DNA of 64,000 nucleotides. Source: Polytrichum commune. Its lineage: Eukaryota > Streptophyta > Polytrichopsida > Polytrichales > Polytrichaceae. Shown in pieces: positions 1-64,000 of the stretch. The stretch lies in contig OX485805.1 in assembly GCA_950295325.1 (NCBI GenBank), forward strand, positions 52,166,758-52,230,757, in the 5' to 3' direction. How positions within the stretch are numbered: position 1 is the first letter of the stretch; each line of letters starts with the position of its first letter. The position numbers were made by a program, and so were the translations under genes. The notes beneath the pieces are model-generated. The model worked only from the letters and a program-made list of their open reading frames with translations, made no database searches and was not told where the DNA came from.

Positions 1-193
1 TAATTAGTGTGGTAAACGTCATTCCAAGGAATTGTAGGTTGGGTGCAAGGTGAGCCCCATCCTTAATCGCCTCTGATGTTTGGCCATCAGATCCCAAGGA
101 ATTAAATTCACCGCCTCATGTTGATTGTGTCTCTAAGCCATAACTCCTCATTTTCCATTTGGGCAGGCACAAGATGATGAAAACCACACTGGA

Positions 194-619
194 TCATTGA
201 GTACGATTGGTGGAAGCACCAAGTACCGAAGATCCTCGGCAGCGAGGACAACTCCACTGTCCAGATGGTAGAGAAGTCAAGGGTGGCCTCAACCATGCCA
301 TGTGCCAACCGCGTTGACACTGATCACACAAGAGCATAGTAGCCGCTCATTTCTTCTCTCCACACACAAAACATGGAAGACCCTCTGGCACGACGGCTAA
401 TTCACGATGAACTGTACCCTCAATAGGTAGATGACATGGGGCACAGTTTTTGGAATGCTCGCGACATTCCCTGCCATCCTTGCCTTCCAACAACAACAAA
501 CCACTCGGCAACACCTTCTTCACTCGAAGGATAGTGCGCCCCGCCCTGACATCCAATGTCGTAGGCGCCTCACGTTGGAGATAGACATAATTCCCCTACC
601 GGAATCTCCGCAACTGAGG
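194..619 (-). pseudogene. Integrase C-terminal tail followed by a PHD-type zinc finger
   Basis: Downstream of the integrase stop the minus strand continues with a basic tail typical of gypsy integrase C-termini, then a cysteine-rich finger. The visible ligands are CFVC (about 370-359), LLCDQC (about 328-311), a WHMAW segment and CPRC (about 245-234). This spacing matches a PHD finger (C4HC3), a reader of histone H3 tails in known families. Two defects are visible: a TGA at 347-349 inside the finger, and the Cys expected after HMA is Trp. The frame ends at TGA 194-196. Some gypsy elements carry chromodomains at this position; a PHD here would be a functional analogue that tethers integration to chromatin. 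That role is inference. Confidence 0.72.
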
Positions 620-1480
620 TCAGTAAGCACCACTGCGAATGCGTGCATAACACAATGTGTCACGGTGCTGAGCAATGGACAAATTCTCCATGGCCATAGG
701 CATGGCCCTCTGGAAGAATTGAGCCCGCGCTTGCAAACACTCTGCCCAAAGGTCTGGGTCATCCAAGTTCACAACAGGAGCTAGTTTTTCCCGAATAGAA
801 CTTGGGAGTATAGGCTCACGTCCATACAACAACTGATATAGGCTGTAAGACGCCAAAGAGGCATGCCTACTAAATCGATAGCCCATAGCAATCCAAGGCA
901 ACATAAGGTCCCAATCCCGGTGGCTTCCCCGAAGTAATCCATACTTCCTCAAGCCACGCTTGGTTGTCTGAACAACCCGTTCAGCCAAGCCATCTGCCTC
1001 CGGATGATCCCGAGAAGTGGTGCGGTGATCTATGAGCGCCTTAGTGCACAACTCCTCAAAAACACCAAGGAACTCCCTCCCTTGGTCCGTCAGCACCTCA
1101 GCCGGTGCTCCAAAACGTGCCAACACACGATCCAAAAAGGCGGCCGCGGCCAACTCTACAGAGTTTTGGGGTAAAGCAACAAGCTCAATCCACTTGCTAA
1201 AATGCTCCACCATCACCAACACGTACTTTGCTCCACGTGGCGTGACAACCAATGGTCCCGTAAAGTCTAGCGACCAACGGTAGCCCAATCTCATGATAGG
1301 TAAGGGCTGTAACTGAGGTGACAAGGTGTTAAAGCTAAACCTGACCCGGTCACAAATTTCACACCTCCCGACATAAGCAACCACCTGCTGATACATGCCA
1401 GTCCACCAATATTGGCCACGCAACATCGAATGTGTCATGCGTATGCCAAAATGGCCAAGTTCCTCATGCACTTGTCGCAC
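620..1480 (-). pseudogene. Retrotransposon integrase (HHCC and DDE domains)
   Basis: The integrase domain inserts retroelement cDNA into the host genome. The N-terminal zinc-binding module is visible (HEELGHF... then CEIC). The catalytic triad follows: Asp in SLDFTGPL, Asp in LTDQGREF, and Glu in DGLAERVVQ, about 35 residues after the second Asp as in retroviral integrases. The segment ends in a stop at 620. It is in a different frame from RNase H upstream, so one frame change lies near 1480-1503. Similarity to Ty3/gypsy pol is clear from the order after RNase H. Nothing suggests a current function in this broken copy. Confidence 0.9.
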
Positions 1481-1502
1481 TAAGGAGGCCCTCTAATCCG
1501 GC

Positions 1503-2273
1503 CTAGAAACAATACGCCTTGTCCCATTTGGCCACAATCGAAATAACAAACCGTTCTCCCAACGGAACCTTGTTATTCGATGTCCAAATCCTATCCCTTT
1601 CCATTGCCGAAATAGACAAAGGAAAGGTACCTTGTTGAAGCTTATGCAATACGGGAAGATCCTCCCATATATCTGCAATAGCTTGAGGCCGATCAGTCTC
1701 ATCATCCGAGCCATATATCGGAATCTCAACAGTTGCACCAGAAAATAAAGTGAGGTAGGCAGCTGCGTGCCAACCTGGAACCGCCTCTCGATCATAATCT
1801 CCATGCCACCTGGCCCCAGTCAAGTCTTCATCCGAAGGACTTGGATTGCGTGAGAATCCATTTGCATCCATGTTGGTAATCCCAGCACGGTGTACCACCT
1901 CAAAGTCATACTCCTGGAGCAACAAAGCCCACCTGGCAAGTTTGCCAGTAAGCTTATCCGACTCCATGAGCCACCGTAACGGTTGATGGTCAGTCACTAA
2001 AGTAAAATGTTGACCATAAAGATACGGCTGAAAATGGGCAATAGCTCATACTGCCGCCAATGCTTCTCCCTCGTAGGATGAATAATTAGCCTCCGCCGTG
2101 TTATTGCTTCGCGAAGCGTAAGCAACAACATACTCTCGGCCAAAATCATCTTTCTGAGTGAGAACTGCTCCCAAACCCAATGAACTCCAATCTGTATGCA
2201 ACTGGAAAGATTTGGAGACATCTGGACGTCGAAGCACTGGAGCCGTGCCCAGTTTCTGCTTCAATGTCTCCAA
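1503..2273 (-). pseudogene. Retrotransposon RNase H domain
   Basis: RNase H removes the RNA strand during reverse transcription. This segment follows the reverse transcriptase in the same frame. It shows the gypsy-type landmarks FQLHTDWSSLGLGAVL (first catalytic Asp), YSSYEGEALAAV (Glu) and TDHQPLRWL (Asp), then the usual VVHRAGITNMDANGFSR connection to integrase. An in-frame TGA at 2046-2048 falls where the family normally has Trp (AAVWAI), consistent with a single TGG to TGA change. A further stop at 1503 ends the frame. Confidence 0.9.
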
Positions 2274-2300
2274 CCCCTGTTGTTGCTCACGAGCCCAAGT

Positions 2301-3266
2301 CTATGGTTGGTCCTTGCTCGTGAGAATGATGAGAGGCTTGGCGATCAAGCTAAAGTTCTTGATGAATTGCCGATAGTAATTCGCCAAGCCCAAGAAAGCA
2401 CGAAGTCTCGGCACATCAACCGGTGCCGGAATCTTCTGCAAGGCGTCCACCTTAACTCGTTGTACCCCAAAACCTCCTGGAACAATCATATGCCCCAGAT
2501 ATGCCAGCCGGTCATCGAAAAACTTGCACTTGCCGTGGTGCAAGCGCAATCCCCACCTCTGCAACCGCTCAAAAACGGCTTAAAGATGCCTTACGTGCTC
2601 TTGTGGTGTTATACTGAAAATGATAACGTCATCAATGTAATACCGAGCAAAGGGTAAGCCAGAGAGAACTTGGTCCATCACTCTCTGAAACTCCGCAGGT
2701 GCATTCTTCAGGCCAAACGGAAGAAACTTCCAATGGTAAAGTTGATCATTCCCATCTTGATCAACTCCCCAGAATGCGGTTTTCACTCGGTCTCCCACAA
2801 GTAATGGGAGTTGGTGATAGCCGGATCTCAAGTCCAACGTGCTAAAGACTCGAGCAAATCCGAGGGCATCGAACAACTCCTCTGGGATTGGCATGGGATA
2901 TCGATCCAACTTGGTCTTCCGATTAACTGGACGGTAATCCCCGCACATCCGCTTCTCTGTCCAATTGCCAAAGATATCATTTTTCGATGGCATAACCGTA
3001 GCACAAGCATACTTCCCGTTGGAAAGTTCGATTAGCCTTGCTGCCAAAAGCTCTCGGCAACGAGCCTGAACGCCACTCCGCTCGGAAACACTAAGCCTAT
3101 AAGGTCTCCGAAAAATGGGATGGTCGTCCTCCAACTGAATGTGGATGGGCTTTCCTTTATAACCTTCAAGATCTTGAAGGCTAAAAGCAAAACACCTACG
3201 GTACGAGCGAATAAATGCTCGTACTTTCCGTGCCTCAGCACCAGTGAGATGAGGGCCAATCATCAA
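2301..3266 (-). pseudogene. Retrotransposon reverse transcriptase
   Basis: This is an RNA-dependent DNA polymerase of the Ty3/gypsy type. It starts with a typical linker (IFRRPYRLS), followed by finger and palm motifs: MCGDYRPVN, STLDLRSGYHQL, PFGLKNAPAEFQRVMD and the catalytic YIDD box near 2610. The thumb continues with HHGKCKFFDDRLAYLGHMI and FLGLANYYRQFI. In-frame stops at 2580 (just after YIDD...EHVRHL) and 2301 break it, but the frame otherwise stays open into RNase H. The start shown is only where homology begins; the protein would be cleaved from a polyprotein. Confidence 0.93.
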
Positions 3267-3327
3267 ACTCTGTGGTCTCCCTCTCCACTAGAAGAGAGCC
3301 ACCTGGTGTTGGCACGGACTCTAACTG

Positions 3328-3698
3328 CTAATGGGAGGAGGGGGCATTAACCATGCCCCCAACCTCCGTGCTAGCAATAGAGTCCATCCCCTCTTCATCA
3401 CCAACAATATGTGATGATGAAGCCACCACCGGAGGTGAAGAAGCCAAAGCAGTATAAACCCGTTGAGCTTGGAGCTCCTCCATCACCTGCTGCTCGAATC
3501 GACAGATTCGTTTGGCTTCTCCAATCATGACCTCAATTTCTTCCTCCATGGATGTGGACCATTGTGCCCCCTGACCAAAATCCTCTGCCCCCAGAGAGAA
3601 CAACTGGTCACCATGATGCCGTTGCAATGCAAGGCATAAACCAATAGTCCACACCATGGTATGAAGATCCATGACTTGGCCCAACACGAAGCGTCGTT
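3328..3698 (-). pseudogene. C-terminal part of the methyltransferase (motif X) and linker to reverse transcriptase
   Basis: Immediately left of the CACTA insertion the frame resumes with VLGQVMDLHTMVWTI, which fits motif X of cytosine-5 DNA methyltransferases (the helix that folds back to help bind AdoMet). It then runs through a Glu-rich helical linker (MEEEIEVMIGEAKRIC) to a stop at 3328. Removing the transposon and one GTT copy would keep this in frame with the upstream enzyme, so this is one gene split by an insertion. The linker resembles nothing I recognise. Confidence 0.7.
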
Positions 3699-4039
3699 CA
3701 CTACTAGAAAATCATGACCAAATCAACAAAAAATCAACAGATCTTTGTCGATCCGGGCACTGCAATGACCAATTTCACTGATTTTTGAATTTTTGTAAAA
3801 ATCAACAGTTTACTGCCTACATTTTTGTTGATTAGAATAGTACAATGACCAAATCAACAAAATTTTAGTAAATGTGAAATCTTTTTTGAATCTTTTTTGG
3901 AATATTCTAGGATCTATTGGAATATTGTAAAATCTTTTTAATTTTTTGCAATTTATGGACTTGTAAGTGTATGGGTATGGAAATAATTACGAATTCAAAG
4001 GTGTTTAAATATTATAAATATTATATTAGTTGATAGTTA

Positions 4040-4410
4040 ATAATATATATATTAATATGTATAATATGTATATAATATATGTAACATATAATATATATAT
4101 GTATGTATATATGTATATATATGTATGTATATATGTATATATATAATATATGTATGTATATATGTATATATATAATATATGTAACATATATGTATATAAT
4201 ATATATAACATATATGTATATAATATATGTAACATATATGTATACAATATATGTAACATGTATGTATATAATATATAATATATAAATATGTATACATTTA
4301 CAGTAAATATTTACAGTATATATTTACTGTAATTATATACTGTATATTTACTGTATATATTTACTGTAATTATATACTGTAATTATATACTGTATATATT
4401 TACTGTAAAT
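4040..4410. repeat. AT-rich microsatellite (TATATGTA and ATATTTACTGTA-type)
   Basis: This is a tract of TATATGTATGTA, ATATGTAACATATA and TATATTTACTGTA motifs inside the CACTA element. The Tyr/Ile-rich reading frames over it are low-complexity artefacts. Confidence 0.9.
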
Positions 4411-4489
4411 ATATACATCAAGTAGGTAGTAAAGAGAAATTAGTGGCCTTATTCTAGAAAGGTTTAAAACACTCCGTTTATATCATGTG

Positions 4490-4690
4490 TGATGTGATGA
4501 CCTAGTGGTTAAGGCACATGTGTGGGTATCACTAGGTGCAAGGTTCGATTCCCGTGGCCGACACCTTCGGCCTTGGCCTTGCCACCTATGTGAGTGGTAG
4601 GTAGTCTATACTTGTAGGTGAGGTATATGTTGAGGGTTACTTGGGAGGAGTTAGGAATTGCAGATCTGACATTTATTCATTTTTTATTTT
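4490..4690 (+). mobile_element. tRNA-like (SINE-type) sequence with A and B boxes
   Basis: An A-box-like TAGTGGTTAAGGC at 4503-4515 and a perfect B box GGTTCGATTCC at 4542-4552 lie in the order and spacing of an internal RNA polymerase III promoter. They are followed by unrelated sequence and a T/A-rich end near 4680. This is the layout of a tRNA-derived SINE. The tRNA part does not fold as a credible functional tRNA as far as I can see, and I could not define flanking target duplications. Confidence 0.6.
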
Positions 4691-4866
4691 TTAATGTTAT
4701 ATATATATATATATATAATAAGTTTTTTTAAAAAAATATTTTTGTGACCATATCAACAGAAAAAATCAACAAAATTGTGTTACACCATGTCCAGGTCAAC
4801 GCGTCCTACGTAACAACCGCGACCAACGCATTTCTGTTGATCCGGACGCAAAATTTTCTACTAGTG

Positions 4867-6406
4867 GTTGGCCCTCAGAAAGGTTAAGAGCTGCAGTGGT
4901 GCCAGCGCGGAATCCCATGGCCCGCTCTCGTTCGTCAGCCAACGGCTCGGTGTGGATTTTGGTGTTAGCATCCCACACCATACCCGGCCCCCGATCGTAG
5001 AAGGCGAATGACTGTGGAAACGTCATAAAGGTGGGAAAGGCCTTCCGTGGTGCCCCCATTTTGTTGACCAATGCCAACGGGGGTAAATCATCTCGAACAA
5101 CCGGCAAAGAGGTCCGGTTTGGATCCAAGATGTCATCCACCTTCTGATCCAAAGGTGGAGACACTGCAAAAAATGCTGCAGCTAAAATAGATGACGGTGC
5201 GAGGTTGGTCCAAATCCACTGAGGCCGGTGGACATAAGAACCAATGCTCGCAGCATCCACAAAAATAGGATCTCCAAGATGTTGACGGACATAATGACCG
5301 CCTTCCAACACCTTGTCCCGGGAGTCTCCCAACAAAGGTACATTCTCGAAAATATACCCTGGAGGAGAAGGTTGGTGGGTAAACCACCACTGCATAAGCC
5401 GGATGAGGTCCCAGAAAAGGCTAGACCTGGGATCCTCTAAACCTCGGCCTGCTCCAGCACGTGAGTGGCCTTGGCATGGCCATCCCGCAATCACCATATC
5501 CACCGGGCCCAAGTGTCGTAAGTCGGACTCACTGATGAGTGTAACATCACGAGGGAGACGTGAAAAACACCCACGAATGGCAGTTGGGTGTAACTGCTGG
5601 GGGTACAATACCATCAACTGGTGAAGATGGTGACGAGCTACACGGGTGGACACTGGAGAGTTGTCCACATAGACATACCGTCTGACCGTGAGGCCAGCCT
5701 CCAATACAGCTGCTAAACCCGTGCCGATGCCCCCAAATAGTTCCCCCAAAGTAATCCCCGCGTCTGGCGGCTGCCATAAAATGGGATGTGCCAATGTCGA
5801 GAGGACATCCGGTATGACCGGTGTCCTAGGAATGAGAGAGTGAACAATATCCTCGCACCTCCGAAATAGCTCGATGGAATCACGCCAAGGAGGAAGGGGA
5901 TCCTTGGGATGGCGCACCAATGCACCCTCAGGTGTCATATCCCGTTGATCGTCTGTACTCCCCATGAATGCCAATGACTCCTCCAACAATGCGGAACCAT
6001 AAGGCAATGTGTCCACCATAGCACCACATCCAAAAACCATAGATAATGGTGCTATGGTCGCGGCCGCCGCGAAAGCCACGGGAATAAGTTCCCTACGGCC
6101 ATCCCCAGCCGACCAACCTGGTCGGATCCACGCCTCCTCAGTCCAGTTATCCAAACCAAAACCAAGAGGGTAAAGTGCTTGCTGACCAACTAAAATGTCA
6201 TAGTTGGTCGCATCCGTCACCGCACACCTAAGAAGAAGAGGTGCGGGTGAATCTTCAGGCTTCACTCGGAAGCTAAGCTGTAATGGCTCCCAAGTATAAC
6301 CCATGGCCCGCTCCACGTGACCAATGGATGTGACAATGGTGAATGGACAGGGAGCCAAATCCTCGGCCATCAACCTCAACTCTTGGGCAAGCCTCTTGCC
6401 GATCAT
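4867..6406 (-). pseudogene. Aspartic protease fused to cytosine-5 DNA methyltransferase (main part)
   Basis: The first ~95 residues complete a retropepsin: its catalytic DSGA lies just upstream at 6427-6416, cut off by TAG 6413-6415, and ILVGQQAL and LGFGLDNW follow. From residue ~215 a DNA C5-methyltransferase begins. Motif I is ELFGGIGTGL (222-231), motif IV is GWPCQGHSRAG (308-318, with the catalytic Cys after Pro), motif VI is ENVPLLG (354-360), and a motif VIII-like HRPQWIWTN is at 393-401. Late conserved ERERAMGF (motif IX region) precedes the CACTA junction. The AdoMet loop (GIGTGL, then VRRYVYVDNS) looks closer to DNMT3/DRM-type enzymes than to MET1, which is tentative. Cytosine methyltransferases captured by retrotransposons have been described in charophyte algae and dinoflagellates. 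The segment's reading past 4867 is transposon sequence. Confidence 0.87.
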
Positions 6407-6412
6407 AACTGG

Positions 6413-7762
6413 CTATGCCCCTGAATCCATCATCACACAACGGGGAGCAACCCGAGTAGCATTGCTCCCAGTGCGACTGACCACCAAAATTCCGGTATCA
6501 TTCATCATACGCACAACGCCGGGTCGAATGCCGCGGCGCTCGCGGACAGGTCTAGCAGCGGCATCAAACAAATAGGCTGCACCCGCGGATACTGGTGAGT
6601 CATAAGACGTGGTCGGTGCCTTGTCATCTGAGGCGTGTACGTCAAAAGACGCAATGGCCTCTGCCGTAAGTCTCGCTCGCCGTTGGGCCACATCCTCAGG
6701 ATCTTTAGAAGCAGGGATGTCCGTAGTGGCTTGAGCCACGGTCAGAGAAGGTAAGGATGTCTTCCCTTCCAAAATCCTACCTGCTAAGTGAAAAACCTTA
6801 GCAGGTTGGAACTCTGGCGATGACCACTCCATGGCCGTGAACAAAGGTGTGTGCAACACCTTGGATGCCAACGTGTACGCCACATCGGTCGCTGAATGTG
6901 AAACCTCATTGTTCGGATGACGACCACTGACAGATTGGACGGCATCGGCCAATCCAAAAGATAATGGTAGTCGTGCCTCACCAATTTGGTCCGCGGGCGC
7001 ATTGTCCCGAGCTCGCGAGCTTGCCACATATTCATTTGTGGTCGAAGGTATGGATTGTGACACGGCTTGAGCACGTGTCACGGCCGCAGAACTCACCACC
7101 TCGCCCGAGGTTCCAAACATATAGTAATCCGGAGTGAAAGAACTAGCCTGAGCTCCGGAGGAAGACGGTGAGGCTAAGATTTGGCCGGATGACGCCAAAC
7201 TTTTGAACCTCTCCTCCATGGCTCCAATCTTCGCCTCCAACGTCTTCTCTCGGTCGGAAGAAGGACGTTTCTCAGGATGGAGAGCAAAGCAGTTCTCTAC
7301 CGCGTGATTGTTCCGCCCACAATGGGAACACTTCAACTGCTTGGGTAACTGATTACCCATCGTCTGCTTCGCCGAGCCCTTAGTGGGAATAAATTGTTTC
7401 CGCTTCGGAGTAGTAACGGTCTGGGCTTGCCTTTACTTTGAAGGACAATCCTTCTTAGCGTGGCCGGCCTGCCCACAAGACCAACAATACATGGTCTTGT
7501 CTACCTCGGCCTCCGCCAATCCCGCAGCCGCAACCGGAACTCTTTGGGATTTGCTAGAATCTACTAGCAGGGACACCAAATCAGTGGCATCGTGCTGACA
7601 CAATGCACAATCACACTACTCGATAATGGCAAAAGCCTCTGCAAGTGTCGTCCGGCCACCATAATCCATGATGATCCTGGGTAGCGCTAAGTCAATGAGG
7701 CGTTTGTCAATCTTGGACAAAAATACCTTCACCAACTGGCTCTCTGCGAAAACACCTCCAGA
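6413..7762 (-). pseudogene. Gag C-terminal region with two CCHC zinc knuckles and the start of the protease
   Basis: Two nucleocapsid-type zinc knuckles (CX2CX4HX4C) are visible: CWSCGQAGHAKKDC at 7486-7445, in a different frame, and CSHCGRNNHAVENC at 7330-7289 within the open frame 7360-6413. The rest of that frame is a Ser/Ala/Thr-rich, probably disordered linker, ending in MMDSGA, the protease active-site motif, and a TAG. The stretch 7361-7762 has no long frame and carries at least one frame change, so gag is inactivated. Nucleocapsid knuckles package element RNA in the known family. Confidence 0.78.
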
Positions 7763-8329
7763 TTATCTTGCAAACCTCGCCAACCTCGTATACATGGTAC
7801 GAGGTGTGTCCTCTTTCTCCCATCGAAAATCTTGGATCCGCTGCATTTGATCTCGGCGGAAACTTTCATATTCCTCCTCCAAATGGAGTTGGAATTCATG
7901 CAGAGGATCAAATTCAGGTGGAACCCCTAAATAGGCTAATGCCGCCTGGGTAGCCTGGGCATACCGAGAGAGTGGAAGACTCGGACTCGACGTACTCGCA
8001 GATGCGGATATGGGAGCCTGATCTTTAGGCCCACTTGGAAAACTCCCCTCCACATCCACCACAACGACGCCCTCGTCTTGCTCCGGCTTCACCACAGAAG
8101 TGGCCAATAAAGTAGAAGTTGCGCCTTCCTGTAATGCGGAAACAAGCTCCACCTGAGTCTCCCAGTATTGCTTCACCTGGCGCAACACCATCCAATGAGC
8201 ATCCCTCCATTGCTCATAAGTCTGGAGCGCCTCATGTTCCAAATGTTGGGGTAGTAACTTAAACGCATACCAGTCATTGAAACTGGTATTGCGTTGACGC
8301 TTCTCCCTCATCCATGTGGGAAGAAGCAT
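7763..8329 (-). pseudogene. Gag capsid-like region
   Basis: The frame begins near MREKRQRNTSFNDWYAF and ends in EYESFRRDQMQRIQDFRWEKEDTPRTMYTRLARFA, a pattern resembling the capsid of plant gypsy elements (acidic helix, RDQ, then the Y.RL.RFA core). It lies upstream of the zinc knuckles in the expected gag position. The open frame breaks near 7762. The true start cannot be fixed because the LTR and leader are not recognisable. Confidence 0.68.
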
Positions 8330-8345
8330 CCTTGGGTGGATCCTC

Positions 8346-9028
8346 TAGGAACGTCACACTCAAATTTCACTTGACAGGGTAAGTTTTAGGAAACTTGTTT
8401 TCAATCTTAAGTGATTGTTTTTTTCCTTATGAACACATTCTAAGGTCAATTAGGTTTAGGTGTAGCCATTCATATAAAAGACTAAGAAAAAACCATGTGT
8501 TTTCAACCTTGAGAGGGTTGTTAGCAAAGAATTTGAGGAATGAACTGTGTATACTTATAACTTTAGGAATCAAGTAGGAATGCAAAATAATATCAATTGT
8601 CGTTGGTTTTATTTTTGCATGGTAACCTCTGAATCTAATAATGCTACCTACTCATTATTTGCAAAAAATAGATCTATACTCTAGAGGTAGGGTCACTTGA
8701 CCTCTAGGAACACAGCTTTCCGGGGGCAACATCATTAAGGACACCTGCATTGATTTTTTTTTATGTTTTAGCTCATCCCAAAGCTACTACTCGGCATCTT
8801 CTAGTGAACCAGTGGGCCATTTATTGGAAAAAAAACAAGCTGAACCCGCAAAGTGCCCTCCCTGCCAAATTTTCAGGAATCCCCGGAATTGCATAGGAAA
8901 CCTTCTTTCCAAACGTTCCTACGGTGGTATTCCTGATTCCCACCTCTCACTTTTTGACCTTTAATTTTGAGCTATCGGATTTAGAGCACTTTTCCTCACA
9001 GTCACTAGATCATTAACGAATTGATAAG
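8346..9028. other. Intergenic, no gene recognised
   Basis: This stretch separates the gypsy remnant from the first ORF of the outer transposon. It contains several AGGAATC/GGAATT/ATTCCTGATTCC motifs (about 8535-8580 and 8870-8940) of the kind that recur in introns of the outer element. I could not recognise an LTR or terminal inverted repeat. The left end of the outer element probably lies here. Confidence 0.4.
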
Positions 9029-9478
9029 ATGGAGTTAGCGAAAGTTCTGACTCCTACTTTGCTGAGAGAATGTTTTGCCGCCGATTTTCTAAAGTTGCTA
9101 AGTGATGTTTGCCGCCTTTCACTTGGCGGCTATGATGGTTTGAGCTTGGGAAGCTCCAACACAGTGGGTAGTGCCAAAACGTGCAGCATTAGACTGAAGT
9201 GGGTTGTCATGGGATTTGAAAGACCGAGGCAGGTTTTGGGTGTAAAACACTCCCAGACACTCATTACAGATTTCTTCAAGGGTTCGAATGTAAAGCATGA
9301 AGAGGGAGTCTCATCTGAGAGTGTTTCATCTTGCGAATGCACTAGCTCATCGGTACCTTCTAATTCTTCCTCGTCTTCTCAGAGTATCCATAGAACTCCA
9401 CTCTCCAAAATTTCTCCTCCTTGGTCATTTACATCAGCTTCCTCTTTGAGTCGTGTTAGTGAGACATGCATGTCATAG
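9029..9478 (+). CDS. Small protein with a PIP-box-like motif, upstream of the outer transposase
   Basis: A 149-codon frame starts at a good ATG (9029). Residues ~74-81 read QTLITDFF, which fits the PCNA-interacting-peptide consensus (Q-x-x-hydrophobic-x-x-F-F), followed by a basic KGSNVK. The C-terminal third is Ser-rich. It ends with TAG (and a second TAG four codons on) and lies in the same frame as the next ORF at 9503. It may therefore be the N-terminal part of the transposase gene with a mutated junction or a missed intron. PCNA-binding motifs are known in some transposases (pogo). No other homology is recognised. Confidence 0.5.
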   Translation: MELAKVLTPTLLRECFAADFLKLLSDVCRLSLGGYDGLSLGSSNTVGSAKTCSIRLKWVVMGFERPRQVLGVKHSQTLITDFFKGSNVKHEEGVSSESVSSCECTSSSVPSNSSSSSQSIHRTPLSKISPPWSFTSASSLSRVSETCMS

Positions 9479-9502
9479 GGTTAGTCATTCACCTTCAATT
9501 AC

Positions 9503-10158
9503 ATGGCAAACCAACGGAATAGGAAAATGCCAGGTCAAAGTAGACAAAAGTGGCTTGCCAGAGAATTAGAAGAGTCTAATAGAAGACAAGCTCAAAATGA
9601 ACGGCAAAGACGGTGTAGACAGAGAAGGTCTGAAGGTCTGAGAGCTCTATGCAAGGAACTAGAGTCCCAAGGGTCTGAGGATAGCAACATTAATGTGGAG
9701 AGGTCAACGTCTAGGGTGGCAGAGAATTTTGCCCTTCAATGGTATCAAGAAACAGCTGGAAGGGGTCTCCAATATCAAAGGTCCTTGATTCCCAAAATAT
9801 TGAAGCATGTTGTTTGGCAAAGTGTCCTCCCCAACTACTCTGAAATGGAGCATGCTTGGGAAGCTGTAGGGAATATAGCTAAGGGGTGGCAACAAATCAA
9901 AGGTTGTCACTCCAAGGATGATCAAAGGGCTAGGAATGTTATCATTCCTATGGTTGCCAGTTTGAATACGAATATGAGGCAGACAAGCCTTCTCACTGGC
10001 ATTCATAGGAGGAATTTCCATGTTGGGATAGTTAGGCGGTTGAGTTTAGATGCCCGTGTAGATCGTTCTTTGTGGGCTCTTTGTGGAAAATCAAAGCGTA
10101 TAGATGCCACACCTTCGAAGGTTTGTGAACTCATTGTTGACTTCTGGTGCCTTAATTC
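9503..10158 (+). pseudogene. Outer transposase gene, 5' part (interrupted by the hAT insertion)
   Basis: The frame opens at ATG 9503 with a strongly basic, helical N-terminus (ARELEESNRRQAQNERQRR) followed by a conserved-looking region (ENFALQWYQETAGRG, LSLDARVDRSLWALCGKSKR). The reading frame runs to CLNS, where the hAT element begins at 10159. After the right target duplication at 43923 the same frame resumes, and it continues through three more exons to 46867. The basic region is a plausible DNA-binding segment. Translation past 10158 is transposon terminus, not protein. Confidence 0.7.
10151..10158. repeat. Left 8-bp target-site duplication of the hAT element
   Basis: CTTAATTC is repeated exactly at 43916-43923. 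Eight base pairs is the target duplication size of hAT transposons. Confidence 0.9.
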
Positions 10159-10440
10159 CAGGGTTGTCTATCGCGACGTCATGACGGTGTCGTGCCGTCA
10201 TGTCGTGTCGTGTCGTGACGGACCCCTCCGTCACGGCACAATAGGGTCCACGTAGGGTCAACATAGGGTGAATGGACTAGGGTGGGTAAAATACTTACCT
10301 TCTTGCCAAGGTGGCGTCCTATGTGGCAGAAAACGCCGACGTGGATGTGCATATTTCCCTTGCCAAGTAAACCATTTTGCCATTGTGTTTATCATTATGT
10401 TAAAATCAAAGTAGAAAAATATGACTAAGGAGGGTGTGGG
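10159..10440. repeat. hAT left terminus and subterminal region
   Basis: The terminal inverted repeat is followed by repeated GTCGTG/CGTCATG motifs, including GTCGTGACGG at 10212-10221. There is also an 8-bp-stem hairpin, GTGACGGA (10216-10223) with TCCGTCAC (10228-10235). The same decamer occurs three times near the right end. Subterminal repeats of this kind bind hAT transposases in known elements; binding here is inference. Confidence 0.75.
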
Positions 10441-11400
10441 GTGGACGGGGGCGGACGGGGGAGGGGGGTGGAGCGGACGGACGGGGGAGGGGGGTGGAGC
10501 GGACGGACGGGGGGGTGGAGCGGACGGAGGGGAGGGGGTGGAGCGGACGGAGGGGGAGGGGGTGGAGCAGACGGAGGGGGAGGGGGGTGGAGCGGACGGG
10601 GGTGGGGGGTGGAGCGGACGGACGGGGGGGTGGAGCGGACGGAGGGGGAGGGGGGTGGAGCGGACGGGGGCGGGGGGGTGGAGCGGACGGAGGGGGAGGG
10701 GGGTGGAGCGGACGGGGGTGGGGGGTGGAGCGGACGGACGGGGGAGGGGGTGGAGCGGACGGGGGCGGGGGGGGTGGGGGTGGAGCGGACGGACGGGGGA
10801 GGGGGGTGGAGCGGACGGACGGGGGAGGGGGTGGAGTGGGTGGAGCGGACGGGGGAGGGGGTGGAGCGGACGGGGGCGGGGGGGTGGAGCGGACGGAGGG
10901 GGAGGGGGGTGGAGCGGACGGGGGTGGGGGGTGGAGCGGACGGGGGAGGGGGTGTGGAGCGGACAGGGGTGGGGCGTGGGGCGGACGGAGGGGGGTGGAG
11001 CGGACGGAGGAGGGGGTGGAGCGGACGGAGGAGGGGGTGGAGCGGACGGGGGCGGGGGGGTGGAGCGGACGGAGGGGGAGGGGGGTGGAGCGGACGGGGG
11101 TGGGGCGTGGGGCGGACGGAGGGGGGTGGAGCGGACGGGGCAGGGTGGTGGAGCGGACGGAGGAGGGGGTGGAGCGGACGGGGGTGGGGCATGGGGCGGA
11201 CGGAGGGGGGTGGAGCGGACGGAGGGGGAGGGGGGTGGAGCGGACGGGGGTGGGGCGTGGGGCGGACGGAGGGGGGTGGAGCGGACGGAGGAGGGGGTGG
11301 AGCGGACGGGGGCGGGGGGTGGAGCGGACGGAGGGGGTGGGGGGTGGAGTGGATGGGGGTGGGGCGTGGGGCGGACGGAGGGTGGTGGAGCGGACGGGGG
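10441..11400. repeat. GC-rich minisatellite 1 (GGAGCGGACGG core)
   Basis: About 960 bp of imperfect tandem units of roughly 20-30 bp, each containing GGAGCGGACGG followed by G-rich spacer. Long Pro/Ser/Ala or Gly/Arg/Ala reading frames on both strands are products of the repeat and not genes. It lies between the hAT left end and repeat R copy 1. Confidence 0.93.
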
Positions 11401-11423
11401 AACGCAGAGGGGAGCGGGGGGGA

Positions 11424-11597
11424 GGGGAACAACGTGCAATTGCGGCCATATATTTTCTAGCAGTAGAAATAATATTGCATATTCATGTAGAGGACTTCAT
11501 TACCTATCCATGGATACCAAGAACTCATTTTTTGAACTTCATATGAATTTTTGAGAGCCAAAAAACCGAGACTATGTCCAAACTTCCAAAAAAAAGT
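11424..11597. repeat. Interspersed repeat R, copy 1
   Basis: A ~170-bp sequence (from GGGGAACAACGTG to CCAAACTTCCAAAAA) is almost identical to 14924-15097 and, minus its first ~50 bp, to 18079-18225. It directly abuts minisatellite 1. Confidence 0.9.
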
Positions 11598-12202
11598 ATT
11601 TCTGAATTATATAAATATAAATATAAGCAATTGTGAAGAGTCCTTGTGAGAGAATACCATTCATAAAATTGCACACCCAATCAAAACTTTATTCAATATC
11701 AAGTTTACAAATCACGAGTGAATATGAATCAATGTAACTGGATGTGTAGTTTTTATCATCCATATTATGGTTGTATTTCATCCGTTAACGTTTATAGAGT
11801 CAGATTTACAAAGAAGGGAGTACCATTTTGTTAACATTTAACACGTTTAACATTTATAGTGTGCAATATGTGGGGAGTAGAAGAAAGTTAACATTTAGAG
11901 ATGTTGAGGATCACGTGTACAACCGATATAACTATTGCAATATTGTGCTCAACTTTAGTTAACTAGATGTAACTATAGTTGACTACATTTTGTGGCATAC
12001 CAAAATTAGAATAAATATAGGTAACTGCATTTTGGCAAGACATATCACAAACAACTATAGGTAACTTGAACTTAGCACATGGATGTGATAACAACGATGT
12101 GAAAGAACGATGTGGCCTCACGAGAGGCGAGAACCTTGGTTAGCCTCCCATAGACTTCTTCTCGATTATGGAGCAAAAGCCTCATGGAGTATGAACATTG
12201 CA
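11598..12202. other. Intergenic AT-rich DNA, no gene recognised
   Basis: Between repeat R and the 3' end of the kinase gene I see only AT-rich sequence with short GTTAACATTTA and GTAACTATAG-like repeats (about 11830-12065). Confidence 0.5.
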
Positions 12203-14224
12203 CTAAGATCCATAAACCTCATACAATATACAAGTTTTGTATGAAAAAATGATGGCTTTATTTACATCTCCAACGGTTACAAAATTGGTATGATTCAAAA
12301 TTGTTGCAAAAAAAATTAAAAAAATATATTTTGCAGTGTCACGGAAGCACATTGTCGGGTTAACCATGTTGTATGGAGGGGACTTCAAAATGTTCACTAC
12401 GTGTGTGATGGTTGACCTTTCCGCTGGATTGGTCTTTGTCAATGAATCCAATGCTAACTCAAACCGCATATTCAAGCCATTTGGATCACTGTTTAGCTGA
12501 AACAAGGGGGAAGTCGCATCCCTGGCATAAATCTTTTTTGCCAAAGCACCCACTGAGAAGGACTCCGAGAGAAACGTGTGCCTATGTTTCCGAGCCATCC
12601 TCACCGGAGAGGTGGATGTTCCACGCTGCCCTCGTACATGGAATAATTCTGGACCAGCACAGTTGTATTTTGCTTTGTGCTTGTTCATCTCATCCACTGA
12701 ATCTCTTCCATAGTTGGAGGGTGCGTCTTCACCTCCCCAGGATGCCATGCCCCAATCACACACACCAATGTAAACCGTGTTATCACGGTCTTGTGGGAAA
12801 TGCAGCATGACATTGTTGGGATTAAGGTCATTGTGCACTACATCCACAATGCACATTAGAGCCCATGCCAAATAAGCTCGATGCCTTCGATATACAACCA
12901 ACCGTTTCCGTGCTTCAAAGTCTGCCCCAGGCATTTGAAGGATTGTGCGCTCGTGGGTTTCCGGAACGCTGAAGTCATAGACCCTCATGTTCTTCAAGGA
13001 GCCTCCATTCCACCACATCGAATAGGATTCGTATGTTTTCATATTGAGGTATTGTAGCTTGATTACCCCAGGATGATCTACTGGACACGCCAATGCTTCA
13101 ATTGAACGCTCCTTTCGGTTCTCCAGACTATTCGTGGCCTTCATGGTCTTCCCAGCCCACTCCATCCAGCTAGGGATGAATGATGCTCCATGAATTGTGA
13201 CTCTCCGCACCACTCCGAAGGTCCCTTGGAAGATTTCCTTATCCAAGGCTTTGATCTCCGCATTCCTAGGCAACCATATGACACCCTGCCGACCCTGAGT
13301 GGCAATGTTGTCTGCCATCTGCCTGTCAATAAAAATGGGAAGGTTGTGGGCGGATGTTCCTTTTGCTGCTATTACGCCTCTTTTCCAATTCTCTAGCTTC
13401 ATGTACAGCTCGGACTTCCTGCCACTACTATTTCCCTCGCCAGGTTGCAGAGCATCATATGCCATTGTTGGATTGTAGATTGCTTCCCTGGCTTGTTGTT
13501 CAATCCAGGTGTCCCAATCATTTATGCCCCTAGCTTCTTCAAACTCCGGTCCAGCCGTGGCTTCCGTGAGAATAAGCATCAATTCGTTCCTCACCAACTC
13601 TAAACCCTTTGTACCATCATTGAGGTTTTTTTTTTCCAAATAAACCATGCTGTTATTTCTAAACCACTCCAACAGCACGACCCTACAATGGTTTCGAGCC
13701 TCATCGATCCGCGGGTCGCGTTTGCCTCTATTTTTCTTTTTCCTCGATTGCGAACCTGATACCGCGGACCCCTCCTCTGTCCCTTCCGAAATTGCTGGGC
13801 GTTTCTGTCCCCGTCTTTCACCATGCTCCGAACCCTGAGGTACATCACGTGCAGGGCTCTCCGGTCTTGATGTCTGCCGTGTCGGAGATCGTGGTGGCAC
13901 GGACTCACCACGAGTGGCTGCATTTATATTTGTGGAACTGCCTGAGCTTGGTCCCCTTCCTGTTCTCCCTCTAAGGCCACTGTTTCCCCGACTCCCACGT
14001 GTTCCACGGCTTCCACGTGTTTGGTTGCCTCCTGAATGACCAACAACAAAGAACTCTTCGCCAAACCGAAAAGGATCTGGACGTGGGGGACGGGCTGCAG
14101 TACTTCCACTTCCGGCATCGCTTCCCGTACCCTCTCCAGTATACGCAAATGGAGTGCGTTGGAGCCAAGCACGGTGCACCCTCGTATCCTCGTCTTGGTA
14201 AGGAGCAATGTCCTCCCCCTCCAT
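12203..14224 (-). CDS. Protein-kinase-domain protein carried by the hAT element
   Basis: A 673-codon open frame starts at ATG 14224. Residues 1-170 are low-complexity and probably disordered, with RG-rich stretches and a basic KKKNRGKRD that could be a nuclear signal. A kinase domain spans about 325-610: glycine loop GTFGVV (334-339), candidate ATP-binding Lys in WAGKTMK (359), catalytic loop HNDLNPNN (464-471), the DFG position reading CDWG (489-492) and CAGPELF for the APE region. The key Lys/Asp/Asn residues are present, so activity is plausible, although the DFG Phe is Trp. Late NPAERST fits subdomain XI. A kinase is not a standard hAT gene. A TATA box (14430) and minisatellite 2 lie upstream. 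It is open throughout and better preserved than its neighbours. Confidence 0.85.
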   Translation of the reverse strand: MEGEDIAPYQDEDTRVHRAWLQRTPFAYTGEGTGSDAGSGSTAARPPRPDPFRFGEEFFVVGHSGGNQTRGSRGTRGSRGNSGLRGRTGRGPSSGSSTNINAATRGESVPPRSPTRQTSRPESPARDVPQGSEHGERRGQKRPAISEGTEEGSAVSGSQSRKKKNRGKRDPRIDEARNHCRVVLLEWFRNNSMVYLEKKNLNDGTKGLELVRNELMLILTEATAGPEFEEARGINDWDTWIEQQAREAIYNPTMAYDALQPGEGNSSGRKSELYMKLENWKRGVIAAKGTSAHNLPIFIDRQMADNIATQGRQGVIWLPRNAEIKALDKEIFQGTFGVVRRVTIHGASFIPSWMEWAGKTMKATNSLENRKERSIEALACPVDHPGVIKLQYLNMKTYESYSMWWNGGSLKNMRVYDFSVPETHERTILQMPGADFEARKRLVVYRRHRAYLAWALMCIVDVVHNDLNPNNVMLHFPQDRDNTVYIGVCDWGMASWGGEDAPSNYGRDSVDEMNKHKAKYNCAGPELFHVRGQRGTSTSPVRMARKHRHTFLSESFSVGALAKKIYARDATSPLFQLNSDPNGLNMRFELALDSLTKTNPAERSTITHVVNILKSPPYNMVNPTMCFRDTAKYIFLIFFATILNHTNFVTVGDVNKAIIFSYKTCILYEVYGS

Positions 14225-14429
14225 CGTGAAAAAAACCGCGTGAGTGAGTGAATGTAGAAATCAGCAAGTGAATCTGGAAAAAAAATTGCAAGGGTTCCCC
14301 CACAATTTGCCCTGCCCTCCCAAATCCCCTGAGACCCGCGCGGTGCCGCTGTCCTTGGGACGGCAACAAGGTCTCGGGTCCCTTTGTGGTGGGAGGAGAG
14401 GAAAGTGAGGGGAACTAAAGCCCCACGGC

Positions 14430-14437
14430 TTTATATA
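14430..14437 (-). promoter_or_regulatory. TATA box of the kinase gene
   Basis: The minus strand reads TATATAAA about 205 bp before the start codon. Minisatellite 2 begins about 85 bp further upstream. Confidence 0.6.
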
Positions 14438-14519
14438 GGCAAAGCGGTGCACAATCATTATGGGATCCCGGTCGGATTTGACATGGGGCACGAAAAGGAC
14501 GTATGGGGAGCGTGGGAAC

Positions 14520-14905
14520 GCGGGGGCGGACGGAGGGAACGAGTGGGCGGACGTAGGGGAACTCGGGCGGACGGGAGGGAACGTGGGGCGGACGGGTGGG
14601 GAACGTGGGGCGGACGGGTGGGGAACGCGGGGCGGACGGGTGGGGAGGGAACGAGGGGCGGACGGGAGGGAACGTGGGGCGGACGGTAGGGGAATGTGGG
14701 GTGGACGGGTGGGGAACGCGGGGCGGACGGGTGGGGAACGCGGGGCGGACGGGTGGGGAACGCGGGGCGGACGGGTGGGGAACGCGGGGCGGACGGGAGG
14801 GGAACATGTGGCGGACTGGAGGGAACGGGAGGGAACGTGAACGCACGGAGGGGAACGTGGAGTGGACGGGTGGGGAACGTGAGGCGGACGGGAGGGAACG
14901 GGTTG
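14520..14905. repeat. GC-rich minisatellite 2 (22-bp units, GGGGCGGAC core)
   Basis: Tandem copies of a 22-bp unit containing GGGGAACGCGGGGCGGAC, clearest at 14700-14800, with degenerate flanks. It sits upstream of the kinase TATA box and abuts repeat R copy 2 on its other side. Confidence 0.92.
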
Positions 14906-14923
14906 AAGGGGGGCAGGGGGGCA

Positions 14924-15097
14924 GGGGAACAACGTGGAATTGCGGCCATGTATTTTCTGGCAGTAGAAATATTATTGCATATTCATGTAGAGGACTTCAT
15001 TACCTATCCATGGATACCAAGAACTCATTTTTTGAACTTCATATGAATTTTTGAGAGCCAAAAAACGGACACTATGTCTAAACTTTAAAAAAAAAGT
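14924..15097. repeat. Interspersed repeat R, copy 2
   Basis: Nearly identical to 11424-11597 and in the same orientation, directly right of minisatellite 2. Confidence 0.9.
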
Positions 15098-15102
15098 GTA
15101 AA

Positions 15103-15690
15103 TGACCGAGTTCACACTATGGCCGTCCAAGTCGAGAGGCCGTACGATTGAGTGGCCCAACTTTGTTGAGAGTCCAAAGAAATGAACTGAAAATAGCCAA
15201 TAAAATATAGTAAGGATAGCCTTAGTTGGGCATAGTGTGAAGCCTCCAAAGGCCAAGCGCAAAGTCCAAACCTTTGGCCATGAACTCCCACGGCCTCTCG
15301 GCTTGGATGGCCAAAGTGTGAAGCCTCCAAAGGCCAAGCCCAAAGTCCAAACTCAAAGGAGCATGCCACTTTATTCCTTGCTCAAAATAACCCCTCCAAT
15401 CTAACGGCCAAGATCTTGTCAATGATTGATTATTTTAATGAAAAAAAAGTTCGGCCTCTCGACGGAAGTTTGGGTTGAGCATTTTGCTATACCCAAACTT
15501 TGCTCGAGAGGCCGAACTCTTGGCGCCATAACTTCCTAAAAGTGTTGCCACCTAGGCTCTTTTGGAGGCGACGTCCTTTGGACTTCGGCCTTTAGTGTGA
15601 AGGCCGAGAGGACGGACTTTGGGCATTTCAGCATTTTCATTGGTCCAAATGTTGAACCTCTCAAAGTTTGGCCATATTGTGAACCGGCCC
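15103..15690. mobile_element. Degraded Tourist-like MITE with central hairpin
   Basis: The right end GGCCATATTGTGAACCGGCCC is an inverted, imperfect match to the left end (GACCGAGTTCACACTATGGCC), extending inward to GAGAGG. TTA follows the right end; the left duplication is not clear. A hairpin lies inside: 15448-15462 (AGTTCGGCCTCTCGA) pairs perfectly with 15504-15518. The GGGCCGGTT(C/T)ACA end and hairpin design match the cleaner element at 48492-48887, so both appear to be one PIF/Harbinger-derived family. Confidence 0.65.
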
Positions 15691-15699
15691 TTAGATTTG

Positions 15700-17110
15700 C
15701 AATACATGTCTTATTCTTTTTTTGGCACAAATTGAAAATACAACCAACCCAGCCGAAACAGCGCAGCCTAAGTGGAAATCTATAAATAATGCTCATTTGA
15801 GGCCTATCCTTCCAAGTAGGGACTAAGTTGCTACGGGTCACAATAAGACCTTTGACCCCCCAAATCAAATCAAATTTGTTAAGAATGTCATGGTAGGCCA
15901 CGTCCGACCCTTTTTCCAAGTCCCTAAGCATATGTTTCCATTCAATCCTCCCATAATCTGATTTGTAATACATGTCATAAAAGCTAATGCAATTATTGTT
16001 TTGAAGTCTACCATCAAATGATATGTAAGATCGTATGTTCACATGTGGTTGGTTCTTTTTATGTACCAGTTTAAGCCAATACTAAAATAAAATAAACCTT
16101 ATTCTATAAAATCTAATGACACTACCATACAAGTTAGTAGAGATGTTGTATATTTTTTTAAATTATTCTATATATTTACATAACTACAACTTATAATTCT
16201 GTGAAAAATATGTATACATAATACAACAAAGTTCAAATCAATACCTCTTTTGTGCACTCACATATACTCATACGGATTTAGTATAGTGCATCCCCCCCAA
16301 ATGATCACTAATGTGGGCCACATTAAATTTAAGCCCACACCAATTCCCTACTTTAATATCAATGTGGACCAGATTAATTTGCTTTTTTAGAATGTTCTAA
16401 TTTGTGTAAGGTGTTGGTAAGATATCTTTATGAAGCCTATGGGAACTCGGGGGATGCACTCTACATTATGTTTGAGAATCACGTGCGTTCATGACCCCTT
16501 CTAAAAACCCCAATGTATACCATAAGTTATATGTCTAAGTAGAGATTGTGCCAACTTGAAGTAGTCCTCGCGATTTGCGAACGTTTAACTTTCGCTGTAG
16601 GCATCGTAAAAAAAAACGGGTAGGTTCGTTGGAAAGTTGGGAACCTAAACCCTCAAACCATGTATGGAAACACTTTTACATGAGTGTGAGAACAAAACAA
16701 TGGCACATATGTGGTAGCAATTTGGAATGACGTAGACGTAGGATTTAGGGTTTAGGGTTGTGAAACCATATGAACCACAAAGGTTGAAACACAAATATGT
16801 ACTTTGTTGAATTAAAATGACATTCGAATGCGTGTGGGTTGTGAAACCATACGAACCACTAAGGTTGAAGCACAAATATGTGATTTGTTGAATGAAAGGA
16901 CAACCCATCAAATATAGGAGCTTCAAAGAGGTATCAAAGAGGTTTCCAATGCGGGTGTCGGGGGGACTTTTTCAAAAAGTGCAACTAACTTTTTGACTTC
17001 ACCAACTTTCTTTTTATTCCTATTGTGTTGTCTTTATCTTACCAACGAGAATTGGATCCTCTACATCTTGGATTACATCAAATATTGTAAATTTCATAAA
17101 GTCCTTTGAG
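15700..17110. other. Intergenic, AT-rich; no gene recognised
   Basis: Minus strand 16042-15780 has a short protein-like stretch (DFDLIWGVKG, SDYGRIEWKHML) without a recognisable family. A pair of TTTAGGG units occurs near 16742-16756. A repeated ~70-bp phrase (GTGAAACCATA.GAACCAC.AAGGTTGAA) appears at about 16757 and 16840. Confidence 0.4.
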
Positions 17111-17115
17111 CTCAG

Positions 17116-17123
17116 TATATAAG
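17116..17123 (+). promoter_or_regulatory. TATA-like box
   Basis: TATATAAG lies 42 bp before the ATG at 17165 of a broken ORF. The spacing allows a very short leader. No other promoter evidence is seen. Confidence 0.35.
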
Positions 17124-17164
17124 TAGAGCATTTAGACTCATACATATAACGAGGGTAGAGTATC

Positions 17165-17719
17165 ATGAATAGGATGGGAGAAAAGAGAGACATGTTTGAG
17201 GGTCTAGGATGTGATGAAGAGATAGCAAATTTAGGTGAACCCGATATTCCATTCAATCCATCACCCGAGCGTGAGAGAAATGAGAGAAGTGCTAGAGATC
17301 GATTTCGTGATGACTATGTCATGACCCCCTTCTCACAATCTACATAAGCATGGAAGTTGAGGGCGGAGGAGGACCAACGATGATATGCGGCGAAATTCGA
17401 GATCAATGCAGTGGAGAAGGACCTAACAAAAAGCGTGGGTGGAGATCCAAATGATGTAATTGATTTGAGCGTGGATATTTGGGTGAAGCCCGGGGATGTG
17501 GATGACAATTCAATCGACATTGAAGATGTGAAGGTAGCGGAAGAATCTTCAAGGACTTTGCCTTTTCGTAAGAAGAGGAGAGGATTATCGCCTCATCGGC
17601 TACCATTGAAGGAACGGATGAAAGACCGAACGATTAGCTATGTTGATTTACTTCGACCGAATCCTCTCCCAAAAATGGACCCTCGACGGAAGCCACAAGC
17701 ATGTACGAGGTTGCCATGA
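17165..17719 (+). pseudogene. Unknown acidic protein, broken by two stops
   Basis: One frame runs from ATG 17165 to 17719 with stops at 17345 (TAA) and about 17382 (TGA). The product would be charged and Asp-rich in the middle (DVIDLSVDIWVKPGDVDDNSIDIEDVK), followed by a basic RKKRRGLSPHR and a Pro-rich end. I do not recognise it. A TATA-like box upstream and continuity of the frame suggest an old gene of the hAT element. Confidence 0.4.
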
Positions 17720-18078
17720 CGGAAGTCAAGTTGACGGAATGAAGTGAAATATTAAATCGTGCATGGTTTGTTCATGTATGTGATTTATAAAGGGCATTTG
17801 TACCGTCGTCGCAATAATAAAGTTATTACTTGTACAATATGTTGTACCACTTCTATGATATATATTTTTTATAAAATTTCAACCAACCGCTTATTATTGC
17901 ATACTTCTATGGGGTGATAATTTGTTGGTCATCATATTACATTGGTTACTTTGTTGCTTGAGGGATCCTTCATTAGTTTTGTGTGAATAAGTACACCGGT
18001 TATGATATTTAGTGTCACATATATTATTTGCGAAGGGCCTAAGTTAGATGGGATGCGGATGGGGGGACGCGGGAATGT
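17720..18078. other. Intergenic; no gene recognised
   Basis: AT-rich sequence up to repeat R copy 3. I see nothing else in it. Confidence 0.4.
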
Positions 18079-18225
18079 GCAGTAGAAATATTATTGCATA
18101 TTCATGTAGAGGACTTCATTACCTATCCATGGATACCAAGAACTCATTTTTTGGACTTCATATGAATTTTTGAGAGCCAAAAAACCGAGACTATGTCCAA
18201 ACTTCCAAAAAAAGTTAAAAAGTGT
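18079..18225. repeat. Interspersed repeat R, copy 3 (5'-truncated)
   Basis: Matches copies 1 and 2 from GCAGTAGAAAT onward. It lies left of minisatellite 3, so its order relative to the minisatellite is reversed compared with copies 1 and 2. Confidence 0.88.
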
Positions 18226-18235
18226 AGATTCAAGG

Positions 18236-18690
18236 GGAACGCGGGAGCGGACGGATGGGAACTCTAAAGCGGACGTAGGGGGCCATGGAGAGGACGAGAG
18301 GGAACGTTGGAGCGGACGTAAGGGAACATAGGGCGGACGGAGGGGAACATGGGAGCGTACGGAGGGGAGCGGACGGGAGGAACGCGGGAGCGGACTGAGG
18401 GGAACGGACGGAGGGGAACATGGGGCGGACGGAGGGGAACGAGGGGGCGGATGTAGGGAACGCGGGGCGGACGGAGGGAACGAGGGGGCGGACGTACGGG
18501 AACGGGTGCGGACGTAGGGAACGAGGGGGTGGACGTAACGGAACGGGTGCGGACGGGGGCGGGAACGGGTGCGGGTGCGGACTGGGGGGGGGGAACGGGT
18601 GCGGACTGGGAGGGGAACGGGCGTGGACGGTAGGGAACGTGTGCGGACTGGGTGGGGAACGAGTGCGAACAGGGTGGGAACGGGGAGCGG
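18236..18690. repeat. GC-rich minisatellite 3 (GGGCGGACG core)
   Basis: Imperfect ~20-30-bp units with GGGAACG and GGGCGGACG, ending just before a TATA box at 18700. Confidence 0.9.
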
Positions 18691-18699
18691 ATGGAAGGG

Positions 18700-18707
18700 T
18701 ATATAAG
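18700..18707 (+). promoter_or_regulatory. TATA box of the accessory gene
   Basis: TATATAAG lies about 10 bp past the end of minisatellite 3. The next gene on this strand starts near 19173. The stretch 18730-19170 would be leader or intron; I see no ORF of note in it. Confidence 0.55.
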
Positions 18708-19172
18708 TGGAGGGGACCACTTACATACCCCACTCCACTCCTTGTGGGCGCCTGGACGACCCTCCTCTACTACAGAGTGCGGGGTAGCGGGGTGCTCGGA
18801 GGAGTTTAGGATCCATTTTTTGGGATATTTTTATACTCTTTTTACTGACCTGTTTGTGGGTGTGATCCACGTGGACCCGTTCCCTTGTGACGTGGCATAT
18901 TGCCTTTTTGGCATATTCCTTGTGACGCGCCCAGTCAACTGGCCTCTGCGTGAGCGCTGGTAGCGGGGTGCTCGAAGGGTGTGCTGAATTTTTGAACTTT
19001 AATTTTTAACGACATTTTTGAATTAATTCCATAGCAACACTATTTTGAAGTGTATGCTTGGATGTTTGGTAGCACTATTATGAAGTGCAATTAGTAATTT
19101 AAAAATTAGAGTTCTAGATTAGAATTAGAAACTACAATTTGGGTGGATACGGCAAGTAAAGGATTTCTAGAC

Positions 19173-20915
19173 ATGGCAAGTGGAGGATCTGGAGACATGG
19201 CAAGTGCAAGTGGAGGATCTGGGGACATGGCAAGTTGAGGATCAGGTTGTCACAGATCACATGTACGCAAGGCCGCTGGGTTGGAGTGGGATGTTTATGA
19301 TGACAACACCCAAAAAGCCAGGGCAGGTTGGGAGAATGTATTACAACCGTGGTCAGCGAAAACTGCAATGCAGTACGTGGGCTTCCCTCACTTTGATCGG
19401 TTGTGGCCAAGACCTTGTCACGAGCGACATTGCAAGGCCATCAGTGCGAGTTATATACAGCTTGATGACGTGGAGGCAAAATGGAGATTCCTAACGATAC
19501 TTAGAAGTATCTCTAATTTGGATAGATGGCCCAAGAGTGCAATTCCAAAGTCGGTGGCGTGTATGATGTATGCGGAGCACGTGTTGCGAGTTAGGGTGGA
19601 TTGGTCAAGTTTGGCTACTCTGTATAATCAAAAATTTGGGGGTATTGGAATTGCATTCACTAAATGCACAGTTCCAGATATTCCATACACTCCCGTTCCG
19701 GAGTGGTTCAGGAGGAATCCTCGACTAGTGGATGAGCCTGGGGGCCCAATTCCAGAGGGTCGGGAACCAAAAAAACCACGTAATCGTAAATGACCAGCCA
19801 ATGACGTGGAGATGGCCATCGAGGAGGTGTTTGAGCATATGGATGAGGGCATGGAGGCAAGTGTCGAGGTCAACAACCTGATCAACGACGTGGTTAACGA
19901 GGTCCTAGACGAGGTAAACCTTGGTGAACTTGGAGCGGACCCGATGGAGAGCAGAATGGAGGAATTGCGTAAGCAACATGCGTTGGAAATTCGTGAGTAT
20001 AAAACGATGATTTTCGAGTTGGAAAACCAAGTTGCAACACTTACGATGGGGGAGGCTAGCAGTTCAAGTAGTACACCACTTAACCTTCAGTCTTTGGAAG
20101 CAGAGAGGGACGCAGCTTTACAGGAGGCCAAGATTGCAAAGTCACAAGCTCTGGAAGTATGTATGAGGAATGAAGTAATGCGAGGAAAGATAGAGGCTTT
20201 GCAAAAGGAGGTGGTGGACATCCAACAACAACTTCAAGTGGTCAATGAAGTGGTTGTTGATCACGAAGCCAAGATTGGCGGATTGGAGGAGCAGAATGCA
20301 AGGTTGAAGAAATTCCTGTTGGATGCGATTGTGAAGCGCAAGAATATGAGGACAAACACATTGCTTGCTATGGCCAAGGCTCGTCAATTTGAAGCTGAGT
20401 TTGAGAGCATCCAGAAGGAATGAAACCGCAATCAGAGAATGCGGAACATGATGCTCACGTCATGGCCAGAAGATGAGTATATGTACCCTAGTAGGTGGGA
20501 TATAACTAATGAGTGGACATTGCCAAAGGGGAGCATCGATTGGCGTCAAGTGACCGACCCAGATCACCATTGGGATGTGACCCAAGTGCATGAATATCCA
20601 TTCCGTATGAGGGGTGAGTTGTTATGGCCAAATCCACATACAATGGTCTTCGATGGAACCGCGTGTGCGATTTGCCAATCTCCATTTGGCCCGGAAGGAT
20701 GCTATCAAGTTGGATCATATGGGGCCCAATTTCATCCACAATGTCTAATAGGGAATATGATTAAGAAACGCCAATGTCCTCATTGCAGATCACCCTTCCA
20801 CCCTCGTTTGTACCTCCAATTTGGCCTTCGGGATTACATGCCTAATGACTGGGTATTAAAGCCATGGGACTTTCCCTTCGATCTTCAAGAGTTTGATGGG
20901 GAGAATGTTGAGTGA
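19173..20915 (+). pseudogene. hAT accessory protein: NWA-like motif, coiled coil, RING finger
   Basis: One reading frame runs from ATG 19173 to the TGA at 20913, about 580 codons, interrupted only by TGA at 19236, 19791 and 20421. The N-terminus is a short MASGGSGD repeat. Then comes a helical region ending in VRVDWSSLATLYNQKF (about 19588-19635), Gly/Pro/Lys-rich sequence, a long coiled coil (about 19940-20400), and a RING-type finger with CAIC (from about 20664), FHPQC and CPHC, followed by YLQFGLRDYMPNDW. The gene at 54659-56306 has the same order and the same post-RING block (RLSFGYDLPKNRDHHL), so the two are related. RING proteins usually act in ubiquitin ligation; the role in a transposon is unknown. 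Stops could be decay or recoding. Confidence 0.65.
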
Positions 20916-20947
20916 AGTTGGTTATACAATTGTACCAAGGTTGAGCT

Positions 20948-21475
20948 ATGGCACGAGAACAGAGGTGGCGACTGGACACGGAATGCACGTCAAATTTTAT
21001 ATGTTGCAGACGAGTTGTATCCCAACAAGCCCCCGATCATGACTTGAAAAGATTTTTGTACCAAATTCTTGAATGTCATTGGGATACAACCAGCAGACAA
21101 TTAAAGAGAGGCATTCAGCCTCCTTGGTACAATGCAGCAGGTCTCGAATCAGTATCGGAGCATGATTTGGAAGAAGATGCAGATGACATGCCTACGAAAC
21201 GGGATCCGAGATATGAATTGCAGTTAGAGGTGGAGTACCACAAGAACAGGCTGCAGTTGGCTGCAATTGATGCACTTTTGCATAGAGTTGCGGATGATGT
21301 GGTATTGAGATGGCTAAATGGTGGGCCTAGACCACGTAATGCCGTTCCATTGTCTCCTGGTAGTCGTCCATACCTCACCCGTGGAACAACGCGAAGCATG
21401 GAAGCGGGGGAATCATCTCGAGCACGACGAAGATCTACTTCAGCTAGAATAGACCTCGATTCAGATTCGGATTAG
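20948..21475 (+). CDS. Unknown protein downstream of the RING gene
   Basis: A 175-codon frame from ATG 20948 starts 33 bp after the previous stop and in another frame. It has a Trp/Arg-rich start, a helical middle (ELQLEVEYHKNRLQLAAIDALLHRVADDVVLRWLNGG) and a Ser/Arg-rich end with an acidic tail (DLDSDSD). No family recognised. It may be a last exon of the accessory gene or a separate small gene of the hAT element. Confidence 0.45.
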   Translation: MAREQRWRLDTECTSNFICCRRVVSQQAPDHDLKRFLYQILECHWDTTSRQLKRGIQPPWYNAAGLESVSEHDLEEDADDMPTKRDPRYELQLEVEYHKNRLQLAAIDALLHRVADDVVLRWLNGGPRPRNAVPLSPGSRPYLTRGTTRSMEAGESSRARRRSTSARIDLDSDSD

Positions 21476-22174
21476 GCATTTTTGTACCATGTTTAGAAAG
21501 TTGTATAGGAACGGAGGAAGACTTTGGACACAATGAACATATTTCATGTTCAAAGAATATGTAATATAAAGAGGATTTACCGACAAGTTGTCATTTCTAA
21601 GATCGTGTAAAAGATAGCATATGGATGCCACATGTTTTAATGTTATTCGAAACTTTTAAAATTTTACTTGATTATTAGTAATTCATATGATAGTCTAACC
21701 AAAAGTACTATTGACTACATAGTCAATATTGAATACCACATAAAGATATAATTATATAAAACGGATAGAAAGGTCCTCAAAAAGAGGATGTCACCAACAA
21801 AGCATGTACAATCGAGCAATAGGGGATTGCAATATTTATAAAAGCATTTTCTTTAAGAAGCTCAATAAATAAACATAAAATTCCATTCACAGTAAGAATA
21901 ATACAAAATAGTAATTAATAAAGGCATAACATGTTGTTGGAGATTAATTGCAATGCTAAGTTGACAACCATATTGTATTTTAAATTTTTTTTAAAACATG
22001 CAATAAATAATTTTATTACTATAATAAAATGATACAATTTCGAAGGTAACGTTCGCTTTGTGGTCTAAATGTCTTACCGAAGGCCCTAAGGTTGTAACTT
22101 GTATCAATTTTGACGTAAGTAATAAATTATGGGAGTACGTGGGAGCACCAAAATACCACATTTGTGCAAAACCA
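21476..22174. other. Convergent intergenic region; no gene recognised
   Basis: AT-rich DNA between the 3' ends of the accessory genes (plus strand) and the hAT transposase (minus strand). No repeat or RNA gene seen. Confidence 0.45.
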
Positions 22175-23860
22175 TTACGTTCGAATCCGTACTGTGGGAT
22201 CATTTGCTTTGACATATCTTGGGTCCTCTTCAGACTCGTCTGTGCTGCAATCATCATCCATTTGGAGAGTCGCGCTCCGAAGATGTAACTCTCGGTTACG
22301 TTGTGAGAAAATTATCTTCTTGGTCGGCCGGGAGCCCTCTGCATTCTGTATGCCATTTTCATCTAGATGTGGTCTACCCTCATCTTCATTGTAGTCTTCA
22401 GCAGTAAACGGAAGCGATCTTCCCTGATACCTCTTCCTAGTACGTTTGACACCTCTCGTAGTTCTCTGACGCCCTCCACCCGTACCACGACTTGAGTGCA
22501 CTTCATCTCTACTTCCATCTATAAAAACATCCCCCGTTGTACTTCCGCCTCCAACTCCAAGGCCACCTGTTCCATTGGATTGACTGTGTGGAAGTGAAAC
22601 TTATGCGGACGGAATTGCAATTGGTATGTTCTCAACAACATGTCGACGAACAGATTGACGACGTGGCGCATCTGTAGTAACATTTCTTGAAACATTGTGT
22701 ATAGCAACCAAAGTAGCAACCAAAGTAGCACCCACCGTAGTTGCACATGAAACACCCAATCTAGAAGTATTGGCAATACTTCGAGTGAGAGGATGACATT
22801 GACCTTGTGCATGCACTTGCACCGTAGAGGTGGATGCAGTTCTTTGAAGAGTATGGAATCGAGTTGTAGGTATTTCAGGAACATTGGGCGTTTGATCTTC
22901 TACACAATGGTTGGATATGAGGGAGGCGTCTATGGATTCAGAATGTACTCGGGCTGGAAGTGGATCCTGTTGAACGTGCGTTGGCTCATTTGCGGGTAGT
23001 ACATTGTCACCTTCACCAAAAGAAAGAGAATCGCTCCGAGGTTGCAAGGAATCTACTTCAATTCCTACATTCTCACTTGCCCCCATAGCAACATTATGGT
23101 CAGGGCGAAACCCTTGTCCAGTGTGGAGAGTTTCAAAAGGCGGTCCTCCAATAGACCCCTCATGATCATCATGCATTCCATCGTTATGTTGGGGGACATC
23201 CGGTTCATCAAAATCAAACACCCCAAGGTTTCCATCACCACCATTGCCATCCTCATCTTCTGAATCATGATTCTCGGAATCGAGGTCATCCAAATCAAAG
23301 TCGATGTCATCAACATTGTTGTCATCATCATTTCCGGCCCTATCATTTGGATCCACGTCATCTTCGTTGTCATCTTCTTCGTCAAGGTCATCGTCAGAAT
23401 GGACCTCATTCACTTCGTACCATTGCGCAGGTCTTGGGCCCCTCCGATGTCGAATGAGCCTACTATTGGTATATATGTAGACGAGGTCCTCAGCACGACT
23501 ATGCTTCAAGCGATTGCGACTCTTGTTGTGAACATATGAGTACATGCTCCAATTGCGCTCACATGCGGATGCGGAACATACTTGTGCAAGGATACGTCTT
23601 GCTATTGTTTGGAGGGCTTTAGCTCCACCTCCCATTGCATCCCACCATTCATGGAGAGGTGCGGCATGCACGCTCGGGTCAGTAGAATCAGCAAAAGGCC
23701 CTCGATTTTCAAGGAAATCTTGGTACTGGTGGAGGATTTGGACATAAGTGTCCTCATCTTGAGCAAACCTGCGAAGAACTCGATTTAGGATTGTCCTCGA
23801 ATTGTCATCCTCATGGAGTGGGGCCCAACTACGTAGAAGCGGATTTAACATCACTCCAGC
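22175..23860 (-). pseudogene. hAT transposase, C-terminal part with dimerisation domain
   Basis: The frame resumes at AGVMLNPLLRSW right after the nested element. It contains the hAT C-terminal dimerisation region: EWWDAMGGGAKALQTIARRILAQVCSAS and CERNWSMYSYVHNKSRNRL, with the usual Trp residues. An extremely Asp/Glu-rich tract follows (about 23400-23210), then a Ser/Thr-rich tail. A TAA near 22601 interrupts the frame, which otherwise continues to 22175. The N-terminal half is at 41496-43015; both are minus strand. Together they give one transposase split by a 17.6-kb insertion. Confidence 0.88.
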
Positions 23861-23864
23861 CCAA
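23861..23864. repeat. Left target duplication of the nested element (CCAA)
   Basis: CCAA is repeated at 41492-41495. Removing the element and one copy rejoins the hAT coding frame (LHW then AGVML). Confidence 0.85.
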
Positions 23865-24253
23865 AACACTATATTCGGTATTTGGAGACTTTTGGTTGAT
23901 TATGAGACTATATAAGGATGCACATTTCAAAAATGGACCAGTAATGACGACTAAAAATCCCATATGTATAATGGTATGCTACTATTATTATACATAAAGG
24001 CATGGAAGTGAACAAAAATGTGAGTCATACATGAAAATAGTTGCGTATGAAATGACAACTCGTTATGAATGGAAGGGAAGATGCGAAGAATGAATGGAAG
24101 TTGAATGAATTAATTGGGATAGAAATACAATTATAATGGAAATACCATCAATGTCTTGAGTAACTTGGAATAGCATAGAAAGTAAGCACTTAAATATGTT
24201 CTACACCTAAGCCCATTTAGGGAGTCCGTCCCACTAGTACGCTTCTAGTCACA

Positions 24254-25156
24254 CTAGTCCGACCCACTATTTTTTTTTGCGGCTAAGTCCTTTTTTTTGG
24301 CGGCCTCCATGGCTTTAAAAATCTCAGGCCCACGACTGTATCCTTGTGTGTTGCCTGGAAAGGAATATGTGTCGTTCTTGCATGTTTCAGGACGCGCTCC
24401 CGAATTGTACGAGGTGGTATTATAAGTAGAATACGAGGGCGTTTGCGAAAGGGAACGTCTTGCGCTTCTCCGGAGGGCCAGAGAACGATCGCACTCGGAA
24501 GATGCGGCCTTGAGGGCGTGCCTTGGCAATGACGAAGTCGAGGAGGGTTGGCCACCAAGCGAGCGGGGAGCCACCTACCAAAAACGCCATAGGAAGATAA
24601 CAATAAGAACGGAGTGGGGAAAATGAGGAAGGGCGGTTTGGGATGGGCGCTCGTAAACCTCTTGGCACGCGCAGACAAAGAGGAAAGCAACGGTGAATAT
24701 GGGTTTAGGGACAAAGAAGGGCACCTTGGATTTGGTGACATCAATCCCGGGGACGATGGGGGCGTCGAGGAGAGCATACGAATCCGGTTGAATTGCGGCA
24801 TTGTTCAGTAATGTGGGGGAAGCATGGCAAGGAAGGCCAACGACCGGGGATGGGTTTGCAGGAGGAGGAACGGGGACGACGGGGGAGGGATTGCACCGGG
24901 TTGCTTCCAGGTGGAGACGTCGGCTCGGCCCACGACGAGCGACGGCGTCGTCCCTCGAGGGCGACACATGCCCCAAACGAACGAGCGTCCGCTTCTCCTT
25001 GGAGAGGGGGGAGGGCGACGGGGCGAACGCCCGGGGGACAACCCTAGGGGGCGGGCTGTTGACAACACCGTCGTCGACGTCCCGGGAGTAATCCACGGCC
25101 GAGGCCGCGTCGACCGCCGAGAAGTGGTAGAGTGAGGGGATCACGGAATACGTCAC
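24254..25156 (-). CDS. Uncertain two-exon gene of the nested element
   Basis: Minus strand 25156-24726 (Pro/Ser/Ala-rich, ending GIDVTKSK) could splice at a GTGCCC donor near 24725 to an acceptor TTGGTAG near 24569. That would continue as APRSLGGQPSSTSSLPRHAL to a stop at 24254. The product would be basic and Ser/Arg-rich with a Lys-rich end (AAKKKDLAAKK). No family recognised. Composition alone cannot prove it is coding. Confidence 0.3.
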
Positions 25157-26112
25157 GCCGCGGGAAGGGGAGCCTGGGGACGAGGGGGGACGGGAAAGGC
25201 CGTCGAGGACGGGGGCGTCACATATGGGGGCAAACTATGGGGAACAACAACAATAACAACAACACAGACAACAAAGACATCCAAAAACGGATGAAGCGTT
25301 AGATATGTGAACCAAATGATAACACGCACATACATGAAGATATTTCAAATGAGTTTATTAAATTTTGCGAGCCTCATGATGCTCTTGTATACATTATCGC
25401 GGGGGCTTAGTCCCGCATTGCCGATGGGGTTGGACCTAACAAAAAAGGGGATGCTACCGGCGTGGAGCACAAGCCTTCTAAGGTACGGCGCTAGCGTATT
25501 GACCAAAAATGTGTCCTTCCTATCGCCGGTCCACGTGTCGGGAAAGATGACGTTGCCCGGGGGGTTCAAAACGCTCTTGGCGGGGCTGTCGTCGACCAGG
25601 AGAGTGTTCTCCGGAGTAGGCCACCACCCGTGGGGGGTCCCCTGAAGCCGGGGGACGCTGCGCCAAAGTCTGGACCTGAGGACCTTGAGGAACTGTTGTC
25701 CTCTGCCTCGGCCGCCGAACTTGGGAACCGGTAGACCCTTTTCGTCGAGTAGTTCATCGCAGTCCTCTTGCCCGAGGACAAGGCAAGGGCTCGGGAGATC
25801 ACGGAATAGGAAGTCGACGATGGGTTCCGTGTTCTCCATGAACATGGAGCTCCACACAATGACGTGGGCGAACTCGACCACCTCGTGAAGGAAGTCGCGC
25901 AAGCCGGGACGGGCGCGGACAACCTTGCGGTTTATTAGGGTGTCGAGCTCGCCGTCATAGTCCCTTTCGTCGGGGTGACGGAAGGGACGCGTGGGGACCC
26001 TCGGGATGTGTTCGGTGTGACACAACACCCCGTTGAGGTCAAACACGATGAACGGCTTGTTTCGGGTCTGAGGTCCACTGGTGGAGGGGTTGCGACCTAT
26101 CTCCGGGGGGTC

Positions 26113-26702
26113 CTGTGATTAACAATTCGACTAGTTTAATGCTATGATCCAATAAAGAATTTAGCAAACATGAAGATGCAGTATGGAAAAAGACGAAGGG
26201 CGAGAACAAGGGTACATTTGCGAACGATCGTTCGTGAAAGGCCAGCAGTGACCATGCACACCATTCACGAACGTTCATTTGTGAATGAACCGCATAGTGC
26301 ATTTACGAACGGGCGTTCGTGAAAGAGATGGTCGCGGGGTGGCATCCTTTTACGAGCGTCCGTTCGTGAACGAGGCAGAATTGCACAACAGATTTGAACC
26401 CGCATGAACATACACAAAACAACCAATGCGAGACGACGCGATTCGATGCAAAAAAATGTTTCATTTATATGAATTCCGTGAAAATTTACAGTTTGTCTCA
26501 GATGATAATCTATCGTACAGGTTCCTAGGCAACAGGATGCCGTGTCCTACAAAACTGGTCGACCTAAGGAAGCACGCAAAAATGGGCTATCGGAGGTCTC
26601 GGATGCCGATGTATATAATGCGCCAAAAATACAACGCATGTGGTTAGAGATGTTACGAACGCGCGTTCGTAAATGCATGCGGTAGTCTCAAAGATGAGTT
26701 AC
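26113..26702 (-). other. Intron 3 of the ParB/methyltransferase/HAD gene, with five palindromes
   Basis: Donor GAG|GTAACT at 26703/26702 and acceptor CACAG|GAC at 26113/26112 preserve phase 0. It contains five palindrome copies, with cores at 26221, 26269 (degenerate), 26306, 26353 and 26656. Confidence 0.65.
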
Positions 26703-28145
26703 CTCGTCATCGGAGGGAGGGGCAGCGGCGCTGGATTGAGCGGCAGCTCCCTCCTCAGCGATTAACGAACGCGCGTTCGTCACATCCGCCGCCGCAGGTG
26801 CCTCAGTCTCCATTAGGTCGTCAGCACGCGCCGCCTGAGACGCCTGGGTCTGCTGTATGTCGTCCTCCTCGCCACCCAGGTCGAGAGTCTCCATGTGCAC
26901 GTCCCCAATGTATGCGGAGGGATGCCGGTCTTCCGCGGGGCTGTCCTCGACGTCCATCCTCTGGACGCCTGCGGTGTCACTCGGGCTCCCCTGCGTGTCC
27001 TCCACAATGACCAAGTCAGTGTGTCGCGCAGTATCATCGCCCCTTGTCCTATCTAGTAAACTGGGGACGACGGTGAAAGGTGCCGTGTCCGTCTGTGAAG
27101 GCAGTCCTACCCTTGGTGGGGGTGGGGTGAGGACTGTTGGACCTGAAGATTCACGAACGTGCGTTCGTAAATCCTCGTCCTCACGGATAGCCGCCGAGAC
27201 TGCGTCGTGTATGTTGGCGGTGTCCGTGGGCATTGTAGGGGGTGGAGGAGTCCCCACCAACGTTGGGTGGGGCGCTGGCTGGTAGGAAGGTCCTCCCGGG
27301 AAAGGACCGTGCGTGGGGTATCCCGCAGGGAATGGGAATGCTGCCTGAGGGGCCACTGCAAAGTTTTGCAGTCTGGTCAGCATCGCCAGTATGGCGTCCG
27401 TCTTCTCGTTGGAGGACTTCAGCTCCTCCTCAATTTTCCTCATTTTCCGGGCATTCTCCTCTGCAGCCGCAGCCATGTCTTCCTTCATCTTCTGCTCGAG
27501 CTTTGCGTTAAGCTCGGCGACGGAAAGGGCCTCCTCCTTGACCCTTTTGTTCTTGTCGAACTCCACCCCAAGCTCGACCATAATGTCCATGTCCCCCTCG
27601 TCCTCGTCGGAGACCTCGATGATCGCCCCCTCGGGCAACTCCACGTACGGGGTCTTCTTCATCCTCCGTCGCGTGTTGCGGAACAGGTCCAACGTGGGAC
27701 GGGAGCGTTGGTCGAGGACATCGAGGGTCTCCATTTTCGGGACCGCCAGCCTTTGCTTGGGGGACACTGACGTCGAACAACCTCCTGGCGTGCCGAAGGG
27801 CTCCGCGCCTGAGGTAAGCGCGGGGAGGACATCCTGGGTGGCACCCGCCGAGGATCCAGTATATCTAGCCGGGGTCCCTTGGTATTCTGAAGGCTCCCCC
27901 GATGGGGCCAACAACCGGAGAGGAGTGACATCCAAAGCCTGGAGGATGGCATCGACGTTGACGGAGGGGCCAGGCTCGTCGTCGTCTGTTTCCATGGGCG
28001 GCATACCTTCGTCGGCCGGCATGTTGAAGTCCGTTCTGGGCACGGACATGTCAGCTAGGTCCATCGTCGACGCTTTTGTCCTGTGGAACTTGTAATCCTC
28101 CTCGTCGACGGCGTCAATATATGTGTTCACGCACAGGCCCAGCAT

Positions 28146-28333
28146 CTGAGATAAGAAGGCAAAGATTCAGTCATTTACGAACGCGCGTTCGTAAACATGA
28201 AGGCTTTGAGCGAGGAAATACTAACAAAATAATTCACAAAACAATCATAAGTATCGGCTGCCCATGATAAATTGTTTGGAGCATGCAGTGTTTACGAACG
28301 AGCATTCGTAAAAAGTGGTGTGAGATCGCTTAC
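28146..28333 (-). other. Intron 2 of the ParB/methyltransferase/HAD gene, with two palindromes
   Basis: Donor ATG|GTAAGC at 28334/28333 and acceptor ATCTCAG|ATG at 28146/28145, phase 0. Two palindromes lie inside (cores at 28178 and 28295). Confidence 0.72.
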
Positions 28334-29658
28334 CATGGCCGCGTACATAAATTTGCTGCCCCCAAATATGTTGTAGACAGTTTCGCCAGTCATTGCCAAA
28401 CCCTGCAATATGGAGACGTAGAACTCCATCCTCAGCTCCAGCGCCAGGAAGACAATGTACAAAGTCTCCTGGAAGAGATCCTTTGGAGGTGGGTGAGGGA
28501 TGCTGTATATCTTCTTGAATGTGTTGCTCGCCTTTATGGGTGTTCGCCCATTCCTAAGCGCATTGTACGTCAAGAAGATGAGGCTCACCGCTCCCACCTG
28601 CTTGTTGCCTCTGGCCTCGTTTACGGCAACAATCCCCTCCGTCTTCACTGGCACGTATGTGCTGTGGAAGATGTTGTACTCGAACTTGATCTTGTTCTCA
28701 TACAAATCGATGACGACGGATTGCTTCTCCTGCTCCACAATCCACAGCCATACGTGCGGCTCCCTCATGGTCGGAGATTTGTGCTCCATGAATTTCGCCA
28801 TGAAAGGGTTGTAAAAAGGCTCCCCCTTCGCGCCCTGCCGCGAGGCACTGGGGATCCCTCTGAAGTCGATGACCGCGAAGGGACAACCCCTTCGATCCTC
28901 CCTGACCTCGGACCTGCTGAAGGTGCCGTCCTACTTGGAAAACGTGGTCCTCTCCAGCCCCGTGGTCACCACACAAAATCTTGCCACGCCCTCGAAGGTG
29001 GCGTTCCTCTTCCTCTCCAAGAAGGAGATGTACCGTTGAAGCTCTTCAGGTTCCGTTTCTGTTTTTTTTGTTCTTTTGTTTCCCTTGAGCTTCAGGACGA
29101 CGACGTGCTCCTTCACCAGGCTGCGCATTGAGGCACCATTGATATTGTACAGCACCTTGAACTCCTTCCATTTCGCCCAGTTGATATCCTCGTCGGCCTG
29201 AAAAAGGTGCATCTCAGGCAATAGGCCGCTAATCTCCCGCATCGCAGCGGTCTTCAGCTTCCTGTGGTCGCACCACTCTTTGATCGAGTACGTGCCAGGT
29301 TTGTGCTTTGGTCTCTTCAAAAATATCTTGGGATAAGGGATGGTCCTTCCGACGGTGTTCCCAAGAACGTGAACCGCACAACGCTGCAACTCTGATTCAG
29401 TCAGTCCTTGCAGGGCCCTAAAAAATTCTCGCAGCAGAGGCGGGGCCTCTCCGCTCTTCTCTTGAGCGTACTTCTCTTCTGTGTCTGGGTTCACCAGATC
29501 CCCGAGCTGTGAGCGTCGAAGAACTGGGTCCACAACTCCCAGGTGTCTCTGTTGCAGCAAATCAGACGGAGCTCACCTTTGAGCTCCAAAACTGATTTGG
29601 TGCTCGTGGACTTCATGTCGATGGAGGAGAATTTGTCCACCATCGCATCACAGAACGC

Positions 29659-29781
29659 CTGCAACATACATACAAGGACGTCAGTGTTCAATACTAAATA
29701 CGAACGCACGTTCGTAAGTTGGAAAATTTAGAAATTGTTTAATGCAACATATGCTTTACGAACGCTCGTTCGTGAACTCAC
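29659..29781 (-). other. Intron 1 of the ParB/methyltransferase/HAD gene, with two palindromes
   Basis: Donor GGAAG|GTGAGT and acceptor TTGCAG|GCG, 123 bp, phase 0. Palindromes at 29701 and 29759 take up nearly a third of the intron, one placed just after the 5' splice site. Confidence 0.75.
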
Positions 29782-32091
29782 CTTCCACTGTGGAAATTGC
29801 GTCTTGGCGTTCTCCCTCTCTTTTGGCGGGCATCCGTGCGCGACCCACACATCTCTGGCCGCCACTATATTCGCCACCCAGGAGGCCTCGAATGCCTTGA
29901 TCTTGTTTCCGGAATTCAAAAATGTAGATATTTTGCGGAGCTTGTCCCAGTCGTCAGACCAAACCAAAAACGCCTTCCAGTAGCGCAGGTCCGCCTTGAG
30001 CTCGTGCTGGAAGTTATCATCCTTTAGGATGATCTGTGACGCCTCCAGACTGTGTTGTCCATCGATTATCCAGAACTCTCCATTCTGGATTCTTGGCCAA
30101 TCCTTCTCTGTGGGGCGTGACAAAAAACCCTTGGGCATCACGCAGACGGTCTGCCTATCCCACTTGACGTTGTTCATGAGGTTATTAATCTGCCACTTCA
30201 CCCCCCCGCTTTCACGAGACCTCACCACCCACTTGTTAGGGGATTTCTCGCACTTGAAACAATCCACGTTGAAAGTGAAGTGGCGTCCCATAGGCCAGCA
30301 ATCCTTGGAGTAGTTGTTGAAGTCTCGAAGGATTTTTGTCGCTTTGGCAGCGTCTGGGTTTTCTCCCTTCTTCAAAGGGGTTGGCATCACTGGCGGAGAG
30401 CTAACCTCAGCGCCTTCCGTCAATCCGGACTTCTCCATCTCGTCCCTCGACCTCTTGGATGGAGTGGATTGTCTGCTGGGCACTTCTGTCAACCTGCTCC
30501 CCGAATGCACAGGCCGCGGAGCACTTCTCGATCCTCCTGCCCCCGAAGCAGCTGGTTTTTTCGGACTTTTCTTTTTTTTATTTGCCTCCGCGGCAACACT
30601 GTTGTACTTCGAAACATTCAAGGTCAGGGCAGTCAACTTCCTCGCCGTCCAGTGTTGACTCAGGGCATATTTGGTAAAGAGAGCATCCAGGTTGAAATGT
30701 TTCGCATCGGATGCGACATTATTGCATGCATAAGCATAAGAGAATGGGTGCAATAGGTAGTTTAAGAGGAGGTTCACATGGTCTTTTTTATTTTTCATAT
30801 CCAGAATAACAAAGTCTCCTTGTGCCTCTACGGACTCTATCTCCCAATTCTTTGTCTGCACCCATTGGTCTGGTTGGTCAGCCTTTGTCTGCAGCTCATA
30901 AGTGAATCGCAATGCAAACAACCCTTCGTCGGTCTTCGTGGGGATGGCCGTCCACTCAGCCATGACTTCTTCTTTTGGGACATAGTTGTCGTTCCCATTG
31001 GTATCCGAGACTCCCTCTGGAAGGCGCTCCACTGGCACTGCGAACAAGTCGATGGCGTTTCTGCTAGCTTTAGCCATCTGCATCACACAAGAGCAAATCA
31101 GAATCGCTTTTACGAACGTTCGTTCGTAAACAACACCGTGCCATGCATACTATTTTCATAGTGTGGTTTTTGGAAATACGAAGTTTTGAATGCTTTATGC
31201 ATTTCAGGGTGGTTTCCAATGCATTCACATTGGTTCACATCTTTCACGAACGCGCGTTCATAATATGAGATACATGTTTATTAGTATTTTGTACATAACT
31301 ATACGAACGCGCGTTCGTAAAGTCATGCGATATTGTGTAACCTACTGAGTTAAATTTTAGTGTTGTGATTGGATTTAAGTACTTATATGAATTACAGCAT
31401 GGATATATCCCTCCATTTTGGATTTAGGGTTTCGAACGCACGTTCGTAAACGTAGTCCTTGGGTTCCAAAGAATCTTTACGAACGCGCGTTCGTAAAATG
31501 GTATATATTTTGCACGGCACATGCATTTACGAACGCGCGTTCGTAAATGGTTGTATATTGTGCGCGGTAGAGGTATTTACGAACGCTCGTTCGTAAATGA
31601 GCCTGTTGTTTGTTTATATATATATAATTAATAATAACAATATAGTGTCCGTACATATACGGATTTGTATACATACGAATTCGTATACATACGTATGGCA
31701 AGTCTTGCTTGTTGTGTCTCAGCAAAGCTTGCACTTGTGCCTGCAAGTGTTCATCAGAAAGGTGAGATTGAAGAAAAACAATACAATCAAAACATATAGA
31801 CTTGGAATGTGACAGAGAATTCAGAATGAGGATCCGAACTTGACTTCCAAAACACATGCCATTCAATAATGAACAAATATAGACTATGAAGGATTTGAGA
31901 ATGGAAGGAATATTGTGCTTACTCTGAAATTTTACACACCCAAAAGCTACTTGCTCCCTTGTTGAAAACCCCAGGAAACCCCACAAAAGCAAGGTGATTT
32001 GAAAGTCAAATGCACCTCTGCACCACTGAAATTGCCTTCACACTAGTTGTTGCATGCTATGTACAAACCCTAACTAAGACTCTGATGTATA

Positions 32092-32146
32092 TGTGTGGTA
32101 CTTTTGGGCCACCCCCTTTCGAGGGAGCCTAAAAGTATCACACAAG
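32092..32146. repeat. Hairpin
   Basis: TGTGTGGTACTTTT pairs with AAAAGTATCACACA around a loop containing CCCCTTTCGAGGG, which is itself a small stem. Further short hairpins follow (for example GCCTGCATTTGCAGGC near 32163 and ACACCCAACCGGGTGT near 32417). Confidence 0.6.
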
Positions 32147-35100
32147 CCCTTCGGTGAAGGTGGCCTGCATTTGCAGGCGCCCAAGCCGAACCCGGATGAT
32201 AGGTGTATAACGTGAGTAGTTAGATTTTTAAGGGAGATTAAATATGCGTCGTAATACCTCCGGAGGTTAGGCCTTAGTTTTTTACTAGTGTGGCTTTAAA
32301 CTCCACTAACCAATTTCATATCTAGTTCTAACCTTAACCTACAACCTATTCTACGCGCAGACGCACCAGCCTTGAAACCAAGGCAATCCTAATTTGTGAA
32401 TTGGGATGGTTCTGATACACCCAACCGGGTGTGACTCATACCACCCTAACTCAACGAACGGAATAACGACAATTTGATGGACCATTCAATTCTTCCTATT
32501 TCTTTATTTAGTTCTATTTAGTTTTCTAAGCGGGGGAACTTGGCCTAAGTCCCACCCTTCACACAAATTCCTTCTTAATTACTTACTTTTGTTTGCACGT
32601 CCTAACTTACTACATTAACATATTAGGCATCACCCCTTACCTCGGGTCTCTTGCCAACAAGGGTTTACGATTTATTTTGTATGTTTTGATTGTTAAATGT
32701 GTTTACACTGGATAGACCACGAAATGCAACTCAATGGGACCAGGGTGACGGGCGACCTGTAGGTTCAACCTGTTGCGCAATCTTCATAAATTGGGGCCAT
32801 TACTCCCAATCTATGGGGCCAACAACATAATAGTGGATTCGCGGGTCATTAACCCCACCTTTCCACCAACAACATTCAGAGTGGTCGTGTCGGTGATTAA
32901 TCCGACTTACCACACACGAAACTTGCTAATAAATGAAGCTACTACCACAAAACATACCAAGGGCCCCGAAAACAATGGAATTAGGTACTCCCTTGGCGGT
33001 CAAGTGGTCAAGCCACTTGACCTTACGAGATAGGTGAGTGGGTTTAGAGATGCGTACCTTAGCCGTGTTCCCTCCAATCCTAAATGGAAGGCTTAAGGTT
33101 AGTTAATTTACCTCAATTTTCCTCGGTTGATTTGGGCTTGATGTAGGCCGAGCCGCTACCTCCTTCCTTGCTCCACTTTCCGAGCGTCGACCTTGCCTCC
33201 TTCTTTGTAACTAGTTTGGTAGTAAGCGTACCTTAGTTAACAATTAAAATATAAAGTGTTATTCTGCCCTGTAATTTAATCCTAAGCATAATATTTATAC
33301 TTAGTGCACCAAATTATCTTTCCAATGATCTAAAAATCACTCTAATCGGATAAGAAATGCAAAAGTTATGAGGGTTGGAAGTGTGAGGTCGATTCAACCG
33401 ACCCTTCCAACCCACCTATCTACCTTCTAACTTCAAAAATTCATAGCACATTCCTTACTACTTGGATCTAGGCTTTTCTTATACCATTGGAAAGCTATGA
33501 ACAAGCTCTAACTAGAAAAATTATGACATCAGCAGGTTAAGCTAAAAACTATATAATTATAATGCCTCTATATAATTATATACTATATAATTATATAAAT
33601 TATAATGCCTCTACTCAAAACTCTACCATCCAACCTACCTCTACAAAAGAAGGAATAATTTTGTTGGTGTGTTAATAAACACACAACCTAACTAGGAGAG
33701 AGAGAGTAGAGGAGGTTCTCAAGCCTTTCTTTTAGACCATTGAGAATACATGCTAAAGGATTTTTTCCTAACTACATTGAAGCAGGGCTTCGCCCAAAAA
33801 CTAGAGAAAGAGAGAGAGCTACAAGGTGGAAGGAGGGGTTTTTAAACCCTCTCACAAAAGGGTTGGACCCCTCCTCCACCGGATCCATTTTTCAAACCCT
33901 TTCTCGAAATTTTGGCTCGGGGGTTTTCCTGGTTGAGGTTGCCACCCTCTCGCCGAGGTGGCTCCGACAAAAAACCTTTAGAAATCTTTCTAATTTTTCC
34001 GCCATCGAGTTGGCAAGGGGGCAAGTGGGCAAGTATCCCCCTTGCTCTCTTTCTTTTTTGTCTTCAAAAGTCTTCACGCCGATTTTATCTTCTTACGTAA
34101 AACACCTCCAATAGTCTTGTGTGCCTCACACTAACTAATAAACTAACACTTGCTTAGCTAGCATCTACTAACATTTGCTTAATAACTAGCATCTACTAAT
34201 ATTTGCTTAGCTAGTTGTTTTTACTAGCTAGCACATTTTTTCTACTTTGCTATCTTCTAGCACTACTTAGTTTCATTTTGACCTTCCTTCTTCTAGGCTA
34301 AATGCTAAATGAACTAATTTTTCCTAAATTCCCTATCAATTCTAACTTTTAATGCTAACATTCTAACTAAAAGTGATCCCGCAGAGTGGTGGACCACTCA
34401 AAGGGTTCACAATATGCAACTTCAAATGCAGTATCTCTCAAGCTGCTACTCTAAAACTTGCAATTATCAAGCTTATAGCTTGAGTATCCTAATCTTAAGC
34501 TTTCAACTCTACAAACTTTCAACTCTCCAACTTTCAACTCTTCTAGCTCGAGTTCTCTATTCTTAAGCTGCAACTCTCAAGGGACTGTCAATAACTCTCA
34601 ACACTTGCGCCTACAAAAGAAGTGCACCACACAAAACTAAAAATTGCAAGAGCTTCGCCTCTAAACTCTAAACCAACGCGGCGCTCCTCCTCTCTCTGCT
34701 CCAAATGCGAATGAGGAAGGAGAGGAGGGGGCGCGGGGAGGTAGCCCGCGCCTCTAGGGTTTTCCCTCGGGCTGCCACATGGCCGCTTCCCATTGGGGAG
34801 GGAAGGGATGGGTCGGGCTAGGAAGATGAGGGGATGGGATGGGGAGATAGCATGGGGTGTGGGATGGGTGGATGGGGGGGATGGGTTGGAATTCATTGGG
34901 GTTTAGTAATTCAATGTAATCAAAGCACATAAATATATTCAATGTGACTTAATAAAGTGATTTGCATGGGGGGCACTAACCGATTTGACATAAATATATG
35001 TCATCACAATAAGAAATGCAACTATATATTACACCATTTGCACTTAGTTTGAGACTTTCCCAACTCTCTAATTAACGAAAATAATCTAAGTTGGATGTAT

Positions 35101-35898
35101 AAGCAATAAAGGCACGTTAATTTCAAGCTTTTTAATATGTATATGCCTCCATCACATAAACATAAGGAGTCCAGTACAAAACATGCATTTTAAATGCTAC
35201 ATCCCCTTCATCTACTTTGGATACATTGTAAGCATCTTCTAGATAGGGAGTATGAATTCAATTTCCACATTGCACATCATGTACTAGGGATTCGATGAAA
35301 ACCCTACCCCCAACGATGTGTATTAATATGGTTGTTTAGAAATTCCCTGTTTTGGGACGGGTTGTTTTTTCTTTAACCTTTCCATGGACGGGTTGGTTTA
35401 GAAATAATTACCGGTTTTGGGACGGGTTGCAATTTTTTTGCCTTTCAATTCAAGGTTTTTGGACGTGGACGGGCAAAACCTTTGTGAAAAATCAGCCTTC
35501 GGTGGGGGGGTTTAAAAAAGAACAACTATACAAAATGTACAAGTAACACTTGTACAACTAAAACCCTAAACCATGAACATTTATAGAATTAACACTAATT
35601 GTTTTTAAAAAGAGGACCCTAAGGTTTAATAAAAAAAAAGCATAAACGATAGTATATATAATTCAACTAAACTATTAATTGAATGAAACATTCTACAATA
35701 TGTAACACTTATAACGACTTGAATGTATAAGTAATGAGTTCACATTAAATTCATGATTTGTAAACCCTATATGTAATGGATGCGTCTATCACATTAACTT
35801 CAATAACTTAGTAAACATGCTTGAATTTTGTTTATCGTCATTCATCTGAGGACATTTTAGATTGAACTTGTGCATTGCAGCCATGTGGTCGAATACAC

Positions 35899-35937
35899 TA
35901 AACCCTAAACCCTAAACCCTAAACCCTAAACCCTAAA
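35899..35937. repeat. Interstitial telomere-type repeat (CCCTAAA, about five units)
   Basis: Five uninterrupted CCCTAAA units with ACTAAA and ACCCTAAACTCT fragments nearby. This is the Arabidopsis-type telomere motif of most streptophytes. It is internal, so not a chromosome end here. Confidence 0.92.
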
Positions 35938-36552
35938 CACTATCACCAACCCTAAACTCTACATCCCTGCATCTTTGTATCTTACATGGTAGTCTTGTAT
36001 GTGGCCATGTTGTGATCTATGGGCATGTCAAAATGATCTACCGATGTTCGATGGATTGGAAATTGCTTTATTCGATTCATATCAATCGTAATAATTGAGA
36101 ATCATGCCAATTGTCATTTGGAGATTATAAATTAATTGAATTGAGACAAAAATTTGGTTTATGTGATTAATAAAACTTGAAACTTAAGAGTTTTGATGAA
36201 ATAATAACTTAATAGTTATTATACAATTTGATCACACAATCCATACTTAATATTATTATAACTTGCATGTCTTAGGCTCTTGATCTTAATTCACGCGTCA
36301 ATGATTTTCTGTTCATGGGTCCATGAGTCCCACTCCCACCTTATTGAGTGATATAAATTTAGTTTCTAAATTTAGTTTCTTTTATATATCAAGGTTAAGA
36401 AGAGTTATGGATGGTATTTCCATTGAATTGATTCAAGTTCCATTAATTCTCGGTATGTTCCCTTCCTTTGGGGTCTATTTCTCATTTCATGTGCAAATAT
36501 TTTCATGTAACTATGTTTCATAATTTCGTTCACTTCAATGCCTTTATGTCTA

Positions 36553-36670
36553 ATATAAGGTGTATCCGATTTGGAAACTATACGTATGGAAGTTTTAGTT
36601 TGTAATTACAAGTCCATATTTGAAATTTAAAATGCGTTCTTAAATAGTCTCCAATTACCAAATATACCAT
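36553..36670. repeat. Short fold-back element, possible MITE
   Basis: GGTGTATCCGATTTGGAAACTAT at the left is an imperfect inverted match to ATAGTCTCCAATTACCAAATATACC at the right. The right arm also resembles the terminus of the 17.6-kb nested element (AGTCTCC.A.TA.C.AATATA). No clear target duplication. Confidence 0.35.
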
Positions 36671-37182
36671 TATTGTATTAGATATGAATTGTTAATTAAC
36701 TTGGACTTCACACCTTGGTTGCAAATCATTTAATCTTCTATGTCAAAATTCATAATATTTAAATATCATGAAACATATATATGTATATATATATATAGAT
36801 TTGGTGGTTCAGACCTTGGTTACATCTAAGGTGTGCGACCAATTTACATTTTTTTCCAATATAATGTGCTTGCATGCAATACATGTTGCATACAAAATGC
36901 TATTTATATAATTGGTCATGGCGGGAATGGCATATTGGTAGGTCTAGGTAGGGGGCGGGAATCCGCTTTTTAAAGAGTATCCAAGAGATTTTGAACCACC
37001 GGGGGGAGGTACTTAAAGCTTTTCCCCCCACGGGAGAGCTCTTTTCTGCGGCTGACGGGAGGTGTGCGCTCTAGAGAGTTGTCGGAGCGCGCTCAAGCCA
37101 CCCTCCTGTTCGCCAACCGTACTCCTCACAGGTACACGACATAGCATATCCCGCATATACCGCCGCAAATACCGGATACTTA

Positions 37183-37855
37183 CGAACGCTCGTTCGTAAG
37201 TATGAGGTCCCATCACTAGCACAGTTGGATCGGACGGAATGTTGTGGGTTTACGAACGTGCGTTCGTAACTACCAAAGTATACCAGAGTCGACGTTGTGA
37301 CACATGTATATCAATCATTTGCAATGTGAATGGTGGTTCATTTACGAACGTGCGTTCGTAAATGTGGCATCTACGCTTTTATGTATGTGCAATTATAGAT
37401 ATAATGGTTGTTCATTTACGAACGTGCGTTCGTAAGTACGCCATCTATGATTTCTTGGTGTACACCTGCAGATAGTGATTGCTGTTGTTTTACGAACGTG
37501 CGTTCGTAAACACGATATCTATTTTGTCCCGATATACTCTTGGAAATTCGGGATAGTTGTGGTTTACAATTTTTTCTCGTTAATACAACATGCGAGTTCT
37601 GTACTGGTTTCCAGAAAAAACTCCTCGTTTATAAACCTTTATACCCAAACTCATTCATCCTATGCTATACGAACGTACGTTCGTGTAGAAAACTTGTACG
37701 TTCTGCTCATGCAGGTTGATGGTCTGTAATTAACGAACGCACTTTCGTAAATTCCATCAGCGATCAATATGATAGCACTTTGAAAGTCTTTCTAAGTTAT
37801 TGACTTCCACACATAGGCACATTCACTATTGCAGTCGTATACGAACGGACGTTGG
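37183..37855. repeat. Palindrome array, distal cluster upstream of the transposase gene
   Basis: Eight copies of the CGAACGNNCGTTCG palindrome, core starts 37183, 37253, 37345, 37419, 37493, 37670, 37734 (one mismatch) and 37842 (degenerate). Four consecutive copies are spaced 70-92 bp apart. They precede the transposase ORF, possibly within a 5' intron (donor-like CACAG|GTACAC near 37130; acceptor-like ATTGCAG near 37832). Confidence 0.92.
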
Positions 37856-37865
37856 TATTTAGAAC

Positions 37866-40800
37866 TTGACTGATTTGACATGCTGCGTTGAATGTCGTCC
37901 ATGTTGGCTATCATTCTTTCGTTTACGTTTGGGTCTCCTGGTGCCTCTGGTTTTTGTAGGTGGGATGGCGATGCATGTGGGTGGTAGTTCTCTGGAGTTG
38001 TCAACAGACATGTCGTCCTCCGTTCGTGAATGTGAAATTTCATCCTCATCCGCGTGTAGTTTTGACGACACAAACGTGGAGGGTGTGTCATTGCGTACAT
38101 CCTCTCATGATTCTTTTCAAGTGCACGACAGTTCTCTACATTCCGGTGTGGACGACGATGACATTCCTTTGTGTGCAGGATATGGTAGGGAGAAATGGGT
38201 GGGCCTTGATGTGGTTCTACTTAATGATCTAGGTGTCCCGGTGGCAAATGGCATATGTAGAAACTCCGATCCCCGTGAATGTGTTGATGCCAATCCACTT
38301 GGTCTCCATGATGTTGGGGTGTGCATCTTGAATTCTTTGCTTCCGCTTGAGGTCCCTGTGACTTGGAGGTTTTCATTGCGCCGATGGCCCCTTCGTCGGG
38401 TTCTCCATGAAGAAGTAAGCTTGTGGGATCATGGGCGACGGCATGAGCAAATTCAATCAACCTTGGTTTCCAACACTCGTCCTCGCAAAGGCCTCCGTAG
38501 ATATGATTCTAGCCGCGCGCCTCCTGATGATAAAGAGCGTCGACGGGATCGCATAATAGGAGACGATTCTATCCGTCTCGTGTCCGCCAAGGACTGTTGT
38601 GCAAAAAGATGTTGCCAATTTTTCCCCCGCGAAAAAATTAAGTCTTTGCATCAAGAGATGTGGCTCGCGGATTTTCGTATGAGGTCAGCAAAGAAACTCG
38701 AGGTCCATAGAAATTTGCACCTTGATGCCTATGGCCATAAGGTGGTGACCCTCGAGAATGTGGAAGTGTGTTGTACCGCATGGTATACCATTCATGCCGT
38801 CTCCAAGGCTGACTTTTATAGGTTTAGAAAGTATTCATCATTGGGTCGTCGCTCTCGATTTCATGGCAATGCGGGCACAAAGAAACCTAGGGAGGCTACA
38901 CTCCAAGCCTCCGCCACACTCTCCACGATCATAGTGCCATTGGCCGATGCAATGCCCCACAAGACGAGGACATTGTCGACAGGGGAGAAAGTTGTTCAAA
39001 TGGTGTTGCCCACGGGCACAAAATGGAAGAACATATTAACGGATATCAACGAAATGGGTCGCATAGTGAGTTGTGGGCCCATTTCTTTGTCCAAGTTGAG
39101 TGTCATTAAAAACCAACAATTTGCAGAATACATTTTGAAGAGACCTGGTGACAAGTTCGCGAGGTGCACGACGTGTGAAAAATACAAAGGTCTTCGAGAT
39201 GCCCACCCCATAGGTACTGAGTCTCATACCAGGCATCAAGCAAAATATATTGAACATGTCAACAACCAAGAGGCTCACCGTCAAGATTACTACAAGAACC
39301 GTGCTCTGTCCATAATGAGGCCTACAGAGGTTCTAACAATTATCCATGATAAAATGGACCACTCGAAGACCGCATGCCCTTGTTATGCTCGCAAAATAAA
39401 GGCCACGGATGGTCTTTTCAAGTTACCCGTATCTGTAACAGGTTTGTATGGCATCACAAACCTATTTTCACCCTAAATCCTATTTTATTGGGTGGTTTTT
39501 CCAAATATTCTACTTCAATGGTATCTTCATTTTTTTGGAGATTAACCCATCGTTTGTTTTTTATAGGTATGATTGCCCACGGCCATGGGGACGTAAAATA
39601 TGCCCATTATGGTTTGGATTTTTACCCTGGCGATGCTAACCACACGGTGGGTTCATTTGCAAAACTTTTGCGCGATCTAGAGAAACCGTCGATACAGTCT
39701 TCACGTGCATTGTTTGATGGGTGTGGAATGACACCCCTTTATGAGGTAGTGCTTGCGGGTAAGGAGGTTTGTATGTCGTCATTGCCGGAAGCATCCGGAG
39801 AGCTTATTTGTGCAAAACCTTTGCCTCCAACTCTCCACGTTCAACTTGATAATTGCGCAAAGAACAACAAATGTCGATACGTATTTTGTTTTTGGTCTTT
39901 GCTTGTGGCAAAAGGTATCTTCAAGGAGGTGTTTGTGTCTTTCTTGATGGTGGGACACACATATGACGACATTGATGCGTCCTTCGGACGGTGGAGCATG
40001 AAGTTGCATGAGGAAGATTTTCCAACCATACCACTTCTTATGAAATCGTATATGGATTTGGACCATATGCCGGTGATTCCGCACATGATCGAGGAAGTAC
40101 CAGATTTTAAGGCCTTCATCAAGCCATACATGTTGAAAGGAGGGGACCGTTTGGTGGGACACACCAAAGCACAACAATTCCGATTCTATATGAGGGATGA
40201 TGGTCTCCCGGCCATGCAATTCAAGCTTTTGTGCACATCTCCTAATTGGGGCCCGGATGATGGTATACTAGTATGGCGTCAAGACAATGATGGGAAATGT
40301 TTGCTCCCGGATGGGGATCCAAAGCCTTGTAAACCCAACCCCATGAGGAATGGACCGGAGATCATCAAAGGCATATCCGGATTCATTGAATATTGGAAGG
40401 AGTTGTGTGAGGAGGACATCACTAGACGTGTTAGAGATACTCATGAACCATTGATTTCATATTGGGATCGCATTCGCTCGGCACTAGTGACAATTGATGG
40501 CGACACCCGTACGACTTTGACACAAGGGTTTTGGCCACAAAGTTGTTTGACGGTTGTCGAGTCCGACACCATGTTTTTCAGCAATGGAGACGTTCGTGAA
40601 GAGTTCGCAATGGATGAACATTACGTTGGCCCTGCCCGCAATCGACCGGCACCGTCGTTTCGTGTTGGGGTTGATTGCCACGAAGGTTATATGGTGCTCG
40701 TACGAGCTGGGGATGAGGAGCATCCCAAACCAATTTGGTTGGTGAAAGCATTGTCTTCACCCAATTTTGTTCGAACTAGCCCCAACTTTCGTCAAATTGA

Positions 40801-41086
40801 GGTGGAATATTGCCATCCAAGCACTAAAGACCAGAACGTGCTTCGCACTTATTTAGGTTGGGACACCAAAAAGAATTCCAAGTGGACAGTGGACTCAGCG
40901 TACAAACCGGTTTGGATAAACACGGATACTATACTTTGTGCTTGGAAGCCGCGCAAAGGTTCCAAAACAGAATCAATGACCATCCCCCAAAAACATATAG
41001 ATTTTGCCAAGGACAATTTGGCACGTATTGCAGCTGCGGAAAATGACTCGGACAATGGATATGAAGCGGAAGATGGCGATGGATAA
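37866..41086 (+). CDS. DDE-like transposase of the nested element (DUF7869-type)
   Basis: Two exons, 37866-39441 and 39567-41086, joined through a 125-bp intron (ACAG|GTTTGT ... TTATAG|GTATGA) that restores one frame of about 1,030 codons. Near the middle are paired cysteines (CCAKRCC; FARCTTCEKY) and TIIHDKMDHSK. After the intron come HVQLDNCAKNNKCRYVF and FLMVGHTYDDIDASFGRWS, the pattern I associate with DUF7869-type proteins thought to have an RNase H-like transposase fold. The C-terminus contains VGVDCHEGYMVLVRAGD and an acidic tail. No in-frame stop is seen, so this may be the newest gene in the nest. The exact start is uncertain because the N-terminus is low in complexity and preceded by palindromes. 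Confidence 0.72.
39442..39566 (+). other. Intron of the DUF7869-type transposase gene
   Basis: Donor ACAG|GTTTGT and acceptor TTTTATAG|GTATGA; the protein reads PVSVTG then MIAHGHGDVKY across it. Unlike the other introns of this element it has no palindrome. Confidence 0.8.
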
Positions 41087-41491
41087 ACATAACATACTAG
41101 GTGGGAGTTAATGGCGAGAGGCATGTGAGCTTAGCAAGCTTGGTTTTTAATAGACTTAGTAGACTTGTCACATTCCATTGTGGCATATGTTTGGGATGTG
41201 TCATCCAATTTTATAAGACCCTTACTTTTGGGATGGGCACCCTAAACTCTAAAATGACAAAAACAATTTGTTTTTAAAAGTCCATTGTTATTTTTTACAT
41301 GGACTACACGTTTTCATTATAATTGAGACTTTCTATTTTTAGTAATGATAATATTCTGCGCATGCGAATTTATAAATCATCATGTTCTTGATGTTCCCAA
41401 TATTCTATATGCCCACAATATTGGCATCCCAAACTATGGGCATATTTAATTTTGAGACTTTCAAAAGTCTCCGATTAACGAATATAGTGTT
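41087..41491. other. 3' region and right end of the nested element
   Basis: AT-rich sequence with short inverted phrases (for example GCCCACAATATTGGCATCCC...GGGC near 41411-41441), ending in the inverted repeat at 41462-41491. No gene. Confidence 0.6.
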
Positions 41492-41495
41492 CCAA
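41492..41495. repeat. Right target duplication of the nested element (CCAA)
   Basis: Matches 23861-23864 exactly. Confidence 0.85.
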
Positions 41496-43015
41496 TGTAG
41501 ATCATTCAACATCAACCTCCATCTATTTTGAAACGTTAGCATAGCATTTGCAGCAAGCTCAGGGCTTAAGCGAAATGGAGGTTTACTGAATCCACGAATA
41601 TGGGTTTGTAAATCATGCATGATCCTCCAAGCCATTCCCATTGCAGGTGCCTTGCCATCAAATACACGAAGAGCTTTAACAACCGGGATCACCATATACA
41701 AAAAAATTTCACACGTGTTCCAGAATCCATCAGAACGTATAAAGCTTCGCACAGCAGAGCCCTTCATGTAAGAGGTGCGAGATCTCCTCCTCATATCACG
41801 CATTAGAGTAGGCCAATCCTCATCAACCACCATTCTTTCCAAAGCATTGCGTACTTGGAGAAGATGTTCTATCATGATGAAGTTCGTTGCAAAACGGGTC
41901 TCTACAGGTAGGCGGAGTGAGAGATTTGGTGACAACCTCCGGAATATAGCTTGAGAAGCATGATGGTTTTTAACAAATACACAAATATGGTGCGTTTTTT
42001 TTACCAATTTTTTCACCCATTTCTCCTTCCCCCAATCTTCTAAGAGGAGATCTAGGCAATGTGCAGCACATCCTTGAAAATATAGATCGGAATTTGCTCG
42101 AATCAAGTCGCGAGCAGCGGAGGCCATAACTGGGGCATTGTCGGTCCAAACTTGGACCACATTATGTCGACCAACCTTTTCCACAAATGGTTGAATTTGA
42201 GCAGCAACGTAGACATGATCTTTGTGATTTCTCGTGGTGTCAATGGTACCCAAGAAAACGTCTCCCTTTGTGCCGCATTGAAGAACGTTTAGGAGAGGTC
42301 GGTTTTGCACGTTGTCCCATCCATCGCAACATAGTGTAACGCCATATTTGTCAACGGAATTCCCCAGCTTCTCCTTCACTTGCCTATCTAGGTCAACCTT
42401 TTTATCAGTTAACAACTTCGTACGGATGGCATTGTACGATGGTGGTGTGTAGGCTGGCATTCGATGACGGGCAGTTTCACGCACAGCATTAACAAATGCA
42501 AGATGTCTCACAATGTTGAAAGGAATGTTAGCTTCATAAAAAGCCGTTGCCCATGCTTTATCAAGGAGTTGTTTTGTTGACACATTGAACCCCTCCGTTA
42601 TGTTGAGTTGACGTAGTTCACGAGGAGGTGTGCCATATATCACAACATCAGAATGTTGAGTGGATTGGGACATAAGCAAAGGCTCTGTTTCACTAATTAC
42701 GGAGTCCGCTATAATAGGCTCCAGAGGTACAATATCTGGCACCGGAGAGTCCTCATTTACAATGCCTACATGTAAGGGCACAATGCCTCCGCAATGTTCA
42801 AACAAGACCCTAATATGCGGGGGAACCATCCTACATGTGGAAACATCACAAGCACCCCCTACAGGAGGTCTATAACCAAGGTGGGCCAACATTCTATTTC
42901 CTCGGTAAGATATGACAAACGGGCAAAACATACATTTAACCTGCCTTTGTGATTTACCGGGAACCATCCCCTTATCCTCGTACCAATGATCCCATGCATC
43001 ATTTCGGCGTGGCAT
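41496..43015 (-). pseudogene. hAT transposase, N-terminal part (BED finger and catalytic core)
   Basis: It starts at MPRRNDAWDHWYED (43015), just downstream of an acceptor TTTGCAG at about 43029, so a 5' non-coding exon is likely. A BED-type zinc finger (CMFC ... HLGYRPPVGGAC) is followed by a DUF659-type hAT core: CDGWDN (catalytic Asp), WTDNAPVMASAARDLI (second Asp) and the hAT-typical GCAAHCLDLLLEDW. It ends at NDLHW where the nested element begins; the matching C-terminal half is at 23860-22175. hAT transposases excise and insert by DDE chemistry and give 8-bp duplications, as seen at this element's ends. Confidence 0.92.
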
Positions 43016-43245
43016 GACTTCAACAAAACCTGCAAATACAAACAAGTTAGAGCAAGTAACTTTGATCGCATACTAGGTCCTGTTCAAGAGTGCCACAAGG
43101 GCAACCCTAATTCACAGTCACTAGATTGGACAAAGTATCCTCTGCATTCGGGTCTCACGCATTCAATCCTCACTCCTCAAAGGAGAATCAAAAGACTTGA
43201 GACACACTATGTCAGTGGAGGCAAAAATGGCACCTTGAACCCTCA

Positions 43246-43253
43246 ATTTATAG
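43246..43253 (-). promoter_or_regulatory. TATA box of the hAT transposase gene
   Basis: The minus strand reads CTATAAAT about 230 bp before the start codon. Minisatellite 4 begins about 10 bp upstream, the same arrangement as at the accessory gene. Confidence 0.6.
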
Positions 43254-43263
43254 TATTCGAATC

Positions 43264-43682
43264 GGACGGGGGAGCGGACGGGGAGCGGACGGAGGGGGGG
43301 GGAGCGGACTGGGGGGCGGACGGAGGGGGGGGAGCGGACAAGGGAGCGGACGGACGGGGGGGGGGGGGGGGGGGGGGGGGAGCGGACGGAGGGGCGGACA
43401 GGAGAGTTGGGGGGGGAGTGGACGGGGGAGCGGACGGAAGGGGGGGGGGGGGAAGCGGACGGGGAGCGGACGGAAGGGGGGGGGGGAGCGGACGGAGGGG
43501 CGGACGGGAGAGGGTGGGGAGCGGACGGGAGAGGGGGGGAGCGGACGGGGGGGCAGACCGGGAAGCGGACGGAGGGGGGGGGGGAGCGGACGGGTTGGGG
43601 ACAGGGCGGGGAGCGGGAGCGGAGGGGGGGGAACGTGGGCAAACGGGGGTTGGGAACGGGGGCGGACGGGGGGACGGACGGG
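43264..43682. repeat. GC-rich minisatellite 4 (GAGCGGACGG core)
   Basis: Imperfect units of GAGCGGACGG separated by G-runs, including a 25-G run at 43356-43380. It lies between the transposase TATA box and the hAT right end. Reading frames here are repeat artefacts. G-run lengths may be assembly-sensitive. Confidence 0.92.
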
Positions 43683-43689
43683 CTCTAGT

Positions 43690-43915
43690 AAATTTTTCCC
43701 CACTTTACCTTTACTTTGCTGACATGTCATCACACGTGGACATTGTAAATCCTATGTGTCCGAATTGGGTTAATGTAATTACACAAAAAAATCGGTAAAA
43801 TTCAAGTCCGTCAGGATAAAGACAGCATCCGGCATAATGTCGTGACGGATACGTGTCGTGACGGCACGACATTATGCCGGGATTACCCTCCGTCACGACA
43901 CAATAGACAACCCTA
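43690..43915. repeat. hAT right terminus and subterminal region
   Basis: Contains GTCGTGACGG at 43839 and 43855 and its inverse at 43890. A perfect 16-bp inverted repeat, CCGGCATAATGTCGTG (43829-43844) with CACGACATTATGCCGG (43865-43880), precedes the terminal ACAATAGACAACCCTA. Confidence 0.8.
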
Positions 43916-43923
43916 CTTAATTC
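43916..43923. repeat. Right 8-bp target-site duplication of the hAT element
   Basis: CTTAATTC, identical to 10151-10158. The outer transposase reading frame resumes here. Confidence 0.9.
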
Positions 43924-44017
43924 AAGGGTAAGTCCTAACAGAAAGGATGTTGTGAGGAAACGAATCGACAGTGGAATGTGGGAGACTCATGCAACCCACC
44001 ACCTCATGGAATCTCAG
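43924..44017 (+). pseudogene. Outer transposase gene, continuation of the interrupted exon
   Basis: The frame broken at 10158 resumes (RVSPNRKDVVRKRIDSGMW, then HHLMESQ) and ends at a donor CTCAG|GTACAC. No stop lies between. Confidence 0.75.
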
Positions 44018-44711
44018 GTACACCTTACCCATCATGGGGCTTCTCTGCATTTTTTTCTACAATGGATTGTGGTTTAGGGTGTTGTGCAAGGGTAAGCATG
44101 TTTTTAGTGGTTCAGGGGGTTAGGCTTGTTTAGGAAATTAATCCTTAAGGCTTAAAGGAATTATCTGATTCCTATCATATTAGTATAGTTCCTGAGGGGC
44201 TCCCCTCATGCTTGGAACACTTCTATTTGGATCATTCCAGTGTGTTGGGTTCTAGGAATGTGCGCATAGTTTAGGTAAATTCCTTTAGATGCATAATTTT
44301 GGTTTCCAAGCGTTCAATCCATTCCTATGCTAGAGTTCCCATATCCCTCTTATGTGATATTGTTCATGGTGTAGTTGCAATGTTGTAAGGATTCTCTTAT
44401 GATTCCTATCCTTTATTCTTGTGATTCTTAGTGATTAACCTCAATCCTGATGATTCCTACTTCCTGCATATATCTTTCCTGATGATTCCTACCTCATGTA
44501 TATATGTTTCCTGATGATATTTATGTGTCCTGTCAATTCACGTCTTTCCTGCTCTGTCCAGTTCCTTAATGCAATATTTCCTGATGATACACCCTAGTCC
44601 TGATGATTCCTTCTCCTCAGTTCATGTTCCTTGATGTAGTTATTGAATTCATAAATGTTTTTTATACTGAGAATATGTATTAATATTTTGGAAACTGCCC
44701 ATGTTTTGCAG
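44018..44711 (+). other. Intron of the outer transposase gene with repeated TCCTGATGATTCC motifs
   Basis: Donor at 44018 (GTACAC) and acceptor TTTTGCAG at 44711, phase 0. It holds five copies or near-copies of TCCTGATGATTCCT (starts 44445, 44477, 44508, 44577, 44598) plus looser GATTCCTATC forms near 44165 and 44402. Confidence 0.7.
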
Positions 44712-46867
44712 CTTTCTTTGTACACTCGATTCAAAGAGGAACATCCAAATGTGGAAGTTGGCCTACGCATATTTGAGTCATTGAAGCCTTGGTATGTGAA
44801 GAGGCTGCAAGAATTCAATTCTTGTTGCTGCCGCTATCATGTGCAGATGGCAGAATTGAAAAATGGCTTCAACAACATGAGACGAAGAATCTTGCACCAA
44901 TCATGTGATTGTGGTTGTGTCGTTTGTGGTGCACGTGGTCCCGGAACACCGTGTTGGGCTCCTTCATCTACAGTTGAGGGTGTGAGGGCCATGTGTGATT
45001 TGGTGCTTTGCTCAATACTAGAGTCCATGGACTTCCACAAGCTTCAGTGCATTAGAGGGAATTGTCTTGACTATGGTGTGTGGAAATTGCAATTGTGTCC
45101 TCATGAGGTGGACCCCAATTGCACAACACTGATTCCTTGGAGGAAGTTTGAGAATGTTTTTGTAGGCCAAAATTCTGAAGGTGGTGATCGGCATGCACTA
45201 CGATTGGAGCACAAGACCACTCCTCCTTCCGAATTCATATCATTCCTTAAACCCAAGCTTGCAGAGTTTCTGGCACACAATTTTGAGGCAAAATGGCAAG
45301 ATGCTCAATTCAAATCTTGCCTTGAGAACTTGTCAGGTGACCAAATCCTATCTGTTATTGATTTTGCTGAAAACTATTCTTTTAAATGGCAAAACGAAGT
45401 GCAATCCCAACATTGGCAGTCATTCCAGGTGACAATCCTTGTGCATATTACCTTCCGAATTGATCCTGGTTGGGATGAAGTGGATGTTAGGGCCAAAATA
45501 CTTACCGAGTATCACTTTTATGTGAGTGACGACAAAACCCACGATAATTTGTTTGTGCAATATTGTTTTGGTTTGCACTGGCTTTTTTTGATAGAATCAG
45601 GCCATGCAGTACCGGTGGAGCACATAGTTTTCTCTGATGGGTGCTCTTCTCAATTTAAGTGCGCTAGGTCCCTTTATTTCGTGTCGCGCTATCCTACGCT
45701 AACCAGAAGTCCACACCTACCTAATGGTTGTGCTATGCAATGGAATCACTTTGGTTCCGGGCACGGAAAGGGACGTTGGGATGGGGCAGGAGCAACAATC
45801 AAACAAGCTCTTCGAGCAGAGCAGGTGAAACCTGATGGTATTAGGCTACACAATGCTAGTGATGTTGTTGCTTACCTTAGGCAATATATGGGTCGGCAAA
45901 ACGCCGGGTATTCCAATGTTCGTAGGGATGTGAAACGATACTTTTATGAAGTGGCCACCACTGATGTTATGCGTGCAGATCAATTTAATGCCCGCACAGT
46001 GGAGGGAACTAGATCATTTCACCAAGTTCGCAGTGTAGGATTGGATATGATTTCCTTGCAGGTTCGGACCCTTTCGTGTTTCTGTAGCTTCTGTCAAGAT
46101 GGAGGTGATGGCCCCTGTGACAATGCAGACTATGTGGAGCCTTGTAGACTCATAAGGATTGAGCCTTGCAACATAGATGATGTTCGCATGGATTTGGAAC
46201 ATGTTGATGTCATTGGGGAGGGTGATAGGGAGGCGATAGCTGCTTGCTTGGAAGTTGGGGATCATTTCGCGGTTGTTGCTAATGAAGGAAACTCCGAGGA
46301 TGCCGATTTTTGGATTCTAATTACTGAAGAGACTCTTCATGCTGTCGAGGAAGAATTCAAGGAAGATTGTTGGGGCCAAAAGGTGTACAAGGGAGAGCAA
46401 ATTGTGGTAGGCAGGTATTACAAGCAAAAAGGAAGGAGTATGAGATCTTATGTTCTATGCGATGCTGGTCATGCTTATATCTACTCCCATTTAGTAATTG
46501 CAGCAAAGTTTGCAATGTTGCCGGCACGGCATCGACAGAAAGGTGGGAGGGAGGGGACACAGGTACATGCAATCTATACTGAACCCACCTCTTTTTGTAT
46601 GGGCATCTTCAAAGTTATGGTATTTTTTAAATTGTTTTTAAAGGTACTTATGTTATGCAAAAGGGAATCATTCCATACGTGCATGCCTTTCATTTATCAA
46701 CTACATGGCATGTGATTGTTTGCACACAACTTTTTAGCATGATGGGACAGGGGGAGTGTGGGGCATTGGAGGTTATTTTCTAATTATTCCTTGTGGTTGG
46801 TGGATAGGTGTACACGCTCCCTGCAGCTGCTCATGAACTCATAGAAGCAAGGCTTAGTGCAACTTAA
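44712..46867 (+). CDS. Outer transposase gene, catalytic exons
   Basis: Exon 44712-46562 encodes LSLYTRFKEEHPNVEVGLRIFESL, a Cys-rich block (CCCRYHVQM, CDCGCVVCGARGPGTPC) and then the core. The core reads THDNLFVQYCFGLHWLF, HIVFSDGCSSQFKCARSLYFVSRY and WNHFGSGHGKGRWDGAGATIKQALR. A second Cys cluster (CFCSFCQDGGDGPC) and an acidic C-terminal region follow. A 245-bp intron (ACAG|GTACAT ... GGATAG|GTGTAC) leads to a last exon, 46808-46867, ending in TAA. The spaced Asp/His/Asp motifs suggest an RNase H-like DDE nuclease. Similar SDGC...HGKG...DGAGA proteins occur in transposons as far as I recall, but I cannot name the superfamily. The 3' exons are open; the gene is dead only because of the hAT insertion. 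Confidence 0.7.
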
Positions 46868-48488
46868 GACATTCACCTGACATTGTAGAATTTCTAGCTA
46901 GGGTGATGTGTACATCTGAAGTGCATGATCATTTCCACCCTGAGTGCACTTGTGCCTCTTGTACCAGATATATTATCACATTTAAATGTGCCACCATCGC
47001 ACTGGTGGGTTTTTTTTTCCAAGTGAAAATCATGTCATTTTTGTTGCTTCAATGTGGCCATGGGTTAGGTTGATAGTTTCATGTGCCCTTCTTAGACCTA
47101 TTATGCTTAGGCAGTCAATGATTGGTGCAAAATTGTGACCGTGTTTTTTTTTCCGTGGATACTGGTTTAGGCTCTTACCCAAGCTGGGTTTACTTTATGC
47201 CCTCCCTCGCTCCCTCTTTTGGATGTGTTTCTTTAGCAACTTCTCAGTACCATGGTCCGAAAAGTTTTTGAAGTTATTGAGGTTAAGGGTTACCTGGGAG
47301 TTTTGAACTTAAAAGTTTGGTCTCGCAATAATGTGTCACAATATCAACCTGTTATGCCCAAAAACCTCCCCGATCACTGGCCACTACTAGAGTAGCAACT
47401 TTGACATCCCACACATGTGGACATTATACAACACAGTTGTGAGCCCAGAATTTAAGGTTTGTGCAGACTCAGGAGGACAATTGACACAATCTAGACAAGC
47501 AAAACTGTCGTTTTTCCCTGACATACAGTATTGATATCATGTATGATCTATGCCTCCGGTTTTCTCTTTTTCTGACCACATGATGCATTCTTGGGAATCA
47601 ATTGTATTTCCTATGAAATTACAGACTTCATAGTATGAAGGCTCCATGAATCTCAAGGAATTTGATGACCGGAGGTTACAAGAAAACTGTACACTCTGAA
47701 TTAAGCTGCCAAAACTAAAACTTTGGCAACTGTTAGATTCTAGAGTCTAAGCTTCACTTTGGTAGGTAGGAGGATTTGACATCATGTGTAAACCAACTGG
47801 ATAAGAGACAAGAGAATGCCTTTGTCATATACCCTGATCCGTATATATATATAACCTATATACACCTCTATGTACTCATAACATTATTAAGATCCATAAC
47901 AATGTTTTGTGGGACTGAAAATATTTTGTAAAATATTCCCCACATTCAGTTTGAATATGAAGAATATTCCACCAAATACTGTCAGTCCCGGATAACACTA
48001 TTATGGATCTGAACAATGCTATGCTCTTGCACAACATCAACAAACATTACTTATACTTATATTTATTTTTTAACAATTAATGACTCTCGGGCTAAATTTT
48101 TGACAATATTTCAAAATACACTTGTTACGCTTTCATAAAATGGTCTTAAAATTCTGGGTTTTGTTCTGACTCTTCTCTTCATCAACCAGGTATTAAGTTC
48201 TTCATCTAGATTATATAAGAATGCTTCAATTCCCTAAAGTTCCAACCTCGGACCAGTATTCATACCTTATATTGCACCGTACACACTAGTGAAAATTGGG
48301 ACCAATTATGCAGCACAACACTTGTGATATCTACTCCCGTTCTAGATCCAACACATCCATGTCTATTGGGACTTCTGATAAAAATATATTTCAGTCCCTA
48401 ACATGGTCACCGCGCTCCCGGTAAAAATGGCGTCGACTACCAACGTCACTCTTCTGCATCCATTTCATTCAAAACTTTAAGCACACAA
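46868..48488. other. Intergenic; no gene recognised
   Basis: AT-rich DNA downstream of the outer transposase. A loose inverted pair GGGACTGAAAATATTTT (about 47912) and ACTGTCAGTCCC (about 47978) suggests a short decayed fold-back element. A CACTAGTGAAAATTGGGACC phrase near 48286 resembles a CACTA-type end, but no partner was found. Confidence 0.4.
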
Positions 48489-48491
48489 TTA

Positions 48492-48887
48492 GGGCCAGTT
48501 TACACTACGGTGGAGAAGTCCACCGGTAATGAAAAAAAGGACGTTTCTCAATTGTGAATGGTCGAAAATGCAACTCTTGACCAGTGGGTGTTTACACTAG
48601 GTGAAGAAAACAATGGGGGTGAACTTTTCTCATGGATGATAAAATGACATGGCTGCCTTACGTGGCGGCACTTTTTGGAGTTAGGCTTCTCCGGAGGAGG
48701 AGTTTCTTGTCAAGCCTCAAGAGGCCGGACAAGAAACTCCTCCTCCGGAGAAGCCCAATTCAATAAGAAATATTTTATTGCCTTTAATTCTTCTCCGCAA
48801 CATCCACCATTTGCCTCATATAACCATGTCTTGGCCAAGCATTCTTGACCGACCGGAGGCCTTCTCCACTGTAGTGTAAACCGGCCC
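48492..48887. mobile_element. Tourist-like (PIF/Harbinger) MITE, 396 bp, with long central hairpin
   Basis: The left end GGGCCAGTTTACACTAC and right end (inverted) GGGCCGGTTTACACTAC match at 16 of 17 positions, and the repeat extends through TGGAGAAG. The TSD is TTA (48489-48491 and 48888-48890). Inside, 48684-48711 and 48728-48755 form a perfect 28-bp stem, with a further 5-bp stem (GCCTC/GAGGC) in the loop. Confidence 0.93.
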
Positions 48888-48890
48888 TTA

Positions 48891-50670
48891 GTACAACATG
48901 AGTAGCACATCCCATCCTAGGCCATAGCCATTGAATTCCTCGTAGTTTTCAGAGTCCATATGAATATCTTAATGGATTATCAGAGAGGATGTTTTCTTTC
49001 TTCATCATATACGCCTCTCCAATTATGTTGATTATTAAACTTAGGATAGTTAATAAATATGAAGCACATATTTCAAGTTTTTTTTTAATATATAAGTGTT
49101 ATTTGTGTCCATTCGTAGATCCACATCTTAACATGTATCACTTGATAGTATACATGTGTTTAATTAAGATAAGTAACCGAATGTTTAAGATAAGTAGGGT
49201 TTGCTTTCATTAAGGTGAGAGCCTTACATGGTCACTCTTCTCAATTCTCGATGAGCTGACTTTTCAATGCTTTATGAAAAGCTTGAACTTCATCTTTTCA
49301 TAGGCTTTAGGGGTCAACATCTTCCTCATTGCTTTGCAAGGGTGGGTGGGTGGGAACCCTCTTACCACTCAGTCTCTCAAACCAAACCTTTCCTATACAA
49401 TACCTTAATGCTAACAATGCAAAATGCATAGTGTTTGTATCCATGCCTAATTGTGACTAACCAACATAAACATGCTACTTCATGTCATACTGTGCCTCAT
49501 AAGTATTTGTATTATACTTAGGGTTTCAGTATTCATATATTGTTCATAAGTACTGATAACAAACTGTGGCTGACTATACCATACCTTAGTAGATTTAATC
49601 ACCTATCCTCATGCCTTGCTCCACATATAAGTAACATATCTACTATACATATGGAATACATACCAAGGTATATGCCTAGTAGTCTTAACCAAAAGAAATT
49701 CATAATATGTCATAGTCACAATACATCATTGTATTGAGAGTCTGCCTCACCTATTGTTTACACCATTGTTTACACCTGTGTTGAACTGGTACCTTTTTAT
49801 TTCCATACCCATACATATCTATTTGTAACAAGGGTTTCACATGTTATGATAGAAATGGGCTGTTGCTATTGTGGATATGTTCAATTATTTTGCATATGTG
49901 CATTTGGGCCTGGCATCATTTCAATATCATTCACAACAAAGGTAAAATTGTTGTAGCAACCTCATACACGCATTATCCCTCCAAAGTATATTCTTTGAAC
50001 ATCTACAATATCTGTAGCCCTCAAGATGATATACAACACTCAATCCTAATTGTACATTGCATGACGAAAATAACAACACTGGATGGGAGAATGTTAACAC
50101 AATTCATATGGCATTATAACATTTGGAAGGTCTACACATATTTGGAGACTCTGATTGTTGTGGGTATATAAAAAATAATGCCTCTTCATCTAAAATAGAT
50201 AAACCAGTAGGTGCTATACCACTGAAATATATGACACTCACAAAATTGGTCCATCCAAAAACTACTTGGTGCCATCTATTTACTATGGGAATTGGAAATA
50301 TTGTCCTTTGTTGATGCAAGGGTGAAGCCAATGACATCCTGAGAGGCACACACACAAACATGACGTCAATTCCACCAATGCAACAATTGGAGTGAAGAGC
50401 CAACTAGTTTCATGTCAAATTCCACAATAAGAAATATGTAATGAAACACGACTTTAAAAACTAGCACTGTGACAACCATTCAATCTTACCTTTTCTGAAT
50501 ATGTTGGGCTCAAATGCAATTGACTGTTGGCAGCTCATCCAGATTGCACCCCTAAGCAACACCCCCATCCATGTACATGTATAAGAACTTATGAGTATGC
50601 AAGATAGATAAAGACATAAGACAACCTGGACCTTCAATATAGCTTAGCTCAAAACCTAAATGCAGAAGTC
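48891..50670. other. Intergenic; no gene recognised
   Basis: AT-rich sequence with only short reading frames. It lies between convergent genes of the outer element. Nothing further seen. Confidence 0.45.
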
Positions 50671-50673
50671 CCT

Positions 50674-52230
50674 TCAACAAACCCATGCTTCAATAACAAT
50701 GCAAAACTCTAAGAGAAAGGTTAAGGATGAACCTTCTTGGACTTCCATTTCTACATCTGATTTTTGTTTCAATCGATCAAGGCATGCTTCATAGTGACGG
50801 AGCTTTGTCAATTCTGACTTGTGGTGATCCATCTTGGTTTTAAGGTCACACCTCACTTCCCCAATTTCATGGCACACCTTCTCCAATTCAAGTATTGAAT
50901 CCTGCACTTCTGCCAGCCCAAACTTGTGCACATCGTCTCCGTCAATGTTCTCTACACCTAGGGCCTGTACCTTGGCTGAATGAAGACGACCCTCAACACT
51001 GTTCATTTTCAAGAGCAAATCACATAGTTTTCCCTGCATGGCCGCCAACAGTTCCGTGCAGTCCTTCACAGTCTGCCTTTTCTTCACCACAAGTCCATTC
51101 ATGTCTTTGATTTGGGTGGCCAAGCTAGAACCCCCAAACTTTGATCCCTCACCCACATGTTTCTTCTTCTCTTCCTCCACTACACCACCAGGGTATCCTA
51201 AATGCAAGTATTTTCTTTTCAGTGCTAACTGCCCAATTTTGAACTGCAATAGCTCTCTCTTAAATTTCACTTGATCTTCTTTCAATTGCACTTCCTTCAG
51301 CCTCACTGCCCTCTCCATGATATTGAGACCATTGTCATCAATTTCTTTCCCAACTGTGGGTGGCATTTGCAGCCCTTCAGCTACTAGTGGTGATGTGTCT
51401 AAATTCTCACCTATTGGCGCAACATGAAAGTGGCCTAGACCATCACCATGTGTCTCTCCTGCTGGCTCCCCAGTCTTCTAAGGTGTTTTGAGCTCAAATT
51501 GAGTTCCCACCTTCTCACAAGAGGGAGACTGACCACCTCTTTCTGTCCCCAGTCTCTCATCTCCAATTTGATTTTTGGGTGAATCTGCATGCACAACCCC
51601 TTGCCTAGGCGATTGGAGTTGATCAGCATCCCTGCAACCATGACTTTTGGGCGGAGATTGCACTGGATGCTCACCTTCAACAACCTGTTCAACAATTGGT
51701 GTAATCCCTTCCCCTGGGTAAGCTTCAGTGGAGTCACCTTTGTCTAAACCATTGCCATCTGCACTCCCATCCTTGCCCTTATCTTCCTGATCTTCTTCCT
51801 CTTCATCATCATCCTCCTCCTCCTCCTCCTCCTCTTCTTCTTCTTTCTCCATATCATGGCTAGAAGAGGAAGTTCTATACTCTGGAAGTGGCGAAAAACT
51901 TCGCTTCCTCCTATGCACATACTCAGCATATTTCGCCCAATTTATGTTGAATCCCTTTCGCTCTGCAAGTACTCCCATTGCAAATGTAAGGTTGATGTCA
52001 GAGTTGGGCGTCTGCTTGCGCTGGTATACTTGCCGAATCAAGGTCTCAATCCTGGTCTTCAAGGACTCATCGTCATGGGTAGTGTAGCGAAAGCCATTGT
52101 TACTCTTGCGCTTTCCCCACAACTTCTCACACTCCTTCGAGGCATATCGTTTTCCCATGTTGGGGGAAGGCAACAACCCCTTTGCTGGCAGTCCCACCAC
52201 ATCTCTAAACCACCTCCAACTCCCCTCCAT
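50674..52230 (-). pseudogene. Outer-element accessory protein A: NWA motif, acidic tract, coiled coil
   Basis: One frame from ATG 52230 to 50674 (about 518 codons) has a single in-frame TAG at 51478-51480. The N-terminal part contains RIETLIRQVYQRKQTPNSDINLTF and FNINWAKYAEYVHRRKRSF. An uninterrupted Glu/Asp run follows (about 51855-51780), then Ser/Pro-rich linker and a C-terminal coiled coil (RAVRLKEVQLKEDQVKFKREL; later LAEVQDSILELEKVCHEI). The first block is shared with the gene at 54659-56306 and with the hAT accessory gene (VDWSSLATLYNQK). Function unknown. The last codons may be read-through of a donor, since GAAG|GTTCATCC lies near 50733. Confidence 0.65.
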
Positions 52231-52806
52231 AGCTCCCTCCTACAGCACTATCCCACAATCCCTACACAAGTGCAAGCAATCTTCAAAACCTGGCCAATGA
52301 CTAGTGGGCAGGAGCTTGGGACAGAATGGTGGAAAACAAAGCTAAGTCAAAATTCAAACTGCAGGTAATGAGGTAAGATTGTTGTGGGTAAGAGTAGATA
52401 GAGAAAAGGATGCGTACCAGCACATGTGCCCAACTTCCATGCTTGATGATGAGAGTCTTTAGAAGCTGCATCAAATTATTAGAAGTACTAGAACATTTAA
52501 CCCTTACCTGATATCATGTTGGTTGTCCACATGTGTGACTTACATGTGTTGTCATTTCCCAAGTACCCTAAACATAGTGATAATCACTGATAATCAAACC
52601 ACAAATTAACTACATACTCATTGCCTCTGGTATGATATAATTCACCAACTAAGTCTACATGTACTTGTCTAGTAGGTGTTATAAGTAGCTCAAACTCAAT
52701 GCAAACTCACTCAATGTACAAAGAGTAAACATCATATCACTATAATAACAAAGGCAATCAACATTTTATTCCATAATACTATGAACAAGGTGGGCACCTT
52801 AAATCA

Positions 52807-55800
52807 TCACTTGCCCCTTCGTCTGGACCTATTGTCATGACGAAGGGAGGCAGACTTGGATGGACTGTTAGCCAACAATTTCATAACCTCCTTATTGGGT
52901 ACTGGTTTTAGGCCCCCATGTTCCCTTAGGAAGGCAGAAGGGTCTTCAGCTGGACCCTCAGTTCTAGTAACTCTCTTAGCAAAATTACCTGGCATTGTAG
53001 GGTTTTTTCGTTTCACGTGAGGGATGTTGTCATGTAGTTCAACAATTTGCATGGACTGAGACTGAACATCTACAGGGGTGCAGGCTGGTAGTGCATGAAC
53101 ATCCAAAAATGAGTTAGTGATCACCTCCTTAGAATCTACAAGAACTGTATTGTTATCCGATACATCTTGCAAACAGTTGCTGGTGTTGGTTGTATCCTGG
53201 ATTGGTTTGGAATCACTTGGATGAACTCTGTCTTCGTCATCCTCCTCAGAAGTATCAGTGTACGTATCATTTAATCCTAAAAGCACACTATTACCACTAC
53301 CGCAAGAGGCTCGTTTAGGTCTATTTTGCAAGGAACCTATAGGGGTTTCCAATATGGCCAATTCATCTTCAGAATTAGACTCAGAGTCAAAATCAAAATC
53401 AGGCTCTTTAAATCCATGAATCTCCATCCCACTACGCCCTGTAGCAGCAATTTTAGCACGTTTATTGGCTGGCCCCCTAATAGTTCTCCTAACCACAGGT
53501 TGAACACTTGCATTGAAAGCTTTTCCAAGACCCACCATAGTATTTTTTTGGCTTCAGGTTAGCACGCATTGATCCTGATATGAGGTCACAGCAAGTTGGA
53601 CACAAAAGTAGGTCTTTTGCACACGTCATGCAAACACAAGTATGACCACAAGGCTGCATCACAACCCATGCAAAGCAATATTAATATAATTATTCAGATA
53701 CAACATGAGAATCCTAAACCAAATTTGATTGCTTAAATAAAATATGTAGGATTCTGCCACAATGACGTGTGAATGATGTCCAAACAATCACCTCCAATGT
53801 AGCCATGGGTTTGCATTTCTCAAAGCAAATGATGCATTGAAGGGCTGGTGTGTCTAATCTTTGCAAATTGTCAATGTCATCTTCCACTAGCGATGATTTT
53901 TGTGAAAAAGGTTGAGGAGGGCCTTTCTTTGAGGCCACCTCTGCAAATTCTTCACCACATGCACCACTTCTTGGAATGAAGTTGTCTTGACTTGCTGATG
54001 TGTGGGTCCTCAAAGAGCAGGAGGGCTCAGGTATTGTTGAGTTTGCGTCACCCAGTTGTTGAAAAATAGTGGTGGAAGCTCCAAAGTCTGAGTGGACATC
54101 TACAAAAAAGAGGAAGGAATTAAATAGGATTTAGGAGTCCAAAAACATATCATGTTACTACATCAATCCAGGAATGAAAACAATTAGTCATGGCATCCAA
54201 AAGAACCAGGAATTACATCTTGAATCCATCTCCATATTCAGTTTGACAGTAATGAACTTCCTAGTGGGCTAGGACACATGCGGATTTGAGTCCTGAAACA
54301 ATAAATTGTAAGGAATTAAGGAAAAAAACCTACGTTTACAGGCAAAGGCATTAGGAAATTGGAACATGGATACTAATGGAGGCAGGAATGGAAGCAAATG
54401 GGTAGGATACAACCATGGGAGTGAGGAAGTTGGTTCCTGAATCATGAGGATGGCATGATTAGTATTTACACACATCCTGAAACAAAAGTGGATCTAATAT
54501 TCTTGTCTTGTGTCCTAAAACATGAACAATTGAAAATGAAGGCAACCTAGGAATATGGAGGAATATACATAACTTCCTAGTTATGCATGCTGGAAGATAT
54601 GTAAGTAAAAGAGATCCTGGTGGGGTAGGGGACTAGGAAAATAAAAATTTAAGCTCACCTGACATAGCTGCAGAGTGGAGATGATGATCCCGATTTTTTG
54701 GAAGGTCGTATCCAAATGACAATCGCCATTGAGAATCAAATTCTTGTTGGCAGCTTTGCAACTTGCATTTGTTGGATGAAGTAATGTGCACACCAAGGCA
54801 CCAAGGGTGGTAGCAGTGACCGCATGACGATACACATATATCATTAATATGGAAGCTTTCTTTGCAAAAGGAACAATCCTCAACATTCAGTTGAGTACAT
54901 TGGGACTTAGTCCTATCAGCCCTTCCAATAGGTTCAGGGTGGGTGGTTAGTAAAATGCCACCCTTCAACTTAGACAAATAATCAGCTATAAGAGTCAACA
55001 TCTTTTCTAGGACAAGTTGATGTTGAACTTCCTCTGCATATGCCTCTTCACTGCTGGAAAGTTCATTTTCCTTGAGAATGAAATCTTTCTCCGCTACAGA
55101 AAGTTTTGAAAGAGAGGACTGGACATTACGCTCCTCACACCGCAATCTCTGTTGCAATTGAGCAACAGATTCATCCTGATGTGCATGACTTAATGAAATT
55201 CCCTCAACATTTTCTTCCACCACACCAGATGCATCAGTCGTAGGAATTTGATTGGACTCAAATGAAAGTGCATCTTGCAAAGCAACACGAGCTCTAGAAA
55301 GTTCTCCTTCAGCATCAGTATGGAGACCTTTGAGAACATCTAGCATGAGTTTTGCACGTTTGAAATCCATCTCAAAATTGGATTTAGAGGCACAAGTGGC
55401 ACGAAGCCGCTCCTTAGAATGTAGCAATGTCTTCTGCTTTGATAAAAGTAATTCATGACGTCTAGTGATGATGTCCTCTGTTCCAGGCTTTGGTGGATCT
55501 GAGGCCATCATCGCCTTCACCCCTCCCCTAAAAACACTAAGGCTATTGCGCTTAACTGACACACCAGTTTCAACCTTCACTTTTGTTGCACGCAACAATA
55601 GAGAACGATTCACAAGTGTACGAAAACTAGACTTCCTATCAGGTCCAAGAAAAGAACCACTAGACTGAGGGACTTGGGCAGGAGAAAATTGTTGTGTAGC
55701 AACTCCTACAGCAGAAACAAGAAGCTGGGAAATGGAACTTCCTGTAGGCTGGATACCACGCTCTGGGCCAGATTTGGTTGCCACTTTGAGGGAGTCTGAA

Positions 55801-56306
55801 CTGGTGCCCTCCTTGGCAAGTTTCTTGGTCTTTTTGACATTCTCCAGAGACACCCGTTTTTTGTGTAGGTGCACTGCAAATGATGCCCAGTTCACAGGGA
55901 TGCCTTTGTTCTCTGCCACAATGGCCCTCGCCCACTCCAAGGTCAATTGATCATTGAGAACTTGATCTCTTAGGGTCACTCGGGAGTACAAATTCAACAC
56001 TGATTCTTGGAACTCCCTGCTGGGCTTCTCATTGACCTTCCAACCATTCTTATCCTTACGAGGTCCAAAAATCCCACAAATCTCCTCAGTAGAAATGTCA
56101 CCCTCTTGCAGAGACTTCACCTCCCTCCCTTCTCCTCTCAAACCTTGAACATTGATGAAATAATGCAGATCCAAAAGGGGTTCATCCTGGAACCAAACCA
56201 CATGATGAGTAAGAGAAGATGAACAAACCATCTTCTGGTCCAAGAGTAGAAAACATGAACATTCAAAATGTGAAATTTCCAAACACACTTGTTCCGCCAT
56301 AGCCAT
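52807..56306 (-). CDS. Outer-element accessory protein B: NWA motif, coiled coil, two RING-type fingers
   Basis: Three exons: 56306-54659, 54099-53792 and 53653-52807. Exon 1 starts at MAMAEQVCLEISH and has YSRVTLRDQVLNDQLTLEWA then IPVNWASFAVHLHKKR. A coiled-coil stretch (about 55470-55000) and a RING-type finger follow: CSFC, CGHCYHPWC, then CKLQSC, and RLSFGYDLPKNRDHHL. Exons 2 and 3 form a second, C3HC4-type RING: CIICFEKC, then PCGHTCVCMTC and LLLCPTC. The tail is acidic and Ser-rich and ends in RSRRRGK. A one-base frame change in an A-run near 53550 separates RING 2 from the tail; it may be a sequencing error or a mutation. RING proteins usually promote ubiquitin transfer. Shared order with the hAT gene at 19173-20915 argues for a transposon accessory role. 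Confidence 0.65.
53654..53791 (-). other. Intron splitting the second RING finger of accessory protein B
   Basis: Donor TTGGAG|GTGATTG and acceptor GATGCAG|CCTTGT, 138 bp, phase 0. Splicing unites CIICFEKC with PCGHTCVCMTC. Confidence 0.75.
54100..54658 (-). other. Intron of accessory protein B
   Basis: Donor ATGTCAG|GTGAGC and acceptor TTTTTTGTAG|ATGTCC, 559 bp, phase 1. It contains several CCTGAAACAA, GGAATTA and AGGAAT phrases that resemble the TCCTGATGATTCC motif in the transposase intron of the same element. Confidence 0.6.
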
Positions 56307-57901
56307 CCCTAAAAACAACAAGTTTTTGCAAACGGCGATAAACAAACAACATAGAATGAAAAGAAACTACAACCTGAAGGTTGTCCCTCGAGCAAACTCC
56401 TGCACACAAGCAACTAGCCTCATTCCTCGCACCCAAAACCTAACCTATCAACCATCTTCGCTAGTTGAAGCACATGTAGATACTATTTTGGACATCTGAA
56501 TTCGGCGGGACCAAGGGTTCTGAAGGGATTTTTTCAAACAGACAGCCTAAACCATTCGACTAGGCGGGACTGTTACTCTTGACAGCCATGATGATAAGGT
56601 AGTGTCAGAGAAAATAACCAATGAGAAAATTATTGATTTTTTATTTTTAGAAAATAACATAAATTGACTACGACCTCCCATTTCCTGGATTTTTTCCTAG
56701 GTGGTTCCTAGTGGAGCCACCCAAGGATGCTTACACCCATGTCCTGAACCGAATTTTCCAATCGTGCAAGGAAATGGTCCCTGCTCGACCGGAAAATCGG
56801 TCACGGATGCCGCCTCGCGTTTCCTCCTCCATCTCGTCAAAGGATCCCACCCAAAGGACGTGAGACCGAGTAGCAATCCCCCACGCCGAAGTAGGCTGAA
56901 AAGCCTCGTCCGGTACTACCACAAATTCACTGTCCAAAAGGTCCGAAGATCGACCTTACGATGATGCCGGAGACGGAGAACGATAATGTTGGCTCCGAGT
57001 TGTAACCATAAACTCGCAATGGATTTGGTCACTGGAGCCAACAACCTAAACTAATGTGGTATTAGGGTAAAGGCAACCTGCACCTGCAACCACCACCAAA
57101 TCTTATGGTCTGCTACTCATCAACCCAGCCTCACCATAAGGGAATACAAGCACCGCCCACTTGGTGCACACACAAGGGTCTCGTCGGTCATTACTCCGAC
57201 CTCACCCCCACAATACTTTATCACAATCTATGACAACACAAAAATGGGGCAATGTTGAAAGACTCCAACACAACAACCCGCAACGGGGAAAGGTACCACA
57301 ACAAAATACAATGAACAATGCAATAACCGCACTGGATCCTCTTCCCCAAAACAACACTTAAACAAAAATTGAAAGCGACCACAACCAACCGGCACCCGCC
57401 TGCGGTTGGTGGTCAAAATGAAGAGTCCCTGTTGCTTAAGAAAAGAAATTGGATAAGCACATCGCTCATCTAGTCTACAACATAAAATCCTCTCCTGTCT
57501 AAAGTTCCTGGAATTTGTGTTTCTTAACACAATTCGCGCTTAACAAATTATCTTGTTAAGTTGAATGGTAATTCCATATGCCAATTCGCTCCAATTCTAG
57601 GCAATCCCTAAACAATCTATAAACTTATCCCAAAATAAAATTTACAACAACAATCAACCTATCCCCAAATAAAATCTATGCCTATCCCTAAATAAATCTA
57701 TACCTATCCCCAAATAAATCCTACACCTATCCCCAAATAATTCTCAATGCCCTTATTTTCCTTCTAAACAAAAGAAATGGAGAAATCCCCGCTTATGCCA
57801 AGTACCTCTATCAAGTCGTTGCAGGAGAAAATGAAGCTAACCGTAAATTCGCCATGCTCCCACGCCCTCCGCGTGTTGCCGGATGCTCCCGCAAACCTCT
57901 C
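56307..57901. other. Intergenic; no gene recognised
   Basis: A hairpin with 10-bp perfect arms, TGTTGGCTCC (56987-56996) and GGAGCCAACA (57034-57043), is followed by smaller ones (GTCGGTCATTACTCCGAC near 57184). A repeated ATCCCTAAATAAATCTATACC-like phrase occurs at about 57600-57740. The right end of the outer element may lie here, but I found no terminal repeat. Confidence 0.4.
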
Positions 57902-57909
57902 CCGCAATG

Positions 57910-58595
57910 CACGGGTAGATCACTCTAAGGCATTTTTGTGTACCACGTGCGGCTGGGGGTTATTTGTTTGGGGGCTATTTACCTTCAAGTGCCGAATTAA
58001 AGCCTCCCTATAATTACTTAAATTTAAAAAATGACCCATTTGTTTGCATCCTTACATTACTTATATTGTCCAAGTCACTGCAATTTTTTGTACTCTATAT
58101 TCCTTTTAAGTAATAAAAGTTAATCTACTTCCTAATGCAATTGACGAGTGTTGAGGGAAAGCATGGAAACAAAGAAGGGTGCAAACAATAATACCATTGC
58201 AAACAGAGTTATGAAGAAAACACATAGGAGACCATAGCAAAGTAATATCATTGCAAACACTGTTATGAAGAAAACACATAGGAGACCATAGCAAAGTAAT
58301 ATCATTGCAAACACTGTTATGATGAAAATACATAGGAGATGCCAACACAAATACCACATAGGAGATGTTAGCAACATACCTTCTAGGATCCTTATCTTCA
58401 GCCCCTATATTAATTTTACAAAAAAAAAATGGCCCACATTTTATGTCCATCTAACTTATTTATAATGAGATTTTCTACATTTAATGGCCCCTTCATTATT
58501 TAGAATTCCTTTATAATTTTTATTTCAAATGATTTTAATCCTCTCTACATTATGCCGCACGTCGTTTTTAAAATGCACTAAGTGATCTACCCGTG
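57910..58595. mobile_element. Non-autonomous TIR element (686 bp) with 8-9-bp target duplication
   Basis: A perfect 15-bp inverted repeat CACGGGTAGATCACT at both ends, with weaker match continuing to ACGTGCGGC. Flanking CCGCAATG (57902-57909 and 58596-58603) is an 8-bp duplication, or 9 bp if a terminal C is assigned to the target. The size suits hAT or Mutator-like MITEs. There is no ORF of note; the centre holds a tandem repeat. Confidence 0.9.
58199..58360. repeat. 54-bp tandem repeat, three copies
   Basis: Units starting at 58199, 58253 and 58307 share GCAAAC.(G/C)(A/T)GTTATGA and CATAGGAGA. It lies within the TIR element. The small cysteine-containing frames on the minus strand come from this repeat. 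Confidence 0.9.
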
Positions 58596-58974
58596 CCGCA
58601 ATGCTCCACCTCTCCCAACAAAATGATTTCGGTACCAAAACTCCGACAATCCCCAAGCAACTCAAGAAGGTGCTCTCAATCCGATCGCCGAAGTTTGTTA
58701 TTCATAAACCCAAGAATTACACTTTCTTGACAAATGTGAATACCCCCAAATTTTGTGTCAAGATAAATGTCTTCGCCTCGCTTTGTCAAGAGACATCTTG
58801 CTTGGATGCAAGGAATTTGTATTTTAGTTCATGGCATTTGGTTTTTGTATTCATAAATACAAATTAAAAAATATAATAAACAATGTAATACAAAAAAATA
58901 AAAAATAAAAACTTTGCCCCTCAGCTGCTGCTGTTGCAGTCTGTTGCTACCGCAGCTGGGAGGGGTTTGTCCGC

Positions 58975-59190
58975 GGGGGGGGGGGGGGGGGGGCTTGTCG
59001 GCTAGGGGGGGAAAGGGGGAAGGGGGCAGGAAAGGGGGCAGGGGGTTGGCTACGGGGGGGGGGGAAGGTAGGGGTTAGGGGGAGGGGAAGGGGAGGTTAA
59101 AGGGGGGGGAGGTAGGTAGGTAGGCAGGTAGGGGGTTAAGGGGAAGGGGGAAGAGGAAGGAGAGGAGGAAGGAGGGGGGGGGGGCTTGCC
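58975..59190. repeat. Poly-G and G-rich low-complexity tract
   Basis: A run of 19 G at 58975-58993, then GGGGAAGG and GGTAGGTAGG motifs. It lacks the GCGGACGG core of the four hAT minisatellites, so I treat it as unrelated. Confidence 0.88.
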
Positions 59191-61050
59191 GCCGGCCGCC
59201 GCGGCGTGCCGTGGGTTGACGCCGCGTGCCGCCGGTTCAACTTAGGAACCAGGAGGTTCAAGAGGGCCTCCTCCATCTCTCTCTCCTCTTTTTTTTAAAG
59301 TTTATTTTTGAATGAAGTTGCACTTGAAATTGAATGAAGAATGCTCTTTACAAGTTCAATGACACGAATTCAAGCTTGCAAGTGGAAAAATGACAAGGAA
59401 TTCCGTAGAAAATTCAATAATTCATCACCATATTTCACCTTGATGTGGCATGCACAAACAAGCATTCTTCATCTTGTTGCTTCGCAAATCCGCGGTGTTC
59501 TCGCTCCGGAAACTCACAACTTCATCACTTCTCGTCTTCACGCCCCTCTTACGCGTCACATCTCAAGAGTGAAGAAGAAAACATAAAAAATGAAGCGCAT
59601 TTTTGCCAAGTGAGAAGGAAGAGAGTAGAACACTCATAAGAGCTCTAATTTCTCTCCAAATGCACACAACTAGTCAAGCTATCTCTCACTCCACCAAAGG
59701 AGAATCCAAGAGTGTAAGTAGGAGAAGAACTCAAGATTTATTGCAAAATCATGTAATTTACACCTCACACAAACTCTCTCCACACACTAACTCACAAGAC
59801 TTGACTTGGCAAGAATGCCAAGCCAAGGAGGAGGCTCCTCACTTAGGAGCCTTCCTCTCCACACCTAGATTCATCCATCCAAATCTAGATGGATGAAACC
59901 CAACGGATAAGGTGCGGCCGTCGACGCCGCATACCGTGACAGTCCTTATGTTAGTGTTTGGTGTATAACGTGTGATCATGTTCTCACCCATGCAAATTAC
60001 CTTGGATTAAAACTAGATTACAAAAACTTGTGATTATGTTTGTTCATCTCCATATAAACCACAATAAGAAAAGAATTACTGTAATTTGTTCCTATTGTAG
60101 TAAATATTCAAAATAGTGTGGATTGTCAATATATTAACGTGGGGCAACTTAATTGCACTATATGTATAGATGTGTTATGGGAGTCCCAAGAATAACTTGC
60201 GATATATAATTAAGCGCATAATGGTTGGGAGTTCCTCCCACCACCAAATTCCACCCAGAATCAGATATAGTAAGTATACTGGTCTTAAATAAGATATTTT
60301 TCTTCATCTGGCACACATATTGAGTGGTGTGTGGTAAGGTGTGGATCTAAGAACAAACACCACTAAGACATGTCATTAAAGAGACTAGACTACATTTTTA
60401 AAAGGACTCAATAAGTCTAGGCTCAATAGTCAATATCACTTTAGGGATCTATATGACCATTTAATGAGCTTAGGAATCTTTGCTAAATGATATGAATAAG
60501 ATATTCAAATGAGCTTCAAAAATTATGAAGAGAATGCCTACAATCAAGATTTGTTGACCGGCTCGCATGAATTGCATGTTCATATCATATGAGAAGTGGG
60601 TGGAGAGCTAAAAGTGTTCATTAAACGCCCACTTATTTTAGCATTAAATTTGGTGATTATATAGTTGCTAACAAAATTGAGTACATTGTACACAAACTCA
60701 ACTTCGGCACCCATTGTCATCCGATTCAAATCAAAAAAACAAAGTGATCAAGTGATCAAAGCAAGAGTCCCAGCAATCAATTGCATAAATGTGAAACCAA
60801 AATGTGAAAAGGATTTGGGGTATCTAAAATAAGAAATGGTGAAATGGTTAGGGTTACAATATTGGTTTTTGTTCGCCGCCACTCTTCCAACATCGACATC
60901 TCTGTGTGCATTGTGTAATTGAGAACGTAGTGAAATTTCTTGTGCATTGTGTAGTCTTGGTTTCATAGTATGTGAGGTGCAATTTGTAGAGTCTTTTGTA
61001 GATGTATGCCTCCGTTGTCTCAAGAATAGAAGCACCAAGCTTTTGGTGCA
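59191..61050. other. Intergenic; no gene recognised
   Basis: Contains GC-rich CGCCGCGTGCCG sequence (59190-59235), then AT-rich DNA. Short hairpins such as TTGGCAAGAATGCCAA (near 59806) and GGCTCCTCACTTAGGAGCC (near 59835) occur. Confidence 0.4.
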
Positions 61051-61089
61051 ACTTAGAAGCGTGTTTCTACTTGCAAAGTTGTCGTTTTA

Positions 61090-62004
61090 GTGGGCATGAG
61101 CCAATACTTTGTAGCTCATCTGATGAAGGATGTAGGGGGCATGATTGAGAGACAAAGAGGAGGGCATCCAAAGCTTTTTGCAAACCAAGAGGAGGCGTTG
61201 TGTCACTCTTGGTACTGAAGGTTGATTTGGAATTGCATCTACGCCAGCAAAATAACTTCAATCTAAAAAAGTAAAGTGTTGTCTGACATCACTATGAGGC
61301 ATGCTTTGAGAAAGGCTAGATTGGGTGCACAAGTGCAGCAAAGGAAACCATTTTTGAATTATAAACATGTTCTCGCACACTTGAGGTTTATTCAAAGGTA
61401 TGAGAATTGGACCATTGATGATTGGAAACGCATAATTTTAGGGACAAGGCAAAGATAAATAGTTTTAACTCAGATTGTAGGTCATAGTGTTGGATTGGAG
61501 ATGGAGAACACGTTGGATCTCAATATGCCCATCAAACTCTGAAGCATGGTGGTGGGTTAGTGATGATTTGGGAACACATGATGGTTTTGGGTTGGGAGCA
61601 TGGTACAAAATTGAAGATAGGATGGATAGACATTTGTACAAATTTATTTTAGAAAATTTCTTGTGGTCCACTATACAGAATTACAATTTGGATCCAAGTA
61701 GGTTGGTCTTTCAACAAGATAATGATCCAAAGCACACAAGCAAGATCGTGCAAAAATGGTTGGCATCACAACCATTTCAACTCCTTCAATGGCTTGCACA
61801 ATCTCCGCATTTGAATCCCATTGAACATTTCTAGGCACTTCTCAAGTGGCACTTAAACGAATTTACGACACCTCCAAGAGGTATCCAAGAATTGTGGGAG
61901 CATATATGTTCAATGTATCCCAATTTCAGTGAACATGTTTGCATGGCACTTTATGAGAGCATGCCACGAAGAATTGACATTGTGTTAAAGAATAGGGGCT
62001 ACTA
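61090..62004 (+). pseudogene. Tc1/mariner-type transposase fossil
   Basis: Fragments in shifting frames recreate a Tc1-like order. A helix-turn-helix-like MRHALRKARLGAQVQQRKPFLN is followed by LRFIQRYENWTIDDWKRI (about 61305-61430). The catalytic part then reads VFQQDNDPKHTSKIVQKWL (second Asp) and LAQSPHLNPIEHF (Glu retained; the usual SPDLNP has His for Asp), followed by a stop at 61832. Further Tc1-like sequence (LPRRIDIVLKNRG-like) continues to about 62004. Multiple stops and frame changes show it is dead. No terminal repeats found. Confidence 0.8.
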
Positions 62005-64000
62005 GACCAAATACTAAAGATTTTGTAGGCAACTTGAACAAAACATAGTATCAATATATAGTTTCTCATTTGGCTTTGTAGCATACTTTCTTGTTGTCAA
62101 TGTGATGTGAAATTTTGCATATATGTGCACAAGTTTGTGCAGTATCATATCCAATCTTCAGATCTAAAAAAAAACATACGAATTATTCATAGTTGTCTCT
62201 TGAATACGAGGCTATTCAGAGTATACTCAGTTTTGTTCGTAACCGCAAGCTTGCTAGACCATGGCACATGTTCTCTAGGGATCTTGTAGAGACCAAAGCC
62301 CAGTATGATGGAACTTAATAGGTGGATCCCAATATATCTCCAAGGTGCAACCCCTATCTCAAATGTGCGGCCCACTAAGCTTGTTTTGGACCTATTAAAT
62401 TCCATTGACCATTAAGCATGACATCCAAGGTATGTGGATATTATTTGGTTTGTTTCTCATGTTCTCCAACTTCTACCAATTAGATTTACACAACAAAACT
62501 TGTGTTGCATGAGTAAATCTACAATAAAACATATGCACAAATCGGATGGAATTTCATACCTCTCTTGATTTAGTTATGGATTTCAAAAGTGCATGATTGT
62601 TGATTTTTAAATTGAATACATGGGTCCTCCCAATCGTGTTAATTATTGAATATAGAGTAGTTATTAATATTTTAGGACATAGTCTAATCTCTTTTAAACA
62701 TGTGTCTTTATGATGTTTGCTCTTTGATCTTCACCAAACCATATACCAATCAAATCTAGGGCTCTAATTAAGAAAACAAGCCACTTAAGACCCACCTACT
62801 TTTATTAGAGTTATTTGTAAAGTAAAGCATATGAAACCATGAGTTTAGTCAAAAATCCTAAGTTCATGAGAATTAACACAAAAGTCACCTAAGTTTTCTT
62901 TATTCCTTAAATGACCATACACAAAGTGTTGTTGGGCTATTAAAAACATGCTTTCTAGCTTGTCCTACTAGGATGGGTGGACCAAGCTAGCCTCACATAA
63001 GTTGATTTGGGATTCATGACAATGGACCCCATGTGCATAGTGCATACCCTATTTTAGATTCTAGAATTCTCTCAAAGTTATTGAGATGAAAAGAAGAGGT
63101 CAGGAATGTTTCACCCAACTTCAAGATAGGCTTTGATGCATGATGAACTAACAAGCTCTTAATAGAAGATTTTCTCAAAGAAGGTTCAAAACCGTGGTTT
63201 TCTCCCTCTTTGAAGGACTTTACGGACAACTCTATTAGATTACCCATTCAATCATGTTGGTTACTACAATAGTAGTCAAGGCCAACTTTGACAACCTATT
63301 GTCCGTGCAAATATTGAAAGTTAGTTAGCATTGGGGGTTGTAGATGAGTCAAGATTCCCTCACAAAAGCAAGGTCCCAAAAGTTGGCTAACTTCTACCTT
63401 GATAGCTTATTTTAAACCTTCATTTTAACTAGGTGGTGTGACCGTGAAATAGATTAGCTCTCATATAGGTTAGCTACCTCATATATTAGCTAACTCTCTA
63501 AACAAAGCAGTGCGGCCACAATATGACTAATTTGAGTGATTACCTACTTTAACTAGAGCCTTAACTGGGATGTGCGGCTGGACCCTTACTTTGTGCAATT
63601 TTCAACTTGTCGTATGAGATTTGTTTCAAAATAAATGAGTTTGTTTGTATTTTTCTAGCATCTAGGTTTGTGACATCTGTGCAACAATGCTGATGTCTTG
63701 TTGAATAAAAGAAAAAAATCTATGAGGATTCAAGTGAGACTTTGAGCAACATTCATCACACTGCATAAGTATCTGAACTTGAGAGGCTCACTTTATTCAA
63801 ATGGTCAAGCACAATTTGATGGGTGATAACTTCCTGGAAAGCACTTCAAAAGTGAGGCAAGATACACTCACTTTTCGTTGCTTCATTTAAACAAAATTCA
63901 AACATGATATGGTGCAAAGAATTTTGGGATGCTCATCACATTCAAATGGCTCATCATAATCCGATTATTGATAGCTTATGAGTAGGTAATATTAAAACGC
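62005..64000. other. Intergenic; no gene recognised
   Basis: AT-rich DNA without long reading frames or clear repeats. Reads like ordinary intergenic or old transposon DNA. Confidence 0.45.

Follow-up and report, generated by a model that had tools for sequence, protein, structure and literature searches.

Results

Layout of the element and its two genes

The window, a 64-kb stretch of DNA, contains a 17.6-kb DNA transposon with TIRs (AACACTATATTCG) and a 4-bp TSD, which sits in a split hAT gene and carries two genes of opposite orientation, gene A on the minus strand and gene B on the plus strand (Table 1). DUF7869 is the only Pfam match of gene B, and moss DUF7869 proteins are 39–48% identical to it; a literature search for DUF7869 found no paper. 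The TSDs of the three elements with both ends read are CCAA (window), CATA (a gene-less relative, L001/L002) and AGTA (G1, a complete element of a second type, with a TSD of 4 bp); the element end is AACACTA, and the flanks agree as 4 bp.

Table 1 Features of the transposon, in positions of the 64-kb window.
Feature	Position	Strand	Basis
TSD CCAA, left copy, 4 bp, in split hAT gene	23861..23864	.	by eye
Left (gene-A side) TIR, AACACTATATTCGG...	23865..23894	+	
Gene A last exon: NIF / CTD-phosphatase-like domain (PF03031, E 1.8e-15); DxD reads DLN	25345..26112	-	
4 palindromes, gene A intron 3: 26217, 26264, 26302, 26349	26217..26370	.	
Palindrome, gene A intron 3, adjoining exon 3	26652..26673	.	
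Gene A exon 3: low complexity / coiled coil; 2 coding palindromes (26762, 27150)	26703..28145	-	low complexity / coiled coil by eye
2 palindromes, gene A intron 2: 28174, 28291	28174..28312	.	
Gene A exon 2: one frameshift and one in-frame stop in window copy	28334..29658	-	
2 palindromes, gene A intron 1: 29697, 29755	29697..29776	.	
Gene A exon 1: 432 aa, DGQH (ParB-like?) region	29782..31077	-	
7 palindromes upstream of gene A exon 1: 31109, 31243, 31300, 31429, 31476, 31526, 31576	31109..31597	.	
Spacer between divergent genes, limits approximate; TIR-like remnants at 35086, 36669	32000..36670	.	
8 palindromes upstream of gene B: 37179, 37249, 37341, 37415, 37489, 37666, 37730, 37838	37179..37859	.	
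Gene B exon 1, limits approximate	37965..39441	+	
Gene B exon 2: DUF7869 (PF25273, E 1.7e-39), presumed transposase	39566..41086	+	
Right (gene-B side) TIR, AACACTATATTCGT... on minus strand	41462..41491	-	
TSD CCAA, right copy, 4 bp	41492..41495	.	by eye

Palindromes of the window and of the genome

Exact CGAACGNNCGTTCG palindromes occur 20 times in the window, all inside the transposon at window positions 26221–37683, and 0 were obtained in 100 dinucleotide shuffles. Allowing up to two mismatches gives 28 matches against a shuffle mean of 0.8, with 26 of the 28 at 26221–37855; a match with one mismatch at 24978 lies inside the element beyond this interval, and one with two mismatches at 22971 lies outside the element. 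When extended to 22 bp (TTTACGAACGNNCGTTCGTAAA, up to five mismatches over 20 fixed positions), the palindrome is found at 26 sites and nowhere else in the 64 kb, in agreement with an earlier note on this DNA, which had counted 26 palindromes within 26221..37855 and described them as confined to the nested element. The note's account of their layout also holds: the central dinucleotide is variable, and the sites are placed ahead of each of the two divergent genes, in the three introns of gene A and, as two copies, in coding sequence, so that 24 of the 26 are non-coding. Conservation extends over a unit of only about 22 bp.

The earlier note had proposed counting the motif across the genome. 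The exact A-type palindrome (that of the window) occurs 6,137 times, against 26 for the reversed pattern. As to where the matches lie, the check extends to the 100 matches listed of the 6,137, all of which fall within ten stretches that were chosen for examination because of them. Seven of nine site-bearing stretches contain matches to gene A, to gene B or to the NIF exon; in stretch L001 the sites are within the TIR-bounded gene-less element, and stretch L009 directly adjoins the gene copy in L010. A degenerate pattern for the third palindrome type described below (TTTNGGNCGNNCGNCCNAAA) has 10,839 matches in the genome and 0 when reversed. Nothing matched in a comparison with plasmid DNA, and no relative of exon 1 was found in the viral contigs searched, where only seven stretches held palindromes, a single one each, which we take as chance.

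Each gene A subfamily has its own palindrome

Three subfamilies of gene A are present in the host, and each has its own palindrome in all copies read, with the words ACGAACG, ACGGACG and TTTGGGTCGNNCGACCCAAA, respectively. At the variable arm base the A-type loci (L001–L040) read AA at 341 of 342 sites and GA at one, and the 64 sites of the G-type stretches comprise 53 GG, 6 mixed, 4 AA and 1 TA. A-type sites are thus also met inside G-type stretches (4 of 64). The third type is known from 350–400 bases at each of three places, and its gene A is about 32–36% identical to that of the window, as judged on metagenome relatives; all three of its intron-1 stretches contain GTTTGGGTCGNNCGACCCAAAC-like sites (2, 5 and 2, at up to three mismatches), and none of the three contains an A or G site. 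The second word and two candidates for the third had been predicted beforehand from protein read-through; one of these two candidates proved right, and the other (TTTCGGGCG...) is absent from the 100 matches listed.

Comparison of the window with the G-type elements G1 and G2 separates the two genes. Gene B is 84–86% identical in exon 2 and 76–79% in exon 1, and the TIRs are the same, whereas gene A is only 44% identical in exon 1 and 61–62% in the NIF exon; G1 is the one complete element in this comparison. Between A-type and G-type elements, gene A and the palindrome therefore change together while the transposase gene and TIRs are conserved. Differences between the types run through the whole of gene A, so that any part of the protein may be the one that binds.

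This switch bears directly on the suggestion, also made in the earlier note, that the gene B protein binds the palindromes. In En/Spm (CACTA) elements TnpA has many subterminal sites, and the 3-bp TSD lies next to CACTA. The TIR here likewise holds CACTA, and there are many short sites for what would be an element-encoded protein; the TSD, however, is of 4 rather than 3 bp, and no En/Spm transposase domain was found. In favour of transposase sites are the many palindromic copies, spread over both element halves and present also in the gene-less element, which must be moved in trans. Against them, the palindromes nearest to the element ends are about 2.4 and 3.6 kb away and so are not subterminal, and others lie in mid-element introns and an exon. 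As the palindrome type switches between elements that share transposase and TIRs, we consider transposase sites very unlikely and reject the subterminal version of this idea. Sites of a host promoter or enhancer protein, collected by the element for its expression, could account for the clusters upstream of both genes; they would not be expected to come as three words in one host, divided among the gene A subfamilies wherever copies were read, and this explanation appears very improbable as well. The same correspondence supports another possibility raised in the earlier note, sites of the ParB-like protein, that of gene A, since within a single genome each of three gene A subfamilies goes with a palindrome type of its own.

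Conservation and multiplication of the sites

The palindromes are better conserved than their surroundings. In intron 1, where they occupy the same positions in diverged copies, the arms are 94.4% identical between groups compared with 59.7% outside (8 sequences), and A/T positions of the palindromes show 1 change in 2,513 against 395 in 43,443 outside, when 22.8 would be expected (Fisher p 1e-8). Of 30 related copies of gene A exon 1, in contrast, 29 lack palindromes, while the neighbouring intron and upstream region carry them. CpG-to-TpG/CpA changes are equally frequent at the sites (29/1,726) and elsewhere (115/7,035; p 0.92), and no protection of the sites from deamination is visible, which fits poorly with constant hypomethylation.

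The gene-less element, 9,491 bp long with TIRs, contains 33 exact sites in two clusters where they have been tandemly multiplied; the statement that the palindromes are not tandem is thus true of the window and fails for this sister element. These clusters also weigh against a role in RNA, in which the palindromes would form hairpins or serve as motifs to direct or suppress the splicing of introns. Their occurrence in all three gene A introns, with one within about 10 bp of the intron 1 donor, gave that idea some appeal, but sites are found as well ahead of the two divergent genes, inside an exon and in an element without genes, and nothing in such a role would predict that the word differs between gene A subfamilies. 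We therefore reject a splicing motif, and regard any such RNA role as highly improbable. Miniature insertions landing repeatedly in the element would also give dispersed, near-identical palindromes. Set against this are the short conserved unit, the shared positions in diverged copies, the match to gene A type and the lack of copies elsewhere in the window; 16 intron-1 sequences inspected by eye showed neither unit edges nor empty sites. The view that these are not a known MITE is upheld, and a repeat origin can practically be dismissed.

The gene A protein

Summed over its exons the gene A protein is about 1,600 aa long, and exon 2, interrupted in the window, is open in three other copies. 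Outside the NIF exon, no firm match to gene A came from Pfam, NCBIfam, PHROGs or solved structures, and no relative of solved structure was found by sequence search. The DLN motif of the NIF domain is present in all nine copies covering this stretch (five A-type, four G-type; unconditioned check). As to the description of the protein as ParB/DGQH-like, the DGQH signature is recognised by eye and nearly invariant across 23 sequences, but no curated profile establishes the domain. The one Pfam match, DUF6551, is marginal: it is obtained for 7 of the 23 members, with the best, over the DGQH segment of P0023, at E 0.027, below cut-off.

The protein had also been called methyltransferase-like. Motif I and DPPY are the motifs by which methyltransferases can be judged; a motif-I-like stretch is visible by eye at the exon 2/3 junction (ETVYNVFGGTKFMYAAL + MLGLQVN in G1), but its D and G are replaced, DPPY is absent by eye, and Pfam gave no methyltransferase match for the spliced exons 2 and 3 of either of two open copies. 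These observations bear on self-marking, the nearest alternative to the anti-silencing discussed below, in which the protein would bind the palindromes and its central part would be an active DNA methyltransferase modifying the element's own DNA. Such an activity gains plausibility from the motif-I-like stretch and from Ectocarpus Sola1-1, whose gene opposite the transposase has ParB-like and N4C/N6A methyltransferase domains according to the passages on that element (PMC12477816); given the missing motifs and Pfam match, we think self-marking unlikely. The palindromes may still be methylation targets, as the earlier note had suggested among its readings.

Discussion

Relation to known self-recognition systems

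VANDAL elements are MULEs, with the MULE-type transposase VANA. In the sections of PMC5735166 and PMC10398659 that deal with Arabidopsis VANC, this element-encoded, non-transposase protein recognises YAGTATTAY, a short motif with many copies in the introns and in the intergenic and terminal non-coding DNA; the target differs between related VANDAL families, sites are multiplied as tandem repeats, and VANC is less conserved than the transposase. Measured against these accounts, our element is alike in several respects: a short motif repeated in non-coding regions, different motifs in related families (three words, three gene A subfamilies), tandem multiplication in the gene-less element, and an accessory protein less conserved than its transposase. 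It differs in having a presumed DUF7869 transposase and 4-bp TSD, without a MULE-type transposase match in Pfam, in that the gene A pieces have no Pfam match to the VANC domains DUF1985 and DUF287 named in PMC5735166, and in that its motif is a long two-fold palindrome. A loss of silent marks at bound copies, as in VANDAL, would be a further, predicted likeness.

A second parallel is Sola1-1_Ec32 of Ectocarpus, where passages of PMC12477816 describe an accessory protein with ParB-like DNA-binding and methyltransferase parts, proposed to bind and mark its own element. This and similar algal transposons are, in the same passages, giant DNA transposons in which accessory gene and transposase lie on different strands, as here. 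Those passages name no target site, and 'palindrom' is absent from the main text; our protein differs further in ending with a NIF domain and in that its methyltransferase part is only putative. A 4-bp TSD is given for Sola2 in the relevant part of PMC3627910, and Sola1 is listed for Physcomitrella in a table of PMC9033089; with its own 4-bp TSD and moss DUF7869 homologues of gene B, our element is a candidate member of the Sola superfamily.

Proposed function of the palindromes

Most probably, the palindromes act in cis as dispersed sites for the gene A protein that the element itself encodes, and we infer its binding from the sequence comparisons above. The protein would most likely bind as a symmetric dimer, each subunit contacting a half-site of 10–11 bp and leaving the 2-bp centre free. 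Many such sites spread over the non-coding parts would allow the element and its gene-less relatives to be recognised as 'self', and a local change in chromatin or DNA modification could then keep the element expressible, as with VANC on VANDAL. By analogy with that system, we give anti-silencing as the outcome of the protein acting at the palindromes about an even chance.

Tentatively, and with slightly less confidence, we suggest that one host holds at least three self-recognition codes. These would be exchangeable cassettes, each a ParB-like, NIF-tailed accessory protein with its own 20–22-bp palindromic address, carried on DUF7869 (Sola-like) transposons and used thousands of times, exempting the element from silencing or marking it as self while leaving other elements untouched. 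Such a VANC-like system would have an origin of its own, outside the MULEs, and would use a DNA-binding domain of bacterial type.

In the passages cited here, sequence-specific transposon self-recognition is documented for VANC/VANDAL, and algal ParB-like accessory proteins have been put forward as binders of the element that encodes them; no target is named in the passages on Ectocarpus. In the present elements the targets can be seen, in thousands of copies, with three protein-palindrome pairs in one genome. Visible targets make the predicted binding and anti-silencing directly testable, and the three pairs may offer orthogonal long-palindrome DNA binders. The gene-less element, with its kept and multiplied sites, indicates how non-autonomous elements may exploit the system.

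Structure of the element and its genes

The element interrupts a hAT gene encoding DUF659 and hAT dimerisation domains, whose reading continues, by eye, as ...DLHWAGV... once the insert and one CCAA are removed. The same ends were found in two further elements that could be read at both ends, flanked by CATA (the gene-less element of stretches L001/L002) and by AGTA (the element G1, C5:17544722); since CCAA, CATA and AGTA flank the same ends in three elements, the duplicated target site is 4 bp long.

Gene B, the presumed transposase gene on the plus strand, has a DUF7869 domain match and moss homologues at 39–48% identity; together with an AAACCCT run in the spacer, these homologues suggest a host in the green lineage. 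In gene A, which encodes accessory protein A, a DGQH stretch of exon 1 is nearly invariant and exon 3 is low-complexity, while exon 2, with one frameshift and one stop in the window copy, is open in the L009/L010 copy, G1 and a second element of the same subfamily, G2 (C2:10858293). Speculatively, the NIF-like exon might act on the polymerase tail or a phospho-chromatin factor; such activity is doubtful, as DLN replaces DxD in all nine copies covering the stretch (five A-type and four G-type, the gene A subfamilies paired with the words ACGAACG and ACGGACG, respectively).

Features of the window
Feature	Position	Strand	Observation
hAT gene halves, interrupted by element	about 41492-43072 and 22601-23864	-	domain matches
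Element limits	23865 and 41491		AACACTATATTCG inverted repeats at both ends, CCAA flanks
Gene A		-	four exons: exon 1, exon 2, exon 3, NIF-like exon
TIR-like remnants of related elements	35048-35086 and 36420-36669		in the element's spacer
Inverted-repeat relation	36420-36571		77%, to the element's left end, 23970-24117
AAACCCT telomere-like repeat run	35897-35937		in the element's spacer
Open frame, 686 codons	44655-46715	+	beside the hAT gene; no Pfam match; looks transposase-like by eye
Tandem arrays of GGAGCGGACGG-like, G-rich units	18236-18702 and 43264-43690		two arrays, 25 kb apart; strong GC skew
TACTGTAAATATATAC-like units	4288-4431		AT-rich array; inverted repeats 80-84% complementary
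Inverted repeat, 46 bp	48673-48766		87% complementary, 2-bp loop

A conserved palindrome, mainly in non-coding regions

The palindrome CGAACGNNCGTTCG is present in 20 exact copies in the window, where shuffles expect none. Tallying bases at 134 exact sites, drawn from the window plus ten stretches fetched from the host genome, extends it to TTTACGAACGNNCGTTCGTAAA with a free centre, mostly CA, CG, TG, CT or GG, in agreement with an earlier note that the central dinucleotide varies. That note also placed 26 palindromes solely within the element, two of them inside coding sequence, and both statements hold: with up to 5 mismatches to the 22-mer, 26 sites (2 coding, 24 non-coding) lie in the element and none elsewhere in the window. 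Across the host genome (408 Mb; 64 contigs, seven at 42–78 Mb), 6,137 palindromes were counted against 26 for the reversed pattern used as control. A literature search, judged by titles and abstract openings, found no description of the palindrome, which does not in itself prove its absence from print. In the gene B intron of G1 and G2 there is a near-palindrome (2 mismatches), and the window's gene B intron has none.

Querying the host genome with gene A exon 1 scored at least 97 places among 1,081 candidates, a lower bound; 11 of the 97 are tied at a bit score of 848.3, suggestive of a recent spread. Across 30 fetched copies (L011–L040, the window's own being L011) palindromes recur at set places in intron 1 and the upstream region, and exon 1 is free of them in 29, the exception (L029) being a partial match. 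Identity among 16 distinct intron 1 sequences is 94.4% in the arms, 79.6% in the centre and 69.1% in the rest; between groups only, for eight chosen sequences, the values are 94.4%, 73.0% and 59.7%.

Substitutions were counted in 14 close copies and 7 of a second group, with exon 1 included in the ‘outside’ positions. The palindromes have few changes at A/T positions (1 in 2,513, versus 395 in 43,443 outside; Fisher p = 1e-8) and few CpG transversions (1/1,726 versus 37/7,035; p = 0.004), so constraint on them is clear. CpG transitions are not lower in the palindromes (29/1,726 versus 115/7,035 outside; p = 0.92). Judging from these substitutions, the palindrome CpGs, still decaying, may be methylated at least at times, and their decay speaks against constant protection. 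Of the four 4-kb blocks at 24–40 kb, three have a CpG observed/expected ratio of 0.93–1.04 and the fourth (spacer) has 0.56; the ratio is 0.69–0.90 at 1–24 kb and only 0.28–0.37 at 44–56 kb (44001–56000). There is therefore no clean split of the element from its surroundings, and the differences may reflect age.

The gene-less element of L001/L002, 9,491 bp long with both terminal inverted repeats (TIRs), gave no match to the gene A and gene B exons apart from a residual NIF-like piece (69% over 81 aa), and the only open frame reaching 150 codons consists of palindrome repeats. Its 33 exact sites form two clusters, assigned by order to the gene B and gene A sides and built of tandem units of 34, 110 and 160 bp, among others; at least one non-autonomous copy has therefore retained and multiplied the sites.

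The palindrome word changes with gene A

In exon 1 relatives from metagenome contigs the protein reading continues into the intron, so that the tails display the palindrome in translation. Among the relatives listed, 12 of the 13 proteins at 68–84% identity to the window's end in TNxRS, RTxVR or ERxFV (A-type); five of eight at 42–46% end in FTDxRP, from which a G in the palindrome arm follows, and seven of 12 at 32–35% in xVDRPK or SGDRPK, implying a third palindrome. The second word and two third-word candidates were predicted from these tails ahead of any such DNA.

The second gene A subfamily scored 97 places in the host genome and its copies carry ACGGACG-type palindromes: L041–L044 contain 36 exact G sites and 2 exact A sites; exact G sites, looked for in L001–L040, were not found there. 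Half-sites at A-type loci are 341 AA and 1 GA (n = 342), and those in G-type stretches (L041–L046, L049 and L050, of which L045 includes part of another element) are 53 GG, 6 mixed, 4 AA and 1 TA (n = 64). For the third subfamily, scored at 90 places, all three intron-1 stretches contain GTTTGGGTCGNNCGACCCAAAC-like sites and none contains A or G sites. The pattern TTTNGGNCGNNCGNCCNAAA has 10,839 matches in the host genome versus 0 for the control; among the first 100 matches listed nearly all read TTTGGGTCG..., and the other candidate, TTTCGGGCG..., is absent. A regular 78–79-bp array of 17 third-type palindromes (genome G000, C1:616089-617357) looks like tandem amplification of target sites.

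Compared with the window, gene B exon 2 is 90.7–92.5% identical in a pair of A-type sisters and 84.4–85.5% in a pair of G-type elements, and gene B exon 1 76–82% and 76–79%, respectively. The corresponding values are 82–83% and 44% for gene A exon 1, and 89% (one sister) and 61–62% for the NIF exon; one complete G-type element has the same TIRs. The transposase and ends are therefore nearly constant, and gene A and the palindrome change jointly, which on these alignments may be read as cassette exchange or fast co-evolution.

A putative role for protein A

The VANC proteins, of the Arabidopsis VANDAL anti-silencing system, offer a comparison. According to PMC5735166, VANC21 binds YAGTATTAY in VANDAL21 introns, intergenic and terminal non-coding regions, leading to methylation loss; its relatives among the VANCs have other elements as their targets, and targets expand through tandem repeats. 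A later paper, PMC10398659, places a contest with RNA-directed methylation in these non-coding regions. The Ectocarpus Sola1-1 accessory gene (PMC12477816) provides a second model, in which a ParB-methyltransferase protein would mark its own element. Best supported is the proposal that the palindromes would be targets of protein A, a putative dimer when bound to them, with an outcome that, modelled on VANC, would be anti-silencing.
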